Shown: positions 1-64,000 of the stretch, piece after piece
Position numbering within the stretch: position 1 is the first letter of the stretch
Layout of the letters: every line of letters starts with the position of its first letter
IMG/VR virus record: IMGVR_UViG_3300037245_000888
Coordinates: 1-64,000 of that record
Direction: 5' to 3' (one strand)
DNA from: a virus
Length of the DNA stretch: 64,000 nucleotides
Notes under the pieces: model-generated
Told to the model about the DNA's origin: nothing
Databases searched by the model: none
Seen by the model: only the letters and a program-made list of their open reading frames with translations
Made by a program: the position numbers and the translations under genes

Positions 1-232
1 TTTCCTTTAATCTATCTAAAGACCTCATTAATGTTCTATGATCATTTATAAAAGTTAGCTGCTTTAATTTGTTAGCTCTAATCTCAATAGTGTACCATGA
101 GCCATTTTTGGTTCCTATAAGTTTTCTATCTCCTAATATTAATAAAACAAATTTATCTATTGATTTCAACTTTGAGCTTAATAGAGCTTCTTGTTGTATT
201 GATATAAATTTTGTTTTAACTTTTTCTGTCAC
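1..232 (-). CDS. Truncated small protein, possible winged-helix DNA-binding N-terminus
   Basis: The gene runs off the left edge, so only its first 77 codons are visible. It begins with GTG at 232, preceded on the minus strand by GGAGGTG (plus positions 238-244); an ATG two bases upstream is followed at once by a stop, which decides the start. The readable part contains LKSIDKFVLLILG and KNGSWYTIEIRAN, a helix-rich pattern reminiscent of winged-helix replication or regulatory proteins. That assignment is only a guess. It is transcribed divergently from the gene at 703 and has its own promoter at 276-304. Confidence 0.7.
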   Translation of the reverse strand, partial: MTEKVKTKFISIQQEALLSSKLKSIDKFVLLILGDRKLIGTKNGSWYTIEIRANKLKQLTFINDHRTLMRSLDRLKE

Positions 233-275
233 ATTCTCACCTCCAATCTTCCTCAACTCAATCTCACTTAAACAT

Positions 276-304
276 ATCTTAACATTTTAAATTAATCCTG
301 TCAA
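276..304 (-). promoter_or_regulatory. Minus-strand sigma-A-type promoter
   Basis: On the minus strand TTGACA (304-299) is followed after 17 nt by TAAGAT (281-276). It fires leftward into the GTG-started gene at 232 and is divergent from the promoter at 471. Confidence 0.75.
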
Positions 305-346
305 TGGATATTCGAAGTTTATTTATTATTTAATTGAGATCAATCC

Positions 347-371
347 AACTGTTCGATATTCTGCAACAGTT
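347..371. promoter_or_regulatory. Inverted repeat between divergent promoters
   Basis: AACTGTT (347-353) and AACAGTT (365-371) form 7-bp arms separated by 11 nt, in the gap between the divergent promoters. It could be an operator. The rest of the gene-free stretch 233-702 holds only the two promoters and an unrecognised leader. Confidence 0.35.
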
Positions 372-470
372 CATTTTTATCCCTTTAATAGAAGGAACAT
401 GATTCTCAACTCAATTTCAGCCATTAAGCAGCTTAATTTCAGTCTATCTCAAACTATTTCAAATATATTG

Positions 471-499
471 TTGACATCTAAGATCAATCATGTTATTAT
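471..499 (+). promoter_or_regulatory. Sigma-A-type promoter for the left gene block
   Basis: TTGACA (471-476), a 17-nt spacer and TATTAT (494-499). It leaves a leader of about 195 nt before the gene at 703; I recognise no RNA motif in that leader. Confidence 0.8.
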
Positions 500-702
500 C
501 TATATAAAGAACGATTACAAACTACATCACATATAAATATCATCAGACATGTACTTTAAACAGTCAAAACATAGCCTACATGAAGATATAATACATTTCT
601 GGTGTAATTGCATTAGAAGAGTATAAAGTAGCTTTAAACAGGCTTAAAATGATGTATAGGATATAACTAATATTAAACTAACTATAATAAAGGAGAATAA
701 CA

Positions 703-1062
703 ATGAGAATACCTAAGATATTTAAAGGAACATATGGAAGTGGAAGAATACACAGAGTTAATCAAATGTCTCAACAAATGCAAAGAGATGAAGATCGTAA
801 TGATAGAGAATATCAAAGTATGTTAGACAACGAATCACCGGAAGAAACTAAATACAGAAAATTAAAAGTACAAAGAAAATTGAATAAACGTAATCTACAA
901 GCAGAAATCATATTCCTAGTATTTGCTATTATATTTTCATTAATGATAGTTTTAATGTATACATCAGGAAATAGATATGATGGAGCTGAGTGGATTACAA
1001 TGTATACATCTGTTGTTGTGTTGTTTGGATTATATATTTATCAGAAAGGATTAGTAAAATAA
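703..1062 (+). CDS. Small two-segment membrane protein
   Basis: The ATG follows AAAGGAG with good spacing. The 119-residue product has a hydrophilic, basic N-terminal part (residues 1-67, many Gln/Arg/Asp) and then two hydrophobic segments at about 69-86 and 98-113, so it is probably anchored in the host membrane by a hairpin with the N-terminus in the cytoplasm. No family recognised. It is the first gene after the promoter at 471. Confidence 0.8.
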   Translation: MRIPKIFKGTYGSGRIHRVNQMSQQMQRDEDRNDREYQSMLDNESPEETKYRKLKVQRKLNKRNLQAEIIFLVFAIIFSLMIVLMYTSGNRYDGAEWITMYTSVVVLFGLYIYQKGLVK

Positions 1063-1087
1063 ATATTGGATTTATGTGAGAATTATA

Positions 1088-1116
1088 TTGACAGATGTTA
1101 TTATGAGTGATAGTAT
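1088..1116 (+). promoter_or_regulatory. Sigma-A-type promoter
   Basis: TTGACA (1088-1093), a 17-nt spacer and TAGTAT (1111-1116). The start point would fall near ATTGGA at 1123. This makes the ATG at 1128 too close to the RNA 5' end and supports the GTG at 1161 as the start of the next gene. Confidence 0.75.
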
Positions 1117-1160
1117 GTTGATATTGGATGTTGAATGAAGGAAATAAAAGGAGAGATAAA

Positions 1161-1454
1161 GTGAAAGCAAAAGAATTAGCAGAAGAATTGGTAAAGATTG
1201 AAGACATGCTGGAAATATACAAAAGACTAATGAGTGAATGTCAAATTAGATTTACATTAATAAAAGATCAACGATATCCGAAAGGCATTACTGAACGAGG
1301 ATATAAAGACATTTTCAAAGAAGTGGATTCATACTTTGGTTCAGTTGTAAGAAATTTAATCAAGTTGGATAGTAAATTTAGCGATTTTTCATATGTATAT
1401 AAAGATAAGACTAATAAAGTATTGGAAGAGTTGGGATATCAATTTAGAGTTTAA
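1161..1454 (+). CDS. Small helical protein, unknown function
   Basis: I place the start at GTG 1161 because AAAAGGAGAG (about 1147-1155) lies just upstream of it. The in-frame ATG at 1128 lies upstream of that ribosome binding site and next to the promoter. The 97-residue product is hydrophilic and predicted helical (KELAEELVKIEDMLEIYKRL near the N-terminus), with no recognised motif. Confidence 0.75.
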   Translation: MKAKELAEELVKIEDMLEIYKRLMSECQIRFTLIKDQRYPKGITERGYKDIFKEVDSYFGSVVRNLIKLDSKFSDFSYVYKDKTNKVLEELGYQFRV

Positions 1455-1465
1455 GGAGGATTAAA

Positions 1466-1636
1466 GTGAATATGAAATGTAGTCAATGTGAGAAAGAAGC
1501 TACTCAAAGTGGAAGTGAACTTTGTAAAGAATGTGAAGATGAAATAATTGAAGAAGGTAAGCAGCAGTTAAAAGAAGATCTAGCAAATTACTATTCTGAG
1601 ATTACAAATGGAATAGGATTTATAAGGAGGAAGTAA
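1466..1636 (+). CDS. Mini zinc-ribbon protein (56 aa)
   Basis: A GTG start follows AAGGAGGA. An alternative ATG lies two codons later. The N-terminus carries two CxxC knuckles (CSQC and CKEC, about 14 residues apart), which could bind one zinc ion. The rest is an acidic helix. The downstream gene's ribosome binding site (AAGGAGGAAG) overlaps its last codons, so translation is probably coupled. Confidence 0.7.
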   Translation: MNMKCSQCEKEATQSGSELCKECEDEIIEEGKQQLKEDLANYYSEITNGIGFIRRK

Positions 1637-1638
1637 AA

Positions 1639-1824
1639 ATGAAAGAAAATACAATTTGTAAAGAATGCGGTGAATGGGTATCTTGTACATGTGACGATGA
1701 TAAATTATGTGGATGGTGTTATCATTTCGATGGTGAGCAATGTAATGCACTCGAAGAAAGTCAACCATCAATGAATAAAAAAGAAGATGATAAATGTGAT
1801 TGTGGACAATTCGAAACACCATAA
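1639..1824 (+). CDS. Cysteine-rich small protein (61 aa)
   Basis: The ATG follows GGAGGAAGTAAAA, three bases after the previous stop. Cysteines occur as CKEC, CTC, CGWC and CDC, with a C-terminal CGQF motif. The CGxC-Y...C...CGxF layout resembles the product at 2624-2827, so the two may be distant relatives. Zinc or Fe-S binding is inferred from cysteine spacing only. Confidence 0.75.
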   Translation: MKENTICKECGEWVSCTCDDDKLCGWCYHFDGEQCNALEESQPSMNKKEDDKCDCGQFETP

Positions 1825-1838
1825 AAGGAGGAATTAAA

Positions 1839-2249
1839 GTGAAATTAGCAAAAGCAACAATATATTATTATTCTCATGAAGGTAAGCCAACCAAAAGTCT
1901 ACATGAATTATTAAGCTTAAAAGATTGGATATATTATGATTTATTTGATATCGAAGAAGTTGAGATTGGTGAATGGTATGATCAAATTGATTTAAATAAA
2001 ATCACTGCTAACAAAGAAACATATGAAAATTATTTTGAAAGTCACACAAAAGCAATGATATCTATTGTAAGTGATACAGTCAGACTAATGGAAGTGAGTG
2101 ATATTACTGGTATGAAGTTGAAAGAAGCTGTTGATAAAGTATGTAAGAATTATTTAAATAATGGAAACAACGATAAACCTGTAAGAATATTACTTGAAGG
2201 AGATATATCATTAATTACTGAAAGATGTAGAATGATATTAGAATACTAA
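1839..2249 (+). CDS. Unknown protein (136 aa)
   Basis: I choose GTG 1839 because AAAAGGAGGAATTAAA immediately precedes it. The in-frame ATG at 1800 lies inside the preceding gene and lacks a ribosome site. The product is soluble and mixed alpha/beta, with Tyr-rich beginnings (ATIYYYSHEG). No family recognised. Confidence 0.75.
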   Translation: MKLAKATIYYYSHEGKPTKSLHELLSLKDWIYYDLFDIEEVEIGEWYDQIDLNKITANKETYENYFESHTKAMISIVSDTVRLMEVSDITGMKLKEAVDKVCKNYLNNGNNDKPVRILLEGDISLITERCRMILEY

Positions 2250-2262
2250 GGAGGAGAAGTAA

Positions 2263-2634
2263 ATGTTACCTAAAGAAATGTTGGAAGATGGATTTAAATG
2301 TATTAATCATTCTGGAGAAGTATTATACTTATTAAAGAGAGTCGGTGAGTTTTATAATGAAAGAGGCTCCCAATTTGCATCACTTTATGAGTTTGATGAC
2401 AATTTATTATTACTAAACAGAAAAGATAAAGATTTTAACATAGTTGAAATATATGACAGAGAAGATAAACTGGTATGGGTTGACAAAGATTACAATGAAA
2501 ACAAAATAGCATTATTAGAAGCTGAAATTCGTGAAAAGGAAGATGCGTTGTGTAATGCTATAGATAAACTTAGTCATAGAAGGATTATCAGAAATATTAA
2601 TTATATTAATAAGGAGGAACAAAATGAAAACTAA
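2263..2634 (+). CDS. Unknown protein with C-terminal helix (123 aa)
   Basis: AAGGAGGAG precedes the ATG. The first 75 residues look like a small beta-rich domain, and the C-terminal third is a charged helix (IALLEAEIREKEDAL) that could form a coiled coil. Its 3' end overlaps the next gene by 11 nt and carries that gene's ribosome binding site. Confidence 0.75.
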   Translation: MLPKEMLEDGFKCINHSGEVLYLLKRVGEFYNERGSQFASLYEFDDNLLLLNRKDKDFNIVEIYDREDKLVWVDKDYNENKIALLEAEIREKEDALCNAIDKLSHRRIIRNINYINKEEQNEN

Positions 2635-2827
2635 TAAAACTAAACAATCGGCAACCTGTGGTGAATGCCATTACTGTAAGCAAGATGAAACTAATCTTAA
2701 CTCTGGTGAATGTAGAAATAAATATATACATAGAAAGAGAACTGGAATCAGAACTATTAAGTGTGGTAGATTTACCGGTAGAATGGATATATTGAAAATA
2801 ATCTGGGATAAGATTAATGGATTTTAA
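2624..2827 (+). CDS. Cysteine-rich small protein (67 aa)
   Basis: The ATG follows AAGGAGGAACAAA inside the previous gene. CGECHYC in the N-terminal third, then a single Cys and a CGRF motif, match the layout of the 1639-1824 product. The C-terminal 15 residues are hydrophobic/basic. Probable metal-binding mini-protein of unknown role. Confidence 0.75.
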   Translation: MKTNKTKQSATCGECHYCKQDETNLNSGECRNKYIHRKRTGIRTIKCGRFTGRMDILKIIWDKINGF

Positions 2828-2838
2828 GGAGATGTGAA

Positions 2839-3747
2839 ATGGATTATATAAATAATAATTGCTTTGAAGAAAGATTGATCAGAGAACTTCTTGAAGAAAA
2901 CAATATAGAAGTCTCCACTGATAATGTACATAAAATGTATAGCCTTCATTTATCTGATTATATGGATAGACCAATCAAAGATTTATTTAATCAAAATAAA
3001 TACATATACACAGATTGGTATCAGAAACATCAATATGACATTGAGGTTAAAGAGAAAATAAAACATATCATTCAACAATATGAATATCTTGAGCAAATGA
3101 TTAATAGTTATAATGACTATGATGATGCTGATAATATGGAATTAACTTTTAAATGTGATCAAGCTATAACTGATATGATTGAGGCTGAAAGTATTATATG
3201 TGTAAATGAAGATAATAGACTATCAAAATCTAAAGAGTTACTAAAAGAAATGTATGGATTATTTTCTACTGGCTTGGTTAAAGGTAAACACAATAGCATC
3301 CTGCGTAAAAATAATTTCAGTGAAAATTGGGAAGAATATATTTCTTTTGATGACATATGGTTTGAAGTAAACTATGAAAAAGATTCTTGGAAGGGAATAT
3401 CTAGCTATAGAACTATGATTTATGTAGATTTAAAATTAGGTAAGTCATTAGAGGAATCTGATGGATCGTCTGAAAAACAGGACTATATCAGAAAAAACTT
3501 ATTTAAAATAGGTGAATTTAATGAAAATAGTATTGATATAAAAGACAAAGATTTTATGAAAATTGTAGTTAAGATTATCCATCAAGTAATATCTGAATAT
3601 AAAAGTGTCATAGAAATTAAAGCAGTTGAAAAAGCTGCAGAAAATAGAGAGAAAAATATAGGATATAATAAAAAAGAAGAAATTAAATATATTAAACTCT
3701 CTGAGATTAAAAAGAGAATTAAGAAATCAAGCAAGGAGACTAAATAA
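2839..3747 (+). CDS. Unknown 302-aa protein
   Basis: AAGGAGATGTGAA precedes the ATG. The largest product of the left block is soluble, charged and Lys/Glu-rich. It is predicted mainly helical with a strongly basic C-terminus (KKRIKKSSKETK), which could contact nucleic acid. No catalytic motif or membrane segment seen. Confidence 0.8.
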   Translation: MDYINNNCFEERLIRELLEENNIEVSTDNVHKMYSLHLSDYMDRPIKDLFNQNKYIYTDWYQKHQYDIEVKEKIKHIIQQYEYLEQMINSYNDYDDADNMELTFKCDQAITDMIEAESIICVNEDNRLSKSKELLKEMYGLFSTGLVKGKHNSILRKNNFSENWEEYISFDDIWFEVNYEKDSWKGISSYRTMIYVDLKLGKSLEESDGSSEKQDYIRKNLFKIGEFNENSIDIKDKDFMKIVVKIIHQVISEYKSVIEIKAVEKAAENREKNIGYNKKEEIKYIKLSEIKKRIKKSSKETK

Positions 3748-3749
3748 AA

Positions 3750-3920
3750 ATGTTTATACGTAGAGTTAAACAAATAATTGTAGAATCTAAAGACTTCACT
3801 GAGGATGATAAAGTTTGTCCTCATTGTAGTCGAGTTGGAACGGATATGGTAGGAGGTTCTATCAAGTGTTTAAATTGTGGAACTAAATGGAATGTTATTT
3901 TAGAGGAGGTAAATAAGTGA
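3750..3920 (+). CDS. Zinc-ribbon mini-protein (56 aa)
   Basis: The gene starts at ATG 3750, three bases after the previous stop, with AAGGAG inside the preceding gene. It has a classic zinc ribbon: CPHC, then 16 residues, then CLNCG, as in small transcription-factor-like or ribosomal ribbons. It overlaps the next gene by 4 nt (GTGA), which indicates translational coupling. Confidence 0.75.
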   Translation: MFIRRVKQIIVESKDFTEDDKVCPHCSRVGTDMVGGSIKCLNCGTKWNVILEEVNK

Positions 3921-4279
3921 CTAAAATATATAGATATTATATAGATGAAAAAGTAATCAAAGAAGAAGTGATTGAATGTGAATTTGATGGGATATGTTAT
4001 TTTATCCTAAGTCTTAGTGAAAACATTGTAATTGAAAAATATTTAGATAGCGGATTATACTATATTGAATATTATGATTCTGGAATTAGAGATGGATATT
4101 TCTATTCTCACAAAATGGATCATTCTACCATTATTGATTTGTATATTAATGAAAATGATAAAGCATGTTCTGATTTATGTTCAAGCTATTATTCATCGAG
4201 AGAAAAGTTATATTTAAAGAATATTGAATTAAAAAGCCTTAAACTTAGAATAGATAAGGAGGCTATCAATGAAAGCTAA
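3917..4279 (+). CDS. Unknown protein (120 aa)
   Basis: A GTG start overlaps the preceding stop, with GAGGAGG upstream. The product is acidic and rich in Tyr (about one residue in eight), with a helical C-terminus. It overlaps the next ATG by 11 nt. No family recognised. Confidence 0.75.
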   Translation: MTKIYRYYIDEKVIKEEVIECEFDGICYFILSLSENIVIEKYLDSGLYYIEYYDSGIRDGYFYSHKMDHSTIIDLYINENDKACSDLCSSYYSSREKLYLKNIELKSLKLRIDKEAINES

Positions 4280-4490
4280 ATGTGTTTCAAAAGATTGGAC
4301 GTTAAGTATTGAAGTTGGTGAAACAAGAGATATTATAAAGAATATGAATAGAGGACTGGAAGATCAAGATAATCTAATTATTAATTTAAATGAGATTTGT
4401 TACACAAGTATAGATAGTAATTATTTCAAGAAACATTTTGAGGTGGTTGAAGAGGAGAAAGTAGATGAAATGGAAAAAGAGAATATCTAA
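4269..4490 (+). CDS. Small SH3/KOW-like protein (73 aa)
   Basis: AAGGAGG precedes the ATG. The opening (KCVSKDWTLSIEVGETRDI) follows the hydrophobic-strand then V-G-E/D pattern of small SH3-like barrels, and the start of the product at 13669 looks similar. The C-terminal tail is acidic. The role is unknown. Confidence 0.7.
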   Translation: MKAKCVSKDWTLSIEVGETRDIIKNMNRGLEDQDNLIINLNEICYTSIDSNYFKKHFEVVEEEKVDEMEKENI

Positions 4491-4677
4491 ATATAAACAG
4501 GAATTACTAGCAGGAATAAGACGGAAATGTAAATTTCTATTCATCCCTAAAACCATAAATGGTGAAACTAGATGGCTTGAATGGGCTATTTGGAAGGAAG
4601 TAAATTGTCATCATAGAGATGGTGATGAATGGGAAGTTGCCTATTGGGAAGATACAAAGGAGAATAAAGATGAATAA
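4465..4677 (+). CDS. Unknown protein (70 aa)
   Basis: The ATG lies in the last codons of the previous gene behind GAGGAGAAAGTAG. A basic N-terminus is followed by a Trp-rich second half (WLEWAIWKEV...WEVAYWED). It may be a small beta-sheet protein. No family recognised. Confidence 0.7.
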   Translation: MKWKKRISKYKQELLAGIRRKCKFLFIPKTINGETRWLEWAIWKEVNCHHRDGDEWEVAYWEDTKENKDE

Positions 4678-4939
4678 AGAAACTTTAGAAAAAGGAAAAG
4701 AATTAACTCGACAGATAAAAGATATAGATGATAAACTAGAATCTCTATCATGTATAGATGGATTCTCTAGAGATTTTACATTATCATTTAGAAAATCTTA
4801 TGAGAGTCGTTCAGATACAATAGTTTCATTTTCTGATAATAGTAAAGAAAAACAATATTTAAAAACATTTATTTCTGTGTGGAAAATTAATTTAGAAGAT
4901 GAAAAGCTTGAATTAATTAAAGAGTTTGAAGAACTATAA
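4670..4939 (+). CDS. Helical small protein (89 aa)
   Basis: The chosen ATG follows AAAGGAGAATAAAG. A longer in-frame reading from 4619 would lie entirely inside the previous gene without a ribosome site. The product is charged and helical. It is the last gene before the strong terminator at 4948. Confidence 0.75.
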   Translation: MNKETLEKGKELTRQIKDIDDKLESLSCIDGFSRDFTLSFRKSYESRSDTIVSFSDNSKEKQYLKTFISVWKINLEDEKLELIKEFEEL

Positions 4940-4947
4940 TAACATTT

Positions 4948-4973
4948 TAGATCACAGAAATGTGGTCTATTTT
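4948..4973 (+). terminator. Rho-independent terminator
   Basis: TAGATCACA and TGTGGTCTA form a 9-bp stem (one G-T pair) closed by a GAAA tetraloop and followed by TTTT. It ends the first gene block. Confidence 0.85.
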
Positions 4974-5002
4974 AATAATATTAGATAAATTAGATAATAT
5001 CC

Positions 5003-5031
5003 TTGACACGTAATACAATAGATGATATTAT
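5003..5031 (+). promoter_or_regulatory. Sigma-A-type promoter
   Basis: TTGACA (5003-5008), a 17-nt spacer and TATTAT (5026-5031), with ATAGGA beginning 8 nt downstream of the -10. It restarts transcription after the terminator at 4948. Confidence 0.85.
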
Positions 5032-5069
5032 GTGTTTAATAGGATATTGGAATGAAGGGAGAAATAATT

Positions 5070-5684
5070 ATGGAATTTGGAAAAGGTAGACTTGGATTAA
5101 AAGTTGAAATTACAGAACCTAAATATTGGTATGATAAAATAGGAGATATTTTTGAAGTGTGGGAAAGTCCAGACTGCGAGTCACACTACTTATTAGAATC
5201 AAATAGGCCAAGTACAATGGGACTTGTAATAGATAAAGATTGCTGTAAAATTATATGGGATGAGGAATTTGAACTCATAGAAGCAAAGAATGAGCGCGAT
5301 ATTCTTAAGGTTAAGGTTGAAAAGTTAGAAAAAGACAAAGAATTAGTTAAGAAAATGATGACGTTTGGTGAAGGTGTCAAGGAAATAAAGTATTCTACGA
5401 TAGCTCTTATGCAGACTAGGGTTGAAGAGTTAGAATCTGAATTAGAAGCAGATCATGCATCTTCAGAAGAGATTATAGATGATTTAACAATTGACTATAA
5501 TCAAATGTGTGAAGAAGTAGAACAGCTTAAACAAGACGCTAATAAATGGAATTACCTAAAAGATCAATTAATCAATAGCAATCTTACGTTAGGTAGAATG
5601 TTTTTAACTGGATTTGAGCATTTAGATATTGATGATTTTGAGTATCAACAGAAATTAGATCTCGAAAGGAGTGAAATAAAATGA
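5070..5684 (+). CDS. Unknown protein with coiled coil (204 aa)
   Basis: AAGGGAGAAATAATT precedes ATG 5070. The in-frame ATG at 5052 lies upstream of that site. The first 75 residues look like a small barrel (GLKVEITEPKYW...GDIFEVWE), and then a long heptad-like helix follows (about residues 78-170). The modular form suggests an adaptor. No enzyme motif seen. Confidence 0.8.
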   Translation: MEFGKGRLGLKVEITEPKYWYDKIGDIFEVWESPDCESHYLLESNRPSTMGLVIDKDCCKIIWDEEFELIEAKNERDILKVKVEKLEKDKELVKKMMTFGEGVKEIKYSTIALMQTRVEELESELEADHASSEEIIDDLTIDYNQMCEEVEQLKQDANKWNYLKDQLINSNLTLGRMFLTGFEHLDIDDFEYQQKLDLERSEIK

Positions 5685-5875
5685 CATCAGCAGAATCTAA
5701 ATGGCTGAAACAAGTTAAGAAATATCCAAATACATTTAATATTGAAATTGAGAGTGATGTTATATATGTTATTAATATTAAAGAGGATAAAGTAGTGTTC
5801 CATTTTGAAAGCTCTGGTAATGAATTTCTATTTCAGCTGCTTAATCAATTGGGATATAAGAGTGAGATGAGTTAG
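5681..5875 (+). CDS. Unknown protein (64 aa)
   Basis: The ATG overlaps the previous stop by 4 nt, behind AAAGGAG. The product has short alternating strands (VIYVINIKEDKVVFHFE) and a helical end, suggesting a small alpha/beta fold. Function unknown. Confidence 0.7.
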   Translation: MTSAESKWLKQVKKYPNTFNIEIESDVIYVINIKEDKVVFHFESSGNEFLFQLLNQLGYKSEMS

Positions 5876-5885
5876 GAGATGGATT

Positions 5886-6029
5886 ATGAGTAGTTGGATG
5901 TGGAATCAAATATACAACAAAAATACACCGAAGACAGAACAAGAACGTGAGTTGGAAAGACTTATAAAATATACTAAGAATAGACCTGTCGAGAGGTTGC
6001 AGACAAATATTCATAAAGGAGATAAATAA
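5886..6029 (+). CDS. Mini-protein (47 aa)
   Basis: The gene starts at ATG 5886 behind GGAGATGGATT and shares its final base with the next ATG (TAATG), so translation is probably coupled. The product is basic and hydrophilic (RELERLIKYTKNRPVERL). No family recognised. Confidence 0.65.
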   Translation: MSSWMWNQIYNKNTPKTEQERELERLIKYTKNRPVERLQTNIHKGDK

Positions 6030-6349
6030 TGAAACCTAAAAATGATATTCATAGAAGAATATATCACTTAATTAAAAGTACAATTAGAGATGCCATAATA
6101 AATAATCACGATTGTATTAGTATTTCAATAGCTCCATATGAGAGATCACAATTGTCAAATAAGAATATTCGTAAAATGAAAAAGTATTGGGCTAAGAAAA
6201 ATTGGACGCTGCAGGATGACACTATCTATGGTCAAGGTGCAATTGGTAGATGTAGATTTATCTTCAGGAAGAAAGTTGAGGACGAATGGATTACATTTGA
6301 GGAACCAGATGATGCTATAGCATATTATGGAGGCAGGTATCAAGATTAA
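6029..6349 (+). CDS. Unknown basic protein (106 aa)
   Basis: AAAGGAGATAAATA precedes the ATG, which overlaps the previous stop by one base. The first 75 residues are strongly basic (KNIRKMKKYWAKKNW), which suggests nucleic-acid contact, and the end is acidic. No family recognised. Confidence 0.75.
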   Translation: MKPKNDIHRRIYHLIKSTIRDAIINNHDCISISIAPYERSQLSNKNIRKMKKYWAKKNWTLQDDTIYGQGAIGRCRFIFRKKVEDEWITFEEPDDAIAYYGGRYQD

Positions 6350-6369
6350 AATAACGAAAGGAGAAACAT

Positions 6370-6672
6370 ATGAGAACTATCAAAGTTATTAAAATTGAAG
6401 GACTTGAAAATACAGATAAAGGTAGTACCGTACAAATGTACACATATGAAGAAATGAGATCTCATAAAGAATATTGTCGTGATGAGGAAAGTAACGATGA
6501 GTTCGTAAATAATATGAGTTCTCCAATTGGATGGGTGGTACAAGAGAGACTTAATGATGGATGGATATTTATACCTATTCTACCGAGTGATATTTATGAA
6601 GAGGTTAAAGATAATCATACTGAGATAATGTCAATGCATAGTGACTTAGCTCATAGTGGAGTATTGAATTAA
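6370..6672 (+). CDS. Unknown protein (100 aa)
   Basis: AAAGGAGAAACAT precedes the ATG. The product is soluble, acidic and mixed alpha/beta, with IGWVVQERLNDGWIFIP in the middle. No family recognised. Confidence 0.75.
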   Translation: MRTIKVIKIEGLENTDKGSTVQMYTYEEMRSHKEYCRDEESNDEFVNNMSSPIGWVVQERLNDGWIFIPILPSDIYEEVKDNHTEIMSMHSDLAHSGVLN

Positions 6673-6688
6673 GGAGGGTATAATGATA

Positions 6689-7066
6689 ATGAATAAAAGA
6701 AAGATATTAATTTTATGTAAATACATTCCAAGCAGTCTTAATATGGCTAAGTTTTTATGTGAACAATATGATAAGACTTCAACTAAAGAATTCTTTGATA
6801 TATGGAAACAAACGGACGAAGGAAATATCATAGATTATGAAGATTGTAGTTATTTATTTGAAAAAGCTGTATTTGCAAATGATATAGCAAATGAGATGAA
6901 GAATATGAATAGCTTCGTTAATCAAGTTATAATTCTTGGTGAATATGAGGAATCTGAAAAGGCATATATCAAACAGTATGCAATTGAAATGTTAAATGAG
7001 TATAGTGAGGACGTTGACTGGTATATTCAATTTATGAAGGGATTGCCTACGGAATATTATAGATAG
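6689..7066 (+). CDS. Unknown protein (125 aa)
   Basis: AAGGAGGG (6671-6678) lies 10 nt before ATG 6689 but only 4 nt before the in-frame ATG at 6683, so I prefer the second. The opening strand KILILCKYIPSSLN is followed by helices. It looks like a small globular cytoplasmic protein. No family recognised. Confidence 0.75.
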   Translation: MNKRKILILCKYIPSSLNMAKFLCEQYDKTSTKEFFDIWKQTDEGNIIDYEDCSYLFEKAVFANDIANEMKNMNSFVNQVIILGEYEESEKAYIKQYAIEMLNEYSEDVDWYIQFMKGLPTEYYR

Positions 7067-7076
7067 GGAGGATATA

Positions 7077-7340
7077 ATGACTAAAGAAGAAATGTTAGAA
7101 ATGGCAAAAGACTACTCAAAAATACACAGTGAGATTGGATTGAAATCTTATATGGATATCCAAAAAAATATAATCAAAGATAAATATTTTGAAATTGTAG
7201 AAGTAGAGGCCGGCAGATTATATAATCCTTATATGAAAGAAGGATGGCTGAGAGAATTAAATTGTGAATTAGAATATGAAAAAGAGCAATTAGATATGTT
7301 ACATGTTGCTTTGAAGTTAAGATTGGAGATGAAAGTATGA
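7077..7340 (+). CDS. Unknown helical protein (87 aa)
   Basis: GGGAGGATATA precedes the ATG. The product is charged and predicted almost wholly helical. It overlaps the next gene by 4 nt (ATGA), which implies coupled translation. Confidence 0.75.
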   Translation: MTKEEMLEMAKDYSKIHSEIGLKSYMDIQKNIIKDKYFEIVEVEAGRLYNPYMKEGWLRELNCELEYEKEQLDMLHVALKLRLEMKV

Positions 7341-7639
7341 TTTTAGATCCAAATAAAGAAGGCATAGAAGTATACTATTACAACAAGATTAGAAATTTAA
7401 CTGGATATCCTGAGAAGTGTATTGAGTGGATTATATTAGAATGTTGTGAAGAATTAGAATGGGATTTCAATAATACATTGGACGATAGTATTCATGTGGT
7501 TTATTATAAAGGTAAGTCATATGAGCAAATTACAAGGCCATATTTAGACTGTGACGGCATTGGTAGAGTTTATGAGGATATGTTTGATAGGATAGGATTT
7601 CTGTTTCATAAGACTGATATTAAGAGGGTTAATCTTTAA
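7337..7639 (+). CDS. Unknown protein (100 aa)
   Basis: The ATG overlaps the previous stop. The product has a Cys pair (LECCEELEW) and a central strand-rich part (SIHVVYYKGKSYEQI). No known family recognised. Confidence 0.75.
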   Translation: MILDPNKEGIEVYYYNKIRNLTGYPEKCIEWIILECCEELEWDFNNTLDDSIHVVYYKGKSYEQITRPYLDCDGIGRVYEDMFDRIGFLFHKTDIKRVNL

Positions 7640-7674
7640 TTGGATTATATAAAATATACAAGGAGAGTAAATAA

Positions 7675-7941
7675 ATGATTAAAGTATATAGTGATAAGCA
7701 AGTAGTAATAACATTTGGTAAAGGTGACATATGCGTCAATGGAGGAGATTCTTCTCAAAGTGAAGTAGGTATAGTATTGTTAAACAATCAGTCACCAAGA
7801 GACATAGGTTCAGTAGGTAAACTTTTAAAAGGTCAAGAATATGAGCATAAAGATATGGACGTAGTTATTGAGTTTACTAAAGTTGAAAGTATTGATGTGC
7901 TGATAAGAGCATTGGAAGAAGCTAAGAAGTGTATGGATTAA
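7675..7941 (+). CDS. Unknown protein (88 aa)
   Basis: AAGGAGAGTAAATA precedes the ATG. A beta-rich N-terminus (VYSDKQVVITFGKGDICVNG) and a C-terminal helix (VLIRALEEAKKCMD) suggest a compact alpha/beta domain. The form recalls small phage proteins sometimes placed in 'DUF' families, but I cannot name one. Confidence 0.75.
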   Translation: MIKVYSDKQVVITFGKGDICVNGGDSSQSEVGIVLLNNQSPRDIGSVGKLLKGQEYEHKDMDVVIEFTKVESIDVLIRALEEAKKCMD

Positions 7942-7951
7942 GGAGGTACAC

Positions 7952-8038
7952 ATGTGGGAAGGATATCTATTAATAGGAATATTATGTCTTGTAGTAGCAT
8001 GGATGGTAAATAAAAGATGGAATGATATACAGAGGTAG
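7952..8038 (+). CDS. Membrane micro-peptide (28 aa)
   Basis: ATG 7952 follows AAGGAGGTACAC at good spacing. One hydrophobic stretch (LLIGILCLVVAWMV) and a short basic/acidic tail predict a single membrane span. The strong ribosome site and the fit between neighbours support a real gene. Confidence 0.6.
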   Translation: MWEGYLLIGILCLVVAWMVNKRWNDIQR

Positions 8039-8052
8039 GGAGGATGAATAAG

Positions 8053-8358
8053 ATGAGAACAAAACAAGGTAGAAGGGTATATTGTGGAATAGAACGATTA
8101 ACTAAACTGGCTGGATCTATAATGTATTTAGATATGTTTTATAACTCTCCTAAAATAACTGAAGAGGAAATAGATGAAGCGTGTGAAATGGTAAAAATAG
8201 ATAATTCATTTAGTCAACTAACCACAGTTATTAATCAGAGCAAACACCAAATGATAATTACTAGAGGAAATTACAGAGGTATTTATGATTTAGATACTAA
8301 AGAACAAATGTTAAAAGCATTAGAGTGTGAAAAATTATTACTTAGTAAAACGGAATAA
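8053..8358 (+). CDS. Unknown protein (101 aa)
   Basis: GGGAGG ends at 8043, directly touching an in-frame ATG at 8044. The second ATG at 8053, nine bases downstream, is correctly spaced and is used here. The product has a basic N-terminus (MRTKQGRRVYCG) and a helical body. No family recognised. Confidence 0.75.
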   Translation: MRTKQGRRVYCGIERLTKLAGSIMYLDMFYNSPKITEEEIDEACEMVKIDNSFSQLTTVINQSKHQMIITRGNYRGIYDLDTKEQMLKALECEKLLLSKTE

Positions 8359-8383
8359 AAATATATAATAAATAGGAGATGAA

Positions 8384-8719
8384 ATGAAAATAATAACTAA
8401 AGAAAATAAAGTTATATTAGATTTTGAAGGTGATACAATTACTACTGTAAATGATATTTTAATAGATGAGGCGAGTAATGATGGCACTGTAAATATAGAA
8501 ATACGCAAGGGTCATTGGGTAGGAAATGGAACTAATTTAGTCACCAATATATTTTCTTGTGGTAGAGGTTATATAAAGTCACATGAACCAAATAAATATA
8601 CATCTGATCAACTCAAAGAGGCTATAGAATATCATATTAAAATGGGAACATATGAATGTGATATAATAGATTTTGATGATTATATGAAGCAATGGGAATT
8701 GAGTAAAAGTGAGGTATAA
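8384..8719 (+). CDS. Unknown protein (111 aa)
   Basis: The ATG is preceded by AGGAGATGAA. Beta-strand-rich first half (NKVILDFEGDTITTVND; VNIEIRKGHWVG), helical second half, acidic overall. No family recognised. Confidence 0.75.
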   Translation: MKIITKENKVILDFEGDTITTVNDILIDEASNDGTVNIEIRKGHWVGNGTNLVTNIFSCGRGYIKSHEPNKYTSDQLKEAIEYHIKMGTYECDIIDFDDYMKQWELSKSEV

Positions 8720-8720
8720 T

Positions 8721-8864
8721 ATGAAAGCTAGTAAGCTAAGAGAAGATATCAATAATAGAATGAACAAGGAGTGGTCTGAAAGTAATGATCATGCTTGTGT
8801 CCTAGGTGTGGCTGAAAAGATAATTGAAGAGTTATTGAAGATTATAGAAGGTAAGGGTGAATAG
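8721..8864 (+). CDS. Mini-protein (47 aa)
   Basis: ATG 8721 follows GTGAGGTATAAT almost directly after the previous stop, and the next gene's ATG abuts its stop. The product is charged and helical (KLREDINNRMNKEW; AEKIIEELLKIIEG). No family recognised. Confidence 0.65.
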   Translation: MKASKLREDINNRMNKEWSESNDHACVLGVAEKIIEELLKIIEGKGE

Positions 8865-9107
8865 ATGAGTAGCAACAATACATTAATTAAAGCAGCACTC
8901 TGTCAAATTAAACAACAGGGAATAGATTTATCTGATGGATTTGATATTGCTGTACAGAGTGATAATGGAGGCGTAAAGTTAATATTGGCTTATACTACTG
9001 AGGAGGTTATTGAAGACGCATATACTACAATTGTTGATTTGGAAAATAGAGTTGAAGAATTAGAGTATGTGGCTAGATTGATTAAGTTGGCTAGGGAGGG
9101 TGAGTAG
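8865..9107 (+). CDS. Unknown protein (80 aa)
   Basis: The ATG directly follows the preceding stop, with AAGGGTGA as ribosome site. A strand-rich middle is followed by a C-terminal helix with heptad character (IVDLENRVEELEYVARLIKL) that could oligomerise. Function unknown. Confidence 0.75.
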   Translation: MSSNNTLIKAALCQIKQQGIDLSDGFDIAVQSDNGGVKLILAYTTEEVIEDAYTTIVDLENRVEELEYVARLIKLAREGE

Positions 9108-9533
9108 GTGAGTAAATTTGAAGACAAGATAAATAAAGAAATAGAAGATATTATAATGTCAACTATAAAATCTGATCAAAATGCGATGTACACAGAATCA
9201 GGTAAGTTTAGTAAAGAAAATCTGGAAGAGTTAATGGAAACTTTAAACGCTTTGCCTAGATTTGTCATATCATTTGAAATAAATCAATATACTTGTAACA
9301 CCATATTCTTAGGAATTATGAGCAGTATTAAATATGGTGATGATATGGAGTTCAATAAGCCAAATATGGTTATTGTAGACAACCTTTCAGATAATGAAGT
9401 GAGAAGAGTATATAACAATGGAGATACTGAGATTGATAAAGTTTATAAATATGACGGTAAGATGTTTATTATACCAGTGTATGAAAATCTGTTAGTTAGA
9501 TATGAACATGAAGAGGTTAGTAAGTTAAAATAG
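9108..9533 (+). CDS. Unknown protein (141 aa)
   Basis: GTG start behind GGGAGGGTGAGTA, abutting the previous stop. The product is acidic and mixed alpha/beta. It is the last gene before the terminator at 9547. No family recognised. Confidence 0.75.
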   Translation: MSKFEDKINKEIEDIIMSTIKSDQNAMYTESGKFSKENLEELMETLNALPRFVISFEINQYTCNTIFLGIMSSIKYGDDMEFNKPNMVIVDNLSDNEVRRVYNNGDTEIDKVYKYDGKMFIIPVYENLLVRYEHEEVSKLK

Positions 9534-9546
9534 ATAATTAACAATC

Positions 9547-9576
9547 AAAAGATTGGTCAACATTGATCAGTCTTTT
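9547..9576 (+). terminator. Rho-independent terminator
   Basis: AAAAGATTGGTCA and TGATCAGTCTTTT form a 13-bp stem (two wobble pairs) with an ACAT loop, followed by CTTTTG. It ends the second gene block. Confidence 0.85.
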
Positions 9577-9641
9577 CTTTTGTCCATAATACATGTCAGC
9601 TCAGACGATTGTTGGGTATTGGTTGATGGATTGGTGGTAAT

Positions 9642-9672
9642 AAAAAACTAGACTATTAATATAATCTAGTTT
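9642..9672 (-). terminator. Minus-strand terminator
   Basis: AAACTAGA (9645-9652) and TCTAGTTT (9665-9672) pair. Read on the minus strand the hairpin is followed by a run of T. It ends the leftward cassette 11090-9688 and faces the terminator at 9547. Confidence 0.75.
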
Positions 9673-9687
9673 AGTGGGTTTGTTTAA

Positions 9688-10632
9688 TTATGGAGTAAAT
9701 ATTATCCTGTCTTTGTCATCTATAAACTTATTACAATTTGCATAATCATTTGAGTCAAACTTCTTTAATTGATGTTGTTTAAAGAAACCAAAGAATGAAT
9801 TTCTGATAATATTATTATGATATTCTATCTTCTCTATTTCTAGGTTTAATTCATCCATAAATTCTTTTCTAGCCTTAGATAGTTTATCATATCTTTCTTT
9901 ATCCTCTTCATCAAATCCAAATGGTTCCACGAAATAATCAACACAATGGTTAATATATAATTCAATAACGTCTTCATCCTCTTTATAATCTGCCTTAAAT
10001 ACATCGTAACTTTTATTTTCTAGCGTATAGTTACTTAATTGTACAAGATTAGTCATAGTCTCTATTTCCTTAAACTTGATGTAGTTATACTCACAAGTCG
10101 TATAGATATTTGTCTTTTGTAGTAATTCTAGTTTGTTTTTAGGTAGACAATAAAGACTACTATATCTTCCAATCTGTATATTATTATATTCTACTTCTCC
10201 TGTGTTAAATGGAATAGTTCGTTGTTGTATCATAATTCTGTATTTCATTTTAGCTTTCTTTGAATTGTCTATATTACTCAGTTGTCTGAGATTCTGTTGG
10301 TGCATCTCTTTAAATTCATTGAAGCTGAATATAGTATAATTATCTGATACGGTATTAATAACGCGGTAGCTATCAAGCTGCCAACAATTATCTTTTGTTA
10401 TTGTGTACACGTTAAATTCTTCTCTTAACTCAAAGTAATTATTACAGTAGTCTTCTAGGCTTATTTTAAGTTCTGGATCATACAGTCCGAAATAATTTGC
10501 GAAAGACTTATTATTAGAATATTTCTCTAGGAATAATATCAACTCCTTTGCCTCGAATATACTGTTGCATTGTACTGCTATGGTTAAATCGCACATAGCA
10601 TCATAATGATGTTTATTTAATTCTTTGTTCAT
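9688..10632 (-). CDS. Unknown 314-aa protein
   Basis: The ATG on the minus strand is preceded by AGGAGAAAAATAAA. The product is soluble, with many Asn, Tyr and Asp. There is no membrane segment, and I see no nuclease, kinase or HTH motif. It is the distal and largest gene of a three-gene leftward cassette that interrupts rightward genes on both sides. Confidence 0.8.
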   Translation of the reverse strand: MNKELNKHHYDAMCDLTIAVQCNSIFEAKELILFLEKYSNNKSFANYFGLYDPELKISLEDYCNNYFELREEFNVYTITKDNCWQLDSYRVINTVSDNYTIFSFNEFKEMHQQNLRQLSNIDNSKKAKMKYRIMIQQRTIPFNTGEVEYNNIQIGRYSSLYCLPKNKLELLQKTNIYTTCEYNYIKFKEIETMTNLVQLSNYTLENKSYDVFKADYKEDEDVIELYINHCVDYFVEPFGFDEEDKERYDKLSKARKEFMDELNLEIEKIEYHNNIIRNSFFGFFKQHQLKKFDSNDYANCNKFIDDKDRIIFTP

Positions 10633-10633
10633 T

Positions 10634-10837
10634 TTATTTTTCTCCTTTAGTATTAATATTATTTACACTATCCAGTTGTTGAACCAAAGTTAAAAAGCCT
10701 TTATTACTCTTACATTCATTGTCAGTCTCAGAAAATTCTTCAAATATATCCCAAGCTTGATCGGTATCATTTGCCATACATGACTTTAATACTCCTTCTC
10801 CTCCTTCAAATTCAATATATCCTATAAATATTTTCAT
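10634..10837 (-). CDS. Unknown small protein (67 aa)
   Basis: AAAGGAGAAAATTAA precedes the ATG. The start (KIFIGYIEFEGGEGVLKSCM) reads as two strands, and the middle is acidic and helical (DQAWDIFEEFSETD). Its stop lies one base before the next ATG. Confidence 0.75.
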   Translation of the reverse strand: MKIFIGYIEFEGGEGVLKSCMANDTDQAWDIFEEFSETDNECKSNKGFLTLVQQLDSVNNINTKGEK

Positions 10838-10871
10838 TTAATTTTCTCCTTTTATTATCATTAATTTAACC

Positions 10872-11090
10872 TTACACACAAAATTCTCTTCCACAATTTC
10901 CACATTTAAGAACATGAATAAATATATCATCTTTATCTCTTATATATTCATCTTGATATTTCTGACAAGTATTACATCCTTCCATAATAATTTTAACTAT
11001 CTTTTCATGATTAGCTGGCAATATTAATAAAATATCATCATTTGGTTTAGACTCTAATAATGTTAACATTCTATTTAGTGGTGTTTTCAT
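10872..11090 (-). CDS. Zinc-ribbon-like small protein (72 aa)
   Basis: AAAGGAGAAAAT precedes the ATG. The second half contains CNTC and, about 23 residues later, CGNCGREFC, a plausible split zinc ribbon. First gene of the leftward cassette, expressed from the promoter at 11137-11165. Confidence 0.75.
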   Translation of the reverse strand: MKTPLNRMLTLLESKPNDDILLILPANHEKIVKIIMEGCNTCQKYQDEYIRDKDDIFIHVLKCGNCGREFCV

Positions 11091-11136
11091 ATTTTCTCCT
11101 TTCTTAAAGTATTATTAGTTAGTTTCATATATTTAG

Positions 11137-11165
11137 ATTGTATCATATTAGGATATATAGTGCAA
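11137..11165 (-). promoter_or_regulatory. Minus-strand promoter of the leftward cassette
   Basis: On the minus strand TTGCAC (11165-11160) is followed after 17 nt by TACAAT (11142-11137). It lies back to back with the rightward promoter at 11211. Confidence 0.7.
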
Positions 11166-11210
11166 GGATTTGTTTTATTAAATTAATTCACATTTATTTA
11201 AATATAGTTG

Positions 11211-11239
11211 TTGACATGTTATTAGGTAAGTGGTAATAT
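11211..11239 (+). promoter_or_regulatory. Sigma-A-type promoter
   Basis: TTGACA (11211-11216), a 17-nt spacer and TAATAT (11234-11239). ATAGGAA begins exactly 7 nt downstream, at the expected start point. Confidence 0.85.
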
Positions 11240-11291
11240 AGTGATATAGGAAAGTTGGATGTAAATTAGATTATGTAAAAGGAGGATTAAT

Positions 11292-11696
11292 ATGAAAGAC
11301 AATAAAGTAACTTGGCATAGAAATACATCAGGAAGAACAGACGAACCACTATTTATTAGAAGTGATGAGATATGGTATAAGAATATGCAATCCAATACTG
11401 AAATTGTTGTTCCTAAATATAAAAGAAATAAGGAGGAAAAACAAATGAAAAACTATAGAACTGGATTCAGCACATGTGGAGAACATCGAATATCAACAGT
11501 TGAATGGTTATATGATGCAATAGGTAGTAATGATGACAGATTAATGTTTCAGGCGTATGATGCTAATTTATGTCCATTACCAGATTTGAGTAAGTGGAAA
11601 CGGAAAGAATATATTTTTAAACAAATTAAGAAAGGATTGGAATTTACATCTGACTTTAATGGTGAAGTTTGGATGGATGATGTTAAGATTAAGTAG
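11292..11696 (+). CDS. Unknown protein (134 aa) with internal start signal
   Basis: AAAGGAGGATTAAT precedes ATG 11292. Inside the frame, AAGGAGGAAAAACAA (11430-11444) stands directly before a second in-frame ATG at 11445, so an 83-residue product starting MKNYRTGFSTCGEH is also likely. The first 51 residues look like a separate small peptide (TWHRNTSGRTDEP) read into the second gene without a stop. Functions unknown. Confidence 0.75.
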   Translation: MKDNKVTWHRNTSGRTDEPLFIRSDEIWYKNMQSNTEIVVPKYKRNKEEKQMKNYRTGFSTCGEHRISTVEWLYDAIGSNDDRLMFQAYDANLCPLPDLSKWKRKEYIFKQIKKGLEFTSDFNGEVWMDDVKIK

Positions 11697-11707
11697 GGAG
11701 GATTAAA

Positions 11708-11932
11708 ATGATTAATTTCAGTAATTTTGATAAAATAATATTAATAAAAAATAAAGATGGAACATTTAGTTGTGATTGTATACTTGGATTAGAAGATTAT
11801 GAAAAAGAGATTAGTTTTATATATCCTAGAGTTGTATTAAGTGGTATAGCAACAGTGTTGATTGATGACAAGGAATGTTATGGTACATATGTGATTGAAG
11901 ATAAGGAGGAGTTAAATGATTACAGGATATAA
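11708..11932 (+). CDS. Unknown protein (74 aa)
   Basis: GGGAGGATTAAA precedes the ATG. The product alternates strands (FDKIILIKNKDGTFSCDCIL) and may be a small beta-barrel. The next gene's ribosome binding site and ATG lie within its 3' end (17-nt overlap). Confidence 0.75.
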   Translation: MINFSNFDKIILIKNKDGTFSCDCILGLEDYEKEISFIYPRVVLSGIATVLIDDKECYGTYVIEDKEELNDYRI

Positions 11933-12134
11933 ACTACTATTTCATAATGTAGAACATAAATTTGTAGATGACACAAAGACTAGTGTATTATTAATTTCTG
12001 AGTCATATAATGGAGATAGAATTACATTAGGTTATGTTCATACTAGTGATAGTGTTGAAGAATGTAAGAAAGATAAAGAGAAATATTTAGATGCTATATT
12101 GGAAGTTATTAAAGTAAATGCATTGGAGGGATGA
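11916..12134 (+). CDS. Unknown protein (72 aa)
   Basis: AAGGAGGAGTTAA precedes the ATG inside the preceding gene. Beta-rich with a C-terminal helix (CKKDKEKYLDAILEVIKV). No family recognised. Confidence 0.75.
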   Translation: MITGYKLLFHNVEHKFVDDTKTSVLLISESYNGDRITLGYVHTSDSVEECKKDKEKYLDAILEVIKVNALEG

Positions 12135-12137
12135 ATT

Positions 12138-12386
12138 ATGTATGCAAGTAAACTAAAGAAAAGTAGTGGAAGTGGTAGAAAGGTAGTGGTTAAAATGTTC
12201 TGGTTGTTTGAGATGATAGATAGTTGTATAAATTATAATATAATCAAAAGAGAGAATGGATTAGGTAGAAACACTTATTACTTTACATTAACTTTAAGAC
12301 AAGTTGACAAATATATTTCAAAAGGATATAAGGTTGAGTTATATAGAGAAGATTATTGTATCAATGGATATGATGTTAGCTGGTAG
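12138..12386 (+). CDS. Unknown basic protein (82 aa)
   Basis: GGAGGGATGAATT precedes the ATG. The N-terminus is basic and Ser/Gly-rich (KLKKSSGSGRKVVVK), suggesting contact with nucleic acid; the rest is alpha/beta. It is the last gene before the promoter at 12428. Confidence 0.75.
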   Translation: MYASKLKKSSGSGRKVVVKMFWLFEMIDSCINYNIIKRENGLGRNTYYFTLTLRQVDKYISKGYKVELYREDYCINGYDVSW

Positions 12387-12427
12387 GTGAATAGTAAATA
12401 ATATATCAAGATAGATCTATACAACTG

Positions 12428-12456
12428 TTGACACGATTAATTTAGTATGTTAATAT
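12428..12456 (+). promoter_or_regulatory. Sigma-A-type promoter of the GHKL operon
   Basis: TTGACA (12428-12433), a 17-nt spacer and TAATAT (12451-12456), with ATAGGAA starting 7 nt later. A short direct repeat (GGAAGTTAGGAAGTTAGG) follows in the untranslated leader. Confidence 0.85.
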
Positions 12457-12505
12457 TGGTTTATAGGAAGTTAGGAAGTTAGGAAATATAAAAGGAGAGA
12501 ATATA

Positions 12506-13660
12506 ATGGGAAAGATGTCAAAATATGAACTTACATTAGTTAAAACCTATGTAAGCGATTGGGGCGTAGTAGAAGGCATGAGAGAGTTGTTTCAAAATGC
12601 ATGTGATCAAGAGATAGTCGATACAACAAATAAAATGTTTTATAAGTATGACGAAGATAATGAAGTTTTTCAAATAGGAAATTTAAAATCCGTACTAGAG
12701 GTTAAATCTTTATTACTAGGAATGTCTACTAAAAAAGATAATGAAGAAACAACAGGTAGACATGGTGATGGATTAAAAAGTGGCATACTTGCACTAATTA
12801 GAGATGGTAAAGAAGTAGTTATTTATAATTATGGTAAAAAACAAGTATGGAAACCTAGATTTGTTAATTCAAGAAGATATGGTGAAGAGATTCTTACTTT
12901 CTTTGTGGAAGAGCAAAACATATGGAATCCAGTTCCTCATAACAATTTAGTTATTGAAATAAAAGGTATAGACTCTGAAGAGTATAAAGAAATTAAAAAG
13001 ACGAATTTACACATTGAAAGACCAGATGATTTTATAGAAACTCCAAGTGGTAATATCTTATTAGACAAAGAGTACGCCGGCAAAGTATTTGTAAATGGAT
13101 TATATGTGTGTAGAGCTGATGAATTTATGTATGGATATGATTTAAAACCAAAATATATAAAGCTTGATAGAGATAGAAGGGCAGTCAGTAATTGGGATTT
13201 AAAATTAATTACAAGACAAATGTGGTTAGCTCAAGGAGATGATCAAAATTATCGTATTAGAGCAATGGCTAAAGTGAACAGTATGGATATATCTGGTATG
13301 GAATACGTTAGTAAAACTAATATGACTGAAACATATACAGATTCTTATGAGGAGTTTGTAGAAGAATATGGTGATAATGCAATGCCAGCAAGCTATTCAG
13401 ATTACAATGAAGTAAAAGAACAATATCCAGATGCAGAAATAGTTTCTGTTAATGAATCTGTAAAAGAATTGATTACTAGGTCAGCAGCTTATCAGATTAA
13501 ATCAACCACATTAAGAGTTGAAATAGTAAAGACATCTGAGACATTGGAAAACTGGAGAGGTGAATTGTATGACTTACTAGAAGGAACAAGTTATGAGCTA
13601 TCATCTGAAATGGAATCAAGAATGGACGATATATTAGAGAAAGTTAAAGAAATGGAATAG
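12506..13660 (+). CDS. GHKL-superfamily ATPase (HSP90/MutL/histidine-kinase-like fold)
   Basis: AAAGGAGAGAATATA precedes the ATG. Residues 27-34 (ELFQNACD) match the N-box ExxxNxxD of GHKL ATPases, and residues 84-93 (GRHGDGLKSG) match the glycine-rich lid. The usual DxGxG motif between them is not evident: the equivalent position reads FQIGN. The remainder, to 384 residues, is an unrecognised C-terminal region ending in a helix. GHKL proteins use ATP to open and close a dimer (MutL, gyrase B, Hsp90) or to phosphorylate (kinases). Which applies here is unknown. The gene has its own promoter and is followed after 8 nt by a membrane-associated partner at 13669. Confidence 0.8.
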   Translation: MGKMSKYELTLVKTYVSDWGVVEGMRELFQNACDQEIVDTTNKMFYKYDEDNEVFQIGNLKSVLEVKSLLLGMSTKKDNEETTGRHGDGLKSGILALIRDGKEVVIYNYGKKQVWKPRFVNSRRYGEEILTFFVEEQNIWNPVPHNNLVIEIKGIDSEEYKEIKKTNLHIERPDDFIETPSGNILLDKEYAGKVFVNGLYVCRADEFMYGYDLKPKYIKLDRDRRAVSNWDLKLITRQMWLAQGDDQNYRIRAMAKVNSMDISGMEYVSKTNMTETYTDSYEEFVEEYGDNAMPASYSDYNEVKEQYPDAEIVSVNESVKELITRSAAYQIKSTTLRVEIVKTSETLENWRGELYDLLEGTSYELSSEMESRMDDILEKVKEME

Positions 13661-13668
13661 GAGGAATT

Positions 13669-14832
13669 ATGAAAGTAATATGCGTAGAAGATTATTTAAG
13701 CACAAGCAGAATATCAGTTGCTGTAGGAGATATATTGGAATGTGAAGGTGATAAGATTCTTAAAAACGACACTTGGATATGCGATATTAATAGTCCATTT
13801 GGCGAAAGGTACTTTGAAGAATATCACGAAGCGATTAAAAGTAATTACAACAATCAACTAACAAAAGAAGAATCAGATCATGTGGCACATACTTTAAACG
13901 AAAAGGAGAGTAATAAAATGAATGTAATTAAAGCGGTAAAAGAACTAAACATTGATACAAAAATATTAAAGTCAATTGAGCAATATATAGTTGACTCTGA
14001 TACTGTTAGATTAACACCTTCTGGATTAGCTATTGATGGTAAAGTTTTCTCTAGAAAGACTGAACAATTATTGGACGTAAGAGGTACAGAACTACCATTG
14101 GATATTCCTGTTGGATTCTGTATTCCTACTGATGCAAGTAATATTGCGAAAGGTGATATTATATATAATTCTGAAGGTAAAGCTTTCCATGTATTGTATG
14201 TTAATGAGAAGACTTTTGGCACATTTAATAAAAAGAAAACTCCTAAAGAAGTAATCTGTATTTCACCTAATGAAGATAGAAAGATTACAATGATACCCAC
14301 TGTAGATATATTTGGTAATCAAGTTTATAACAAATTGATCACACCATTTAATTTTGATATGGGATGTAATCCTTTATTAAATGTTGCTGCAGTATTAGGA
14401 ACGAGTATTATTAATAAAGATATTAATTCTGCTATTGATACCCTGTTACCACAATCATTAAAGTTGATTAGTAAGATTGATTTAAATGCTATAACTAGTG
14501 ATAAAAGAGTAGTATTCTTAAGTCCATTATTGATATTCTTATATAAAATGAGTAAAGATAAAGAGTTTGACTTGAATAGTGTTAAAGATTATATTTTCAA
14601 TATAGACAAGAAAACAAAGATCTTAATCGTTCTTGCATTAGCAATGGTATTATACATATCAAAAGATAAAATTGCAGAATTGATTATGTCAGACAGATTA
14701 GATAGAATTCCATTGGTAAATAAAGTAAGTAAGCCATTAGGTAGATTGCTGGTTAAGATACCTAGTGTAAAGTTGAGTGTGATTAAAGGATATAGTGATA
14801 GAATTGTTGGTATGTTTAAGAGTGGGGAGTAA
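13669..14832 (+). CDS. Two-part protein with C-terminal hydrophobic segments; internal start
   Basis: GGAGGAATT precedes ATG 13669. Residues 1-83 form a small SH3-like unit (KVICVEDYLSTSRISVAVGD). In the same frame AAAAGGAGAGTAATAAA immediately precedes a second ATG at 13918, giving a 304-residue product (MNVIKAVKELNIDTKIL). So two proteins, or a fusion created by a lost stop, are possible. The long part has a strand-rich middle and two hydrophobic segments at about 281-296 and 317-333 that may sit in the membrane. Its position directly after the GHKL ATPase suggests they work together. No family recognised. Confidence 0.75.
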   Translation: MKVICVEDYLSTSRISVAVGDILECEGDKILKNDTWICDINSPFGERYFEEYHEAIKSNYNNQLTKEESDHVAHTLNEKESNKMNVIKAVKELNIDTKILKSIEQYIVDSDTVRLTPSGLAIDGKVFSRKTEQLLDVRGTELPLDIPVGFCIPTDASNIAKGDIIYNSEGKAFHVLYVNEKTFGTFNKKKTPKEVICISPNEDRKITMIPTVDIFGNQVYNKLITPFNFDMGCNPLLNVAAVLGTSIINKDINSAIDTLLPQSLKLISKIDLNAITSDKRVVFLSPLLIFLYKMSKDKEFDLNSVKDYIFNIDKKTKILIVLALAMVLYISKDKIAELIMSDRLDRIPLVNKVSKPLGRLLVKIPSVKLSVIKGYSDRIVGMFKSGE

Positions 14833-14853
14833 GGTGTAGGTTAAGGAGATTTT

Positions 14854-15156
14854 ATGAAAAAGCTAAATAAAATAATACAAGGAATTAAATCTCTATGGTG
14901 TTGGAGAAAGGTTATATGGAATAATGACTGGTATGACTATGGGTTTCTATTAGATCTAATTGAGCATCAATTGAAATTAATGACCAGAGATGAGAATAAA
15001 TCATATACAGTAAGTTGGGATAAGTATAAGAATGAAATGAAAGACTCATTAGCCTTATTGGAACAATATAGAAACTGTGATGATTGGGATGTAGAGCAAG
15101 AATGGTTTGATGAGTTTATTGGAAGTTTGAAGACTATGAGATATTGGTGGGATTAG
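14854..15156 (+). CDS. Unknown protein (100 aa)
   Basis: AAGGAGATTTT precedes the ATG. The product is Trp-rich (about ten Trp) with a basic start and an acidic, helical body. Soluble; no family recognised. Confidence 0.75.
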   Translation: MKKLNKIIQGIKSLWCWRKVIWNNDWYDYGFLLDLIEHQLKLMTRDENKSYTVSWDKYKNEMKDSLALLEQYRNCDDWDVEQEWFDEFIGSLKTMRYWWD

Positions 15157-15170
15157 GGGAGGTTGGATAA

Positions 15171-15524
15171 GTGAAAGAAAATAAAGTAATACTAAACAAT
15201 GGAAATTATAAAGATGGTGATGTTCTAAAGTCAATTGAATCTACAACTGATCTTGGATATGGCACCAAAGACTTTCCAAAAGAAGACCTCCTAACAACCA
15301 CTTTTTATTTTAAGATTTCTCATGAATTAGAATTATGCGTTGATAAAACTAAACCATTATATTGTAAAGTTAGTTTTACTCATGAAAAACCATTGAAAGG
15401 AAAACGTGGGATTATTAAATATGAGAAGACAAAGATTGCTTCTCAAGTTGGTATAAAAACAGTAAAAGAAATGAATAGATTAATTAAGAATATATCTAAG
15501 AAACAATATGATAGAGAGATGTAG
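15171..15524 (+). CDS. Unknown protein (117 aa)
   Basis: GTG start behind GGGGAGGTTGGATAA. Strand-rich with a basic C-terminus (MNRLIKNISKKQYDREM). The hairpin at 15531 follows. No family recognised. Confidence 0.75.
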   Translation: MKENKVILNNGNYKDGDVLKSIESTTDLGYGTKDFPKEDLLTTTFYFKISHELELCVDKTKPLYCKVSFTHEKPLKGKRGIIKYEKTKIASQVGIKTVKEMNRLIKNISKKQYDREM

Positions 15525-15530
15525 ATTAAA

Positions 15531-15556
15531 TAAGGCCATATTAATTTATGGTCTTA
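15531..15556 (+). terminator. Possible weak terminator hairpin
   Basis: TAAGGCCATA and TATGGTCTTA pair over 10 bp (one wobble) with a TTAATT loop. Only two T follow, so it may be an attenuator or mRNA-stability hairpin rather than a strong terminator. Confidence 0.5.
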
Positions 15557-15580
15557 TTGGAAGATTGGAAAGGAGAATAA

Positions 15581-15817
15581 ATGATTAACACAATTAGAAA
15601 AATAAAACAATATTTCTGCAAGCATAGAAACACATCTATAATAGATTACTATACTGTAGATACATGTAGTGACACTAATTTTAAAGAGCGTGATATTAAA
15701 ACTAGATTTCAAGGTGGTAGATATGAATTACATTTGATTGAGAGATGTAATAAATGTGGAAATAAACATGATGAGTTTATGTATTATACTGATTGTGAAT
15801 ATGTATTATATGTATGA
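15581..15817 (+). CDS. Small protein with CNKCG knuckle (78 aa)
   Basis: AAAGGAGAATAA precedes the ATG. Cysteines at CKH, TCSD and CNKCG plus nearby His residues could bind zinc. The middle (YELHLIERCNKCGNKHDEF) resembles short zinc-ribbon proteins. No function assignable. Confidence 0.75.
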   Translation: MINTIRKIKQYFCKHRNTSIIDYYTVDTCSDTNFKERDIKTRFQGGRYELHLIERCNKCGNKHDEFMYYTDCEYVLYV

Positions 15818-15842
15818 GAAAATGTAGGGAGGAGGTGACAAA

Positions 15843-16073
15843 ATGTTATATGTAATTTTGAGTGTTTTATTAGGTGTTGTATTTCCAGTCTGCTTCTTTA
15901 GTGGAATTATTTATCAAGCAGAGTTGATTATATCTGAAAGAAAATTAAATAATAGTAATATAGTAAAAATATTAAATTTAATTACTACACCTCAGAAATG
16001 GATTATTATGGGTATGGAAAGAATGATGGAGTTATTTGAAAATTGGATGGATAAATTAACAGAAAAGGAGTAA
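15843..16073 (+). CDS. Single-span membrane protein (76 aa)
   Basis: GGGAGGAGGTGACAAA precedes the ATG. Residues 1-24 (VILSVLLGVVFPVCFFSGII) form a membrane span, and the rest is an amphipathic helical cytoplasmic tail. Its stop lies three bases before the P-loop protein at 16076, so the two may cooperate. Confidence 0.75.
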   Translation: MLYVILSVLLGVVFPVCFFSGIIYQAELIISERKLNNSNIVKILNLITTPQKWIIMGMERMMELFENWMDKLTEKE

Positions 16074-16075
16074 AC

Positions 16076-16435
16076 ATGGAAAATAAGCTATTTGAACAAA
16101 TGCAAAATATTATTAAAAATGAATCACTACATGGTACTATTGTTCTATTGGATAATAAAGAAGATCGAGGAATAGGTAAAACTTCTAGCATTTCTATGTT
16201 AGCAGACATATATCAGTTAAAAGTAGGTAAGAAACATAACTATCCAGAATGTGGAATAAAGCTAAATACCAATGAAGATTATTATGCAGGTAAAATATAT
16301 AACTCTGAGGATATGTATATACTGGACGAAGGATTCACATTAAACGAAGTTAACATTTTGAAGAAGTATTATAATATCATATTTGCATTGGTTAATGTTA
16401 ATCAACTTAATGGATTTGTTATGGTTGAAAAATAA
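16076..16435 (+). CDS. Small P-loop ATPase-like protein (119 aa)
   Basis: AAAAGGAGTAAAC precedes the ATG. DRGIGKTSSIS (about residues 31-41) fits a Walker A loop, and MYILDEG further on fits Walker B. At 119 residues it is far shorter than usual AAA or RecA-type ATPases, so it may be a minimal NTP-binding domain or a decayed remnant. It follows a membrane protein and ends at the terminator 16444. Confidence 0.7.
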   Translation: MENKLFEQMQNIIKNESLHGTIVLLDNKEDRGIGKTSSISMLADIYQLKVGKKHNYPECGIKLNTNEDYYAGKIYNSEDMYILDEGFTLNEVNILKKYYNIIFALVNVNQLNGFVMVEK

Positions 16436-16443
16436 TAATAAGT

Positions 16444-16474
16444 AAAGTTAGTCTTAAATGATTAGCTTTATTTT
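16444..16474 (+). terminator. Rho-independent terminator
   Basis: AAAGTTAGTC and GATTAGCTTT pair over 10 bp (two wobbles) with a TTAAAT loop, followed by ATTTTATT. This is the last signal before the 2.2-kb gene-free region. Confidence 0.75.
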
Positions 16475-17497
16475 ATTGTCTGGATTATACCACATACAAA
16501 ACTACCATATTTGAATAAATTAATAAGTTATATGGTGATATGCTGCTGATCATATATAAATAGATTGTTTGTTAGATATTATATAATGTTATCGATATAG
16601 ATGTTAAATAAGCTTGTGAGGATAGGCTGTGAGAGGATTTAAATGGAATGTGGATAGATAGTATCAGAATAATATAGAGTGGATTGTATAGGGTTATAGA
16701 GCTGTTTAAATAGGTTAGTTAGTTTAGTAACTAAGTGATATAGTATATAGTCTGAGTTAGATATGTTGGAAATACTGGATTGTTATGGTCTGTGGTATGG
16801 AAATATGATGGAGTGGGTAGAAATGTGGATTTGTTACTTATATTTGGATAATGTGAATATATGTTGGAATGTGTTAGATATAGTGTTAATATGTGTTAAT
16901 GATGTGTGAGTATATGGTAAATAGAAGGTAATAAGGTGTAAATGGAAGGATGTGGGAATAGAGTGGTATATGAATGGAAGGTAGTGATAGTAATTGTTCG
17001 GAGAGTATGTATATGTTAAATATAGTGATTAGGATAGGGTAGAATGATAGTTATTAGGATTATGGTGTAATTGTATAGGATGGGTATAGATATAGTGTGA
17101 GAGGGTAAATTTGAGGTTATGTAGGGTGTGATGGATATTGTAGTAGTGTGTTGGGAATATTCGTGTGATAAAAGTAGATTTGATTGTTTGGATTAATATG
17201 ATTAGTAGGGAATTATTGGAATATTGTATAGTTGAGATAGTATTGTTATATTGTGATCTGGATTGATATGTAGTGATATAGGATATGAAACGCTAAAAAT
17301 TTTAGAAAAAATAATGGAAAGTTGTGTAGGGATGGGAAAGGTGAAAAAGTGTGAGATGTAAAGGTAGGGGTGGGTTGTGGGGTGATATGGATATAGTTGG
17401 ATTGAGTTGAGTAGGATGTAATGTGAATGTAATGGTATTCTGTGGAACAGTTATGGAATAGTCTACTTAGTAAATCTGGGCGAATGTCAAAGGTGGT
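16475..17497. other. Gene-free arm with almost no C on the + strand
   Basis: There is no plausible gene on either strand: stops are frequent and no ribosome site precedes an open frame. Counting by eye over 16801-17460 gives about 206 G and 8 C, an extreme positive GC skew. The octamer GTTAGATA occurs three times (16571, 16756, 16873), always in this orientation. The pattern suits unselected DNA at the end of a leading-strand-replicated arm. Confidence 0.8.
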
Positions 17498-17511
17498 AAA
17501 TATTGTAAACT
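17484..17511 (+). other. Weak dif-like (XerC/D) site candidate at the skew switch
   Basis: TATTGTAAACT (17501-17511) matches 9 of 11 bases of the Bacillus-type XerD half-site TTATGTAAACT. The preceding 11-bp half matches poorly (about 5 of 11). The wider GGTGGTAAA...TAAACTACC is an imperfect palindrome. What makes it notable is that it lies exactly where G-rich sequence gives way to C-rich. Tentative. Confidence 0.3.
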
Positions 17512-18596
17512 ACCCCCTATCCCTTGCCATTGGTAGATTCTGGATAATATGGAAAATTATATTATATATTCAATATGACAATTAAGTAATCCCAACGATC
17601 CCAGAAACATCCTAATATATGTCAGCTACTTCACATAATATGGTATTATGTAACTTCAATATTAATCTCATTATGAGACTGATAACAACTGATCCAGCAG
17701 CAATATACCATAAATTACCATATTATCAATTAATAGATAAATCTCCTAATATCTACCATATAATAGATAAATCAACATATTATCCATATTATGCCATATC
17801 CTACCCATATTTTACCATTTTCCATTATTTTACATTAATTGTTAGTTTCGCCCAATATTCGGCATACCTCGTTATACGAGCTTTCTTATAACACTAAGAA
17901 TGTACTTATCAATTGATAACTATAATTTCATCTAACTACCCCACTAACAAATAATCCTATCTAACTATTTAATTAATATTAACCTTATATCATATCTATC
18001 TAACTATATATAAATTATCAAACCAATTAGAATATCATCTAACTGTATCACTATATCACCTATGTTAGACTGCTATCTAACTACCATATTATACTTATCA
18101 TTTGACAACTATATCCAATCACCACCACTATACTAAGTATATACAATGTATATACAATCATCCCATATGATCCCATATGATCCCATCCCATAACATAAAA
18201 CAATACCTATACCAAACTTATGTTACAACTATTATTCATGTTATAGGATCATATAGGATCAATCACTCACATATAACACCAATCAACCATATCCTACTAT
18301 ATCGCCTGTATTCCCTCTCTATTCAATTATACATAACATGCTATCAATAACACCAATAACTAAATAACTATCAATATACCTTACACCTATGTTATATCAA
18401 CGCTTATGCATGATATACAATACCTATCTTATTATAGCTACCATATAACAGGATCACTATATTATAATATATACTGTTAACGTCTTATAAACTACCTGTA
18501 ATCCCTTTACAATCTAATCAATACAATAACGCCTTAATAACATAGTAATCACCTTACAACCCTATATAATGCTATACATAACCTAATCCAAGACAA
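17512..18596. other. Gene-free arm with few G on the + strand
   Basis: Mirror image of the preceding arm: over 17941-18360 I count about 101 C and 19 G. No gene is supported. It contains five copies of ATCTAACT at 17930, 17959, 17998, 18037 and 18075 (spacing 29, 39, 39, 38 bp). Three of them extend to TATCTAAC, the reverse complement of the GTTAGATA octamer of the other arm. Confidence 0.8.
18130..18186. repeat. Short tandem repeats in the C-rich arm
   Basis: GTATATACAAT occurs twice in tandem, then TCCCATATGA twice in tandem followed by a partial third copy (TCCCAT). These are simple repeats without evident coding role. Confidence 0.6.
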
Positions 18597-18626
18597 TAAA
18601 AAAAAGAATACCATTTCTGATATTCT
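18597..18626 (-). terminator. Strong minus-strand terminator
   Basis: Read on the minus strand: AGAATATCA, GAAA loop, TGGTATTCT (9 bp, one wobble) and eight T. It ends the leftward gene block before the gene-free C-rich arm. Confidence 0.85.
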
Positions 18627-18641
18627 AATATTAACTTTATT

Positions 18642-19097
18642 CTATTTATTGAAATACTTTTCTACTATTAATTCACACATACCGAACCCAAATCCTTCAC
18701 CACAAACAATTTTATATTTTTTATTAAAGAAGTCAGACACCTTTTCACTTGAACCATAATTGGTATAATCATTATCTTTTCCATATACAACCCAACTCCA
18801 AGCACCGCCACTTAATTGATGAGTACCAGCGTATGTCCTTTCAATAACAGGGAATAAATCAAGGTTTTCACATTCCTTTAATATCTTAACTAATTTTATA
18901 GCATTTTTTGTTATGCCATACCTTTGATTACAATATCTAAATGCATGATAATTTAATAATATTCTTCTATCCCATTCGCCAGTCAAATAGTTATCTCTAA
19001 CCCATTTTACTAATACTTCATCACTTTTATTAAATGATATTCTTAAATCCCTTAAAAGGTAATCAAGTGCTAAACTAACAGGGTAATTATTATTCAT
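18642..19097 (-). CDS. Unknown protein (151 aa)
   Basis: The ATG overlaps the upstream stop by 8 nt behind AAGGAGACTTTAAAA. The product is soluble with a helical first half and a Gly/aromatic-rich middle (HQLSGGAWSWVVYGKDN). No family recognised. Last gene of the leftward block. Confidence 0.8.
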   Translation of the reverse strand: MNNNYPVSLALDYLLRDLRISFNKSDEVLVKWVRDNYLTGEWDRRILLNYHAFRYCNQRYGITKNAIKLVKILKECENLDLFPVIERTYAGTHQLSGGAWSWVVYGKDNDYTNYGSSEKVSDFFNKKYKIVCGEGFGFGMCELIVEKYFNK

Positions 19098-19560
19098 TTT
19101 TAAAGTCTCCTTCTATAATTGTATAGTCTTCTTCATCTTCAATAGTCCACTCTAAATCGCATATATCTCTAATATCAGCCCATTTAGTATGCTTTTCATT
19201 TTCCCATATAACTATAAATTTTTCTGGCATTTCTTGATTAAAGAAGTTTAAAGCAACTTTCATAATTTTATCATTTAAAGCTTTTTTCTTTTGTTCATCT
19301 GTTTTCTTTACTGTTTTAACTTCTATCATAACAACATTATCAGAATCTACATGTTGAAATAAATCTTTATCGTCAATTACTAACCAAGTAGGAATATATA
19401 AATCATTGTCAATCTCTTTAGTCAAACTCATAGCTACATATGAGAAATACTCTTTTTTATTCGAATACAAGATACTGTTATTTTCTCCAACTTTAAAACC
19501 ATATGCTTTATCAGTAGTAATATAACTATTTCTGTTTACTTTATAAAACGCTTTTTTCAT
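19090..19560 (-). CDS. Unknown protein (156 aa)
   Basis: AAAGGAGTTCATC precedes the ATG. Residues VVMIEVKTVKKTDEQ and a preceding acidic strand recall the E-x-K part of PD-(D/E)XK folds, but the complete nuclease signature is not visible, so I leave it unassigned. It is the first gene after the palindrome-flanked promoter at 19617-19645. Confidence 0.75.
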   Translation of the reverse strand: MKKAFYKVNRNSYITTDKAYGFKVGENNSILYSNKKEYFSYVAMSLTKEIDNDLYIPTWLVIDDKDLFQHVDSDNVVMIEVKTVKKTDEQKKKALNDKIMKVALNFFNQEMPEKFIVIWENEKHTKWADIRDICDLEWTIEDEEDYTIIEGDFKNE

Positions 19561-19601
19561 GATGAACTCCTTTATAGTTGTTTTGTTTCCTTCTATTAAA
19601 T

Positions 19602-19620
19602 TACTTGCTTAACGCAAGTA
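19602..19620. promoter_or_regulatory. Operator-like palindrome over a -10 element
   Basis: TACTTGC (19602-19608), five bases, then GCAAGTA (19614-19620): perfect 7-bp arms overlapping the -10 and start region of the minus promoter. A further ACTTGC half-site lies at 19661. This is a repressor-like arrangement. Confidence 0.6.
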
Positions 19621-19645
19621 TAATCCTATATTATTAGTTTGTCAA
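19617..19645 (-). promoter_or_regulatory. Minus-strand sigma-A-type promoter
   Basis: On the minus strand TTGACA (19645-19640), a 17-nt spacer and TATACT (19622-19617). It serves 19560-18642 and is probably controlled through the overlapping palindrome. Confidence 0.8.
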
Positions 19646-19808
19646 GTATATAACATTAACTTGCATAATAATTAATATAAACGTATTATATCCAATTTAT
19701 TACATTTATAAGATCATCTATCATATAACTCTATATATCACTTCATAATCAATCTATAACCAACCTAATACAATAACAACCATCATCAGGCAAACCCTCT
19801 CACAACGT

Positions 19809-19855
19809 AAAAATAGAGCCATACAATATCATTATGATACCATACGACTCTATTT
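19809..19855 (-). terminator. Minus-strand terminator
   Basis: AAATAGAG (19811-19818) and CTCTATTT (19848-19855) pair, and the T run is read on the minus strand. It follows the gene ending at 19860. The remaining gap 19646-19808 is C-rich with nothing recognisable. Confidence 0.7.
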
Positions 19856-19859
19856 ATAT

Positions 19860-20162
19860 TTACCATTTCTCGCATCTACTACCATGTCGAGTATTATAAT
19901 TATTACAATTTATAAAAGTACAAAATAATCTAGTGTCAAACTTTCCCTCAATTCCATCGTCACATATTACAGTTATCTTATCAGGATAAGACGTTAATCT
20001 AATCCATTTATAATTATTACCCTTTGTAAGTCTTTTTTCATTTGATACACATTTTATAAACTTTGTTTTATCTAATGGATGTATCCCTGTTATTGAGAAA
20101 GAACGATTATATTTTTCTAATTCATAGTTTAAATTACCATTACAAATCACATTAGAAACCAT
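19860..20162 (-). CDS. Unknown protein (100 aa)
   Basis: AGGAGGAAATAAG precedes the ATG. The product is basic, Asn- and Cys-containing, and strand-rich (KWIRLTSYPDKITVICDDG). No family recognised. Confidence 0.75.
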   Translation of the reverse strand: MVSNVICNGNLNYELEKYNRSFSITGIHPLDKTKFIKCVSNEKRLTKGNNYKWIRLTSYPDKITVICDDGIEGKFDTRLFCTFINCNNYNTRHGSRCEKW

Positions 20163-20173
20163 CTTATTTCCTC

Positions 20174-20449
20174 CTAATATTTTTTACATTTTCCAAGTAT
20201 CTCACATAGCATTATTGGTTCAATTTTATTATATCCTAACTTATCAGCACATTCATTCGATACAATCAAACCATCACTATATAAATCAAATGATGATAAG
20301 TCAACACAATCCCAGACATGCTTATTAACTTTATTATATCCTATTATACGTCTACCATTAAACCAAAAGTCATATTTTGAGGTTCTCAATATCATATTTT
20401 TATTTTTAAGTAAATACATCATACAATTAATAGTTCCTTTTAAATTCAT
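20174..20449 (-). CDS. Unknown protein (91 aa)
   Basis: AAAGGAGGTGGGAACT precedes ATG 20449. The in-frame GTG nine bases upstream overlaps the ribosome site and is less likely. The product is beta-rich and basic with several Cys. It overlaps the upstream gene by 23 nt. Confidence 0.7.
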   Translation of the reverse strand: MNLKGTINCMMYLLKNKNMILRTSKYDFWFNGRRIIGYNKVNKHVWDCVDLSSFDLYSDGLIVSNECADKLGYNKIEPIMLCEILGKCKKY

Positions 20450-20753
20450 AGTTCCCACCTCCTTTCTGATTTACTTTTCTTTTATTTCCATCCATATCAC
20501 CTATACGAGATAATAAACTTTCTTCTTTCATTAGTTCCCATAATTTATTTTTTAATCCTATTTCATTTCTACCACTTACACTAATATTCATTTTAACTTT
20601 TTTATAAAAACATGTCCAAACGTATCCTGTTATTTTACCTTTATATTTTAATACTATTCTTTCTATTTTGTAATTATCTACGCTATATATTAAAATTGAT
20701 TTTCCTAAATATCGGTTATATGCTCCAATATTAATATTATATCTAATATTCAT
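20427..20753 (-). CDS. Unknown basic protein (108 aa)
   Basis: I use ATG 20753 (GGAAGG about 11 nt upstream). An in-frame ATG at 20762 is possible. Beta-strand-rich N-terminal two thirds and a Lys/Arg/Gly-rich tail (DGNKRKVNQKGGGNYEFKR). No family recognised. First gene after the promoter at 20802. Confidence 0.7.
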   Translation of the reverse strand: MNIRYNINIGAYNRYLGKSILIYSVDNYKIERIVLKYKGKITGYVWTCFYKKVKMNISVSGRNEIGLKNKLWELMKEESLLSRIGDMDGNKRKVNQKGGGNYEFKRNY

Positions 20754-20801
20754 AATTCCCATATCCTTCCAATCGATACCAACTAACTTATATCATCTAT
20801 T

Positions 20802-20830
20802 ATACTATACCTATTATATATAAATGTCAA
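20802..20830 (-). promoter_or_regulatory. Minus-strand sigma-A-type promoter
   Basis: On the minus strand TTGACA (20830-20825), a 17-nt spacer and TAGTAT (20807-20802). The gap 20831-21114 to its right is C-rich, gene-free, and holds nothing else I can name. Confidence 0.8.
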
Positions 20831-21114
20831 TAACTATTTAAAGAAATACCTTAATCAATACACCACCTAATCAATCCCCTATATTCCCATAACCATTCCA
20901 CTCACTAAAACCCTATACAATCCCACTACAACGCCTTATAATCAATTAACACTATTATCCCTATGTTATCGTATTACCCTATCAATTATAAACCCTTACA
21001 AAGCCATTTAATAAGATATGATTATCAATTTATACATTCAGCAGCCAACCACCTAAATTTTACCATATTGCAGCTAAGCATATAATAGACATATTAATAG
21101 GATCAATCCTAACG

Positions 21115-21147
21115 TAAAAAAGAACCCTATATAATAATAGAGTTCTT
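21115..21147 (-). terminator. Strong minus-strand terminator
   Basis: On the minus strand AAGAACTCTAT, a TATTAT loop, ATAGGGTTCTT (11 bp, one wobble) and six T. It ends the operon 25087-21157. Confidence 0.85.
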
Positions 21148-21156
21148 AAGTTTGAT

Positions 21157-21306
21157 TTATAACATTGCTTTAATTTCTTCTCTTAATCTTTCAACAACAC
21201 CAGCCCAATATTTTAAACCGTGAAAATTTACTGACACATTCTCATTTTCTAAAATCGCTAATACTGCATTTTTTGCCTCTTCTAATTCTTCAAATAACTT
21301 ACTCAT
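21157..21306 (-). CDS. Helical mini-protein (49 aa)
   Basis: ATG 21306 lies behind GGAGTGTATGAG. The product is an acidic helix (LFEELEEAKNAVLAILENE) followed by a second helix with a Trp. No family recognised. It is the last gene before the terminator. Confidence 0.65.
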   Translation of the reverse strand: MSKLFEELEEAKNAVLAILENENVSVNFHGLKYWAGVVERLREEIKAML

Positions 21307-21353
21307 CTCATACACTCCAATCATATTATAGTTAGTTTCATTTATTTTAATTA

Positions 21354-21725
21354 CTATTTAAGTAATATATCGGTGATCCCCTCAAATGCTTCATGAACAC
21401 CAAAACCATTAAATATTATTGTATTCAATTCTACAAGACTACCATCCCAACTTGATTCATCAAGACCAAACATTTTTCTAATCTCATCACTCATAATAAT
21501 ATCACCACAAGTTAATACTAAACTTAATACTGCACAATCTGTTTTAACACCAAAATGAGTGAATTTCTCATTTACAGGTTTTTCAGTAATGTCCCAACCT
21601 AATTCATCTATTCTATTAATGATTGCGTTCACTGCTAAATTTACCCCAACCTTATCAGACATACCCATATAAGTCGGATGATACAAAACTTGTTCTAATT
21701 CCTTTACGATATTAATATTTTTCAT
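21354..21725 (-). CDS. Unknown protein (123 aa)
   Basis: AAGGAGGTATTTAAA precedes the ATG. Soluble, acidic, mainly helical (VNLAVNAIINRIDELGW). No family recognised. Confidence 0.75.
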   Translation of the reverse strand: MKNINIVKELEQVLYHPTYMGMSDKVGVNLAVNAIINRIDELGWDITEKPVNEKFTHFGVKTDCAVLSLVLTCGDIIMSDEIRKMFGLDESSWDGSLVELNTIIFNGFGVHEAFEGITDILLK

Positions 21726-21776
21726 TTTAAATACCTCCTTAGTATTTATAGTTAGTTAACTACTTCACTCACTCAT

Positions 21777-21980
21777 CTAATGTAAAACAATATCATAGTT
21801 ATTTTCTACCTCAATTATAGCTTTAATACTTGCGTGATCCTTCCATTTTAAAGATATATCACTACCTAAATGAAAGCATTCACAAGGTAACATATTTTTA
21901 ATTATATATCTTAAACTTACAACCATATCATGCGACTCGACTTGTTTTACATATATTTTTAATAGATGCTTAAAAGTCAT
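21777..21980 (-). CDS. Unknown protein (67 aa)
   Basis: AAGGAGATGAAGAAA immediately precedes ATG 21980. A longer in-frame reading to 22073 overlaps the neighbour without a ribosome site and is rejected. Alpha/beta, with an LPCECFHLG stretch containing two Cys and a His. Function unknown. Confidence 0.7.
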   Translation of the reverse strand: MTFKHLLKIYVKQVESHDMVVSLRYIIKNMLPCECFHLGSDISLKWKDHASIKAIIEVENNYDIVLH

Positions 21981-21993
21981 TTTCTTCATCTCC

Positions 21994-22296
21994 TTAATTA
22001 GAATAACATTTTGAAAGTTTAGGTACAAACATATTAATAAAACAAAAGTTTCGTCTATCAATAAATATTTCAATTCCCATTACGTCATGTTTAAAGTCAT
22101 AGCTATCAGCGTTTAATAACTCATATAATTTTAAATTAAACTCACTATGAGCCAGAAGTAAATCCATTGATAAACCTTTTATATCATTATCCAATTTACA
22201 ATCTTTTAAAATTCTTAATGCTATCTTTTTAATCAATTCTAATGTATTGTTATCCACGTTTAAAAAATCATATTTATCTTTAATTTTGTCACTCAT
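21994..22296 (-). CDS. Unknown protein (100 aa)
   Basis: GGAGGTATAAACA precedes the ATG. Helical, Leu/Lys/Asp-rich, soluble. No family recognised. Confidence 0.75.
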   Translation of the reverse strand: MSDKIKDKYDFLNVDNNTLELIKKIALRILKDCKLDNDIKGLSMDLLLAHSEFNLKLYELLNADSYDFKHDVMGIEIFIDRRNFCFINMFVPKLSKCYSN

Positions 22297-22322
22297 TGTT
22301 TATACCTCCAATTTTATAGTGT

Positions 22323-22403
22323 TCAATTATTCTTAATCTCACAACAAACAATAATCACAAATGGTATTAATATAATCAATCCCATAAGTATTATACATTT
22401 CAT
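22323..22403 (-). CDS. Membrane micro-peptide (26 aa)
   Basis: ATG 22403 lies behind GTGAGGTATAGAGT. Residues MKCIILMGLIILIPFVIIVC form one membrane span with a short charged tail. It sits between two well-supported genes with no room for another. Moderately supported. Confidence 0.5.
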   Translation of the reverse strand: MKCIILMGLIILIPFVIIVCCEIKNN

Positions 22404-22406
22404 ACT

Positions 22407-22904
22407 CTATACCTCACAATCCTTTACATTATCAAAATACAGTTTAAAATCCACTATCAAACTATTTACAATATCTAAATCCAGCTTATCAAATAACAAT
22501 TGTCTCCACTCAAAACATATTGTATCGATATCGCCTGTTAATCTATTCTCTAGCATTTCGAGAGGTGTAAATACTTCACTAACGCATAGATGATTAATAT
22601 TATATATATAACAAATATCTTGTATATACTCGTTATCGGGATAATCAATTTTAGCTTGATCCACTAGTTGAATATATAAGTCTTTAAATGTCATGCTAGT
22701 GTCAAATCTCACAATTTTAAAAGGTGCTTTCGTCTCATCATAATCAAACTTGCTAATCTCGAATACTGTTTGATCCATTTTAAAACTCATGTAATCATTT
22801 TTAACTTGTTCAATTGTCTCATGTGAATGTATATTAATTACAATAAAGCTACAATATTTATGATTCTTTTTAGTGTAGAAATTTATACAATAATATTTAC
22901 TCAT
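22407..22904 (-). CDS. Unknown protein (165 aa)
   Basis: AAGGTAGGTATATAAA precedes the ATG. Soluble alpha/beta protein with a strand-rich start (YYCINFYTKKNHKYCSFIVI) and an acidic helical C-terminal half. No family recognised. Confidence 0.75.
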   Translation of the reverse strand: MSKYYCINFYTKKNHKYCSFIVINIHSHETIEQVKNDYMSFKMDQTVFEISKFDYDETKAPFKIVRFDTSMTFKDLYIQLVDQAKIDYPDNEYIQDICYIYNINHLCVSEVFTPLEMLENRLTGDIDTICFEWRQLLFDKLDLDIVNSLIVDFKLYFDNVKDCEV

Positions 22905-22938
22905 TTTATATACCTACCTTCATATTTACATAAGTTGT

Positions 22939-23049
22939 TTAAACTATACCTATTACTATCATTCCAATCGGTAAACATATAATAATACATATGCTTACTT
23001 TTGTGTCTGCTGATAATTTCTTGATCCTATTAACCAATTTATTAATCAT
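22939..23049 (-). CDS. Membrane micro-protein (36 aa)
   Basis: ATG 23049 lies one base after the stop of the gene at 23051-23191 (TAAGATG), with no separate ribosome site, so it would rely on coupled re-initiation. A basic N-terminus and a hydrophobic C-terminus (ICIIICLPIGMIVIGIV) predict one span. Confidence 0.45.
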   Translation of the reverse strand: MINKLVNRIKKLSADTKVSICIIICLPIGMIVIGIV

Positions 23050-23050
23050 C

Positions 23051-23191
23051 TTATAATACTTTAGTAATATACGTCATACATTCATCATATGAACCACTTT
23101 TCAATAATGCATCTGTATTGCTATATACATAACTTTTACCGTCTTCAGTTAATATTGTAAATCTACTTACTCTAGTTTTAATTTTACTCAT
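23051..23191 (-). CDS. Mini-protein (46 aa)
   Basis: ATG 23191 lies behind GGTAGGTAATAAA. Beta-rich start (VSRFTILTEDGKSYVYSN) and helical end. Unknown function. Confidence 0.6.
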   Translation of the reverse strand: MSKIKTRVSRFTILTEDGKSYVYSNTDALLKSGSYDECMTYITKVL

Positions 23192-23223
23192 TTTATTACC
23201 TACCTTTTTATAGTTTAGTTAGT

Positions 23224-23595
23224 TTAGTTTAATACTTCAGTTTCAATTGCTTCATACTCTATTAATAGAGTGCTTTCTAGATTATCCAATGTTAAACCTT
23301 TTGCAACACTACCAAAGTTTTCAGAACTATAATAACTTACTGCATCAATAGCCTTTTGAGTATCGTTTGACATATCAGTATCACAATAGCTTTTTACATC
23401 ATCCCAATCAATCCAATCGTCAGAGATATCAATATATAAATCAAATAGTAAGTAAGTTTCTGCATCATCATCATAATTAGTTTTAAGAATATAATAACAG
23501 TCTTCTAAAGTATCTTTCTTTACTAAAATTATACCGTGCTCCAAACTAACATCACCAAAATTCTCATATCCGTTTATAACTTTTAAATCTGTCAT
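23224..23595 (-). CDS. Acidic unknown protein (123 aa)
   Basis: AAAGGAGCGTGCAAA immediately precedes ATG 23595. The in-frame ATG at 23628 lacks such a site. I count about 29 Asp/Glu in 123 residues, with Asp-rich runs (YIDISDDWIDWDD). It neighbours the even more acidic product at 23675. No family recognised. Confidence 0.75.
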   Translation of the reverse strand: MTDLKVINGYENFGDVSLEHGIILVKKDTLEDCYYILKTNYDDDAETYLLFDLYIDISDDWIDWDDVKSYCDTDMSNDTQKAIDAVSYYSSENFGSVAKGLTLDNLESTLLIEYEAIETEVLN

Positions 23596-23674
23596 TTTGC
23601 ACGCTCCTTTAATCCCTTGAAAACTCACTAAACAATTTTAGTAAGATTATGAAGGAATTAACCTTCATTGTTAA

Positions 23675-24313
23675 TTAATTAATTCTATAAATATAATAAG
23701 TTTCATCATCTACTACTTCGGTATTTTCATTTCCATCATAAGATGCTAATGTATGAGCGATTCCATCAATAGAAATACATTCTTCAATAGCTTCATCCCA
23801 ATCAATCAAGTTGTTATTTTTTGCGATTTCTGATAACTGCTCTTCTCCAAAATTATCTCTATACCATTCTACTGCTCCACCTTGATAATCGCATAAGTAG
23901 TCAAGAAAATCTTCTTCGGTTGTGCAGTTAGCTTCTTCCATTTCTTCAGTCAATCTATTTGTTTCGTTCCCTTCTTCATCTTCACAACAATCTTCTTCTC
24001 TAATATCATTCATATAAAACTCATATGATTCTCTCATAGCATCCTCGAACCATTCTTCATTTAAACAGTTGTTAATAATCCAACTTTGGAAACCTTCTGA
24101 AAATGACTGAAGTCCCATATCATCAATTAAATTATGAATGGATTCTATTGCAAGCTCTTCTGCTTTGTCTTCTGTCACAACTAAATACTCGCATCCTTCA
24201 AACTCGATAACATCATCACTGTAGCCTTCTTCTGGAAAATCAATATCAAGTAAATTTTCTGTGATTGTGTAGCCTTCCATTTTTAATATTACTATCATTT
24301 TCTCATTTAACAT
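23675..24313 (-). CDS. Highly acidic protein (212 aa), DNA-mimic candidate
   Basis: AAAGGTGGTATGGT precedes ATG 24313. The in-frame ATG at 24352 lies upstream of that site. By count it has 61 Asp/Glu against 9 Lys/Arg, a net charge near -52, spread along the whole chain and densest around residues 90-130 (REEDCCEDEEGNETN). Phage proteins of this charge (Ocr, ArdA, some nuclease inhibitors) mimic DNA. I see no specific sequence match, so this is an inference from charge alone. Confidence 0.75.
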   Translation of the reverse strand: MLNEKMIVILKMEGYTITENLLDIDFPEEGYSDDVIEFEGCEYLVVTEDKAEELAIESIHNLIDDMGLQSFSEGFQSWIINNCLNEEWFEDAMRESYEFYMNDIREEDCCEDEEGNETNRLTEEMEEANCTTEEDFLDYLCDYQGGAVEWYRDNFGEEQLSEIAKNNNLIDWDEAIEECISIDGIAHTLASYDGNENTEVVDDETYYIYRIN

Positions 24314-24369
24314 ACCATACCACCTTTTCAAATCCCTCAAATTTAATCCCATTGATTAAACTCTTATTA

Positions 24370-24407
24370 GTAAGTATAAACTAATTGGATCAACTGCTTA
24401 TACTTAC
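24370..24407. terminator. Hairpin between leftward genes
   Basis: GTAAGTATAA (24370-24379) and TTATACTTAC (24398-24407) are perfect 10-bp arms with an 18-nt loop. No clear T run follows on the minus strand, so it may be an attenuator, a processing site or a protein-binding site. Confidence 0.5.
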
Positions 24408-24417
24408 CGATTAAAGT

Positions 24418-24576
24418 TTAAATGTTATTAATGTAATCATTTAATATTGTTTGTGCGTTTATTCTTCTATGCAGTTGTTGGCATTCTTCAATTGTGATAT
24501 TACCACTTAAAGCATTTTCAGTTGCTTGTAAATATAATTTATGAAGTTGTTCATTATTCATTGTTTTAATAGTCAT
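24418..24576 (-). CDS. Helical mini-protein (52 aa)
   Basis: AAAGGAGATCACACAA precedes ATG 24576. The product (NNEQLHKLYLQATENALSGN, then a second helix) is hydrophilic and looks like a two-helix hairpin. No family recognised. Confidence 0.65.
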   Translation of the reverse strand: MTIKTMNNEQLHKLYLQATENALSGNITIEECQQLHRRINAQTILNDYINNI

Positions 24577-24658
24577 TTGTGTGATCTCCTTTTAGTTTGT
24601 CTCATCAGTGAATAAGTAACCAACTTATACAGACGGTTGTTAGACCGTTTCGACATTT

Positions 24659-24727
24659 TTAATCAATCCAAACATCATTTTTTAAAAAATTTTTATTCCA
24701 TTCTGATAACGCTTTTTTATTTACCAT
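24659..24727 (-). CDS. Possible micro-peptide (22 aa)
   Basis: ATG 24727 follows GGAGGAAAAC at good spacing and opens 22 codons (MVNKKALSEWNKNF...). Supported only by the ribosome site and by the gap it fills. Confidence 0.4.
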   Translation of the reverse strand: MVNKKALSEWNKNFLKNDVWID

Positions 24728-24739
24728 GTTTTCCTCCAG

Positions 24740-25087
24740 TTATCCCACTATGTACATATTGTACGGCATTGGTAAATCATAATTTTCATATGCTTTATTA
24801 TCCAATATTCTAATTACTTCATTTGACCAAGTCCCGTTTGACACTTCATATATAATACCTTTTTCAGTTACTATTGTGTAATCATTAACATTGCAAAATA
24901 TTTTAGTTTTCTTAATTTCTTCTTTTATTGAATCGTTTTGATTCCATGTACAAAACTTACAAGTTTCATGTTTTGGAGTTTCTCCATATTTTTCAAAGTG
25001 TAATAATAACATTTGTAAATAGCCTTTATAATTAATAGAATTATTTTTCTTTAATTCTTCCAATACCTCAACTTTAGTTTTCAGCAT
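24740..25087 (-). CDS. Unknown protein (115 aa)
   Basis: AAAAGGAGAAAATAAA lies just before ATG 25087. The in-frame ATG at 25111 precedes that site and is rejected. It contains CKFCTWN and one further Cys, so a partial metal site is possible. First gene of the long leftward operon, behind a leader of about 155 nt from the promoter at 25248. Confidence 0.75.
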   Translation of the reverse strand: MLKTKVEVLEELKKNNSINYKGYLQMLLLHFEKYGETPKHETCKFCTWNQNDSIKEEIKKTKIFCNVNDYTIVTEKGIIYEVSNGTWSNEVIRILDNKAYENYDLPMPYNMYIVG

Positions 25088-25111
25088 TTTATTTTCTCCT
25101 TTTATTCTCAA

Positions 25112-25247
25112 ACAATACTAGACAATTCTAGCACTCTATAGAAAATAAAAATTATTCAGTTTTCAATGTTCTGCGTTCGCTTGCATACTTCATGCCCTAA
25201 ACAGTAACATCCTACCTTAAGGCTATCATCACGACAGGCTTGCTCTG
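25112..25247 (-). promoter_or_regulatory. Structured leader with rRNA-leader-like segment
   Basis: The leader read leftward from the promoter at 25248 contains small inverted repeats (GCATGAAGTATGC, GCGAACGC, CTAGACAATTCTAG) and TTGAAAACTGAATA (25166-25153). The last resembles the boxA-type antitermination segment of Firmicutes rRNA operons. No known riboswitch recognised. Confidence 0.4.
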
Positions 25248-25276
25248 AGTATAATCAATTAAAGGTACTATGTCAA
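25248..25276 (-). promoter_or_regulatory. Minus-strand promoter of the leftward operon
   Basis: On the minus strand TTGACA (25276-25271), a 17-nt spacer and TATACT (25253-25248). It sits just left of the first DnaA box, so DnaA could influence it. Confidence 0.8.
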
Positions 25277-25312
25277 TTATAAGCTATGCAGTGTTTCCAA
25301 TGGTTTCATGGG

Positions 25313-25828
25313 TTATCCACAGATTGCAGCAATGGGATCAAAAGCAGCTATATCAACGGTTACAAGTGATTTACTAAAATAGTTATCAACAGATTTCATT
25401 ATTTTAAAACAAAAGTTATCCACAGGTAAAATAGATTTTATTGTTTTACTTATATAGAAGAAAGATATCAATTTTTAGACTTTTGAATCCTTGTATAGTA
25501 GGCTATGACTGGTATGCAGCCATTTTAAATTATGGGAATATTTATTGATCTTTAAATTGTTATAAAATAAATGGTAAAATGTGGTAGAATAATTAAGTTT
25601 AATTAATTGTATAAAATCTATTGACAAATAATATATAAATATGGTAGAATGGGCTGACACCCTTTTAAAGTTGTTTGTAATTTTAATGTTATTAACAGTT
25701 GTGGATAACTTTTGTGGATATGTGGATAAAATGTGGATAACTTCTTGAAATTGTGGATAACTCATGATATACTCTATTTAGGGTTAGTTATCCCCAGAAA
25801 CTGGGGATAAAAATAAATCTGTGGATAA
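25313..25828. other. Replication origin with DnaA-box clusters
   Basis: Seven perfect DnaA boxes occur: TTATCCACA at 25313 and 25416, and the reverse form TGTGGATAA at 25700, 25721, 25732, 25752 and 25820. Single-mismatch boxes lie at 25383, 25713, 25788 and 25802. The two clusters face each other across about 275 bp of AT-rich DNA (25425-25699), which could unwind. The 25788 and 25802 near-boxes form a perfect hairpin (TTATCCCCAG, AAA, CTGGGGATAA). No phage dnaA is seen in the window, so host DnaA is the probable initiator. Confidence 0.85.
25577..25650 (+). repeat. Iterated GGTAGAAT element in the AT-rich origin segment
   Basis: AAATGTGGTAGAAT (25577-25590) and AAATATGGTAGAAT (25637-25650) are near-identical copies 60 bp apart. 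The second ends in the TAGAAT hexamer of a possible promoter (TTGACA 25621-25626, 18-nt spacer). They may be initiator or unwinding repeats. Confidence 0.5.
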
Positions 25829-25856
25829 CTTGAAAACTGCATATAATAATTGTAAA

Positions 25857-25927
25857 ATTGACATAATCTCAAAATTGTAATCATTACAGATAAACAGTTT
25901 ATGTCAATCTAATTGTAATGATTACAA
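25857..25927. promoter_or_regulatory. Compound palindrome next to the origin (Fur-family-like 7-1-7 boxes)
   Basis: TTGTAAT-C-ATTACAG (25875-25889) and TTGTAAT-G-ATTACAA (25913-25927) are 7-1-7 dyads with centres 38 bp apart. The first is enclosed by perfect 10-bp arms ATTGACATAA (25857-25866) and TTATGTCAAT (25899-25908). The format resembles operators of Fur/PerR/Zur-type regulators. The actual binder is unknown. Confidence 0.5.
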
Positions 25928-26640
25928 ATTTATCACGATATCAATATTCACATTATGAGTATAAAATAATAGTTGGATATCCCACTAGATAAACATAAAA
26001 TCATTTTCCATAATATGTTAAACAGAAAAAATTTATCCAAAAATTTACCAAATATTGGTAAAAATCAATTCTGAAAATCCCATATTTACGAACCCAAAAA
26101 TTTCCAAGAACACGTGAAAGTAAATTGCAGCCTCAGACATATCTCTCCCACCGGCCACGCACACCTCACAATATATTTCCTTACCGGTAGCAAATCTTTC
26201 TATCATATAATCTACACAATATATTCTCATCTCACCAACACAACATATCTTAACAATCCACTCTGCTCATCTCCAATCAATCCTCACAATCCCATATCTC
26301 ATCTGTCTCCTATACTATCCCAGAATACCCATCTCACCACATTTGTCCACTATACAATCTATCCACTCAATAAAACTGATCGTCTCCACTGACATCATCT
26401 ATATCACATTTCCAATCTCGTCACATATTCTACCTATTAATAGTGACCAATCATGCACATAACAGAATATATACCTAGATTACATATTTGTTCCATTACA
26501 ACAAAACTAATCACACACTACCCTAAACAACTTACATAACTATCTCACTTGTACTCTCACAACACCGATCAAGCACCGTCATAACAATATATCGATAACA
26601 TGATGCTAATTATCCATTGAACGATAACTGTGTTTATATG
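25928..26640. other. Gene-free C-rich origin flank
   Basis: No gene is supported. It is C-rich on the + strand until about 26630, where GC skew reverses to G-rich. It contains the palindrome TTTACCAAATATTGGTAAA (26044-26062, 8-bp arms) and two CGATAAC repeats (26593, 26622) at the switch. The stretch 26641-26850 is G-rich and also gene-free. Confidence 0.7.
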
Positions 26641-26850
26641 CTATGTTATGTGTGTCACATGGGTATGAAAGTTTAATTGAGATTGCTGCAGGAATTATAT
26701 AGAATATTAGTTTATATTGTTTATAGGGTTTTGTTTAAAATTAAAATTAGAAATGAAATAAGAGTTCTCGGTGGGTAGGTAAACGCATATCTGGGTGTGG
26801 AAAGGTGGCATGGGGTATTTTGGATAAACTAAATAAATCAAAACTAATCC

Positions 26851-26879
26851 TTGACATCATATTAAATGTGGTGTAAGAT
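26851..26879 (+). promoter_or_regulatory. Sigma-A-type promoter of the right arm
   Basis: TTGACA (26851-26856), a 17-nt spacer and TAAGAT (26874-26879), with ATAGGAA beginning 8 nt later. Confidence 0.8.
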
Positions 26880-26922
26880 ATGAAATATAGGAATGTAAGA
26901 TAAACTATAAAGGAGAGAATGA

Positions 26923-27282
26923 ATGAAAACTGAATCAACTAAATTAGATGCAAGAGACAACGAGAAATTATTTCCATATGAAAAGGTTCCATGTAAACAC
27001 TGTCAAGAATACAAAACGTTCGAAGGACATGATGGGTGCTTAGGGACATTGGATGGTATTGCTAACGCTTGTTGCAATCATGGAGGACATGGTGAAGGAG
27101 CATACGTACAATTTTATGATGGAGTTACAATCCATGGAGAAGACGCAATACTTATTCAAGAAATACTAAAACGTAATAGAAGTAATAATTCTAAAATGGA
27201 TAGGTTAGCGTTTCTTGCTGGATCTGTTAAATATATTGCTCAAGAGATTCAGGAAATGGAGAAAATGGAGGAGAATAAATAA
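26923..27282 (+). CDS. Unknown Cys/His-rich phage protein (119 aa)
   Basis: AAAGGAGAGAATGA precedes the ATG. A central block CKHC, a further Cys, then ACCNHGGHGEGAYVQF contains many potential metal ligands. The part AYVQFYDGVTIHGEDA looks like a conserved phage protein, but I cannot name the family. A helical C-terminus follows. It overlaps the next ATG by one base. Confidence 0.8.
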   Translation: MKTESTKLDARDNEKLFPYEKVPCKHCQEYKTFEGHDGCLGTLDGIANACCNHGGHGEGAYVQFYDGVTIHGEDAILIQEILKRNRSNNSKMDRLAFLAGSVKYIAQEIQEMEKMEENK

Positions 27283-27662
27283 TGTTGTACTATGAAAAAC
27301 ACAAACATGAAATGCCATATGTTCCTTTTTATTTACTTGATGAAGGAATAAGAGATTTAGTTTGCGTATTTAACAGACTAGGATACACAACTATATTTTC
27401 ATGTGAAGGACATGAGGATCACCAGTGTCCAGACATTATATTCAGTATAGCTGTTACTGATGAAGATATCCTAAAGCTGGCAAACAAGATGTTAATGGGA
27501 TCATATAAAGGATGTTTTTACAAGTGGGTCAGAAAGTGTGATGATTCAATACATATTAATTGGATGTGGAAATTGGACTACCAAAATAATGAGTTATCGA
27601 AAAGAGATACTAAACAAGAACTTGAGAATATAGTTAAACTATTGGATGCATTTGTAAAATAA
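27282..27662 (+). CDS. Unknown protein with FSCEGHEDH motif (126 aa)
   Basis: GGAGGAGAATAA precedes the ATG. Residues GYTTIFSCEGHEDH, with Cys, Glu and two His close together, suggest a metal or catalytic site. Small phage hypothetical proteins with a 'T-x-FSCEGH' core are common. Function unknown. Confidence 0.8.
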   Translation: MLYYEKHKHEMPYVPFYLLDEGIRDLVCVFNRLGYTTIFSCEGHEDHQCPDIIFSIAVTDEDILKLANKMLMGSYKGCFYKWVRKCDDSIHINWMWKLDYQNNELSKRDTKQELENIVKLLDAFVK

Positions 27663-27679
27663 TATAAAAGGAGAGTAAA

Positions 27680-27850
27680 ATGGGTATTTTAGAAGATTTA
27701 TATGAAAACGCAATTGAGAAAAGAGAGTGTAAAATGTGTAAGCATTGTGGCAATTATGAAGCATGGGAAAATGGATTAGTTTATGAGTCTGACACTTGTG
27801 ATGGGTGTGAGGATAATGGAAAATGGGAAATTGGGACTTTGTCTGAATAG
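27680..27850 (+). CDS. Zinc-ribbon mini-protein (56 aa)
   Basis: AAAGGAGAGTAAA precedes ATG 27680. CKMCKHCGN and, about 22 residues later, CDGC give four well-spaced ligands. Acidic. The next gene's ribosome site begins at its stop. Confidence 0.75.
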   Translation: MGILEDLYENAIEKRECKMCKHCGNYEAWENGLVYESDTCDGCEDNGKWEIGTLSE

Positions 27851-27862
27851 GAGGATTAATAG

Positions 27863-28087
27863 ATGAATAAAAATACTGAATTAACAAATGAAAGACTTGA
27901 GTCATGTATTGACGGAATAAATTATATTAAAAACGATATAAACTCAATAGAAAATATGGTTACAATAACAACCTCTGGAAGTGATAGAAGCAAAATAATA
28001 AATAAGATACATAAAATTTTAGAATCTGTTGTCCAACTTCAGAATGTATTGACATCAATAAACAAGGAGAACCCAAATGAACAATAA
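27863..28087 (+). CDS. Helical small protein (74 aa)
   Basis: AGGAGGATTAATAG precedes the ATG. Predicted all-helical with possible coiled-coil C-terminus (IHKILESVVQLQNVL). It overlaps the next gene by 11 nt. Confidence 0.75.
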   Translation: MNKNTELTNERLESCIDGINYIKNDINSIENMVTITTSGSDRSKIINKIHKILESVVQLQNVLTSINKENPNEQ

Positions 28088-28238
28088 CAACACATGCACA
28101 TTAAAAGATTGCAGACTAAGAGTTTGCCTAGAAAAGATTCCAGAGGAAGATAGAGATTATTCAGAGGACTATCCATTTAATGCTTATGGTATAGAATGTC
28201 ACGTACCGTGTCATATTAGAGTAAAGGAGAAGAAGTAA
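28077..28238 (+). CDS. Cysteine-containing mini-protein (53 aa)
   Basis: ATG 28077 lies behind AAGGAGAACCCAA inside the previous gene. Cys residues at CTLKDC, C and ECHVPC suggest a metal-binding or disulphide unit. Unknown function. Confidence 0.65.
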   Translation: MNNNNTCTLKDCRLRVCLEKIPEEDRDYSEDYPFNAYGIECHVPCHIRVKEKK

Positions 28239-28239
28239 A

Positions 28240-28785
28240 ATGTATGATAAATTTATCGTTATAAAAAGAGAAAACTTACACAATTTAAACAATGAAGAAA
28301 GAAAAACTTTAGATTTGCTACTAAATAAGGTTAGTTCAAAAAATGAATATTATATAGTAAATGTAGATGAGCCATATTCTGAACAGGTTAAAGATTTGAT
28401 ATTGGGCAGGAAGTCAAACTATAATAGCCGTGAGATATTCTCATTAGTCGGTGAATGTGGTGCTGGTAAAACTACCCTGTCAGATTCAATGTCTCACTAT
28501 CTATCAATGCCAAGACATCACCCAAATATTGAATGTGCTATGGATAAAGCTATCCTAACAGGATTTGGTTCAGCACGAGATCAAGTATTCATGGATGAGT
28601 TTGTATTTGAACCACAGGTATATGTATATGATGGGGATAAACAGTGGAATGATTTTACAATACAAACTTATACAATGAATGATTGTCATCAAGGAATGTT
28701 TCATGCAAATAACTTTACAGATATAGAAAAAGAAGAAATGAGATCTGTAATTGCATATTATAAGAAATTAAATGAGGAGAAATAG
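28240..28785 (+). CDS. Protein with unusual P-loop insertion (181 aa)
   Basis: AAAGGAGAAGAAGTAAA precedes the ATG. Residues 1-60 (MYDKFIVIKRENL; YYIVNVDEPYSEQV) look like a small stand-alone phage protein. After them comes SLVGECGAGKTTL, a good Walker A loop. MDEFVFEPQVYVYDGD could supply the Walker B acid, though the hydrophobic strand before it is short. At 181 residues it is minimal for a P-loop NTPase. Substrate unknown. Confidence 0.75.
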   Translation: MYDKFIVIKRENLHNLNNEERKTLDLLLNKVSSKNEYYIVNVDEPYSEQVKDLILGRKSNYNSREIFSLVGECGAGKTTLSDSMSHYLSMPRHHPNIECAMDKAILTGFGSARDQVFMDEFVFEPQVYVYDGDKQWNDFTIQTYTMNDCHQGMFHANNFTDIEKEEMRSVIAYYKKLNEEK

Positions 28786-29028
28786 ATGAAAATTAAGATA
28801 GTAAAAAATAAAATTATTTTCCTTGGAGGGATAATGTTCACAGATTTTTTCTACTTAAATGAAATTCTTACGCTTATCGAAGAAGATGGAAAATACAGAT
28901 TAACATATGAGGTTAATGATTTGGTTACAAATAAAGTTTGTGATGGGTATTGGTGTGTTCCATTTGAAACCAAAATAGAAGTATTGGAACATCTATCTGA
29001 ATATTGTGAATATGTAGAGATTAAATAA
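28786..29028 (+). CDS. Unknown small protein (80 aa)
   Basis: GAGGAGAAATAG precedes the ATG, which abuts the previous stop. Strand-rich (KIKIVKNKIIFLGGIMFTDF) with an acidic C-terminus. No family recognised. Confidence 0.75.
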   Translation: MKIKIVKNKIIFLGGIMFTDFFYLNEILTLIEEDGKYRLTYEVNDLVTNKVCDGYWCVPFETKIEVLEHLSEYCEYVEIK

Positions 29029-29037
29029 ATTAAAAAC

Positions 29038-29066
29038 TTGACAACTAATAAATTATAATGTAGTAT
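29038..29066 (+). promoter_or_regulatory. Sigma-A-type promoter
   Basis: TTGACA (29038-29043), a 17-nt spacer and TAGTAT (29061-29066), with ATAGGAA 6 nt later. Confidence 0.75.
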
Positions 29067-29105
29067 TGTAAATAGGAAGAAGCTAAATATTAAAGGAGAT
29101 CAATA

Positions 29106-29285
29106 ATGACATACGATGAAATTTTAAGAGACATAGTGAACAGATTAACAATTGAAACAACAATAACAACTGGTGAAAACACATACAATACCAGCAACAG
29201 GGAAATTATTGTTTCATCAAAACTAAAACTTAAAGGTAAAATAATATCTAGTAGTCAATCTAGCACGAACATAAGTGTTTACTAA
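29106..29285 (+). CDS. Small Thr/Ser-rich protein (59 aa)
   Basis: ATG 29106 lies behind AAAGGAGATCAATA and is first after the promoter at 29038. A helical start, then a Thr/Ser-rich strand region (TIETTITTGENTYNTSN). No family recognised. Confidence 0.65.
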   Translation: MTYDEILRDIVNRLTIETTITTGENTYNTSNREIIVSSKLKLKGKIISSSQSSTNISVY

Positions 29286-29308
29286 CTAAAACTAAAAGGA
29301 GATTAATA

Positions 29309-29857
29309 ATGTCTAAAGGTAAAAATAAACAGAAATCAAAACGCAAAAATCACACTAAACGTAATCCAATCGACAAAAGTACATATACTATTATTAAAGA
29401 AGATGATCCAAGATTATATGAAGTTGGTTCAACTGTATATTTAAAGGATGAAGTTGGATTAGATAACCTAAAGAAAATTTCCAAGAAAATGAAATTGACA
29501 GCACTCAAGCTAGATGGAGCAGGATTAGCAATGTGTCAATGTGATACACCTTTCCAAACTCTAGCAATGTTCGTCATGAATATCATAGGCACCAATAAAT
29601 TTGTTACTGTGATCAATCCTAAAATTAAACATAAGAGTTTAAAGAAAGTTGAAATGGAAGAAGGGTGTTTGAGCGTTGAAGGTAAATATATGGTTAAACG
29701 TCCTGAGAGTGCTACGGTATCTTATTACTGCTTAGAAGAAGGTAAAGTTATTACTGAGAAATTAGAAGGATTCCAATTGAGGGTGTGGCTTCATGAAGAA
29801 TTCCATTGTAGAGGGAAAACTATGAAAGACATAGGTAAATTAGTTGAGGAGATTTAA
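29309..29857 (+). CDS. def: Peptide deformylase
   Basis: Removes the formyl group from the initiator Met of new proteins, using Fe or Zn. All three family motifs are present: GAGLAMCQ (70-77, for GxGLAAxQ), EGCLS (118-122, with metal ligand Cys120) and HEEFH (162-166, with two metal His and the catalytic Glu). At 182 residues it is normal length. A Lys/Arg-rich N-terminal extension of about 20 residues could hold it at the ribosome. AAAGGAGATTAATA precedes the ATG. Phage deformylases are known; they may speed host or phage protein maturation. Confidence 0.9.
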   Translation: MSKGKNKQKSKRKNHTKRNPIDKSTYTIIKEDDPRLYEVGSTVYLKDEVGLDNLKKISKKMKLTALKLDGAGLAMCQCDTPFQTLAMFVMNIIGTNKFVTVINPKIKHKSLKKVEMEEGCLSVEGKYMVKRPESATVSYYCLEEGKVITEKLEGFQLRVWLHEEFHCRGKTMKDIGKLVEEI

Positions 29858-30334
29858 ATGGATATTAATGTAAGTATTACAGAGGCCAAACAATTGTTAA
29901 AATATGATTGTGAATATTGCAACAAGAAATTTAGAAGAGAAATTTTAGTTTCGGATAATAAAAAAGAGGTTGAAAAATTAGAAGAAGAAATTGCAGACCA
30001 CTTTAAAACATGTAATCAAAATACTGAAAATTATATAAAATTAAAAAGTTGTCCTTTCTGTGGTAAAGGTGCACATTTAAAATTTTATACTAAAGTTAGG
30101 ACTACTACGGAACACATAGAGGGTGACTGTCCTTGGGGTTCAGATAGTTATGATAATGATTATACTTATTATGACCTTTATTGTTATATAGATTGCCATT
30201 CGAAGGACTGCTTATCTAGACATATTGCTTTGCTCCCTGTCAATGATTTAAAAAGCACAAATAAAGATACTACAGAAAAGTGTGTACATGAGATAGAGAG
30301 TCTAATTTCTAAATGGAATATTCGTGGTTTATAA
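29858..30334 (+). CDS. Two-zinc-finger protein with Lar-like C-terminal domain (158 aa)
   Basis: GAGGAGATTTAA precedes the ATG, abutting the deformylase stop. The N-terminus has CEYCNKKF and a later HFKTC, a C2HC-type finger. The C-terminal part has CPFCGKGAHLKF, further Cys (CHSKDC) and a closing SKWNIRG. This resembles the Lar restriction-alleviation family, which typically begins CPFCG and ends W-N-x-R. A role in evading host restriction is plausible but unproven. Confidence 0.75.
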   Translation: MDINVSITEAKQLLKYDCEYCNKKFRREILVSDNKKEVEKLEEEIADHFKTCNQNTENYIKLKSCPFCGKGAHLKFYTKVRTTTEHIEGDCPWGSDSYDNDYTYYDLYCYIDCHSKDCLSRHIALLPVNDLKSTNKDTTEKCVHEIESLISKWNIRGL

Positions 30335-30344
30335 GGAGAATTAA

Positions 30345-30536
30345 ATGCAAAATAAAACACAAGTAAGAGTAGATACATTATCCAATTTAATAGTTGGTAT
30401 CAACAGAGCATTAAATTTATACGATGGTGAATTGGAAATTGAAGTAAAAGATAACCAGCTGCAAATTAATGATAAATTAACTGGTGAATATTGTACAGTT
30501 AGATTAGGTGATAATGTTAAGGTGAAGGGAGAGTAA
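30345..30536 (+). CDS. Unknown protein (63 aa)
   Basis: AAGGAGAATTAA precedes the ATG. Helix followed by a strand-rich second half (ELEIEVKDNQLQINDKL) suggesting a small beta fold. No family recognised. Confidence 0.75.
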   Translation: MQNKTQVRVDTLSNLIVGINRALNLYDGELEIEVKDNQLQINDKLTGEYCTVRLGDNVKVKGE

Positions 30537-30539
30537 ATT

Positions 30540-30848
30540 ATGAATAGGAATATTAAAATAACATTAATCATCCTTGCAATCATCTTACTCTTCTCAGGAT
30601 GCGTAAAATTAAATATCGAAGTAAATAAAGAGCTTGAAGGAGAAATATACAATATAGTTGACTTTAAAATAAGCTCAATGAACTCAGATAAAGTTGTATT
30701 TGTTGATTACTATGGGACTACAAGAGTATCATGTTATAGTTTTCCAAAAGGATTCAACAGAAATAATATGGATGAATATATGGTTGAAATAAAAGCAAGT
30801 GTATTAAGCGGATATAGGATCGTTAAGTTTTATAGAAAAGGAGAGTAG
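30540..30848 (+). CDS. Putative lipoprotein (102 aa)
   Basis: AAGGGAGAGTAAATT precedes the ATG. A basic start, a hydrophobic core (ITLIILAIILL) and the lipobox LFSGC with Cys21 predict processing by signal peptidase II and anchoring on the outer face of the cytoplasmic membrane. The mature part is small and strand-rich. Surface phage lipoproteins often block superinfection; here that is an inference. Confidence 0.75.
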   Translation: MNRNIKITLIILAIILLFSGCVKLNIEVNKELEGEIYNIVDFKISSMNSDKVVFVDYYGTTRVSCYSFPKGFNRNNMDEYMVEIKASVLSGYRIVKFYRKGE

Positions 30849-30851
30849 ATA

Positions 30852-31064
30852 ATGAATAGAGAGTTAATAGAAATAAGATCATATCTATTTGATAAATTTC
30901 ACTCATGTTTAGATACTGCAATGAAATTTGACTTAGTTGTCGAAGATCATTATAAGAGGTGTGGGAACTGTAAATGTAAATCTAAACATCCTGTATCATG
31001 TGGCAGAAGTATAAAGGAAAGTAATTTGAGATATATGTTAGGTAATAAAGGAGATAAACAATAA
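30852..31064 (+). CDS. Small Cys-cluster protein (70 aa)
   Basis: AAAGGAGAGTAGATA precedes the ATG. CGNCKCKSKHPVSCG in the middle offers four Cys and one His for a metal ion. It overlaps the next ATG by one base (TAATG). Confidence 0.75.
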   Translation: MNRELIEIRSYLFDKFHSCLDTAMKFDLVVEDHYKRCGNCKCKSKHPVSCGRSIKESNLRYMLGNKGDKQ

Positions 31065-31204
31065 TGAACATTAAACTAATAATTAAAAAGTTAGAAAAAG
31101 AGAACGCTAGAATAAATGATAGACTGGCACCTAAACATAAATATAATTGTGATCGGATAGCTAAGTTGAGAAAGAAGATGAGACTTAAAATTAAGGAGAA
31201 ATAA
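31064..31204 (+). CDS. Basic helical mini-protein (46 aa)
   Basis: ATG 31064 follows AAAGGAGATAAACA. The product is very Lys/Arg-rich (IIKKLEKENARINDRL; KLRKKMRLKIKEK) and probably binds nucleic acid or a membrane protein. Unknown. Confidence 0.65.
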   Translation: MNIKLIIKKLEKENARINDRLAPKHKYNCDRIAKLRKKMRLKIKEK

Positions 31205-31206
31205 AT

Positions 31207-31929
31207 ATGCACAAATCAAACAACAAATATAAAACACAACGACAACAATTTAACATTTTAATATTCATATCATTCTTAATCATCATATTAGTCAGTATTT
31301 CATTATATTCAAACACAGTTAAATTACAGTCTACAAACACTGATCTATCACTGGAATGCAATCTTACCTCAACTCAATTAACTATCGCTCAGGATGCTGT
31401 ATCAGAGCTTGAGATGGATGTTGATGAGTTGGAGATAGTTAATATTGACTTGGAGAATGATAATCTACTTTTACTTGATCTTTGTAAAACATTAAATGAA
31501 AGAATAGATTTCTTTATTGATAATATGGATGAATCATTTATTACAAATTATCCACTTATAGGAAATGAAAGAAGAATGATGTATAGATTAGTTGAAGCAG
31601 AAGTAACAGCTTATGGTATTGAAGAAAAGATGAATGTAGCTCATGTGTTAATTAATAGAGTATATAGCAATCAATTCCCAAATACAATTGAAGGAGTTAT
31701 ATTCCAAGAACGTCAGTTTAGTTGTATTGCAGATGGTAGATATGATGATGCTATGATTTCAAAGTCTAGTGTAGATGCTGTAGATTTAGCAATTAGAAAT
31801 AAAGATTTAACATATGGTAGTTTGTACTTCATGAGTGAAGCTGCAAGTGACTCTGGAAATGTAAGTTGGTTTAAAAGTAAATTAGAATTTGTAATGAATG
31901 ATCGAAGTGGACATTCGTTTTATAAATAA
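31207..31929 (+). CDS. Membrane-anchored SleB-type cell-wall hydrolase
   Basis: AAGGAGAAATAAAT precedes the ATG. Residues 16-33 are one membrane span. Residues 40-100 are an acidic coiled coil, and residues 117-240 match the SleB / Hydrolase_2 domain: RLVEAEVTAYG with the candidate catalytic Glu, NVAHVLINRV, FPNTIEGVI and QFSC. SleB-type enzymes cut peptidoglycan as lytic transglycosylases or amidases in spore germination. In a phage it could act in lysis or local wall opening. The anchor would hold it at the outer face of the membrane. No holin is adjacent, although small membrane proteins follow. Confidence 0.8.
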   Translation: MHKSNNKYKTQRQQFNILIFISFLIIILVSISLYSNTVKLQSTNTDLSLECNLTSTQLTIAQDAVSELEMDVDELEIVNIDLENDNLLLLDLCKTLNERIDFFIDNMDESFITNYPLIGNERRMMYRLVEAEVTAYGIEEKMNVAHVLINRVYSNQFPNTIEGVIFQERQFSCIADGRYDDAMISKSSVDAVDLAIRNKDLTYGSLYFMSEAASDSGNVSWFKSKLEFVMNDRSGHSFYK

Positions 31930-31938
31930 GTAAACAAT

Positions 31939-32001
31939 AAAGCGCACCAAATTGCGCATTAACCGGATATAATGGATGTAAAGCGTATATTATTGCGCTT
32001 T
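31939..32001 (+). promoter_or_regulatory. Mutually exclusive hairpins (attenuator-like)
   Basis: AAAGCGCA (31939) can pair with TGCGC (31953) or with TGCGCTTT (31994), and AAAGCG (31980) can also pair with CGCTTT (31996). Alternative folds of this kind are typical of attenuators. A TATAAT at 31968 lacks a good -35. Confidence 0.45.
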
Positions 32002-32032
32002 AGGAATGGAATGAATTAGAGAGGAGATAAAA

Positions 32033-32164
32033 ATGATTAATCTTATAGCAGCAATTTTCTGTTTTATAATGGGATTGGGATGCGCAAAGAACGGTGGTAT
32101 AATTAGTACTATTTTATGTATGATACTTGCATTATTAAACATATTTGCGTATATGGCTTTATAA
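32033..32164 (+). CDS. Small membrane protein (43 aa)
   Basis: ATG 32033 lies behind GAGGAGATAAAA. Two hydrophobic segments (LIAAIFCFIMGLG and IISTILCMILALLNIF) with CAKNGG between form a membrane hairpin. Holin-like size, but no evidence beyond location after the wall hydrolase. Confidence 0.65.
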   Translation: MINLIAAIFCFIMGLGCAKNGGIISTILCMILALLNIFAYMAL

Positions 32165-32179
32165 AGAGAGGAGATAAAA

Positions 32180-32542
32180 ATGATCGTTAAATTTGGAATG
32201 AATGATAAGGTGAGGATATCAGATACGTCATCTTTATCAGATGAATTCAAAAGAATTAAAAATATAGAAACGATACTTTTTAAAATTGATGGAGCATGTG
32301 GTAAAAGGTATAAATTAAAACCACTAACTGAATCGAGATTTAAAAAGGCATTTAATAATGTATGGTTTACTGAAGATTGTTTAGAAATAGTTAGACTAAA
32401 TACGATAGATTTTAAAATGTTAAAGTCGGTATGTGTCAATTGGGACGATGAGAGTAGGAGAACTGAAAATTATAGTAACATAGAGTGTCAAATTACTGGA
32501 GAAAAATGCTGTCTTGTAAAATGTCCAATTGTAACATTTTAG
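32180..32542 (+). CDS. Unknown protein (120 aa)
   Basis: GAGGAGATAAAA precedes the ATG. It is alpha/beta. The first 70 residues look like a small barrel (VKFGMNDKVRISDTSSL). The C-terminus has three Cys (ECQITGEKCCLVKC), which may bind metal. Confidence 0.75.
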   Translation: MIVKFGMNDKVRISDTSSLSDEFKRIKNIETILFKIDGACGKRYKLKPLTESRFKKAFNNVWFTEDCLEIVRLNTIDFKMLKSVCVNWDDESRRTENYSNIECQITGEKCCLVKCPIVTF

Positions 32543-32578
32543 GGATACAACCATAACCGCACCAGAAAGGAGTGAACA

Positions 32579-33022
32579 ATGAATGAATTAATGTATTATT
32601 ACATTTTAGAATTATCGTTAGTAGGAGTATTATATTTGATTGTACAATTTGCACAATCAAAATCTATAGCATATAATGAAGAATATAAGTGGGTACTTGG
32701 TGACATAAAGTATTATATGAACATGCACAAATTTAAATTTACATTAAGATATATTGCATTATTTATTTTATACTTCATTCCAGTTATAAATATAATTGTG
32801 GTTTTCGGTAGATTATTATGTACAATGGATTCAGATAAAATGAGATATTTGTCTAATTGTATTATATCGATGATTAAGCCTCATGTGGATGAAAATTACC
32901 CACATTTATATAGTCAGGTTGGAATGGCTGATAATATTGAAGAAGATGAATATTATATGTATACGATTAAATTAGTTGTGGAGTTAAATAGGGAGAGTAA
33001 TATTAAAGGAGAGGAGGATTAA
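32579..33022 (+). CDS. Two-span membrane protein (147 aa)
   Basis: AAAGGAGTGAACA precedes the ATG. Hydrophobic segments lie at about 5-25 and 55-78, with a charged loop between and an acidic C-terminal cytoplasmic tail. No family recognised. Confidence 0.75.
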   Translation: MNELMYYYILELSLVGVLYLIVQFAQSKSIAYNEEYKWVLGDIKYYMNMHKFKFTLRYIALFILYFIPVINIIVVFGRLLCTMDSDKMRYLSNCIISMIKPHVDENYPHLYSQVGMADNIEEDEYYMYTIKLVVELNRESNIKGEED

Positions 33023-33025
33023 TAA

Positions 33026-33367
33026 ATGTATGTATTCATAGGAACATTTACAATATGTATTTTAGTATTATTGCTGAATTATTACTTAAACAATATGCAT
33101 AAAGATAAACTGACAGAGAAGAAAACCTATAATAGTTATAAAACAATAAAAGAATCATACGAAGTGGCACTTATGTTGTCATGTATTTTTCAATTGTTGA
33201 TTGGAATTGTATTTATTATAGCTGGGATAATCTTAAATAGTCCAGCGGTTTTAGTAGGAATTGTGTTATGTTCATTAGGTATTTTATGTATAGCTACATT
33301 AAACATCAAAGAAGGATCAATAAGAGTAATTAAAAGATGGATTGAAGACAAGAGGGAGAATAATTAA
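33026..33367 (+). CDS. Three-span membrane protein (113 aa)
   Basis: AAAGGAGAGGAGGATTAATA precedes the ATG. Hydrophobic segments lie at about 2-19, 47-69 and 73-92; basic C-terminus. It forms a pair with the preceding membrane protein. Unknown role. Confidence 0.75.
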   Translation: MYVFIGTFTICILVLLLNYYLNNMHKDKLTEKKTYNSYKTIKESYEVALMLSCIFQLLIGIVFIIAGIILNSPAVLVGIVLCSLGILCIATLNIKEGSIRVIKRWIEDKRENN

Positions 33368-33368
33368 A

Positions 33369-33848
33369 ATGAAAGGATTACAAGAATGTATTAATTGGAT
33401 GATGGATAATCCATTGAAGAATTTAGAAATAGCAGAAGGTATTGCGATTGCTTACTTTGAAAAAGGTATGTTTTACGAAGGATATAGAGACGAAGCAGAG
33501 GTTTCTGCTATTGATGATTTCTCTATGTTTGATGATAATTATTGGATACCACAATCAGAAAAAGATGAACACGATGCTAAAACTGAAGCTGATAGACTTG
33601 CTGCAATGTCATGTGAAGAGTTATTGTTTGAATGTATTGAGAAGAATATCGATGGATATTTGTCTGTTGAATCTTCTATTTCATTTATAGCAGAATTTAG
33701 TGATGATAAAGTTGCAGTAGACACATCAGGTTTATCAGATGAAATATTCCAATTTTTAAATAGTAATGGAGTTACATTGATTAAGGATGATAAGTTAGTT
33801 GTATTAGAAGATAAGGCTTCTAAATATGATAGTTTATGTGATGAATAA
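33369..33848 (+). CDS. Unknown acidic protein (159 aa)
   Basis: GAGGGAGAATAATTAAA lies before ATG 33369. The in-frame ATG at 33342 lies inside the preceding gene. Soluble, acidic, helical, with several WM/FSMFDD aromatic-acid runs. No family recognised. Confidence 0.75.
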   Translation: MKGLQECINWMMDNPLKNLEIAEGIAIAYFEKGMFYEGYRDEAEVSAIDDFSMFDDNYWIPQSEKDEHDAKTEADRLAAMSCEELLFECIEKNIDGYLSVESSISFIAEFSDDKVAVDTSGLSDEIFQFLNSNGVTLIKDDKLVVLEDKASKYDSLCDE

Positions 33849-33859
33849 AAGGAGGAAAA

Positions 33860-34447
33860 ATGAAAAATAAAATTATTATATTATGTGGTGAATCATCATC
33901 AGGTAAGGACTCTATATTAAACATATTAATAAAAGAGTATGGATGGCATAAAGCGGTGTCATACACGACAAGACCAATGAGACAAGGTGAGAAAGATGGA
34001 TATGATTATCATTTCTTAATGTCGAATATCCGGTTTAATGAATTAATGGATACTGGACATATGTTTGAGAAAACAGAATATAAAACTAATATGGGTTTGT
34101 GGCTATATGGATTAGGAGAAGATAGTTTTGTAGATGATAATATTAATGTGTGTATTGTTAATCCTCATGGATTAGATCAATTGTTAGAAATTGAATCATT
34201 GAAAGATAGATTAGTTGTATTTTATATAACAGCTCCGTTCAAACAGAGATTCTTTAGATATTTAAAAAGAGATGCTGATAATGAAAAACATAAGATTGAG
34301 TTGGTTGATAGATTTATAAGAGATGAAGATGATTTTAAAGGGTTTGCAATTAAATATAATACTCTTTCATATAGTAATAAAGATGGCTGTGATATTGAGA
34401 GCTTCTTAATTCTCATGAGAGCAGTTATAAAAGGAGGAGTAATTTAA
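33860..34447 (+). CDS. Guanylate kinase-like nucleotide kinase
   Basis: AAAGGAGGAAAA precedes the ATG. The P-loop GESSSGKDS (10-18) is followed by SYTTRPMRQGEKDGYDYHF, the GMP-binding signature of guanylate kinases. At 195 residues it is normal length. It would phosphorylate (d)GMP to (d)GDP with ATP, feeding nucleotide supply for phage DNA. It overlaps the HAD protein by one base, so it forms a nucleotide-metabolism pair. GMK-fold relatives that bind other targets are possible. Confidence 0.85.
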   Translation: MKNKIIILCGESSSGKDSILNILIKEYGWHKAVSYTTRPMRQGEKDGYDYHFLMSNIRFNELMDTGHMFEKTEYKTNMGLWLYGLGEDSFVDDNINVCIVNPHGLDQLLEIESLKDRLVVFYITAPFKQRFFRYLKRDADNEKHKIELVDRFIRDEDDFKGFAIKYNTLSYSNKDGCDIESFLILMRAVIKGGVI

Positions 34448-35097
34448 TGAATAAAATAAGAGCAGTAGTATTCGATTTTGACGGTGTAGTAGTTTCATCG
34501 GGAGATGTAATCTGCAAACTATATAATTTAGATCCAATTAACTATGAAGATCAAAACTTTGAAGAAGCAGATTTTTCCAAATGTGTGAAGTGGGATATGT
34601 CGGATGTAGTTCCATTAATAGATTCAAAGACTCAAGAAAATATGTTTGCGTCATCAGACTTCTTTGACAATGTAGAATTTAATGTTGGCATGAAAGATCT
34701 AATCAATCAGTTACATGAAGAGGAATATCAAATAGTATTCTGCTCAAGAGGAACAGTTGAAAATATTAACAAGAAAAATAAATGGCTTAAGAAACATTTT
34801 CCTTTTGCAATCATGTTACCTGTAATTGGTAGCTGGGATGCTGTCATTGAGAAAGATTGGATTAATATGAAGGATTGTGTTTTCATTGATGATAGATCAA
34901 ACAATCTTAGTAGCAGTAATGCATCATTTAAAATTCTATATGACGAACACAACAAATTTGGAAGAGAATGGAATAGTGGAGTTGATTGTGCTGATACATT
35001 CGCTGGTAGTGCATTTAATATTTATACTGAGATTAAGAAATATGAAAATGGTGATTATGATGTAAAAGAAGAATGTGTAGCAATTAACCAAAAATAA
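34447..35097 (+). CDS. HAD-family hydrolase, possible 5'-nucleotidase
   Basis: AAAGGAGGAGTAATTTA precedes the ATG. FDFDGVVVSS near the N-terminus is HAD motif I with the nucleophilic Asp, IVFCSRGT is motif II, and CVFIDDRSNN is motif IV. The cap and length (216 aa) are compatible with 5'(3')-deoxyribonucleotidases. Its pairing with a guanylate kinase-like gene supports a role in nucleotide pools. Substrate inferred only. Confidence 0.8.
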   Translation: MNKIRAVVFDFDGVVVSSGDVICKLYNLDPINYEDQNFEEADFSKCVKWDMSDVVPLIDSKTQENMFASSDFFDNVEFNVGMKDLINQLHEEEYQIVFCSRGTVENINKKNKWLKKHFPFAIMLPVIGSWDAVIEKDWINMKDCVFIDDRSNNLSSSNASFKILYDEHNKFGREWNSGVDCADTFAGSAFNIYTEIKKYENGDYDVKEECVAINQK

Positions 35098-35100
35098 CTC

Positions 35101-35129
35101 TTGCACTCTACTATCTCCTGTGGTATCAT
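35101..35129 (+). promoter_or_regulatory. Sigma-A-type promoter of the recombinase
   Basis: TTGCAC (35101-35106), a 17-nt spacer and TATCAT (35124-35129). The -35 differs from the usual TTGACA of this genome. Confidence 0.65.
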
Positions 35130-35197
35130 TAAATCAGAAGTTAAGATAATTAAACAAACAGATCACAACAAACAATAATAATATAGTGGAGGTAGTT

Positions 35198-36076
35198 ATG
35201 AGTGAGAGTATGTTAATTAAATCAAATTTGGTAGATGGTTTCGTGAGCTTCAAAATTAAAATTAATGTATTAGATAAAACAATATCAGAATATAAAGCAA
35301 GTGTAGATAAATTTATCATTTGGTTACAAGATCAGGATAATGCTAAACTTGACAAGTCATCTACTGATAATATGTTGGTAAGTGTAACTCGCAAGATAGC
35401 GCAATCGTATGTGTTTGTAATTAGAGAGACATTGAAATTTAATAGCACTAAGAAAGCGATAGCAGGTATTCTTCAACTTTACAATTTTATCATGATGGAA
35501 ATGGATTTACTTGGAAATGCTTTTAGTGGATTACAGGTGCCAAAGGATAGTGTTACTGAAATTAAAGAATACATTTCATTAAAGGAATCTAATATAATAT
35601 TAAATTCATGTGAAAGTACTCAACACAGATTACTAATTGGACTGGCTTTTAAATCTGGATTAAGAATTCAAGAAATTTCTAAAATTGAAGTCGCTAATAT
35701 TGATTTAGAAAACAAAACGATTGATGTATTGAGAAAAGGTAGACGTATGCGTAGATTAGATATTGCTGCTGAATTAATTAATGATTTAACTATTCAAGTT
35801 GAGAATTGTAATGCACTTAATCACACCTTCTTATTTCAAGGTAGAAGAGGTATTAAGCCATTGACAACCAAATCTATCAGAGATACTTTTGATGGTTATC
35901 TTGGCAAACTAGACTTGAATTCTGACTACGTATTCCATAGTTTAAGAAAGGTTTATAGTACAGATTTATATTATAATGAGAATAAGACAATGCATGAGAT
36001 AAGTAAATTATTAGATCATAGTAATACCGGAATTACTGAATTGTATGTTTTGGATAAGAAGTATGTTGAGCTATAA
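35198..36076 (+). CDS. Tyrosine recombinase (XerC/D-like integrase family)
   Basis: GTGGAGGTAGTT precedes ATG 35198. The N-terminal SAM-like core-binding domain covers about residues 1-115. The catalytic domain has the first Arg in SGLRIQEIS (about 156), HSLRKVYS with His and second Arg (about 247-250), LLDHSNTG with the second His, and Tyr283 in ELYVL as probable nucleophile. It breaks and rejoins DNA at paired sites. At 292 residues it is Xer-sized, so dimer resolution of a circular genome is as likely as integration. No att site is visible next to it. The dif-like sequence at 17.5 kb is a candidate target. Confidence 0.85.
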   Translation: MSESMLIKSNLVDGFVSFKIKINVLDKTISEYKASVDKFIIWLQDQDNAKLDKSSTDNMLVSVTRKIAQSYVFVIRETLKFNSTKKAIAGILQLYNFIMMEMDLLGNAFSGLQVPKDSVTEIKEYISLKESNIILNSCESTQHRLLIGLAFKSGLRIQEISKIEVANIDLENKTIDVLRKGRRMRRLDIAAELINDLTIQVENCNALNHTFLFQGRRGIKPLTTKSIRDTFDGYLGKLDLNSDYVFHSLRKVYSTDLYYNENKTMHEISKLLDHSNTGITELYVLDKKYVEL

Positions 36077-36089
36077 AGGGAGAATTGAA

Positions 36090-36257
36090 ATGAATGTTTT
36101 AGAAAAGCAAGAATTTTGTGGAGTGATTAAACAGGGGTTAGAAGTTGGATTGGGCATTCCTGATATTTCAGGAGAGAAATGTCGTGGATATACAGTGAGT
36201 AAAGACAATGATGAACCACATGATTTATGCAAAGGCTGTAAATTCTTAGACTTATAG
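36090..36257 (+). CDS. Cys-containing mini-protein (55 aa)
   Basis: AAAGGGAGAATTGAA lies before ATG 36090; the longer in-frame reading from 36045 overlaps the recombinase. Cys at KCRGY and CKGCKF fit the same mini metal-binding pattern as other small genes here. Confidence 0.7.
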   Translation: MNVLEKQEFCGVIKQGLEVGLGIPDISGEKCRGYTVSKDNDEPHDLCKGCKFLDL

Positions 36258-36281
36258 TAAATTATAAAGGAGAAAAATAAA

Positions 36282-36515
36282 ATGAAACTAAAACTATTAA
36301 ATCCATTCAGACGTAAAAAGAAATCTAAAATACTCTTAATGTGGATAGATATAACAAATATCACAGGATTCAAAAACAGAGATAAAAATAGTTGTACAAC
36401 TTATAATCATCCGATTATTAGTTGTTTGCCTGATGATATTAAGCAAGAGGTAATTGAACATATTGAAAAGGTAATAGATTTAATTAGGGATAATGGAGAT
36501 ATGGATATATTATAA
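36282..36515 (+). CDS. Unknown protein (77 aa)
   Basis: AAAGGAGAAAAATAAA precedes the ATG. Basic N-terminus (LLNPFRRKKKSKILLMW) and helical C-terminus (IKQEVIEHIEKVIDLI). No family recognised. Confidence 0.75.
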   Translation: MKLKLLNPFRRKKKSKILLMWIDITNITGFKNRDKNSCTTYNHPIISCLPDDIKQEVIEHIEKVIDLIRDNGDMDIL

Positions 36516-36525
36516 GGAGGGTTAA

Positions 36526-36846
36526 ATGAAACAAATAATACATGAATTTATATTTACAATATTAGCTAAAATCGATAGAATATTCAAAGGTGATCTTGAT
36601 ATTTCAGATAGGCCTCAAACAGTAATGGTAGAATGTTATCATACTTTATATATGTATCACTATCATAAGATATCTGATAAGTATATAGATACATGCTGTT
36701 ATAATGTAAATTCACCAAGTAATGTTCAACACTTTGCAAACATAGAAAATCACAAATGGATGACAAGCAGTAAGACACTAGATATATCAGATGTACAACA
36801 TATAATTGATCAACTAGATAAAATGTATAAGTATAAGGAGATGTAA
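36526..36846 (+). CDS. Unknown protein (106 aa)
   Basis: AAGGAGGGTTAA precedes the ATG. His/Tyr-rich middle (VECYHTLYMYHYHKISDKYI); soluble. Its 3' end provides the ribosome site of the ligase gene. Confidence 0.75.
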   Translation: MKQIIHEFIFTILAKIDRIFKGDLDISDRPQTVMVECYHTLYMYHYHKISDKYIDTCCYNVNSPSNVQHFANIENHKWMTSSKTLDISDVQHIIDQLDKMYKYKEM

Positions 36847-36847
36847 A

Positions 36848-38791
36848 ATGAAGCAAATAATTTTAGAATTAATTGAGTTTTTAAATTATAACTCAAACAT
36901 TTATTACAATAATTTATCTCAAGATTGTATTAGTGACACACTGTGGGACAAAACATTCGATGAACTAAAACAACTAGAAGATAAAACTGGCATTATAATG
37001 TCAAATAGTCCAACTCAAAATGCTGGATATCCAGTAGTAGATGGATTAAATAAAATTAAACATAGCACTCCATTATTGTCTCTTGGTAAAACTAAAAATG
37101 TAAATGATCTTGTTAAGTTTTTAGGATATAGAGAAGGTGTTCTGATGTTTAAATTAGATGGAGGAACTCAAATTGTAGACTATGAACATGGAGATTTTGA
37201 TTATCTAGCAACAAGAGGTAGCTCATCTACAAATGAAGGACAAGATATTACTCATAACGCTTCAGCTATTATTGGGATTCCAAAATCTATAGGAACCAAC
37301 CATATTCAAGTTGTTGGTGAAGGAATTATGTACAGGTCTAAGCTAGAAGAAATTAACTCTAAATTGAATCCAGAAGATCAGTATGCTAATGCTAGAAACT
37401 TAGCTAATGCATCTGCCTCAATGTTAGATTCTAAAAGAGTTGCTGCAAGAGACATTAGATTTATTGCATTTGCTACTCTGGAATGTGATGATTTTTCCAC
37501 TAAAGTCAACGAATTAAAACAGTTGGAATCAGAAGGCTTCAGAGTGGTTGAACATGTATTAGTTACAAAGGATAATTTAATAGAAGAAGTTGAGAGAATG
37601 ACTAAATTAAGAAGTGAATTGGATTATGATATTGATGGATTGGTGTTAGCGCATAATGATATGGAGTATGGTAGATCACTTGGTAAAACATCTCATCACT
37701 TTAAAAATGCTATGGCCTTTAAATTTGAAGACGATGAAGAAGAAACTACATTAAGAAATATTTTAGTTGATATTGGAAAATCTGGACAAGTATCATATGT
37801 TGCAGAATTCGACTCTGTAGAGCTTTGTGGAACCACAGTAGGAAAGGCAAGCTTAAGTAATTATAGTCTTATAGAAGGCTTAAAATTGGGTATAGGGGAC
37901 ACTATTACAGTAAGAAAGGCTAATGAAATTATACCTCAAGTTACTGGTAATTTAACAATGAGCAATACATATGAGAAGGCATTAAATTGTCCTGTATGTG
38001 GATCTGAATTAGAACATAATGGAATACATCAATTCTGTACAAACTTTGGATGTGATAATCAAGTAATTGGTAGACTGGTTCATTTCTGCTCTAGAGAAGC
38101 TATGGATATTAGTGGATTAAGTGAAGAAACAATCAGAACAATTTATAATAACTTCAATCCTAAAGTATTATATGGATTAGAGACAATATATGATTTACCT
38201 TCTAATAAAGAATCATTAATGACATTAGATAGATTTGGCAAAAGAAAAGTAGATAAATTCTGTGATGCTATTGAATCATCTAAAACTATGGATTTAAATA
38301 GAGTGTTATACGCATTATCTATTCCATCAGTGGGTAGAACAGCTAGTAAGAAGATTGCTGAACATTATGGTTCAATGAGGAATATTTTAGATGGAGTTAT
38401 GAAATATAAAGTAGCTCAATTAGTTGGAGAATCTGTTGCTGAGAAATTCATGGAGTATTTTGAGAAAAACAACTTTATAAACATGATTGAGCATCTACTG
38501 TCATTAGGTCTAACAATGGTTCAACCAAAAGAACTGGTTAGCTCTGACAGCACAATATCAGGATTAAACTTCTGCGTAACCGGAAAAGTGTTTACATTTA
38601 AGAATAGAGATGAGCTAAAAGCTAAAATATCAGAATTAGGTGGAAAGAATCAGAGTGGTGTCTCTAAGAATACTGACTACTTAATTAACAATGATATTGA
38701 ATCTGTAACCGGTAAAAATAAGAAAGCTAAAGACTTAGATGTTAAAATTATAACTGAAGATCAATTCATTGAAATGATTGGTGGATTATAG
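36848..38791 (+). CDS. ligA: NAD-dependent DNA ligase
   Basis: Seals nicks in DNA using NAD+, joining Okazaki fragments of the phage fork. AAGGAGATGTAAA precedes the ATG. The N-terminal Ia region (residues 18-45, YYNNLSQDCISDTLWD) binds NMN. KLDGG at 102-106 holds the adenylated Lys102. A Cys4 zinc finger begins at CPVCG (Cys381), helix-hairpin-helix repeats follow, and a BRCT domain (about 572-647, LNFCVTGKV) ends the protein. All domains of bacterial LigA are present at 647 residues, close to the usual 670. Most large phages carry ATP-dependent ligases instead. Confidence 0.95.
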   Translation: MKQIILELIEFLNYNSNIYYNNLSQDCISDTLWDKTFDELKQLEDKTGIIMSNSPTQNAGYPVVDGLNKIKHSTPLLSLGKTKNVNDLVKFLGYREGVLMFKLDGGTQIVDYEHGDFDYLATRGSSSTNEGQDITHNASAIIGIPKSIGTNHIQVVGEGIMYRSKLEEINSKLNPEDQYANARNLANASASMLDSKRVAARDIRFIAFATLECDDFSTKVNELKQLESEGFRVVEHVLVTKDNLIEEVERMTKLRSELDYDIDGLVLAHNDMEYGRSLGKTSHHFKNAMAFKFEDDEEETTLRNILVDIGKSGQVSYVAEFDSVELCGTTVGKASLSNYSLIEGLKLGIGDTITVRKANEIIPQVTGNLTMSNTYEKALNCPVCGSELEHNGIHQFCTNFGCDNQVIGRLVHFCSREAMDISGLSEETIRTIYNNFNPKVLYGLETIYDLPSNKESLMTLDRFGKRKVDKFCDAIESSKTMDLNRVLYALSIPSVGRTASKKIAEHYGSMRNILDGVMKYKVAQLVGESVAEKFMEYFEKNNFINMIEHLLSLGLTMVQPKELVSSDSTISGLNFCVTGKVFTFKNRDELKAKISELGGKNQSGVSKNTDYLINNDIESVTGKNKKAKDLDVKIITEDQFIEMIGGL

Positions 38792-38820
38792 AAAGTTAAG
38801 AAATAAATATTAATTAATCA

Positions 38821-38849
38821 TTGACATCATGTATATGAGATGTTAGTAT
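38821..38849 (+). promoter_or_regulatory. Sigma-A-type promoter
   Basis: TTGACA (38821-38826), a 17-nt spacer and TAGTAT (38844-38849), upstream of the gene at 38915. Confidence 0.75.
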
Positions 38850-38914
38850 AGAGAGGTAAGGCAGCGTAATTACATTGAGTAGTTAACAAGCCTACGTGAA
38901 AGGAGAGTAAAATT

Positions 38915-39235
38915 ATGTTAGTAGAAAAGGCAATTAAACACTTCCAAGATGAGGAAGGAAATGAACTTGACGATGTTATTGAGTTTGGTAAATCGATTGT
39001 AACAAAAGGTGGAACATTTAGAGAAAGAGAAAATGTAAAAGTTGTCACTGAAAAAGGTGATGTGTTTGAAGGTATGTTATTTAAAGTAAGTACATTGGCT
39101 CCGAGTTCTCCAAAGGAATTAGTAATACTTGATGAGCATGGAGTAAAGCATGTAATTAAATATTGTGATATTGTTGAGAAAGATGGATTGACGTTAATTC
39201 AGGATGAAGATAGTGAAGAGAATGAAGACGATTAG
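38915..39235 (+). CDS. Unknown protein with acidic tail (106 aa)
   Basis: AAAGGAGAGTAAAATT precedes the ATG. A central strand-rich part (ENVKVVTEKGDVFEGMLFKV) looks like a small barrel, and the last 12 residues are almost all acidic. The tail resembles those of nearby replication proteins. It may act in the replisome. The gap 39236-39357 after it is G-rich with nothing recognisable. Confidence 0.75.
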   Translation: MLVEKAIKHFQDEEGNELDDVIEFGKSIVTKGGTFRERENVKVVTEKGDVFEGMLFKVSTLAPSSPKELVILDEHGVKHVIKYCDIVEKDGLTLIQDEDSEENEDD

Positions 39236-39357
39236 GAGTGTGATCAAAATAATCTTATCCGATATAGTAGACTTTGTTTATGGATTGCTGCTGTGGGTGA
39301 TAGTTAGAGTGAGTTAGAATATTATTAGAGTGTGTTAAATTATTAATTTGAAATGTA

Positions 39358-39386
39358 TTGACACAAAGGTAAAAATGAATTAGAAT
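39358..39386 (+). promoter_or_regulatory. Sigma-A-type promoter of the recombination/replication module
   Basis: TTGACA (39358-39363), a 17-nt spacer and TAGAAT (39381-39386). Confidence 0.75.
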
Positions 39387-39447
39387 ATAAAGTGTAGTAG
39401 TGTAGTATAAGTGAAACTAAACTAAGAATATTAAAGGAGAATTATTT

Positions 39448-40557
39448 ATGGCTAAGAAGAAAGAGGAAAGAAAAGTAAAAAACACGAATGGATCATTTGA
39501 GTTAGTGGGTGCAATTAATCTAGGATTAGACAAGTTTTCTGCTAAGACAAGCGATTCAGGATATAAATACCAGAGATTTTCTTCTAGTATTAACTGTGGA
39601 TCGACTAAACCAAGAATTCAAGCAATGGGCGGATTCTTCCCAAATAATCCATATCCTATCAGCTACTATGATAATGGTGCAAAGTGTGAAATCGATTGGG
39701 TTGATAGATTAAATGAAAAGATTGTAAAAGAAGTTCCAAACTATAATAGAATTACTCTTGGAGTTACTAGAGATGAGTCTGGTGCAATCGTATACAAAGA
39801 CTTTTTATCATGGTTTGATGCCATGGCTGAATTACAGAAGTTACAAGATGGATCTGTAGTAAAAGTCAAAGGTGATGTTAAGTACCAAATATATGAAAAA
39901 GACGGAAAAGAGACAACAAATTATCAACTTGAAGTAAATAAGATCTACCTATGTGATGCTGAAGAAGAAGATTTCCACGCTACATTTAAGCAGGTTGTAT
40001 TATTTGATGAAGACTCTATTGATAAAGCCAGATATAAAGAAGATAAAGAAATTGACATCTTTGGTACTGTCATTCAATATGATAGCACAATTAAAGTTTC
40101 AAGACCAATGCCATTTAAATATGTTGTTGCGTTGGAAGATTTTAAATCACCTGATCAATTTAAAAAAATGCTTGCTCTTATGAAGGTTAAAACAGGAGTT
40201 TTAGGATTTGAAGTGCTTGGAGATATTCATGCTGAAACATCTGTTAGACAGGCTACAGTGGAAGATTTTAGTGCAGATTTATTAGATTTCTATGAAGATG
40301 ATGTTGATACTTTATTAGAAGAGAAAATTATAGACAATAGTGCTGGCGGTAACTTCTTATCTATAACTAAACCAGCTATGAGAGTCAATAAGAAGACTAC
40401 GAAGAAAGAGTTATTTAGAGAAGCCAAAGATTGGTTGCCAGAGGACTTAATTTTCCAAGGTAAAAAGGAAGAAACTGTTGAAGATATTGATGATTTGATT
40501 GATGGCGAATTAAACTTAGATGACTTAGATCTAGATTTGGATTTAGACTTAGATTAA
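39448..40557 (+). CDS. Candidate ssDNA-binding protein with acidic C-terminal tail (369 aa)
   Basis: AAAGGAGAATTATTT precedes the ATG. A basic N-terminus leads into a strand-rich, OB-like body (SVVKVKGDVKYQIYEKDG; EIDIFGTVIQYDSTIKV). The C-terminus ends in an alternating Asp/Leu tail (LNLDDLDLDLDLDLD), like the acidic tip with which SSB proteins recruit partners. Its position just before a Sak4/RecA-like ATPase fits an SSB-recombinase pair. The family assignment is from architecture and context, not from a clear sequence match. Confidence 0.7.
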   Translation: MAKKKEERKVKNTNGSFELVGAINLGLDKFSAKTSDSGYKYQRFSSSINCGSTKPRIQAMGGFFPNNPYPISYYDNGAKCEIDWVDRLNEKIVKEVPNYNRITLGVTRDESGAIVYKDFLSWFDAMAELQKLQDGSVVKVKGDVKYQIYEKDGKETTNYQLEVNKIYLCDAEEEDFHATFKQVVLFDEDSIDKARYKEDKEIDIFGTVIQYDSTIKVSRPMPFKYVVALEDFKSPDQFKKMLALMKVKTGVLGFEVLGDIHAETSVRQATVEDFSADLLDFYEDDVDTLLEEKIIDNSAGGNFLSITKPAMRVNKKTTKKELFREAKDWLPEDLIFQGKKEETVEDIDDLIDGELNLDDLDLDLDLDLD

Positions 40558-40561
40558 TAAA

Positions 40562-40592
40562 ATATGTGGGTATTGTATTAATGCCCACATAT
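40562..40592 (+). terminator. Hairpin after the SSB-like gene
   Basis: ATATGTGGGTATT and AATGCCCACATAT pair over 13 bp (one wobble) with a GTATT loop. No T run follows, so partial termination or mRNA protection is more likely than full termination. Confidence 0.55.
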
Positions 40593-40626
40593 CAATTATA
40601 AAATTAGTATTATTTGGAGGAATTAT

Positions 40627-41592
40627 ATGAGTATAGAGATAAGAAAAGTTGGCTCAAGAGTCGTTGGATGGAAGGTGTTATTGTTGGCAGATACAGAATG
40701 TGGTAAAACTACATTTGGACTATCAATGCCTAAATCATTAGTCCTAGATTCTGAGGACGGCTGGGCACATTATGAAGATATTGCAGAAAACACAATTGGT
40801 ATTGTAAGCACATCATCTACAAAAGATGTAAAAGAGATGTTTGAGATGTTAGAAGATGGAGAAGATCTATTGGATGAGATGCAAACGCTTATTACAGACT
40901 CAAAATCAAATATTTACTCAGGTCAACAAATATCAGCTATGGAAGTTGAAGAACGTAGAGCTAGAAGTAAAAAGGGTGAAGTAGATGATCAGACCGTATC
41001 TCAAAGAGGTTGGGGTAAGATTAAGTTAGATACCAAAAGACTTCAAGCATTAACAATAGATTTAGCATCTAGAGGTAAGTTTGTGGTTGATATGGCACAA
41101 GAGGTTGAGATCATAAAGCAAGTTGGAGATAAAAGAATTGTCATTGGATATAAGCCGGATATTCATAAAACTGAGAAATTCGTATATGATACCATCATTA
41201 GATTATCTAGAGAGAAGGTTGGTGAGGAGTACACATATAAGGCTGAGATATACAAAGATAGAACTAAAGTATACAAAGCTGGTGACATAATTGAAGGTGG
41301 CGTAAGCTGGGAGAACTGGAAACCTTATTTCGACAATAAGAATAAAAAAGGTGCTAAAGTAGTTAAGACATCTTATCAGGATGATGTAGAGAAAGATGAA
41401 AAAGTATTAGAAAACGAAGACGATACAATATCTCTTGCAATTGCAGCAGTTAAAAGAGTTGCCAAGGAAAAAGGAAAAGCTGAATTGGTTCCAATCTTTA
41501 AAGGTGCTAAGATCAAAGCAATAAAAGATATAAATAGTATTGAAATTGCTAAAACTGTTTTAGGATTAGCGAATGAGAAATTATCAGAATAA
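40627..41592 (+). CDS. Sak4/RecA-like AAA ATPase, single-strand annealing/recombination
   Basis: GGAGGAATTAT precedes the ATG. The Walker A loop is ADTECGKTTF (21-30), followed by KSLVLDSEDG with a candidate acid. A later strand, GKFVVDMAQE, fits the RecA sensor region. The fold is that of phage Sak4-type nucleotide-binding recombinases, which promote annealing together with a cognate SSB. A C-terminal helical domain (about 260-321) looks like an added interaction module. The terminator at 41601 follows. Confidence 0.8.
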   Translation: MSIEIRKVGSRVVGWKVLLLADTECGKTTFGLSMPKSLVLDSEDGWAHYEDIAENTIGIVSTSSTKDVKEMFEMLEDGEDLLDEMQTLITDSKSNIYSGQQISAMEVEERRARSKKGEVDDQTVSQRGWGKIKLDTKRLQALTIDLASRGKFVVDMAQEVEIIKQVGDKRIVIGYKPDIHKTEKFVYDTIIRLSREKVGEEYTYKAEIYKDRTKVYKAGDIIEGGVSWENWKPYFDNKNKKGAKVVKTSYQDDVEKDEKVLENEDDTISLAIAAVKRVAKEKGKAELVPIFKGAKIKAIKDINSIEIAKTVLGLANEKLSE

Positions 41593-41600
41593 TTAAAACT

Positions 41601-41632
41601 GAATAGGGATTAATATTTCTATTCTTTCTTTT
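41601..41632 (+). terminator. Rho-independent terminator
   Basis: GAATAG (41601-41606) and CTATTC (41619-41624) pair, with extra inner G-T pairs, and TTTCTTTT follows. Confidence 0.65.
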
Positions 41633-41658
41633 GATATTATATATGAAGGGAGATAAAA

Positions 41659-42228
41659 ATGGCTAAAGAATATTATAAATGTTTTATATGTAAAGAAGAT
41701 GTAAAAGCAACAGAAATGGTAAAAAGAAAAGATAAGAATGCTCATGAAGAATGTGCAAAAATATATGATATCAAAACAAAGAATAAGGATCAACTTGACA
41801 AGCTATGTAAATTTATAGAGAAAAGGATATTCGCAAATAAAATAAAATTAAATAATAATATGATAAGAAGGTTGCAAGGAATAAGAGCAGGTGGTATAAT
41901 GATCAAGAGAGGAGATACTGTACCATATAAACAAAATGAAGGATACTCATATAAGTTGATATTAATATGTTTTCTATACAATATAGATTATGTAATTAAT
42001 TCAGCTTCTGGAAAAGAGTTCAAGTCTAGCAATCAAGAGTTTAATTATATATGTGCTATCATAGAAAATAAAATGGCAGATCTTAAGACTGAATTAATTA
42101 AGCAGCAGAAAGAAAAGAAGGACTTGGATAAAGTTGATGTAAAAGTAATGGATAAAATTGTCGAATACAAGAAGCATGAAGACTTAGAAAAAGATAAACT
42201 GAAAGATAAATTTAACGACATATGGTAG
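41659..42228 (+). CDS. Zinc-finger protein next to the helicase, possible loader (189 aa)
   Basis: AAGGGAGATAAAA precedes the ATG. The N-terminus has CFICKEDV and later HEEC, a CxxC...HxxC finger. The middle is basic and helical (NNNMIRRLQGIRAGG), and the C-terminus is a charged helix ending KFNDIW. No helicase-loader motif is recognisable, but it directly precedes the DnaB-type helicase, a common place for loaders. Speculative role. Confidence 0.75.
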   Translation: MAKEYYKCFICKEDVKATEMVKRKDKNAHEECAKIYDIKTKNKDQLDKLCKFIEKRIFANKIKLNNNMIRRLQGIRAGGIMIKRGDTVPYKQNEGYSYKLILICFLYNIDYVINSASGKEFKSSNQEFNYICAIIENKMADLKTELIKQQKEKKDLDKVDVKVMDKIVEYKKHEDLEKDKLKDKFNDIW

Positions 42229-42238
42229 GAGATAATTG

Positions 42239-43747
42239 ATGGAGAAGAAGAAAACAGTAAAAGATATTCATAATATGTTGGTGGCTAAAAACCATAAAGA
42301 AATAACAAAGTATAAGGTTACTAATGAGGCAAGTGTTGTGGGGGCTCTATGGAAGAATCCAGAGTTATATTCTCAACATAAAATAAACTCTAACCATTTT
42401 GGTATGGAAGAAGAATCAAATATGTGGAGAGTATATTTTGTAATAGGAAAAGAGATTGTTCAAAAGGGCAAGAATAACATCACAGAAGTTGAGGTAGATT
42501 TATATTTAGATCAACATCCCAAAATGAAAAAGGTATATGAGTCTGCAGGTGGATACGATACAATAAGTGAGCTTATGACTGAGTATGCCAGTGAAGAAAA
42601 CATAGATGGATATATTCAAGAGTTTCATAAATGGTGGGCTATATCAGAATTGAATAAAAAAGGTTGGGTAGAATTTGAGAATATAAAAGAGTTTATAGAC
42701 TATTCAATAGACGATATATACAGAACATATAGCGTTCCATTACATGATATATTTATTCATACCACATCGAATATCAAGACTTATAATCTATGCTCTGACT
42801 TGGATAGTTTAATTGATAGAGCTAACAGAGGACTCATAAGAGGTATTCCACTTCATAATGCTGATATATTAGATAAGATGATAGGTGGCGTTAGAAAGGG
42901 TGAAATAGTCATGATGGGTGGTATTTCAGGATCAGGAAAGACAACCACAATGATAGAAATACTTTTACCAACAATTATAGAGTTAGACAAGCAGATTGTA
43001 CTCATGTTGAATGAACAGGATGAAGACAAGGTGAGAAGAGAGATGCTAACGTGGATAATGAATAATATATATGATGCTAATTTCAATAAATCAAGATGGG
43101 TTCAAGGAGAATTTACAGAGGATGAAATGAATCATCTTAATACGGCAAAATCTTGGTTGCAAGAAAAGGAAGATAGAAAGAATGTAACTATAATACCTAT
43201 TGAAAAGTATTCAGCAGATTTAGTAGTTAAGATAATAAACAAGTATGCAGGTATGGGAGTTGAGTATTTCTGTTTAGATACATTTAAACCATCTACCGAT
43301 GCAGATTCAGCCTTACAATGGCAAGAAATGACTAGAGATTCTGTTAAAATATATGATGCAATAAAACCAGCTACTAATAATGTTGGCATGTGGATAAACT
43401 TACAATTAGCAAAATCGGTAAGTAAACATAGATATCTTGGATTGGACTCAATTGGAGTCGCAAAGAATGTTGTTGATGTAGCTAGTACATTTATAGCACT
43501 TAGAAGCTTGTGGAATATAGAAAAGTCAGGTGGCAGAAAAGCTACTGAATATATTAAATATCAAAGTGAAAATAGCAAAACAACTATAAAAAAAGTAGTA
43601 GACTCTGAGGATCACGTAAATCACAGTATACTCTTTGTCCCTAAGTCTAGAGAGGGTGCAGGAGGTTTTCAAGTAATGTCTAAGAATAATCTTGGATTAA
43701 ATAAGTTTGAAGAACTTGGAATATTATATCTAGAGGAGGATTTCTAG
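42239..43747 (+). CDS. DnaB-type replicative DNA helicase
   Basis: TAGGAGATAATTG precedes ATG 42239 (a TTG three bases earlier is possible). The 502-residue protein has a DnaB-like helical N-terminal domain (about 25-170) that normally binds primase. The RecA-type motor has Walker A GGISGSGKTT (about 226-235), LNEQDEDKVRREM and the Walker B-like strand EYFCLDTFKP. It unwinds DNA 5'-3' as a hexamer at the fork. It lies 12 nt before the primase gene, so helicase and primase are co-expressed. Confidence 0.9.
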   Translation: MEKKKTVKDIHNMLVAKNHKEITKYKVTNEASVVGALWKNPELYSQHKINSNHFGMEEESNMWRVYFVIGKEIVQKGKNNITEVEVDLYLDQHPKMKKVYESAGGYDTISELMTEYASEENIDGYIQEFHKWWAISELNKKGWVEFENIKEFIDYSIDDIYRTYSVPLHDIFIHTTSNIKTYNLCSDLDSLIDRANRGLIRGIPLHNADILDKMIGGVRKGEIVMMGGISGSGKTTTMIEILLPTIIELDKQIVLMLNEQDEDKVRREMLTWIMNNIYDANFNKSRWVQGEFTEDEMNHLNTAKSWLQEKEDRKNVTIIPIEKYSADLVVKIINKYAGMGVEYFCLDTFKPSTDADSALQWQEMTRDSVKIYDAIKPATNNVGMWINLQLAKSVSKHRYLGLDSIGVAKNVVDVASTFIALRSLWNIEKSGGRKATEYIKYQSENSKTTIKKVVDSEDHVNHSILFVPKSREGAGGFQVMSKNNLGLNKFEELGILYLEEDF

Positions 43748-43759
43748 AAAGGAGATTTT

Positions 43760-44800
43760 ATGCAAGCCTATGAATTAAAAGAGTATCTATCGAAGAACGA
43801 AGATCAAGTTGTAAGAATTCTAGAAGATTTAGGTATGCATCATATAAATACAAGCCATCATAAGCATATCTCTTGTGGTATGCCAGATGGTGACAATCCA
43901 TCATCTACGGTGGTTTATAAGGATAATATGAAAGTTAGAGCATATACAAGAGACTTAGGAAATAAGGAGAATGGATCAGATATATTTATTTTGATTATGT
44001 TTGTAAAAGGTATAAGTTTTCCGAAGTCTGTCAGATATGCACATAAATTATTGGGTATAAAATTCACATACTACAATGAGGAAATGAACGAAAACAAAAT
44101 TGATTTATTGTCTAGATTCAGGAAAATAAAGAAGAAGAGGGATAGAGCGTATGATTACGATACTCATCCAGAATTCATATTAAATAAATATGATCCATTA
44201 CCACATGTTGATTTTATAAAAGATAATATATTGCCCAAATCTTATAGAAAGTATGACACTAGATTTGATTGCTTTAGTCAAAGAATAATATTAACACACA
44301 GAAAATGGGATACAGGCGAGATATTAGGATTCTTTGGAAGAACAACTATACCAAATTGGGAAGAGTTGGGATTACAAAAATACATAGGTATTATGCCATT
44401 CGACAGAGGTGGTAACTTATATGGCCTTGATATAAATTATGAAGCTATAATAAAGGCTGGCTATGTAGTGGTATTAGAATCTGAAAAATCTATTCAACAA
44501 GCAGATTCATTTGGAGAAAATGCTACATGTGCAATATGTTGTGCTGATGTAACAAGAGAGCAACGTAAAATATTATTAAGTCTAAATGTTGATATAATAT
44601 TTGCATTCGATAAAGGTATATCATTAGAGCATATAGATTTAACATGTAAACCATTCTTAAATAAGAGAAGAATTTACTACATTTATGACAATGATAATAT
44701 GCTGCAAGACAAGGAATCACCAACAGATAATGGAGTAATAATATATGAAATGTTGTTATCTGAAAAAATAGAATATACAGGAGAAATTAAGGAGATATAA
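43760..44800 (+). CDS. DnaG-type primase
   Basis: AAAGGAGATTTT precedes the ATG. The N-terminal zinc-binding region is reduced: HHKHISCGMPDGDNPSS keeps His, Cys and the DNPSS stretch but lacks the full CHC2 set. The Toprim core shows YVVVLESEKSIQQ (catalytic Glu strand) and IIFAFDKG (Asp strand). It makes RNA primers for lagging-strand synthesis, probably recruited by the neighbouring DnaB. At 346 residues it lacks a long C-terminal helicase-binding domain. It overlaps the next ATG by one base. Confidence 0.85.
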   Translation: MQAYELKEYLSKNEDQVVRILEDLGMHHINTSHHKHISCGMPDGDNPSSTVVYKDNMKVRAYTRDLGNKENGSDIFILIMFVKGISFPKSVRYAHKLLGIKFTYYNEEMNENKIDLLSRFRKIKKKRDRAYDYDTHPEFILNKYDPLPHVDFIKDNILPKSYRKYDTRFDCFSQRIILTHRKWDTGEILGFFGRTTIPNWEELGLQKYIGIMPFDRGGNLYGLDINYEAIIKAGYVVVLESEKSIQQADSFGENATCAICCADVTREQRKILLSLNVDIIFAFDKGISLEHIDLTCKPFLNKRRIYYIYDNDNMLQDKESPTDNGVIIYEMLLSEKIEYTGEIKEI

Positions 44801-46182
44801 TGGGTAGACATAGTAATATGCCGGAAGAGTATAAAGGCAGAAAGAAATATAGCTTCAGTGCATTGACTTCATGGGAAGAGTGTACATGGGGATATTATCT
44901 ACAGAGATTATTAAAAGTTGATAGCAAGGATAATTTTTATAATTTAATGGGTGCAGTCGTTCATGATGATTGTTTAGATTCTTATAAAAATGGTAAAATA
45001 ACAAAGCAAGAAATGTTTGAAGTGTTTAAGGACGGATTTAATACAATTGTTTCAGAGGGATATAGATTAGATTCAGACGATGGTAAAAATGAAGAACAGC
45101 TTAATTCATATTACAATTGTATAAAGCATTATTTATTGAATTATTATGAAGTAGATAATATTGATCACGAAGAAAATGAAGCTGAAATGTGGACAGAGTT
45201 AAAGGGTAATGTATTTATTGGATATATCGACCATTATTTCTCTACAACTGAAGGTATTCATTATATACGAGATTACAAAACGTCTTCTATGTATGCTCCG
45301 GCTAAAAGATTTCACTATGGAAGACAATTAATTTTGTACACTAAGTATTTATTAGACAAAGGTATTAAGTATAAAGATATTCGTATAATGTGGGACTTTG
45401 CTAAATATGCCAAGCTGTCATTCAAAAAGCCAAGAATATTTAAAATTGATATTCAGAATGATAGTATGCTTGATCAATTAATAGAAAATGGATTAGTTAA
45501 AACAAGAAGATCTACAAAGGTTGATATATTAGGCTATGAAGATAAAACCATGTATCCTAAACGAGATGAGATAGGTAATAAGCTTAGAGCATCATTAAGA
45601 GCTATGTTAAAATTTGATGGATACACGGAGGAAGAAATTGAGTCAATAGTCAAAAAAACATCATCAACAAATGATTTAAAACATGTGCCTAAGCAAATAA
45701 TCAATAAGTATCAAATAACGATTGAGAGAGCTGATGTAGAGTTAGAGTTCAATAAAAAAGTATTCAAAGAGATGGAGAATAGTCTACTAGGAATAATAGA
45801 AGAGATAGAAGACTCTCAAAAGATAAACGAAGATAGGCCTGAAGATGAACACTATAAAGTTTATGAGAGAGATAAAATAGAAAGGTTTAGTAGTTTCTTT
45901 TGCATCAAGTTATGTGGGGTAAATCACTCATGTAAGTATTTCAAAGAGTTTATGGGCGAGGAAAATATGATGCTTATGGATGAACACAAAACTGGTGCTG
46001 ATGATCTTAGAGGTGGAGAAGACTTTAATTTAGATGATATCGATCTAGATGACTTGCTAGATAGTGATGATATAGACTTAGATACAGAGGATGATCTTGA
46101 AATACCACCAGAAGCAAAAGATATTAAAGTAGAAAAGAGTCAAGAAGAAATAGACTTAGATAATTTATTAGATGATTTATAA
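44800..46182 (+). CDS. RecB/Cas4-like Fe-S PD-(D/E)XK nuclease with acidic tail
   Basis: AAGGAGATATA precedes the ATG. Conserved nuclease residues are all visible: His55 in GAVVHDD, Asp144 in GYIDHYF, and Asp158/Lys160 in IRDYKTS. Cys28 and a C-terminal C-x3-C-x5-C set (Cys368, 372, 378) fit the Fe-S cluster of Cas4/AddB-type exonucleases. The last 55 residues are an Asp/Leu-rich tail (LDDIDLDDLLDSDD) like that of the SSB-like protein. It probably resects DNA ends for recombination or fork repair. Confidence 0.85.
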   Translation: MGRHSNMPEEYKGRKKYSFSALTSWEECTWGYYLQRLLKVDSKDNFYNLMGAVVHDDCLDSYKNGKITKQEMFEVFKDGFNTIVSEGYRLDSDDGKNEEQLNSYYNCIKHYLLNYYEVDNIDHEENEAEMWTELKGNVFIGYIDHYFSTTEGIHYIRDYKTSSMYAPAKRFHYGRQLILYTKYLLDKGIKYKDIRIMWDFAKYAKLSFKKPRIFKIDIQNDSMLDQLIENGLVKTRRSTKVDILGYEDKTMYPKRDEIGNKLRASLRAMLKFDGYTEEEIESIVKKTSSTNDLKHVPKQIINKYQITIERADVELEFNKKVFKEMENSLLGIIEEIEDSQKINEDRPEDEHYKVYERDKIERFSSFFCIKLCGVNHSCKYFKEFMGEENMMLMDEHKTGADDLRGGEDFNLDDIDLDDLLDSDDIDLDTEDDLEIPPEAKDIKVEKSQEEIDLDNLLDDL

Positions 46183-46186
46183 AATA

Positions 46187-46220
46187 AAAAGAGAATAGTG
46201 CTTGTGTGCTATTCTCTTTT
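46187..46220 (+). terminator. Strong rho-independent terminator before dnaE
   Basis: AAAAGAGAATAG and CTATTCTCTTTT are perfect 12-bp arms around a TGCTTGTGTG loop, with a T-rich right arm. No clear promoter is seen between it and dnaE, so it may set the ratio of dnaE to upstream genes. Confidence 0.8.
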
Positions 46221-46252
46221 ATGATATACTACTCAGTAAGGAGGAAACAAAT

Positions 46253-49200
46253 ATGAACAACTATATTGACAACTATATAATCTATCATATTCACACAGAT
46301 ATATCTAATGGTTTTACAGTATTGGATTCAATAGATACATACTTAACATATATTAATATGGCTAAAGAAAATGGCATGGAGGCAATGGCTATATCAGAGC
46401 ATGGCTCTATACTAAATTGGTTAAAGAAAAAAGAATACATGGAGACAGAAAAGTATGTGTGTAAACATTGTGGTGAAGAGTATAAAAGTTTCGTGTCTGA
46501 ATGTAAAAAGTGTAAGTCAACAGATATCGAAAATACTATACATAAGATGAAATATATACATGCAATAGAAGCATATGTAACAGAGTCATTAGATGAAAAG
46601 GTGAGAGACAATAATCATATTATCTTAATAGCTAAGAATTGGGACGGTGTAATGGAATTGAATAGAATGTCTTCAAAGTCATTTAATAGAGAGGATGGAC
46701 ATTTTTATTTCAATCCAAGAATGACATATGATGAGATAAAATCAACAAGTGATAATATAATTATAACGACTGCATGTTTAGGTGGAATATTAAATAAGGG
46801 AAGTGACGAATATCAGTCAGATTTTATTGATTTCTTATCTAAAAATAAGCATAGATCATTCTTGGAAATACAACATCATAATGTAGAAGACCAGATAAAT
46901 TATAATAAGAAACTATATCAAATATCTAAGGATGCAGGAGTACCACTTATTGCTGGTACGGATACACATTGCTCAACAGCAAGCAAGTTAAATACAAGAA
47001 AATTAGCACAAGAAAGAAAAGGTGTGCGCTTCGATAATGAAGATGGCTGGGACTTGTTATTTAAATCATATGAAGAATTAGTGTCATCATATGACGAACA
47101 GAATTCATTGCCTAAAGATGTATATATGCAAGCAATAGAAAATACAAATGTTATGGCAGGTATGATCGAAGAGTTTGAAATGGATAGATCAAACAAATAT
47201 CCTAAGCTGTATAATAATTCTATGGAGATGATAAAAGACAAAATATCAACTGGTTATAAAGATAGAATGAAAAATAAAGTTCATGATAAAAAGGTATACA
47301 ATGATAGAATAAAATATGAACTAAAAACAATGAGAGATAATGGTTCAATAGATTATATTCTACTTGAAGATTTAGTAAAATCAACAATGAGAAGCAAAGG
47401 TATATATCCAGCTTATTCTAGAGGAAGTTGCTCAGGTAGTCAAATTGCATATCTAACAAGAATAACAGATATTGATGCAATTAAATATAATATGAGTTTT
47501 GAAAGATTTATGAATCCTGAGAGAGTTTCCTTATGTGATATAGATAGCGATTGGGCTCCATCAGAAAGAGGTGAGATTAAGAAGTTCTTACACAATATGA
47601 ATGATGAAGTAGAGCTGGCAAGTACAGTCTATATATCGGAAATAGTTACATTTAATAGGTGGGGAATAAATGGTGCCATAAGAGATGTAGCTCCGATGTT
47701 AAATTACTCGTACAAAGATATAGATAGCATATGTAGCAATATTGAATCCGATGAGCCTAAGTTAAGAAAAAAACATAAAGAACTATTTAAATATGTAGAT
47801 GATTTGATTGGTGTAATATTCTCGATTGGAACACATGCTGCAGGAACAATAGTTAGCCCAATTCCATTAGAGGATAATGTTGGCACGTTTACATCTTCAA
47901 CAAATAACTATCCGATATCACAATTAAATATGAAGGAGATTGATAGTTTGAATTTCGTGAAACTTGATATACTTGGACTGGATAATTGGGAGGTTATACT
48001 CAAGTCATGCAAGCTGGCCGGAATAGATACATTGGTACCTGATAATATGGATTTCTCAGATCAAGAAGTGTGGGATAATATGTTATTAGATCCGATTGGT
48101 ATGTTTCAATTTGAGGGAGATTTTGCACATAGTTATTTAAGAAAGGTTTTTAGAAAATCCAACATAGATAAAATGAAAGCTAATATGATTGGCATACCTG
48201 AAGAGTTGAAGACTATAATTATACTTGGTATTGTGAATGGTGCAATAAGACCAGCAGGAGCTTCATATAGAGATGCATTGGCAAATGGTGATTACAATGA
48301 TAACGGACACAAAGTTTTAAATGATTTCCTATCACCAACATTGGGATATTTAATATTCCAAGAGCAGATAATAGAATTCTTAAATAGGTTCTGTGGATTC
48401 ACAATGGGAGAGGCTGACACTGTCCGTAGAGGGTTTGCTAAAAAGACAGGTACAGAGAAATATATACCTAGAATAACAAGTGGATTTATTAAGATTATGC
48501 ATGATGAATATGGTGTATGTAAAAAGGAATCTGAGGCGATAATAATCTCTTTCCTAAAAGTTATAGAAGATGCTAGTTTTTACTTATTCTCAAAGAACCA
48601 TGCTGATCCATACTCAATGTTAGGATTCGCAACTGCATATCTTAGAACATATCACCCATTAGAATTCTTTACATCTATGCTTGAGGTCAATTTATCAAAC
48701 ATGGATAAGACTAATCAAATAATGAAATATATAAATAAATTTACAAATATAAGAGTCAAGCCAGCACAATTTGGAAGATCGACTGCACATTATTCTTGTA
48801 GCAAAGAGAATAATACAATCTACAAAGGCATTGCATCAATTAAAACATTAGGAGTGTCAGTAGGCGATGCATTTGAAAAGCTTAATAGTGGGTCATACAA
48901 GACGTTTATGGACGCATTAGACGGCATATATCAATATGATAATGTTATGTATATCAGAAGGTATGAACGTGCTTTAAAGGATGATCTAAAGGTTTTAAAG
49001 AAGCAGTGGAAAGAAGATGGGTTTAATAAAGATGAGATAAAAGAAAAGAATGAAGTAGAGAAAACTATAATAGCGAACAAAGTAAAGGATGAAAGAGTCA
49101 TGTGTCCAACTAATCAATTGGTGGGAGACTCTGCAATAGAATTATTAATAGGACTTTCATTCTTCAAAGAGTATGGAAAATCTCAATATCTAATAAACAT

Positions 49201-49741
49201 TCTCAAGGCATATTCTAAAATTAGATATGCTATGGCATTAAAAAAATCATCACTTGAGTCACTTGATATTGAATGGATAAAAATAATTATAAACAATTCA
49301 AAAGAGACAGACTCACAATATTCACAACTTGACACAGATAAAATATTACCTGAAATTATAGACATTATTCAAGATGTTGATATTTCAATAGATAATTGTT
49401 TATTACTTCAGGCTGAATATCTTGGATATATAAATGGCGAGTTGATAGAAAACCCACCATCTAAATATTGTATAATCAATATGGTAAATAAAAGATATAC
49501 ACCATATCTAAGACTACAGAGTTTGACAGGTAAGCAATTTGATGCTAAGATTGATAAAAGAACATTTAACTATAAGTTAGAGCAAGGAGATATACTTGAG
49601 CTAAGAAAGATAGTTAAAAAACCACAATATAAAATGGTTGGTGAGAAAACCAATGGAAAACCTGATTATGTTGAAGATAAAACTAAACCTCTAATTATAT
49701 GGGTTACTGATTATAGGGTTGTTGAAAAGGGAGGAGAATAA
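46253..49741 (+). CDS. dnaE: C-family replicative DNA polymerase (Pol III alpha, DnaE)
   Basis: AAGGAGGAAACAAAT precedes ATG 46253; the longer in-frame reading from a TTG at 46202 lies in the terminator. The 1162-residue protein has an N-terminal PHP domain (HIHTD with His12/His14; GTDTHCS) interrupted by a zinc ribbon at Cys70, 73, 84 and 87. The palm has the catalytic aspartates in CDIDSDW (Asp429, 431, 433) and VKLDILGLDNWE. Fingers and a tandem HhH/OB-like C-terminus follow. It synthesises both strands of phage DNA. It overlaps in function with the adjacent helicase and primase, and no separate beta clamp is visible. Confidence 0.95.
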   Translation: MNNYIDNYIIYHIHTDISNGFTVLDSIDTYLTYINMAKENGMEAMAISEHGSILNWLKKKEYMETEKYVCKHCGEEYKSFVSECKKCKSTDIENTIHKMKYIHAIEAYVTESLDEKVRDNNHIILIAKNWDGVMELNRMSSKSFNREDGHFYFNPRMTYDEIKSTSDNIIITTACLGGILNKGSDEYQSDFIDFLSKNKHRSFLEIQHHNVEDQINYNKKLYQISKDAGVPLIAGTDTHCSTASKLNTRKLAQERKGVRFDNEDGWDLLFKSYEELVSSYDEQNSLPKDVYMQAIENTNVMAGMIEEFEMDRSNKYPKLYNNSMEMIKDKISTGYKDRMKNKVHDKKVYNDRIKYELKTMRDNGSIDYILLEDLVKSTMRSKGIYPAYSRGSCSGSQIAYLTRITDIDAIKYNMSFERFMNPERVSLCDIDSDWAPSERGEIKKFLHNMNDEVELASTVYISEIVTFNRWGINGAIRDVAPMLNYSYKDIDSICSNIESDEPKLRKKHKELFKYVDDLIGVIFSIGTHAAGTIVSPIPLEDNVGTFTSSTNNYPISQLNMKEIDSLNFVKLDILGLDNWEVILKSCKLAGIDTLVPDNMDFSDQEVWDNMLLDPIGMFQFEGDFAHSYLRKVFRKSNIDKMKANMIGIPEELKTIIILGIVNGAIRPAGASYRDALANGDYNDNGHKVLNDFLSPTLGYLIFQEQIIEFLNRFCGFTMGEADTVRRGFAKKTGTEKYIPRITSGFIKIMHDEYGVCKKESEAIIISFLKVIEDASFYLFSKNHADPYSMLGFATAYLRTYHPLEFFTSMLEVNLSNMDKTNQIMKYINKFTNIRVKPAQFGRSTAHYSCSKENNTIYKGIASIKTLGVSVGDAFEKLNSGSYKTFMDALDGIYQYDNVMYIRRYERALKDDLKVLKKQWKEDGFNKDEIKEKNEVEKTIIANKVKDERVMCPTNQLVGDSAIELLIGLSFFKEYGKSQYLINILKAYSKIRYAMALKKSSLESLDIEWIKIIINNSKETDSQYSQLDTDKILPEIIDIIQDVDISIDNCLLLQAEYLGYINGELIENPPSKYCIINMVNKRYTPYLRLQSLTGKQFDAKIDKRTFNYKLEQGDILELRKIVKKPQYKMVGEKTNGKPDYVEDKTKPLIIWVTDYRVVEKGGE

Positions 49742-49742
49742 T

Positions 49743-52196
49743 TTGAGTGAAGAAAAAAATATTGTTGAGTTCAAATGTGAGATTGAAAATTGTGTATTCC
49801 AGAGTGACAACTGGAGTATATATGCAGCAATACCTAAATTTGATTCAGTAGATGTATCTGACAAGGATATATTCTCTGAGTCTGAAGTCAAGGATGATGG
49901 ATTTAAATACAACAAATACAATAATATAACACTAGTTGGTAATTTACCATCATTAGATTTATATCAAGAATATACGATTAAAGCAGATGTTACAAATGAT
50001 CCTAATTATGGATGGCAATATAAAGTTATAACACTGCATAGAGATGTTCCAGCTAGTGATGCTGCGACTAGAGATTTCCTAGCGTCTATACTGACATACG
50101 ATCAATGTAGTGTCGTATTAGAAGTTTATCCCGATGTTGTAAATATGGTAATAGATGGCAATGAAAAAGAAATAGATGTCACTAAACTTCATAATATAGG
50201 TGAATTCAGAAAAGGTAAGATGATAGACAAGATACAGGAAAACTATGTTTATATGGATTTACTTTCAGAATTTAAGGACTTTGATTTATCTTTATCTACA
50301 GTGAAAGCATTATTTACGAAGCATGGGTCATCCGAAAAGGTTAAGCAAGTATTTTATAAAGATCCATACAAATTCTTAATGGACATGGATAGGATAGGAT
50401 TCAAAAGAGCGGATGATAAAATATTGAGAAAGATGCCTGAATTAAAGAGTAGCTATATAAGATGTAAAGCATATTTTGATAAATATATTATGGATATGGA
50501 GGGCAAAGGACATACAATTATATCACTTCCAAAGTTAGAAGAGTCTGTAAGAGAAAATATAATAGATAGCTATGAGTATTTTGATGAAGTTCAAAGCGAT
50601 GAAAGATTCAAAAAGATAAAGAATTTTATCATGAGAAAAGAAACATTTGATAAAGAATTGTATATAGCTCAGACTTTAATCGATATGCAATATGGTAATG
50701 AGCTAAGAGTATGGGATTATGATTTTGTAGACATTAATAAAGACAAAGAATTCCCTGCAACATTAGAACAGATAGCTGCAATGAATGACGCATTAATTAA
50801 TAACGTGAGTATGTTATTTGCAATAGGTGGGTCTGGAAAGTCATTTGCTATGAAAACTCTACTAGATGTATTAGATGAATTAAATAAAACGTCTCTATGG
50901 TTGGCTCCAACAGGTAGGGCAAGCAAGGTTTTATCTGATTATATTGGAAGAGGAGCAAGCACAATACACAGAGGTTTGGCATACAATCCTTCACAGTCTC
51001 CTAAATGGGGATACAATGAAAACAGTAAATTGAATTGTGATATTGTTATTATTGATGAGGGCTCAATGATCGATGTAGATTTAATGTATAGATTATGCTT
51101 AGCAATTGATCCAAGCGTAACTAAATTATTTATAGTTGGAGACGATTATCAAATACCTTCAGTTGGAAAAGGTAATGTTGCATACGATATGCTCAGATCA
51201 ACATTTATAAATGTATCTAGATTAACAAAAGTATTCAGATACAAAGCTGGAGGCATGGCAAAAGTATTAGATGATATGAGACTTGGAAAAGTATTCTTTG
51301 ATAGAAAAACATTGAAAGAAGGCGTAAATACATTTGGAGAAGATAAAGATTATGTATTAATTAAGACTCCACAAGAGAAGTCAAGTGGGACAATATTATC
51401 TATATACAACAAAATGATATTGCAAGGAGTCCCACATACGGATATAATGATAACAATGACAATGAATGTTCATGAACACGGTGCAATAAAAATTAATAAA
51501 ATGATACAAAAATATTTACTCGACAAAACTAAATTGTTGGATAAAAATAGAAACATAAAGTCTAATGGAATGGATTGGTATGTTGGAGATATAGTAATGC
51601 AAACGTCAAACGATTATAAGGCTGAAATATCAGAAAGCTTATTTGAGAGCTCATCACCGTTTGTAGGTGAAGTATTTAATGGATCAGTAGGAAAGATTAT
51701 AGATATTCAAAGAGATAAAGCATTGATAGAGTTTGATGGCGTTAAATTAGTCTACACAAAGAGTAAATTCTATAACCTGCTATTGGGTTATGCCGTCAAT
51801 ATATATAAACTACAGGGTGGTCAGGCTCCATATATTATACTATCTACACCAAAAGCTCATACATTTAATATGAATAAAAATCTAATGTATACAGGTGGAA
51901 GTAGAGCAAAGAAAAGACTGTTCCATATTACTGATATAGATATTATATTATCAGCATTGTCTAAGTCTGCAACATTTGAAAGAGATACACTACTTGGACA
52001 TTTACTAAAGAAAGTATATTTAGATTGGTCTAAAGAAAAAGTGGTTAAACCGTATGTTGAAAAAGAACACAATAATAGAAATCATCAATTTGGATTAGGC
52101 GATAGAAAACCACCAACTATAGGTAAAACATATAAAGACTCAAATACGTTTAGAGGCTTCACAGCTATGGATGGAGACGATGACATACCTTTCTAA
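49743..52196 (+). CDS. RecD2-like SF1B DNA helicase
   Basis: GGGAGGAGAATAAT precedes a TTG start at 49743, one base after the dnaE stop. The N-terminal part (about 1-330) has an OB-like opening (VEFKCEIENCVFQSDNW) and helical repeats. The motor has Walker A GGSGKS (about 361-366), VIIDEGSM as Walker B, GDDYQIPSVGKGN, RLTKVFR and YKLQGGQAPYIIL, the SF1 motifs in RecD2 order. 817 residues is normal for RecD2. It unwinds DNA 5'-3' and would help in fork repair or recombination. Confidence 0.85.
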   Translation: MSEEKNIVEFKCEIENCVFQSDNWSIYAAIPKFDSVDVSDKDIFSESEVKDDGFKYNKYNNITLVGNLPSLDLYQEYTIKADVTNDPNYGWQYKVITLHRDVPASDAATRDFLASILTYDQCSVVLEVYPDVVNMVIDGNEKEIDVTKLHNIGEFRKGKMIDKIQENYVYMDLLSEFKDFDLSLSTVKALFTKHGSSEKVKQVFYKDPYKFLMDMDRIGFKRADDKILRKMPELKSSYIRCKAYFDKYIMDMEGKGHTIISLPKLEESVRENIIDSYEYFDEVQSDERFKKIKNFIMRKETFDKELYIAQTLIDMQYGNELRVWDYDFVDINKDKEFPATLEQIAAMNDALINNVSMLFAIGGSGKSFAMKTLLDVLDELNKTSLWLAPTGRASKVLSDYIGRGASTIHRGLAYNPSQSPKWGYNENSKLNCDIVIIDEGSMIDVDLMYRLCLAIDPSVTKLFIVGDDYQIPSVGKGNVAYDMLRSTFINVSRLTKVFRYKAGGMAKVLDDMRLGKVFFDRKTLKEGVNTFGEDKDYVLIKTPQEKSSGTILSIYNKMILQGVPHTDIMITMTMNVHEHGAIKINKMIQKYLLDKTKLLDKNRNIKSNGMDWYVGDIVMQTSNDYKAEISESLFESSSPFVGEVFNGSVGKIIDIQRDKALIEFDGVKLVYTKSKFYNLLLGYAVNIYKLQGGQAPYIILSTPKAHTFNMNKNLMYTGGSRAKKRLFHITDIDIILSALSKSATFERDTLLGHLLKKVYLDWSKEKVVKPYVEKEHNNRNHQFGLGDRKPPTIGKTYKDSNTFRGFTAMDGDDDIPF

Positions 52197-52219
52197 ACAA
52201 CTAAAAGGAGAAATAAAAT

Positions 52220-55120
52220 ATGAACACGAAAATCACAAATAACATTAAAATATCACAAATCAAAAATACAAAAGTATGTGCATTTAAAGGCTTCATGTCA
52301 ACATTCAACGTGAGAGGTGGGTCTACCCCATTCCTCCACCTCTTATCTCTACATAAGAAATTTATAAGAGAACATGATAATATGACTGTTATAGAAGAAT
52401 TCTTTGATGAAAATGTAGATGATTCGTACTTTCATTCTACTGTGGCCTTAGATATCGAGAAGAACTTATTCACTAAAAATTTAACTAGAATGTACGACTA
52501 TTTCAAGTCTAATAACGCTACTATAATAGATTCTAAAGGTGGCTCATTCGATTACAATCACAATGGACAAACTATAGAAACTAAATATGATATGATTATT
52601 GAATATCCAGATAGAATTGAAGTTGTTAAAATTGCTAACACTATTCCTAAGCTGTCATATAACGCTAAATCAGAGAAAAACTTACCAAGCAACAATCTAG
52701 AATTGTTCTTACTATCTGAGGGTGGTAAGAGTGCCTTTAACAGTGGTGGAACGTTGTTTGATAACATTAGTCTAGGGATTACAGATAAGCCTGTATATGG
52801 GTCTTTTTACCACCTACAGGGTAAGGCTGACAAGGATTCAGATAAGAAAAGTAAAATAGTTAAAAATTGTTATCAGATGTGGTTGAAAGGTGATTTCAAA
52901 GGTATTCAACATGAATTAAATGAGTTACAAGAACTATATTATTATTATCATGAATTAGGTAAGAATGGAAAAGCAAAACCCTTTATGACTAAAATTAATA
53001 AAATTAACTCAATCCTAAAGTTTGATCACAATCATGGTAATCACATTATCTCTGAAGTAAAGTTTGATAAATATAATATTCTATCTGAATTAGATGATAT
53101 ATTATCTGTTGAGTTAAATATGGATAGTGATAAATGTTCAGGAACCCATTGTACTATGTGTCCAAGTAAAGTATTATGTGACGCAAAGAAGTATACTCAT
53201 ATCGACTTAGAAGAGATAGTTGATGAAATTGAGGATGCTGATGATTGGACTAAGCTGCTTGATGATAATTATGAGTTAATAGAGAAGGTTGAGATTAAAC
53301 CAACTAATCAGCAACAAGCAGTGATAGATACCAAAGAAGGATTTATTAGAGTTAACTCAGCATGTGGAACAGGTAAGTCTGAAACTACAGCTCAGAGATT
53401 TAAATCATTAATTCAAGATGGAGTTGAGTCAAATAAAATACTTGGAATCACATTCACAAACAAAGGTGGACAGGAGTTAAGAGATAGAGTTTCAAAGAGA
53501 GCTAACGTTGATAAAAATGATCTTGAGATTTATACATTTAACTCACTAGGCTCTCATATATTAAATAATGAGTTTGAATTATTAGGATTCACAAAAGAAC
53601 CAACTATCGTAGATAATATCACGAAAGTAGAAACTATGTTATCTATATTAAGAAATCCAAAGTACTATAGTATTGATTGGTTAAATATGAAATTACCATT
53701 ACTATCTATGATCAATGCTAAAGGTGCAGTTTATGAATTATTTGCTGCATTCAGCAAGAAGAAAACATTTGATACGTTTGGTGATTACGATAAAGAGCAA
53801 CTGGAAATTATTCAAGAAATGTTCGATGAATATAATAAAGCCGTTTGGAGTAAAGATAAAATTGACTATCAAGACCAAATATTATTAGTTAATGAATTAT
53901 TCGAAAACCATCCACAGCTTATTGAGAAATATGGATTTACACACATTATGACTGATGAGTTTCAAGATACTAATAAAATGCAAGTATACTTGCTTAATCA
54001 ATTATCAACATACACAGAGTTTGTATCAATGATGAATGTAGGTGACGCATCTCAAAGTATATACAGTTTTGCTGGATCCTCACAAGAATATATGTTAAAC
54101 TTCGAAGCATATTTTGGAGAGTTCACAGATTTATCAATGACAACTAATTTCAGATCAACAACGCAAATTTGCGATTTTGCCAATAAATTGGATAGATTAA
54201 ATACTATCAGAATAGATAAAACAATGACATCATTCAAAGGAAATGGAGAAGAAGTAGAATTACTCTCATACGATACCCTAGAAGACGAATATAGGGACGT
54301 AGCGAACCTTATTAAGTTTTCTGATACTAACTATCAAGACACTGCTATACTGGCAAGAACGAAGGCTGAGCTGCTTAAAATGCAACGTGTGTTAAGTGAT
54401 AATAATATACCTAGTATAATTGATGTCACTGAAAGAAATATAGACAATCATACTGTTAGGCTTGCTATTAATTTAGCTCAGTATTTAAACAACCCAAAAG
54501 AGAATCAATATTTGTTAGATCACATTTCATATTTAAATCCAGAAGTGTCCAGTGATGATGAGTTAAATAATCTTATGGATAGTGTTGGTAAAACATTAAC
54601 AGATGTAATTAACAATATTATCACTGAAGAAGAAAGACTAGAAGAAGGTTTGGATGCTAATGAGTCTATTGAATTAACTAGATTAGAATTATATTTAGAT
54701 TTAGTTAGACCATTAAGAGACTCTGATGAAGTATGTGACAAGTTTATTGAAGGTGTATTAAATAGTAGAACATTCATATCAATATCTGATTTATCTTCTT
54801 ATTTAAAGAAACATGTAGATTATAATGATGCTGGACAAGTTGAGAAAGATGAAAGAAAATGGAAAGCTGTTAAACTTACAACTCTTCATTCTAGTAAGGG
54901 ACAAGAATTTAATACTACTTTCGTTCTCCTTGACAAAATGAAATATGATCACAAAATGTCACTAAAGGATTTGGAGGAAGAGAGGAGATTACTCTTTGTT
55001 GGCTGTACTAGGTCAAAGGATAAGTTGTACATCATGTATAACAAGAATATGGATAAGAAACGTGGAGCTGGCAAGTATTGCTTGTTTGCTGATGAAGTTG
55101 CTATGATATTACAAGATTAA
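52220..55120 (+). CDS. Fusion of Fe-S PD-(D/E)XK-like domain with UvrD/PcrA-type helicase
   Basis: AAAGGAGAAATAAAAT precedes the ATG. Residues 1-330 resemble a Cas4/AddB-type nuclease: Cys20 near the N-terminus and Cys306, 311, 314 and 320 (CSGTHCTMCPSKVLC) for an Fe-S cluster. The expected D/E-x-K reads EVVK in a YPDRIEVVKI strand, so catalysis may be lost. Residues from about 370 carry SF1A helicase motifs: ACGTGKSETT, GITFTNKGG, TDEFQDTN, GDASQSIYSF, TTNFRSTTQ, TLHSSKGQEF and VGCTRSKDKL. In AddA the nuclease lies after the helicase; here the order is reversed. Confidence 0.85.
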   Translation: MNTKITNNIKISQIKNTKVCAFKGFMSTFNVRGGSTPFLHLLSLHKKFIREHDNMTVIEEFFDENVDDSYFHSTVALDIEKNLFTKNLTRMYDYFKSNNATIIDSKGGSFDYNHNGQTIETKYDMIIEYPDRIEVVKIANTIPKLSYNAKSEKNLPSNNLELFLLSEGGKSAFNSGGTLFDNISLGITDKPVYGSFYHLQGKADKDSDKKSKIVKNCYQMWLKGDFKGIQHELNELQELYYYYHELGKNGKAKPFMTKINKINSILKFDHNHGNHIISEVKFDKYNILSELDDILSVELNMDSDKCSGTHCTMCPSKVLCDAKKYTHIDLEEIVDEIEDADDWTKLLDDNYELIEKVEIKPTNQQQAVIDTKEGFIRVNSACGTGKSETTAQRFKSLIQDGVESNKILGITFTNKGGQELRDRVSKRANVDKNDLEIYTFNSLGSHILNNEFELLGFTKEPTIVDNITKVETMLSILRNPKYYSIDWLNMKLPLLSMINAKGAVYELFAAFSKKKTFDTFGDYDKEQLEIIQEMFDEYNKAVWSKDKIDYQDQILLVNELFENHPQLIEKYGFTHIMTDEFQDTNKMQVYLLNQLSTYTEFVSMMNVGDASQSIYSFAGSSQEYMLNFEAYFGEFTDLSMTTNFRSTTQICDFANKLDRLNTIRIDKTMTSFKGNGEEVELLSYDTLEDEYRDVANLIKFSDTNYQDTAILARTKAELLKMQRVLSDNNIPSIIDVTERNIDNHTVRLAINLAQYLNNPKENQYLLDHISYLNPEVSSDDELNNLMDSVGKTLTDVINNIITEEERLEEGLDANESIELTRLELYLDLVRPLRDSDEVCDKFIEGVLNSRTFISISDLSSYLKKHVDYNDAGQVEKDERKWKAVKLTTLHSSKGQEFNTTFVLLDKMKYDHKMSLKDLEEERRLLFVGCTRSKDKLYIMYNKNMDKKRGAGKYCLFADEVAMILQD

Positions 55121-55146
55121 CCAAACTAAATAAAATAAATCTAATA

Positions 55147-55181
55147 AAAGCATTGACATTAAGTTGTTGATGCTTTATTAT
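55147..55181 (+). terminator. Terminator hairpin enclosing a promoter -35
   Basis: AAAGCATTGACA and TGTTGATGCTTT form a 12-bp stem (two wobbles) with a TTAAGT loop, followed by ATTATATTA. The left arm contains the -35 TTGACA of the next promoter. Confidence 0.7.
55153..55181 (+). promoter_or_regulatory. Sigma-A-type promoter nested in a hairpin
   Basis: TTGACA (55153-55158), a 17-nt spacer and TATTAT (55176-55181), with ATAGGG starting 8 nt later. It drives the genes from 55228. Confidence 0.8.
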
Positions 55182-55227
55182 ATTACATATAGGGAACAGG
55201 AAAACAATATTGAGGAGGAAATTAATA

Positions 55228-55776
55228 ATGGGAATGTATACAGGAATCAGATTTAAGGGAACAGTAAAAGAAGAGTTTAGAAAAGGGTTTGGTATTATTG
55301 CTATTGAAGGAGATTGGGAATTACATTTAGATGATAACTTAAAAGCATTTGGAGATAATGTAGGTAGAAGTGGTTTTATCCCATGTGGATGCTTATCATA
55401 TATGCCTGATAAATGGGAGAAGGATTATATTAATCCAGAAGGCAATAAGGAGCCTGAATTTAGCTCAGATAAAGACAAACCAATTGAAGAAGTTAAATAT
55501 TACAAACAAGTTGACACAGATGGATTTAAAAGAACATATAATGAAGAAACTGGTTATTGGACTTTCCAATGTTCATTAAAGAATTATGAATCTGAGATTG
55601 AAATATTCTTTAAATTATTACCTTATTTTATTGAGTCGATTGATCACTTAGAATATTTCTATGAAGAAGATACATGGTCACAAAAGTATGAATTAGTGAA
55701 TGGAAAGGTTGTTGAGACAAGTGATAAATTTGTACTGTATGGATATGAAGATGAAAATAGTAAGTGGGGTTATTAA
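55228..55776 (+). CDS. Unknown acidic protein (182 aa)
   Basis: GAGGAGGAAATTAATA precedes ATG 55228; the in-frame TTG at 55210 overlaps the ribosome site. Beta-rich start (GMYTGIRFKGTVKEEF), many Tyr and acidic residues, no membrane segment. It leads the operon containing the alpha-CTD protein and is separated from it by one base. No family recognised. Confidence 0.8.
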   Translation: MGMYTGIRFKGTVKEEFRKGFGIIAIEGDWELHLDDNLKAFGDNVGRSGFIPCGCLSYMPDKWEKDYINPEGNKEPEFSSDKDKPIEEVKYYKQVDTDGFKRTYNEETGYWTFQCSLKNYESEIEIFFKLLPYFIESIDHLEYFYEEDTWSQKYELVNGKVVETSDKFVLYGYEDENSKWGY

Positions 55777-55777
55777 A

Positions 55778-56215
55778 ATGAATTCAAATACAACATTAGA
55801 AGAATTAGATTTATCGGTAAGAGCATATAATTGCTTAAAGAGACACAGAATTAATACACTTGGACAATTAGAGAAATTAACTCATGAAGATTTATTGAAA
55901 GTTAGAAATATGAATATGAAATGTGTTTTTGAAGTTGAGAAGAAATTAGGTAGAGTTGATGAAATAGTTGAACATTCTCCATTAGAATTTAAACCTAATG
56001 AAATAGTATTCGATAGAAAAAGAGGCTGGTACGGTATTTACTTAAGTAAAGTAGATTCAGAATGCTCAGAGGTTCAATTTGAAGATGGATTAACTATCGT
56101 CCGAACTAAATGGCTAACACATGTTAATCAAGTTGCAGTGTTAAAAATTATTAGAGAATATAATGAATTACAGCAAAGAGGTGTGATTGACTTAGGAAAT
56201 GAATTTGAATATTAA
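55778..56215 (+). CDS. RNA polymerase alpha C-terminal-domain homologue (145 aa)
   Basis: ATG 55778 begins one base after the previous stop. A longer in-frame reading from 55700 overlaps the upstream gene and is rejected. Residues 6-58 match the bacterial RpoA C-terminal domain: LEELDLSVRAYNCLKRH, then INTLGQL and LLKVRNM. Of the DNA-contacting residues of E. coli alpha (Arg265, Asn268, Cys269, Gly296, Lys298, Ser299), the equivalents Arg15, Asn18, Cys19 and Lys48 are kept, while Gly becomes Asn46 and Ser becomes Cys49. An unrelated C-terminal domain (65-145) follows. It could compete with host alpha-CTD or redirect polymerase to phage promoters. Confidence 0.85.
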   Translation: MNSNTTLEELDLSVRAYNCLKRHRINTLGQLEKLTHEDLLKVRNMNMKCVFEVEKKLGRVDEIVEHSPLEFKPNEIVFDRKRGWYGIYLSKVDSECSEVQFEDGLTIVRTKWLTHVNQVAVLKIIREYNELQQRGVIDLGNEFEY

Positions 56216-56226
56216 GGAGAAATAAG

Positions 56227-56388
56227 ATGAAATACGAAATTACCTATAAATACACAAGCACAAGGATTTCTACAGTGGAGGCTGATAACGAGGAAGAGGC
56301 AATTAAAAAGTTTAACGATGGGCATATCTTAGAGGACTCAGAAGAAGATTGTGAAGATAGTGTTTTTCAAGATATTAAGAAAATATAA
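56227..56388 (+). CDS. Acidic mini-protein (53 aa)
   Basis: ATG 56227 lies behind AAGGAGAAATAAG. Strand-rich start (YEITYKYTSTRISTVEA) and acidic helical end. It looks like a small ferredoxin-like alpha/beta unit. No family recognised. Confidence 0.65.
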   Translation: MKYEITYKYTSTRISTVEADNEEEAIKKFNDGHILEDSEEDCEDSVFQDIKKI

Positions 56389-56400
56389 GGAGGATCACAA

Positions 56401-56601
56401 GTGAAAACTAAAAAGCAAATTAGAAAACAGATTAGAGAATTAAAATTAGATCAGAAAAACTTAGGATTAAAAACTGATCGTCGGCTTTGGGGAAGTAAAA
56501 TGAAACAAATTACTGAGTTATCTCCCAGAGATATGGATAAATTTAGCTCTATACAACTTGAGATTGATGTGTTAAGATGGGTAATGAGGGAGGAGAAATA
56601 G
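56401..56601 (+). CDS. Basic helical protein (66 aa)
   Basis: GTG start behind AAGGAGGATCACAA. Lys/Arg-rich helix (KKQIRKQIRELKLDQKN). Its 3' end carries the next ribosome site. Unknown role. Confidence 0.7.
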   Translation: MKTKKQIRKQIRELKLDQKNLGLKTDRRLWGSKMKQITELSPRDMDKFSSIQLEIDVLRWVMREEK

Positions 56602-56763
56602 ATGAAAAAAGAAGACTTTAAAGAGATGTTAAAAGAATGCTTAAAGGAGTTAATAGAAGATGGCACCTTGGCATTTTATAAAGGTGACTATACTGGTGAG
56701 TCAAAAATATATTTAAATGACGAACCTATTGGAAGTATTGATGTGTTACTAAGACGAACATAA
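56602..56763 (+). CDS. Mini-protein (53 aa)
   Basis: ATG 56602 follows GGGAGGAGAAATAG directly after the previous stop. Helical acidic half (FKEMLKECLKELIEDG) and strand-rich half. No family recognised. Confidence 0.65.
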   Translation: MKKEDFKEMLKECLKELIEDGTLAFYKGDYTGESKIYLNDEPIGSIDVLLRRT

Positions 56764-56781
56764 GACAATAAGGAGGCTCAA

Positions 56782-56970
56782 ATGATTAAAAAGTTTGTCG
56801 TAAGATTCTTAGAATCAATGGTGGACAAATGTAATTCTGAGATGGAAATTTTAGAAATGGAAGGAAGATCTAACAGTATAAAATACTCTAATGAATGGTT
56901 GGATGAGATGCATAATCTTGAAACAAAGAAGAAACAATCGTTGCAACATGTTATTAGACTATTAAAATAA
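56782..56970 (+). CDS. Helical small protein (62 aa)
   Basis: AAGGAGGCTCAA precedes the ATG. Predicted helical throughout, charged, possibly coiled coil. No family recognised. Confidence 0.7.
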   Translation: MIKKFVVRFLESMVDKCNSEMEILEMEGRSNSIKYSNEWLDEMHNLETKKKQSLQHVIRLLK

Positions 56971-56981
56971 AGGAGGCTTAA

Positions 56982-57572
56982 ATGGCACATGGTAACAATA
57001 GGGTTGATATAGATGGATATACTTTTCTATCACCCTCTGAAGGACGATTTTATTTAAAAGTTAAAAGAGCAAAAGAAAATGGTGTCATATTAGATTTTGA
57101 AATCGCACCAAAGTATGAGCTACAACCAAAGTTTACAGATTGGAGAGGTAAGAAAATTGATTCAATTGATCATTATCCAGATTTCTTTATTACTCGATTA
57201 GATGGAAGTCAATATATTATTGATACTAAAGGTGGATCATTTCATGAAAAAGATGCTGTTCTAAAACGTAAAATGTGGTTATATAAGAATCAAGGTATCC
57301 CATATTATTATGCTTCAGAAATACCAAAGTTTCTTGGAAAAGTGTGGTGTGAAACAAGCACTGGAAATAACTTTGAAAAGAAGCTCAAAGATTTATATTA
57401 TAAAATATTACATCCAGATATTAAAAGAGCAACAGCTACATCTCCACAAATAAGAAAATCAGAAATTGATGAATACTTTGATTGGGAATGTCTAGATGGA
57501 CTGTTTAACAGGATGATTAAGAAGTACACTAAAAAAGAACGTGAGAAAATGGCTAAGGAAAAGGAGAAATAA
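56982..57572 (+). CDS. DUF1064-like PD-(D/E)XK nuclease (196 aa)
   Basis: AAGGAGGCTTAA precedes the ATG. SPSEGRFYLKV supplies the family Glu near residue 20, HYPDFFIT the metal-binding Asp near residue 68, and QYIIDTKGG the D-x-K near residue 82. This is the order of phage DUF1064-type nucleases, which are thought to cut branched or specific DNA. A basic helical C-terminus (KKYTKKEREKMAKEKEK) follows. The family call is from motif spacing. Confidence 0.75.
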   Translation: MAHGNNRVDIDGYTFLSPSEGRFYLKVKRAKENGVILDFEIAPKYELQPKFTDWRGKKIDSIDHYPDFFITRLDGSQYIIDTKGGSFHEKDAVLKRKMWLYKNQGIPYYYASEIPKFLGKVWCETSTGNNFEKKLKDLYYKILHPDIKRATATSPQIRKSEIDEYFDWECLDGLFNRMIKKYTKKEREKMAKEKEK

Positions 57573-57574
57573 TA

Positions 57575-57850
57575 ATGAAAGATAATTTAAGTAAAGCAAT
57601 ATTTTTAAAGCATGAAACTGATGAAACTGGATATCCTATAATCGGATATGAATATGTAAAACAATTCCACGATAATGCAAAACAAGCATTCCCAGACAAT
57701 GTAATATTTTCATATTTTGGATTTGATATTCATGTCTTGGAAGGAACAGATTTAATTAAAGTTGAAAGTTTAGAAGAGATCAAAGATATATTAAATCAGA
57801 AATTAGAAGATATTAAAGTTAATAGTTTAAAGGTTGAAGTATCTGAATAA
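57575..57850 (+). CDS. Unknown protein (91 aa)
   Basis: AAGGAGAAATAAT precedes the ATG two bases after the nuclease stop. Alpha/beta, with an FHDNAKQAFPDNVIFSYFG middle. Function unknown. Confidence 0.75.
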   Translation: MKDNLSKAIFLKHETDETGYPIIGYEYVKQFHDNAKQAFPDNVIFSYFGFDIHVLEGTDLIKVESLEEIKDILNQKLEDIKVNSLKVEVSE

Positions 57851-57862
57851 GTGTGGTATTAT
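57834..57862 (+). promoter_or_regulatory. Probable promoter
   Basis: TTGAAG (57834-57839), a 17-nt spacer and TATTAT (57857-57862), overlapping the end of the preceding gene and upstream of 57918. Confidence 0.55.
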
Positions 57863-57917
57863 TGATTAGTAAGATATGTTGTGAACCAAACTAAGATTAT
57901 AAAAGGAGATTAAAAAG

Positions 57918-58466
57918 ATGACAGGAAAGAAAATTGATTTAGAAAATGTAGAAGCGGTTGATGTTGATTTTGAAGAGGTAGTTGAAACTGAAGGTGATAC
58001 TCCGGTAGAAGTTAAGCCAGAAGAGAAACCAAAATTAACATTAGAGGAACAAGTTGTTAGTTTAGAAGGCAAAATTGAAGAAGTTAAAAGATATCAAAGT
58101 TTCTTGAGTTTAGTTAAGATGGCTGGAGTTGGTTTCAGATATGAACTTCCGAGTAAAGATGACAGATCAGTTATGACATTGAATGTTGTAGTTAAGAAAA
58201 CTAAAACTGGTCATATGGATGTTGAGAAATATGAGATTGATGGTAGAAATGAAGATGGTACTGGTATTCAAGGTAAGTGGTTAGGTAAAGAGAGATTGAC
58301 TGGTACAGCTTTCGACATGGGTGAGCAGCAAGCTAAAATGTATTTACAAATGTTTGAGAGTCAACTTGAGTTAGTTAAGAGTGAGATCAGTGGTGAGACT
58401 GTTGATGGGGTTAAGGTTGAAAGAGGATTGAGAGCCAAGACAGGAGTATTAGATGAGAAAATTTAA
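57918..58466 (+). CDS. Unknown protein with acidic N-terminus (182 aa)
   Basis: AAAGGAGATTAAAAAG precedes the ATG. Residues 1-45 are acidic and probably disordered (VDVDFEEVVETEGDTPVEV). A helix follows, then a strand-rich domain (VMTLNVVVKKTKTGHMDVEK). It overlaps the next gene by 14 nt. No family recognised. Confidence 0.8.
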   Translation: MTGKKIDLENVEAVDVDFEEVVETEGDTPVEVKPEEKPKLTLEEQVVSLEGKIEEVKRYQSFLSLVKMAGVGFRYELPSKDDRSVMTLNVVVKKTKTGHMDVEKYEIDGRNEDGTGIQGKWLGKERLTGTAFDMGEQQAKMYLQMFESQLELVKSEISGETVDGVKVERGLRAKTGVLDEKI

Positions 58467-59055
58467 AGTTATTAAACAATTTGGAAGATGTGGCGTAGGA
58501 GATATTGTTAATGAAGATTATATTTATACTCATTTTAATAACCACCGTGGTATATCTTGGACTGGAAACATAGAAGACTTCAATAGTATTCTTTTAGGTA
58601 AGATAGAAGAAGTTTTTGAATTTGTACCTGTTAAACCACAAACATTCACAACTTTAGAAATGATTGCTGACTGGAAAGATAGTGAATTTACTAAAGAGTA
58701 TCAGATATTAGATAGTAAAGATCATGATAATTGGGTTGGAGCCAATGATACTTATGGATGGCTATGTTGGAAAAGAGACTTTGATGATAGATTTCCTATG
58801 TGCGAGTCAAATTTAAATGATATTTGGATTGAAAAAGTTGAACCAAAACCTGAATACATCAAATTTTCTGATTGGGAAGATGGTGTTTGGTATTTTACAG
58901 AAGGAGCGTCAAGCTGTCATATGACGAAGGATAGTATTGTATATTATTCTGGTAAAGAATTAATTATAGAATATGGAGATGATGTTAAATTGGATAAAAG
59001 TCAAATTAGCTACAATCAATTAACTGGATTTAAATGGATTAAGTTTGAAATATAA
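58453..59055 (+). CDS. Unknown Trp-rich protein (200 aa)
   Basis: The ATG lies within the end of the previous gene, with GAGTATTAG-type weak spacing. Residues 1-35 look like a small barrel (KFKVIKQFGRCGVGDIV). The rest has about ten Trp (YGWLCWKRDF; FSDWEDGVWYF). No family recognised. Confidence 0.75.
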   Translation: MRKFKVIKQFGRCGVGDIVNEDYIYTHFNNHRGISWTGNIEDFNSILLGKIEEVFEFVPVKPQTFTTLEMIADWKDSEFTKEYQILDSKDHDNWVGANDTYGWLCWKRDFDDRFPMCESNLNDIWIEKVEPKPEYIKFSDWEDGVWYFTEGASSCHMTKDSIVYYSGKELIIEYGDDVKLDKSQISYNQLTGFKWIKFEI

Positions 59056-59067
59056 GGAGAATAAAAT

Positions 59068-59667
59068 ATGAGTGTAGTTGTAGCAATTAAAGATGATGAT
59101 AAAGTATGGATGGCTTGTGATAGTCAAGTTTCTCAGGGTTACAGTAAAATGACACTGACTAACAGTAATAACTATAAAATAGTAAGACCTAAAAATGAAA
59201 AGAATACATTGGTTGGTATCGTTGGTAATTTAAAATTACAAAACGCTATGAAAATACAAGATTCATTTATAGATGAATTGATTGTGCTTAAAGGTGAATT
59301 TAATTTTAAAGAAATGTTTACTAAGGTCATGCCAAAGATATTTGAAATAGCTAAAAAGTATGGTGTGTCTGAAAAAGCAAAAGATCAAGACAGCGTTTAT
59401 CTTAACGGAGTGATAATATTTGCCCATAAAGATATGTTATTTAAATTGGACTCTGATGGGTGTGTAACAGAGGTTGACGACTATATTGCTACTGGTAGTG
59501 GTGGTAGATTATCTACTGGTTATTTAAATCAATTAGATAATACTGAGAGCAAAAGAGATAGTATAATCAAAGCTGTTAAGGCTGCTTGTCAAACAGATTT
59601 ATATGTAAATTATCCAATTATTGTTACAAATACTATGGATGATGAGTTTATTGTTATTAATAAATAG
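59068..59667 (+). CDS. HslV/proteasome-beta-like Ntn hydrolase (199 aa)
   Basis: AAGGAGAATAAAAT precedes the ATG. The opening SVVVAIKDDDKVWMACDSQV matches HslV (ClpQ/CodW) proteins, whose N-terminal Thr or Ser is the nucleophile; here Ser2 would be exposed after Met removal. GIVGNLK and ATGSGGRLSTG also fit the fold. HslV needs the ATPase HslU, which is not seen in the window, so it may pair with host HslU or act alone. Roles could include prohead or regulator proteolysis. Confidence 0.8.
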   Translation: MSVVVAIKDDDKVWMACDSQVSQGYSKMTLTNSNNYKIVRPKNEKNTLVGIVGNLKLQNAMKIQDSFIDELIVLKGEFNFKEMFTKVMPKIFEIAKKYGVSEKAKDQDSVYLNGVIIFAHKDMLFKLDSDGCVTEVDDYIATGSGGRLSTGYLNQLDNTESKRDSIIKAVKAACQTDLYVNYPIIVTNTMDDEFIVINK

Positions 59668-59709
59668 GACATAATTAGGACATAATAAGACACAATAGGA
59701 GGAACGTGA

Positions 59710-61821
59710 ATGGAAAAGGTAATTGAGAATGGAATTGTGGTTAAGAGAGATGGATCAGAAGTGCAATATGATGGAAGTAAGATTATAGATGCTATAGACA
59801 AGGCATTTTCAGCATGTAATAAAAAAGAGAGTGCTGTATCGAGAACAATAGAACAAGAAGTTAGATCTGAAGTTGGATTAAAATCAACCATTAACGAAAT
59901 TCAAAATTTAGTAGAGTCTAAAATTATGCAGTATGGTCAGCATAAAGATGTGTCTAAAGCATTTATTATTTACAGATACAAACACACACAAGATAGAATT
60001 ATTGAAGACAAAAGATTATTCATCGAAGACTACAAAGAAGCTAAGAATGCATCTAGTGGCAGTAAGTATGACTCAAATGCAAATGTTGAGAATAAAAATA
60101 TCGCTACTCTAAGTGGTGAATTAAATAAGAAGGAAAACATTTTATTAAATAGAAAGCTTCTTACAAACAAAATTACTCAACTTTATGGAAAAGATTTAGC
60201 TGATGAATATATCAGACAATTAAATGATCATGAGATTTATAAACATGATGAAACATCTATTAAACCATATTGTGTAAGTATTAGTATGTATCCATTTTTA
60301 AGAAACGGTTTAAAGGATTTGGGTGGATTATCAGAAGCACCAACACATCTACAATCATTCAATGGATCATTTATCAATCTAGTGTTTGCTGTAGCCTCTC
60401 AATTTGCTGGAGCTGTAGCAACACCGGAATACTTAATGTATATGGACTACTTTATCAGAAACGACTATGGAAATGAGTATTACTTAGATTCAAACAGAGT
60501 AGTTGATATGTCATCAAGACAAAGAACAATTGAAAAAGTAATAGAAGATTCATTCCAGCAAGTAGTATATAGTATGAATCAACCAGCAGCGGCTAGAGAC
60601 TACCAATCTGTATTTTGGAACATAGGCTACTTTGATAGTCACTATTTTAAAAGCATGTTTGAGACATTTAGATTTCCTGATGGATCAGAACCACAGTGGG
60701 AATCATTAAACTGGCTACAAAAGAAATTTATGAAGTGGTTTAACAAGGAGAGAACTAAAACTCCATTGACATTCCCTGTGGAGACAATGGCATTACTGAC
60801 TGAGGATAACGATGTTAGAGACAAAGAGTACGCAGAATTTACGTCTGAGATGTTCTCTGAAGGACATTCCTTCTTTGTATATATGTCAGATAGTGCAGAT
60901 AGCTTGAGTTCTTGCTGTAGACTTAGAAATGAGATTGCATCAAATGATTTCTCATTCTCGTTGGGTGCCGGAGGAGTAGCAACTGGATCTAAATCTGTTA
61001 TGACTATGAATGTAAATAGATTAGTTCAAAATGCTGTGAATAAAGGTGTTGGTATATCAGATGCAATAAGAGAGCAAACATTAAAGATTCATAAGTATCA
61101 AACAGCCTATAATGAAATTATGAAAGAAAACTTTGAAGCAAAATTGTTACCTGTTTATAATGCAGGATATATATTCTTAGAAAAACAATACTTAACAATT
61201 GGTGTAAATGGAGTTGTTGAGAGTGCTGAGTTTATGGGTATTGACATTAGTGTTAATGATGAGTATCAGGAATATATTAATACTATTCTTAAGCCCATTT
61301 ATGAAGAGAACTTAAATGCAAAGTTAAACAGTGATGAATTAATGTTTAATACAGAATTTGTTCCAGCTGAAAACTTAGGTGTAAAACATGCCAATTGGGA
61401 TAGACAAGATGGATATTTTGTACCAAGAGATGTTTACAATTCATATTTCTATGTAGTTGAAGATGAAAAAATAAATCTAATCGATAAGATTAAATTACAT
61501 GGTAAAGACTCTGTTCAATTTTTAGATGGAGGATCAGCTTTACATGCAAACTTAGATGAACATTTAACGAAAGACCAATACAGAATATTATTGAAAGTTG
61601 CTGCTCAACAAGGTTGTAATTATTTTACTTTTAATATACCAAATACAATCTGTAATGAATGTAATCACATCAGTAAAAATAAACTTACAAAATGTGAAAA
61701 ATGTGGTTCAGAAAATTTAGATTACTTAACTAGAGTTATTGGTTATTTAAAAAGAGTATCTAGTTTTAGTGTGCCAAGACAAAAAGAAGAAGGTGAAAGA
61801 TATTATGGTAACTTACGATAA
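59710..61821 (+). CDS. nrdD: Anaerobic ribonucleoside-triphosphate reductase, large subunit
   Basis: AGGAGGAACGTGA precedes the ATG. An ATP-cone (about 5-95, KRDGSEVQYDGSKI) regulates activity. The barrel has SCCRLRNEI with active-site Cys and GAGGVATGS. Four zinc Cys (648, 651, 662, 665) and the glycyl-radical motif RVIGYL with Gly678 lie near the C-terminus. It reduces NTPs to dNTPs using formate, but only in strict anaerobiosis, so host metabolism is probably anaerobic. It overlaps nrdG by 17 nt. 703 residues is typical. Confidence 0.95.
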   Translation: MEKVIENGIVVKRDGSEVQYDGSKIIDAIDKAFSACNKKESAVSRTIEQEVRSEVGLKSTINEIQNLVESKIMQYGQHKDVSKAFIIYRYKHTQDRIIEDKRLFIEDYKEAKNASSGSKYDSNANVENKNIATLSGELNKKENILLNRKLLTNKITQLYGKDLADEYIRQLNDHEIYKHDETSIKPYCVSISMYPFLRNGLKDLGGLSEAPTHLQSFNGSFINLVFAVASQFAGAVATPEYLMYMDYFIRNDYGNEYYLDSNRVVDMSSRQRTIEKVIEDSFQQVVYSMNQPAAARDYQSVFWNIGYFDSHYFKSMFETFRFPDGSEPQWESLNWLQKKFMKWFNKERTKTPLTFPVETMALLTEDNDVRDKEYAEFTSEMFSEGHSFFVYMSDSADSLSSCCRLRNEIASNDFSFSLGAGGVATGSKSVMTMNVNRLVQNAVNKGVGISDAIREQTLKIHKYQTAYNEIMKENFEAKLLPVYNAGYIFLEKQYLTIGVNGVVESAEFMGIDISVNDEYQEYINTILKPIYEENLNAKLNSDELMFNTEFVPAENLGVKHANWDRQDGYFVPRDVYNSYFYVVEDEKINLIDKIKLHGKDSVQFLDGGSALHANLDEHLTKDQYRILLKVAAQQGCNYFTFNIPNTICNECNHISKNKLTKCEKCGSENLDYLTRVIGYLKRVSSFSVPRQKEEGERYYGNLR

Positions 61822-62257
61822 GTATGATATAGTATTTCAAGAGATTCCTAATGAGGTTTCTCTTGCCTTTACTTTAAAAGGATGTCCGAATAAGTGTGCT
61901 GGTTGTCATAGCACTCATCTCAGAGATAATAATGGACATAAATTGACAATTGATTCTCTTAGAATAATATTAGAGAAATATAAAGATTCGATAACTACTG
62001 TCTTGTTTCTTGGAGGAGACGCTAATCACAATGAGTTAATACCATTATTCAAGGAGATCAGAAAACATGGCTTAAAGTCTGCATTCTATAGTGGGTTTGA
62101 TTATTTTAATATCAGTCTACTTAATTATTTAGACTATTATAAGGCAGGAAGATATATTAGGGATCTTGGAGGACTAAATAGTAAGACAACAAATCAAAGG
62201 ATATCAGAAATTCGTGATGGTAAAATTATAGATATAACTAGAAAGTTTTGGAAATAA
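61805..62257 (+). CDS. nrdG: Anaerobic reductase activase (radical SAM)
   Basis: GAAGGTGAAAGATATT precedes ATG 61805. The in-frame ATG at 61769 lies deeper in nrdD without a ribosome site. CPNKCAGC (Cys27, 31, 34) is the CxxxCxxC cluster motif of radical SAM activases, and FLGGDANHNE follows. It uses S-adenosylmethionine to create the glycyl radical on NrdD. 150 residues is normal. Confidence 0.9.
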   Translation: MVTYDKYDIVFQEIPNEVSLAFTLKGCPNKCAGCHSTHLRDNNGHKLTIDSLRIILEKYKDSITTVLFLGGDANHNELIPLFKEIRKHGLKSAFYSGFDYFNISLLNYLDYYKAGRYIRDLGGLNSKTTNQRISEIRDGKIIDITRKFWK

Positions 62258-62287
62258 ATTAGAAAACTAAAAGGAGAGTAAAACGAT

Positions 62288-63064
62288 ATGAGTAATAAAA
62301 ATAAAATAACATCAATCACAGATTTAAAGGTGGGAGATACTGTTAGACTTAGGGATGATTTAGAAATTGATGGAGATTATGAAGCTGGCATGATTCAAGA
62401 AATATTCACAAGAAAAGGAAAAGATGTGAAAATATGGGGATTCAGCTGTACTAATTTACCTTATTTTATATGTAATAGTGAATATCCCTCTGAAGGTAGT
62501 TATATATTCTTATCAGATGACATTATTGATTGGGATAAAACCAATGGTGTCGAAGAAGAACCAATCACAACAAGAGGATTTGAGTTTATATCACAGCAGC
62601 AATGGAATAAATCGCTCCCACAAGACGTTGACTTAGAACAATGGGCTTTACTATACATTGACCTAAAACTACCGAAGAGAGGCACTAAACGGTCAGCAGG
62701 ATATGATGTATTTTCACCATTTACTTTTACATTGGAACCAAATGAAGATATTAAAATTCCAACAGGCACAAAAGCATATATGTTAGAAGATGAGCAACTT
62801 GTAGGTCATATTAGATCAAGTCTAGGATTTAAGAAATATATTAGATTGGCAAATCAAACATTCATTGGTGACGCAGATTATTATAATAATCCAGACAATG
62901 AAGGTCATTGGTTTATCAAGATTAGAAATGAAGGTGATAAGCCTATTACAATTGAAAAAGGAATGGCTTTTGCCCAATTAATATTCCAAAAGTTTTTATT
63001 AGTTGACGGTGATAATTTTACCGAAGGTGAAGATAGAGTTGGTGGAATTGGAAGTACTGATTAA
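62288..63064 (+). CDS. dut: dUTPase with N-terminal extension
   Basis: AAAGGAGAGTAAAACGAT precedes the ATG. Residues about 118-258 form the trimeric dUTPase domain: RGTKRSAGYDVFSP (motif 1), GHIRSSLGF (motif 2), FIGDADYY (motif 3), and IGSTD at the C-terminus (motif 5). Hydrolyses dUTP to dUMP, keeping uracil out of DNA. The first 95 residues (DLKVGDTVRLRDDLE) form a KOW/SH3-like unit not usual in dUTPases. It might bind a partner or regulate expression. Confidence 0.9.
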   Translation: MSNKNKITSITDLKVGDTVRLRDDLEIDGDYEAGMIQEIFTRKGKDVKIWGFSCTNLPYFICNSEYPSEGSYIFLSDDIIDWDKTNGVEEEPITTRGFEFISQQQWNKSLPQDVDLEQWALLYIDLKLPKRGTKRSAGYDVFSPFTFTLEPNEDIKIPTGTKAYMLEDEQLVGHIRSSLGFKKYIRLANQTFIGDADYYNNPDNEGHWFIKIRNEGDKPITIEKGMAFAQLIFQKFLLVDGDNFTEGEDRVGGIGSTD

Positions 63065-63081
63065 AAGGAGAGTGATCACAA

Positions 63082-63231
63082 ATGGATAATAACAACATTA
63101 CTCAAGGCCAATCCAATGTAACATATCTTCAATCTCTCCGTCCTAAATGTACATCATGTAATCAACCAATGGTATTCGAGGTAGAATCAGGAATCTTCGT
63201 ATGTTTGGAACCGGATTGTGAAGATGATTAA
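63082..63231 (+). CDS. Zinc-ribbon mini-protein (49 aa)
   Basis: ATG 63082 lies behind AAAGGAGAGTGATCACAA. CTSC and, about 18 residues on, CLEPDC form a simple zinc ribbon. Unknown role. It ends just before the nested promoter at 63273. Confidence 0.7.
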   Translation: MDNNNITQGQSNVTYLQSLRPKCTSCNQPMVFEVESGIFVCLEPDCEDD

Positions 63232-63272
63232 ATGGTAAACTAGATAAATATTAATTAAATTGAATAAAGTGC

Positions 63273-63301
63273 TTGACATAAATTGCCTTCCGTGATATTA
63301 T
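63273..63301 (+). promoter_or_regulatory. Sigma-A-type promoter inside a long inverted repeat
   Basis: TTGACA (63273-63278), a 17-nt spacer and TATTAT (63296-63301). The -10 lies in the loop of the hairpin 63279-63323, and ATTGGAA begins 7 nt after it. Confidence 0.85.
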
Positions 63302-63323
63302 TATGATATTGGAAGGCAATTTA
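63279..63323 (+). terminator. 13-bp perfect inverted repeat around a promoter
   Basis: TAAATTGCCTTCC (63279-63291) and GGAAGGCAATTTA (63311-63323) pair perfectly with a 19-nt loop, followed by TATTTAAA. Read-through RNA can form it; RNA started at this promoter contains only the right arm. It could be a terminator or an operator. Confidence 0.65.
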
Positions 63324-63356
63324 TATTTAAACTAAACGATTAAAAGGAGAAAACAA

Positions 63357-64000
63357 ATGAAAGAAATTAGAATTATGGATTGGACAGACTTCAGTGGATC
63401 AACACAGGATTATATTACCCACTGTATGCCAATTATTAAAGAAGGTAGACACCCTATGGTGATTGTTATTGAGGATAAGATAACTAGAATATCTCATGCA
63501 GACGAAGCAATGGGAGCAGTAATATTAGACGTTCAAGTTGTCTCAATTAAGACAGGAGAATTATATCTTACCTGTAGTAGATTCCTAAAACCATATAAGT
63601 TTAATGTAGAAAAAGACTTGTTAGATGTGATGTGTAATTTACACCATAGTGTTAATTTTATATTGAAAGCATTACAATTGAAAGTTGTTAGTGGTATAGA
63701 AGAACCTAAACATGATGATAGATTTGCTTCTTTAGCTTATTATATGAATGTTGGATTCTCAGACAAAGAATCTCAGATTTTAGCTGATAGAGTGGATAAA
63801 TTAATGGCGCAACATATACATGAACAATTCATTAAAAATTTACTTAATCCGGTTTATGTTATTAATACTAATCCAATATTTCAATTTGAAAGTGATTATG
63901 TATTACCGAAAATGAGAATGCCTCATATGTATATAGGCTGTATTTTACCACAACTATCAAGAAAATCAATCAATGGTGTTAAATTAGGATATAGATGGAT
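63357..64000 (+). CDS. Unknown protein, truncated at the right edge
   Basis: ATG 63357 lies behind AAAAGGAGAAAACAA. At least 214 codons are open to the window edge. The start (MKEIRIMDWTDFSGSTQDYI) and the middle (FASLAYYMNVGFSDKESQIL) suggest a soluble alpha/beta enzyme or regulator. No family recognised. It is the sole gene seen after the nested promoter. Confidence 0.8.
   Translation, partial: MKEIRIMDWTDFSGSTQDYITHCMPIIKEGRHPMVIVIEDKITRISHADEAMGAVILDVQVVSIKTGELYLTCSRFLKPYKFNVEKDLLDVMCNLHHSVNFILKALQLKVVSGIEEPKHDDRFASLAYYMNVGFSDKESQILADRVDKLMAQHIHEQFIKNLLNPVYVINTNPIFQFESDYVLPKMRMPHMYIGCILPQLSRKSINGVKLGYRW

Follow-up and report, generated by a model that had tools for sequence, protein, structure and literature searches.

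A gene-free, strand-polar element in a large gut phage and in Lactococcus 949-group phages: a possible origin-like site of DNA replication

Origins of the oriC type are built on clusters of DnaA boxes in gene-free DNA at the borders of gene clusters. The phage element described here resembles them in these points, but it differs in having strand-polar arms of 0.4-1.1 kb, the opposite sign of skew, and no dnaA gene. In animal G-rich/G4 origin elements (OGRE) and in R-loop-primed origins (ColE1, the mitochondrial H strand, and T4), a G-rich strand of defined polarity lies beside the replication start. The phage element differs from them in its pair of mirrored arms, which reach up to 1 kb. The transcripts of rut regions are likewise C-rich, G-poor, and antisense to genes. 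Compared with them, the phage element is far longer and is mirrored around a conserved core, and it occurs in phages of a host that is expected to lack Rho. Rut sites of Bacillus subtilis contain little G, favor both C and U over G, and mostly lie antisense to genes (PMC12350095). Full-text searches of open-access papers returned nothing relevant as an earlier description of such phage elements, and no discussion of the region came up when the phiL47 paper and the paper on the AM and LW phages were searched by term.

The window analyzed here is a stretch of 64,000 nucleotides, positions 1 to 64,000 of the record IMGVR_UViG_3300037245_000888, from a virus of a gut bacterium. In its gene-free stretch at 16482..18590, one strand is rich in G and then flips abruptly to C. 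The plus strand has A215 C8 G206 T231 at 16801-17460 and A163 C101 G19 T137 at 17941-18360. These are exactly the G and C counts from which an earlier note on this DNA had claimed a near-absolute strand asymmetry. The GC skew over the 660 bases of the left arm is 0.93, and the runner-up 660-base window elsewhere in the whole 111.8-kb record reaches 0.69. The cumulative skew has a local peak at ~17,508, in agreement with the abrupt flip near 17.50 kb seen before. If C had a coding-like share of 0.25, the chance of 8 or fewer C among 214 G+C would be P = 3e-17; with a share of 0.15, it would be 9e-8. Three C-free runs of 146-162 bases, all in the left arm, are the longest in the genome. The purity of the two arms is unequal; C is ~1% (1.2%) in the left core, and G is ~6% in the right arm.

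The left arm, G-rich and C-poor, extends over 16482..17500 with its core at 16801-17460. The right arm, C-rich and G-poor on the plus strand, extends over 17521..18590. The switch center GTAAACTACCCCCTAT at 17505..17520 (plus strand) includes a C5/G5 run; the whole 111.8 kb has only three of these. The G-run stretch adjoining the switch at 17323..17390 (plus strand) contains the most G4-prone 60-mer of the genome, with a G4Hunter-type score of 1.27; no such propensity is seen in the right arm. The arms are also the genome's windows most depleted of AA/TT (~0.56-0.78 vs. 0.96 ± 0.08). The C clusters of the right arm (17501-18590) show ~9.5-nt phasing, and only 1 of 500 shuffles was as strong in the 8.5-11.5 band. 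In the left arm, G shows autocorrelation at 10. Strong depletion of AA and TT with preference for AT/TA is seen in all arms of this phage (16482-18590 and 26100-26600), not in those of the gut phage G006 described below.

Both ends of the element coincide with intrinsic terminators of opposing convergent gene clusters (16.43-16.48 kb, plus; 18.59-18.63 kb, minus). The terminator of cluster A at 16432..16484 (plus strand) has a stem and a U-rich tail, with an RNA fold of -15.7 kcal/mol (z -5.4). That of cluster B at 18586..18640 (minus strand) has an 8-U run and a fold of -9.9 kcal/mol (z -2.1). The skew thus starts where the flanking transcription should stop. The last gene of cluster A (16076..16435, plus strand, 119 aa) and the last gene of cluster B (18642..19097, minus strand, 151 aa) belong to no Pfam family.

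The gene-free nature of the region, also pointed out earlier, stands. There is no convincing ORF in the element, and Rfam gave zero matches across the window. No 3-base periodicity was detected in the element, while the DNA polymerase gene and the gene at 13669-14832 were positive; this test is fallible, as it was flat also on two genes at 18642-19560. Hidden coding was rejected on the absence of periodicity. A decayed giant palindrome was also rejected, as the left arm aligned against the reversed right arm scored 57 and shuffles scored 44.5 ± 9.7. By nearest-neighbor calculation, duplex stability in the arms deviates from the mean of the genome by no more than ~2 sd, and there is no easily melted AT-rich stretch, so low-melting DNA was rejected as the selected target. 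R-loop energy was dropped as a selected target, since its signal in the arms is only moderate (z about -2). Promoters in the region are at chance level. Repeats are short and weak, with no array of tandem iterons. Enrichment of CTA primase sites is limited to the left arm.

The record is 111,832 bases long and has an exact terminal overlap of 127 bases (window 1-127), giving a circle of ~111.7 kb. It is classed as linear, yet it is circularly closed through this overlap. Its genes form four clusters: A (plus) to 16.4 kb, B (minus) at 18.6-25.1 kb, C (plus) from 26.9 to ~65 kb, and D (minus) to the end. They encode a DnaE-type polymerase, a DnaB-like helicase, an NAD-dependent ligase, a RecD2-like helicase, and a phage integrase. 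None of the genes was recognized as a phage initiator. The integrase family gene at 35186-36076 suggests that the phage is temperate or resolves dimers, in contrast to the 949 group. The product of 59068-59667 has a Pfam match to a proteasome subunit, in a phage. A further gene-free C-rich stretch (C92/G23) lies at 20763-21156 within the minus-strand cluster B.

Eight perfect DnaA boxes are present in the window against 1.2 expected. Seven of them, TTATCCACA, form an array at 25313..25828 in the divergent junction between clusters B and C. A second gene-free arm, C-rich and G-poor, adjoins this array at 26100..26600 (G14/C103 in the best 300 bases). From their sequence, the array at 25313-25828 and the arm at 26100-26600 are together a likely candidate for the replication origin of this phage. 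A paired motif, AATTGTAATSATTACA, is found near the array at 25,873 and 25,911. The nearest perfect DnaA box lies more than 2 kb from the switch at 17.50 kb, which is 8 kb away from the array.

Neither the flanking proteins nor the single polymerase sequence revealed close relatives, and no near DNA match to the window was found among phages. A polymerase alignment yielded 80 IMG/VR loci and 25 loci on bacterial contigs, mostly of Firmicutes. Among the 17 phage records scanned, including that of the window, comparable arms were found only in G006 and G005, which are two records of one phage; weaker arms were found in G016. Among the same 17, a DnaA array is common only to the window phage and G006/G005, which also have the purest arms. 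In G006, the switch from G to C is at 94.86 kb; five DnaA-like boxes lie within 60-130 bp of it. A C-rich arm lies at 107.6 kb. The switch and this arm are at the two ends of a minus-strand cluster which includes a homolog of a gene of cluster B. Thus, the layout of G006 corresponds to that of the window phage. The genes on the two sides of the G006 switch do not converge.

Lactococcus phage WRP3 came up in a scan for DnaA-box arrays. Nine genomes of the 949 group were compared, including Audreyjarvisvirus WRP3, phiL47, LW81, AM1, AM4, P1048, and 949, and also PMBT69. In the annotated map of WRP3, plus-strand genes reach 14.20 kb, a gene-free stretch occupies 14.20-15.68 kb, and minus-strand genes continue to 21.4 kb. 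A DnaA array at 23.07-23.43 kb lies in another gene-free stretch, and plus-strand genes resume at 24.0 kb. The order A (plus), switch, B (minus), DnaA array, and C (plus) is common to the window phage and the 949 group. They share the four-cluster layout, a convergent gene-free switch from G to C between two terminators, a DnaA array ~8 kb off at the divergent junction, and homologous replication and structural genes. These proteins are ~23-35% identical between the window phage and WRP3, and the polymerases about 23-26%. The 949 group is unlike the window phage in having DnaA boxes and a longer conserved core within the switch region, and its arms are more G4-prone. No WRP3-related plasmids were found.

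The switch is present in 9/9 members of the 949 group, with a skew of +0.42 to +0.75 on the left and -0.37 to -0.63 on the right. Perfect DnaA boxes are also present in 9/9, usually two or three, with one in phiL47 and P1048 and at least seven in PMBT69. They have a fixed place, left of the G-rich arm. Sequence is most conserved in the DnaA boxes, with an identity of 0.90-0.96, and in the switch core GGTAAAAACCCACCCCCCTATTTTT, with 0.92 over ~100 bp. The core is 0.85 identical even to PMBT69, the most diverged member, against a background of 0.51. In the arms, identity falls to 0.44-0.83 and the composition is kept. About 90% of the pairwise differences in the left core are among A, G, and T; A/T and G/T transversions, as opposed to the transitions expected of deamination, make up 47% of the differences. 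The right core changes at about the pace of the fourfold sites of the neighboring gene (0.66 vs. 0.65). The fourfold sites of WRP3 lack comparable skew (G48/C33). The earlier note proposed a fixed point and a comparison with related genomes; in these nine phages the switch indeed stays at the same place while the sequence drifts. From this pattern of letters, selection appears to hold the strand composition itself.

The element of the window phage is not alignable to that of the 949 group. Its center and the 949-group core GGTAAAAACCYACCCCCCYAT show a loose resemblance which is suggestive only. Homology between them is not supported, as the local alignment is not significant and all they have in common is a ACCCCCTAT-like string. 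When either core string was scanned for, only unrelated, unskewed contigs and 949 phages were returned. In LW81 (L361, 831-3024), the element is partly tandem-duplicated in the order G, C, G, C within a 2.2-kb gene-free region. In PMBT69 (L367, 2977-4431), nearly all of the perfect DnaA boxes are left of the switch. The deposited annotation of PMBT69 fills this region with tiny minus-strand ORFs, which are apparently spurious.

The element is tentatively considered to be a non-coding, origin-like cis element of phage DNA replication, whose arms would be selected for composition rather than for a motif; we give this reading, drawn from sequence comparison, somewhat less than an even chance. Host DnaA, a phage initiator, or both would open the core. 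On each side of the switch, the strand running 5' to 3' away from it lacks G and would be the strand on which a DnaB-type helicase travels. Such helicase strips would account for the polarity and the symmetry. The G-rich complement could fold into G4 or pair with RNA, leaving the helicase strand single, and this would account for an enrichment of G beyond mere removal of C. Selection would then maintain composition, not a motif, yielding two outward loading strips and a bidirectional origin.

Several observations support an origin. The window phage, G006, and WRP3 with its relatives represent three diverged lineages with one architecture. The polarity is always G then C, 5' to 3', in all switches examined. 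In the window phage, in G006, and in WRP3, the 60-mers with the highest G4 propensity fall in the arms, and in the latter two phages they are on the plus strand at the left and on the minus strand at the right. In the 949 group, the element lies between opposing terminators and borders the early gene cluster, and a second DnaA array is at the other end of that cluster. Against an origin, the window's own switch has no nearby perfect DnaA box, the skew of the arms is opposite in sign to the usual leading-strand skew, and duplex stability is ordinary. The right arm is neither G4-prone nor specially unstructured. Such arms are also not general at DnaA arrays, as only ~2-3 of 120 DnaA-array loci from viral contigs have them. 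The wider proposal, that mirrored arms of ~0.4-1.1 kb, kept G-only or C-only by selection around a short conserved core and otherwise free to drift, carry their information in strand composition and start or direct replication in distant large phages of both Clostridia-like hosts and Lactococcus, is somewhat more doubtful.

The earlier note ascribed the asymmetry to C deamination on an exposed strand. A purely mutational asymmetry, from exposed-strand deamination during replication or transcription, would suit gene-free DNA, an abrupt switch, and drifting arms. Deamination does not explain the arms, since a C-to-T process predicts T>A in the left arm and cannot raise G. The arms have no T excess (A/T 215/231 in the left arm), and G in the left arm is ~4-fold above that at fourfold sites (G 31% and C 1.2% in the arm vs. 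G 7% and C 6% at fourfold sites of plus-strand genes on the left side). The fourfold sites in the genes nearest the switch are barely skewed on the coding strand (G12/C12 left, G20/C8 right), and the AA/TT depletion is a second signature that deamination does not predict. With the strongly conserved core between the arms and the many A/T and G/T changes in the left core of the 949 group, a mutational origin is very improbable. An assembly join or chimera at 17.5 kb, or joined genome ends as the earlier note alternatively supposed, would explain the abrupt change in composition. It is hardly credible, as the contig closes elsewhere by its 127-base overlap and nine independent isolate genomes have the same element at the same place. 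The third suggestion, that opposite replication strands meet at the switch, agrees with the sign of the skew, which would suit a terminus. It does not hold against the position of the switch, only 8 kb from the DnaA array in the closed ~111.7-kb genome and not opposite to it, against the homologous element that keeps DnaA boxes inside, or against the genome-wide cumulative skew, whose maximum is at ~65.8 kb, not 17.5 kb.

A related alternative, in which the meeting of strands is taken as a function and not as a source of mutations, is a barrier or terminus, where the arms stop forks or RNA polymerase by a G4 or R-loop roadblock at the meeting point of convergent traffic. The convergent junction in the window and the 949 group, the G-rich RNA that would arise from both sides, the genome's most G4-prone sites, and a skew sign suiting leading strands arriving from both sides are all in its favor. 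It is nevertheless unlikely; the homologous switch of G006 does not lie between convergent genes, both clusters are already closed off by strong terminators ahead of the arms, R-loop energy is moderate, and the conserved DnaA boxes are left unexplained. Moreover, the genome's other convergent junction, at 65.7 kb, is without arms and carries an ordinary hairpin; a (TGAT)n repeat lies beside this hairpin at ~65.65-65.70 kb. Less probable again is a bidirectional Rho-dependent terminator or insulator, in which transcripts crossing the switch turn C-rich, G-poor, and rut-like and are ended by host Rho. Each arm is C-rich and G-poor on its read-through strand, and the antisense RNA of the left arm is almost structureless (-0.8 kcal per 120 nt vs. 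a mean of -14.6). Rho was detected in 7 of the 10 genomes that have genes for related polymerases, by a search in which only 8 of 12 controls passed the cut-off. The nine phages infect Lactococcus lactis, which is expected to lack Rho, an expectation compatible with the controls of this search; the element is kept in them all the same. The right arm is outside the top rut-like stretches, its C-rich strand is not specially unstructured, and its RNA is more structured than shuffles; the DnaA boxes and the switch core are again unexplained. The composition of the arms matches that of B. subtilis Rut sites (PMC12350095), and Streptococcus pneumoniae, of the same family as L. lactis, is without Rho (PMC6212727). 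A site of DNA packaging or recombination, or a plasmid-like partition site, would fit a fixed, gene-free element with a conserved core in the 949 group, and the ~9.5-nt phasing of the right arm in the window. It is quite improbable, as no terminase or partition gene was identified near the element and there is no iteron array.

If the origin-like reading is true, selection can produce extreme local skew in non-coding DNA, and such skew need not mean mutation or an assembly artefact. The element would offer a natural system for the role of strand composition in helicase loading, G4s, or R-loops. Phage origins would be encodable by base composition and polarity instead of conserved motifs, and motif searches would miss them. 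For the large 949-like phages, which are relevant to dairy fermentation, the element would be a testable candidate for the site where copying starts.

What the first reader, a model, noticed from the sequence alone, without database searches (positions are those of the whole stretch)
25313..25828. Bacterial-style DnaA origin in a phage-like genome
Seven perfect and four near-perfect DnaA boxes lie in 516 bp in two opposed clusters around an AT-rich centre, as in bacterial bipartite origins. The phage brings its own helicase, primase and polymerase but no dnaA is visible here, so host DnaA would license phage replication. This ties phage copy number to the host cell cycle, as expected of a plasmid-like prophage.
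Basis: partly seen in the sequence, partly recalled or inferred. Interest (0 to 1): 0.72.

Follow-up and report, generated by a model that had tools for sequence, protein, structure and literature searches.

The report
Bacterial-style replication origin in a phage
A large bacterial virus carries a dense array of binding sites for its host's own replication-start protein at the place where its genome copying most likely begins, and distant virus relatives of other bacteria keep the same array in the same kind of place, so the virus probably borrows the host's starter while bringing the rest of the copying machinery itself.

Summary
Confirmed: seven perfect and four one-mismatch DnaA boxes lie at 25313-25828. 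5000 dinucleotide shuffles of that stretch never gave more than one perfect box. The record (111,832 bp, 127-bp end repeat) has only one other perfect box and no DnaA domain. Between the clusters lies the least stable 100-bp window of the whole record (ranks 8, 12 and 12 at 60, 150 and 200 bp).

The strongest evidence is comparative. Lactococcus phage 949 has the same four-block gene map and a bipartite cluster of seven perfect boxes between the small minus-strand block and the plus-strand replication block. IMG/VR record G052, which shares the replication genes, has a six-box array at its own minus/plus junction. So this is very probably a host-DnaA-dependent, or DnaA-assisted, phage origin.

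The plasmid-like-prophage inference is not supported. The 949-group phage phiL47 makes clear plaques; 0 of 10 plasmid relatives carry such an array; no partition, Rep or repressor family was found. Cell-cycle coupling is untested.

Against: global GC-skew minimum lies elsewhere; most DnaB relatives lack the array; 949 also has iteron-like repeats, so a phage initiator is possible.

The parts
25112..26922 (.). about 1.8-kb non-coding gap between the last minus-strand small gene and the first plus-strand gene; holds the proposed origin
   Evidence: ORF list; the short ORFs inside it (25313-25471, 25475-25765, 26114-26392) overlap boxes or had no Pfam match and are taken as chance ORFs (inference)
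25313..25424 (+). left DnaA-box cluster: perfect boxes 25313 and 25416, TTATCAACA at 25383; 3' ends point right, into the AT-rich centre
25538..25637 (.). proposed unwinding element: least stable 100-bp window of the 111.8-kb record
   Evidence: rank 1 at 100 bp; ranks 8, 12, 12 at 60, 150, 200 bp
25700..25760 (-). right core array: perfect boxes 25700, 25721, 25732, 25752 (start spacings 21, 11, 20 bp, i.e. whole helical turns) plus ATATCCACA at 25713; 3' ends point left into the centre
25788..25828 (.). outer boxes of the right cluster: TTATCCCCA 25788+ and 25802-, perfect 25820-
25671..25694 (-). run of eight NAN triplets 5 nt 3' of box 25700; possible DnaA-trio element, unproven
   Evidence: orientation relative to the known trio element could not be verified
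25876..25926 (.). two palindromes TGTAATNATTACA (25876, 25914), the only two in the record; possible operator for a Fur-family-like or phage regulator
   Evidence: shuffle mean 0.03 per record
18642..25111 (-). block of small minus-strand genes left of the origin
26923..64000 (+). plus-strand early/replication block right of the origin (continues to about 65.7 kb of the record)
41659..42228 (+). conserved small protein directly upstream of DnaB; candidate helicase loader (inference)
   Evidence: homologue in 70 of 92 DnaB-relative loci; AlphaFold model, best structural match DnaD C-terminal part, Z 5.7, a level that can be chance; no profile match to DnaD
42236..43747 (+). DnaB-like replicative helicase
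   Evidence: PHROG 19, E 2.6e-32; PF03796 just under its cut-off
43760..44800 (+). DNA primase
   Evidence: PHROG 47, E 1.9e-19
46202..49741 (+). DNA polymerase III alpha subunit
   Evidence: PF07733, E 1.7e-44
35186..36076 (+). tyrosine recombinase/integrase-like protein; not by itself evidence of lysogeny, since phage 949 is also annotated with one
   Evidence: PF00589, E 2.4e-22; 949 ORF1

Best explanation
25313-25828 is the replication origin, or the main one, of a roughly 111.7-kb phage of a low-GC Firmicute-type host. Host DnaA binds the two clusters, the phased right array (boxes 21, 11 and 20 bp apart) nucleates a DnaA oligomer, and the unstable centre at about 25540-25690 opens. The phage's own DnaB-like helicase is then loaded, perhaps by the small protein encoded just upstream of it, and the phage primase and Pol III alpha take over. 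SHOWN by computation: the boxes, their non-randomness, phasing, the unstable centre, absence of DnaA from the record, the phage replisome genes, and recurrence of the array at the minus/plus gene-block junction in phage 949 and G052. INFERRED: DnaA binding, strand opening, helicase hand-over and origin activity. Nothing supports cell-cycle-limited copy number; a lytic phage would more likely use abundant host DnaA to start first-round (theta) replication early in infection.
For: Boxes and statistics. Density equal to or above chromosomal oriC: best 516-bp windows near dnaA in 10 Firmicute genomes hold 3-10 boxes with one mismatch or fewer and 0-4 perfect, versus 11 and 7 here (those loci reach only about 1.5 kb either side of the dnaA C-terminus). 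Unstable centre. Phage 949: same +/-/+/- map; homologous DnaB, primase, Pol III, RecD2, portal and other structural genes by phmmer; nearly the same shape of cumulative GC-skew curve; 7 perfect boxes in two clusters between the minus block and the plus block. In six 949-group phages the cluster-to-cluster distance is 249 bp in 6 of 6, and 250 bp in the more distant PMBT69; the spacing of boxes 2 and 3 is 42, 41, 42, 21, 41 and 32 bp, i.e. it changes by whole helical turns. G052: array at 10351-10425, spacings 23, 20, 12, 11, in the 8404-12259 minus/plus gap, near its GC-skew minimum of 8513. No DnaA in the record.
Against: The global cumulative GC-skew minimum of this record is at 579, not at the array, which sits at a local minimum only; skew follows gene orientation, and third-position skew on the coding strand is not higher on the presumed leading-strand side (0.338 for the 1-17.5 kb plus genes versus 0.21 for the 27-65 kb plus genes). 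Of 31 records tested (this one, 5 phages, 10 plasmids, 15 IMG/VR) only this one, 949 and G052 have a real array. TR-TP2 has no such boxes in its minus/plus gap. Box columns in the 949 group are not significantly more conserved than their surroundings: 81% versus 73% invariant, 143 of 419 mask shifts at least as high. In 103 IMG/VR arrays the 3' side is not the more AT-rich one (38 for, 60 against), so no general polarity of unwinding element was found. The 949 region also has iteron-like repeats, which points to a phage initiator there.
Confidence: 0.7

Rival explanations
1. Hybrid origin of the phage P1 oriR kind: an unrecognised phage initiator binds its own sites (iterons, or the TGTAATNATTACA pair) and DnaA only assists opening.
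For: 949 has seven copies of a 26-nt repeat right of its DnaA boxes; the phiL47 paper names ORF89 a putative replication initiator; the record has two palindromes next to the right cluster and nowhere else; most ORFs are of unknown function.
Against: No iteron array in the window region; no Rep or initiator family among 124 ORFs scanned with Pfam or in the PHROG results shown (one search showed 25 of 30 families).
Confidence: 0.3
2. DnaA sponge: the array titrates host DnaA to stop new rounds of host chromosome replication during infection, as datA-type clusters do.
For: High number of strong boxes; a virulent-type phage would profit; phased arrays are good DnaA binders.
Against: A sponge needs no unstable centre, no bipartite layout and no fixed place at the gene-block junction, all of which are seen here and in 949.
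Confidence: 0.12
3. The boxes regulate early transcription or DNA entry, as proposed for the phage T5 injection stop signal, which is said to contain DnaA boxes.
For: Position between divergent early blocks; promoter-like sites in the region (27 found, 13.8 expected); T5 passage seen in PMC13250531.
Against: The T5 signal lies in a terminal repeat (recalled); this array is 25 kb from the record's ends and beside an unstable region.
Confidence: 0.08
4. Plasmid-like prophage with host-cell-cycle-coupled copy number.
For: Integrase-like gene at 35186; DnaB relatives include 108-148-kb plasmids; the record closes with a 127-bp end repeat.
Against: 0 of 10 plasmid relatives have the array; no ParA/Rep/repressor family found; the structurally closest named group is 949, of which phiL47 makes clear plaques.
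Confidence: 0.1
5. Chance or low-complexity artefact.
For: The region is AT-rich.
Against: 0 of 5000 local shuffles reach even 2 perfect boxes.
Confidence: 0.01

Closest known systems
Lactococcus 949-group phages (Audreyjarvisvirus: 949, AM1, AM4, WRP3, P1048, phiL47)
   Same: Four-block gene map, homologous replication and structural genes, two DnaA-box clusters with phased boxes at the minus/plus junction beside a very unstable stretch
   Different: Proteins only about 25% identical; box orientation in the clusters differs (949: +,-,- then four +); 949 adds iteron-like repeats; other host
Bacterial chromosomal oriC (DnaA boxes plus DNA-unwinding element)
   Same: Multiple perfect boxes, unstable AT-rich element, box density like oriC regions of 10 Firmicute genomes
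   Different: No dnaA/dnaN neighbour, no DnaA in the record; no oriC-length homology in 291 genomes of the class of Clostridium cuniculi, only matches of 23-86 bp
Phage P1 oriR and iteron plasmids (recalled)
   Same: Phage origin that uses host DnaA boxes
   Different: No RepA or iterons recognised here
Phage T5 injection stop signal (passage in PMC13250531)
   Same: DnaA boxes in a phage genome
   Different: Other place and proposed role
Large Firmicute plasmids with a DnaB relative (e.g. L. salivarius pMP1046B, B. velezensis pBvelV314_2, C. difficile 127-kb plasmid)
   Same: Related DnaB-like helicase (23-32% identity)
   Different: No DnaA-box array; pMP1046B carries ParA and an HTH regulator

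Membership tests
DnaA-dependent replication origin (oriC type) | Cluster of DnaA boxes beyond chance | tested here: met
DnaA-dependent replication origin (oriC type) | Adjacent unstable unwinding element | tested here: met
   rank depends on window size
DnaA-dependent replication origin (oriC type) | Position at the global GC-skew minimum | tested here: not met
   Local minimum only; global minimum at 579; near-coincident in G052. Supportive, not a strict requirement
DnaA-dependent replication origin (oriC type) | DnaA binding and origin activity | not testable with these tools
   needs bench work
BUS / DnaA-trio module | DnaA box followed within 16 bp by three or more NAN triplets in the right orientation | tested here: inconclusive
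   Eight NAN triplets 5 nt from box 25700 on its own strand, three on the other strand. The rule of three is met by 42% of positions in this record; about 44 flank readings were tried; the box/trio orientation was not verified (PMC8287927 section 13 read, PMC8235120 passages)
949-like phage lineage | Shared gene map and homologous core genes | tested here: met
   distant (about 25% identity), so a relative and not a member of the genus
Phage-plasmid (plasmid-like prophage) | Plasmid replication/partition genes or a repressor | tested here: not met
   None found by Pfam in 124 ORFs, 123 of them in the set of 145; unknown families cannot be excluded
Phage-plasmid (plasmid-like prophage) | Extrachromosomal maintenance in a lysogen | not testable with these tools
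   No host is known for this record
P1 oriR-like or iteron origin | Rep protein plus iterons | tested here: inconclusive
   No iterons, no Rep family found; unknown initiators possible
DnaD/DnaB(Bsu)-type helicase loader (for 41659-42228) | DnaB_2 domain | tested here: inconclusive
   Not reported by Pfam; fold match to DnaD Z 5.7, rmsd 4.5, 78 aligned; hhalign P 0.22 and 0.12, reversed controls 0.24 and 0.26

The most novel reading that the evidence does not exclude
A lineage of large Firmicute phages with its own polymerase, helicase and primase has given up (or never had) an initiator and starts replication at an oriC mimic with host DnaA, with a small phage protein encoded next to DnaB bridging DnaA or the opened DNA to the phage helicase. 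More widely, helically phased DnaA-box arrays would be a common, mostly unrecorded initiation or host-control device of phages: at least 120 IMG/VR stretches hold three head-to-tail boxes (scan stopped at its limit) versus 9 in a full scan with the reversed pattern; 0 of 50 of these records examined carry a DnaA domain; spacings peak at 11-12, 21-23 and 32-34 bp.
Probability: 0.3. Interest if true: 0.75.

Novelty: new variant of a known kind. Interest (0 to 1): 0.52.

Why it matters
Origins of most large phages are unmapped. If host DnaA fires this origin, a phage with its own replisome still depends on the host at one step, initiation, which makes DnaA a host-range and defence bottleneck and offers a simple in vivo test: box changes in the 949 group, whose host Lactococcus is tractable. 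It also gives a DNA signature (phased boxes at the minus/plus gene-block junction beside the least stable stretch) by which other phage origins can be predicted.

Tried and rejected
Plasmid-prophage reading: rejected as unsupported. Capture of a host oriC: 291 genomes of one class gave only short matches, 23-86 bp, and blastn found no plasmid match. GC skew as proof of origin: does not work here; skew follows gene orientation. DnaA-trio: inconclusive. General 3'-side AT polarity in IMG/VR arrays: 38 for, 60 against in 103 arrays with both flanks (17 of 120 dropped for short flanks). Base-level conservation of boxes in the 949 group: not significant, 143 of 419 shifts. DnaD-like loader: fold hint only; PDB sequence search gave nothing useful. 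The pair pattern TTATNNACA..TTATNNACA alone does not discriminate: 10 of 31 records hit, and the reversed control also hits in 13 of 31, this record included; I therefore count as arrays only those with several perfect boxes. Close relatives by single protein: none. Host not identified: GC and relatives only suggest a low-GC Firmicute.

Literature: searches of a partial open library. No paper found that describes DnaA-box origins in the 949 group. phiL47 (PMC3888941) and the 949 isolates paper (PMC5371800) have zero occurrences of 'DnaA' in the main text (passages seen). Pseudomonas phage vB_PseuGesM_254 has an Ori-Finder-predicted origin with DnaA boxes (PMC11512268, passages), so DnaA boxes in a predicted phage origin are not new in themselves. 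Papers of subscription journals, including the 949 genome paper (not held), were not seen; that 949 itself is virulent is recalled.

Full report
OBSERVATION. Seven perfect boxes in 516 bp against a shuffled mean of 0.012 (maximum 1 in 5000) is not chance. The window is bases 1-64000 of a 111,832-bp IMG/VR virus record; I read the rest. A 127-bp repeat at both ends suggests a closed map of about 111.7 kb. The other perfect box (43389-) is alone. No DnaA domain exists in the record.

ANATOMY. The region is an about 1.8-kb gap (25112-26922) between a block of small minus-strand genes and the plus-strand block that encodes ligase, DnaB-like helicase, primase, Pol III alpha, RecD2-like and UvrD-like helicases and anaerobic ribonucleotide reductase. 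Left boxes are '+', right boxes mostly '-', so their 3' ends face an AT-rich centre. The right core has start spacings 21, 11 and 20 bp (perfect boxes), i.e. about whole helical turns. The centre holds the least stable 100-bp window of the record, 25538-25637, although rank changes with window size: 8, 1, 12, 12 for 60, 100, 150, 200 bp. Right of the boxes lie two palindromes TGTAATNATTACA, the only two in the record.

RELATIVES. The DnaB-like protein finds Thomasclavelia phages (35%), 108-165-kb plasmids of Bacillus, Limosilactobacillus, Ligilactobacillus, Vagococcus, Paenibacillus and Clostridioides, and Lactococcus 949-group phages. Among 16 records searched for perfect boxes, only this one and phage 949 show a cluster. 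In 949 it is seven perfect boxes at 19140-19514, bipartite, with 20-22-bp steps on the right side.

Phage 949 has the same gene-block map (+, -, +, -) and nearly the same shape of cumulative skew curve, with homologous DnaB, primase, Pol III, RecD2 and structural proteins including the portal, and the box cluster sits between the minus block and the plus block (an HNH gene lies there too). blastn with the 949 region matches 22 Lactococcus records, RefSeq duplicates included; the PMBT69 match does not cover the boxes. I checked boxes in six phages of this group plus PMBT69. The distance from the third to the fourth box is 249 bp in 6 of 6 and 250 bp between the corresponding boxes of PMBT69; the second-to-third distance takes the values 42, 41, 42, 21, 41, 32. 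These are close relatives, so the constancy is suggestive only, and the base-level test was not significant.

A third case is G052 (99,443 bp), found through DnaB. Its replication genes are close (e.g. ligase E 3e-123), no structural gene matched at E 1e-5, and its array (six boxes with one mismatch or fewer within 516 bp, five of them at 10351-10425 with spacings 23, 20, 12, 11) lies in its minus/plus gap beside its GC-skew minimum. Thus three phages with different hosts or structural genes have the array at the same kind of junction. The other records have none; in TR-TP2 the corresponding gap has no box with one mismatch or fewer inside it except one at its very edge, 4596. The trait is patchy.

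WIDER PATTERN. None of the 50 records examined of these 120 has a DnaA C-terminal domain, so they are not simply host oriC-dnaA contigs, though origins away from dnaA are not excluded. Spacings peak at 11-12, 21-23 and 32-34 bp. 99 of 120 arrays lie outside ORFs although 65% of random points lie inside. Where both neighbours are known, divergent flanks (24) outnumber convergent ones (9), with 29 in tandem. Microviruses also carry such arrays.

MECHANISM. Shown: sites, non-randomness, phasing, instability, gene content, recurrence. Inferred: host DnaA binds, opens the centre, and the phage helicase is loaded. The protein encoded directly upstream of DnaB (41659-42228) is found in 70 of 92 DnaB-relative loci. 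Its AlphaFold model (mean pLDDT 75.9) aligns best to part of DnaD (Z 5.7, 78 residues, rmsd 4.5), a value that can be chance, and profile comparison gave P 0.12-0.22, against 0.24-0.26 for reversed controls. I offer it only as a candidate loader.

WHAT SPEAKS AGAINST. Global skew minimum elsewhere; patchy distribution; no general AT polarity; non-significant base conservation; iteron-like repeats in 949 that hint at a phage initiator. Hence 0.7 for a DnaA-recognised origin, with a hybrid origin as the main rival (0.3; the two overlap, since a hybrid origin is also DnaA-recognised).

Origin and host-DnaA parts: plausible and strengthened. Plasmid-like prophage and cell-cycle control: not supported; the plasmid relatives lack the array and the closest structural relative belongs to a group with a reportedly virulent member.

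NOVELTY. DnaA boxes in phage origins are known (P1, recalled; a predicted case in PMC11512268). An oriC-like array without a recognised initiator in a phage with its own Pol III replisome, recurring in distant relatives, is in my view a new variant of a known kind.

Noticed in passing
L004:1840-1901; L273:3003-3118; L274:3001-3083; L093:2458-2488: Microviruses carry phased arrays of perfect DnaA boxes: 4 in Capybara microvirus Cap1_SP_240 (steps 21, 11, 21), 6 in bajarodmic virus 609 (21, 21, 22, 21, 22), 5 in Gokushovirus WZ-2015a (21, 21, 21, 11), 3 in an IMG/VR contig with microvirus proteins (11, 11). Role unknown.
   Followed up: partly
window 25876-25888 and 25914-25926: Two copies of the palindrome TGTAATNATTACA, the only ones in 111.8 kb, resemble 7-1-7 boxes of Fur-family regulators (Zur/PerR; resemblance recalled); they could couple the phage to host metal or peroxide sensing.
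   Followed up: partly
L149:7607-8022 (Lactococcus phage 949): Seven copies of a 26-nt repeat (and longer imperfect ones) right of the DnaA boxes; iteron-like.
   Followed up: no
record bases 73547-73840, minus strand (L001): AgrB-like match (profile 3-101 of 185) in an about 130-aa ORF next to an amidase-type endolysin gene; may be a holin-like membrane protein or a truncated quorum-sensing gene.
   Followed up: partly
record bases 102361-104203: Second non-coding gap of about 1.8 kb, without a DnaA-box cluster.
   Followed up: no
window 29309-29857: Phage-coded peptide deformylase (PHROG 2890).
   Followed up: no
window 29858-30334: Weak match to the restriction alleviation protein Lar (PF14354, E 4.5e-5, below its cut-off).
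   Followed up: no
IMG/VR loci L020-L139: At least 120 viral contigs with three head-to-tail perfect DnaA boxes, far above the reversed-pattern control of 9; spacings in whole helical turns.
   Followed up: partly
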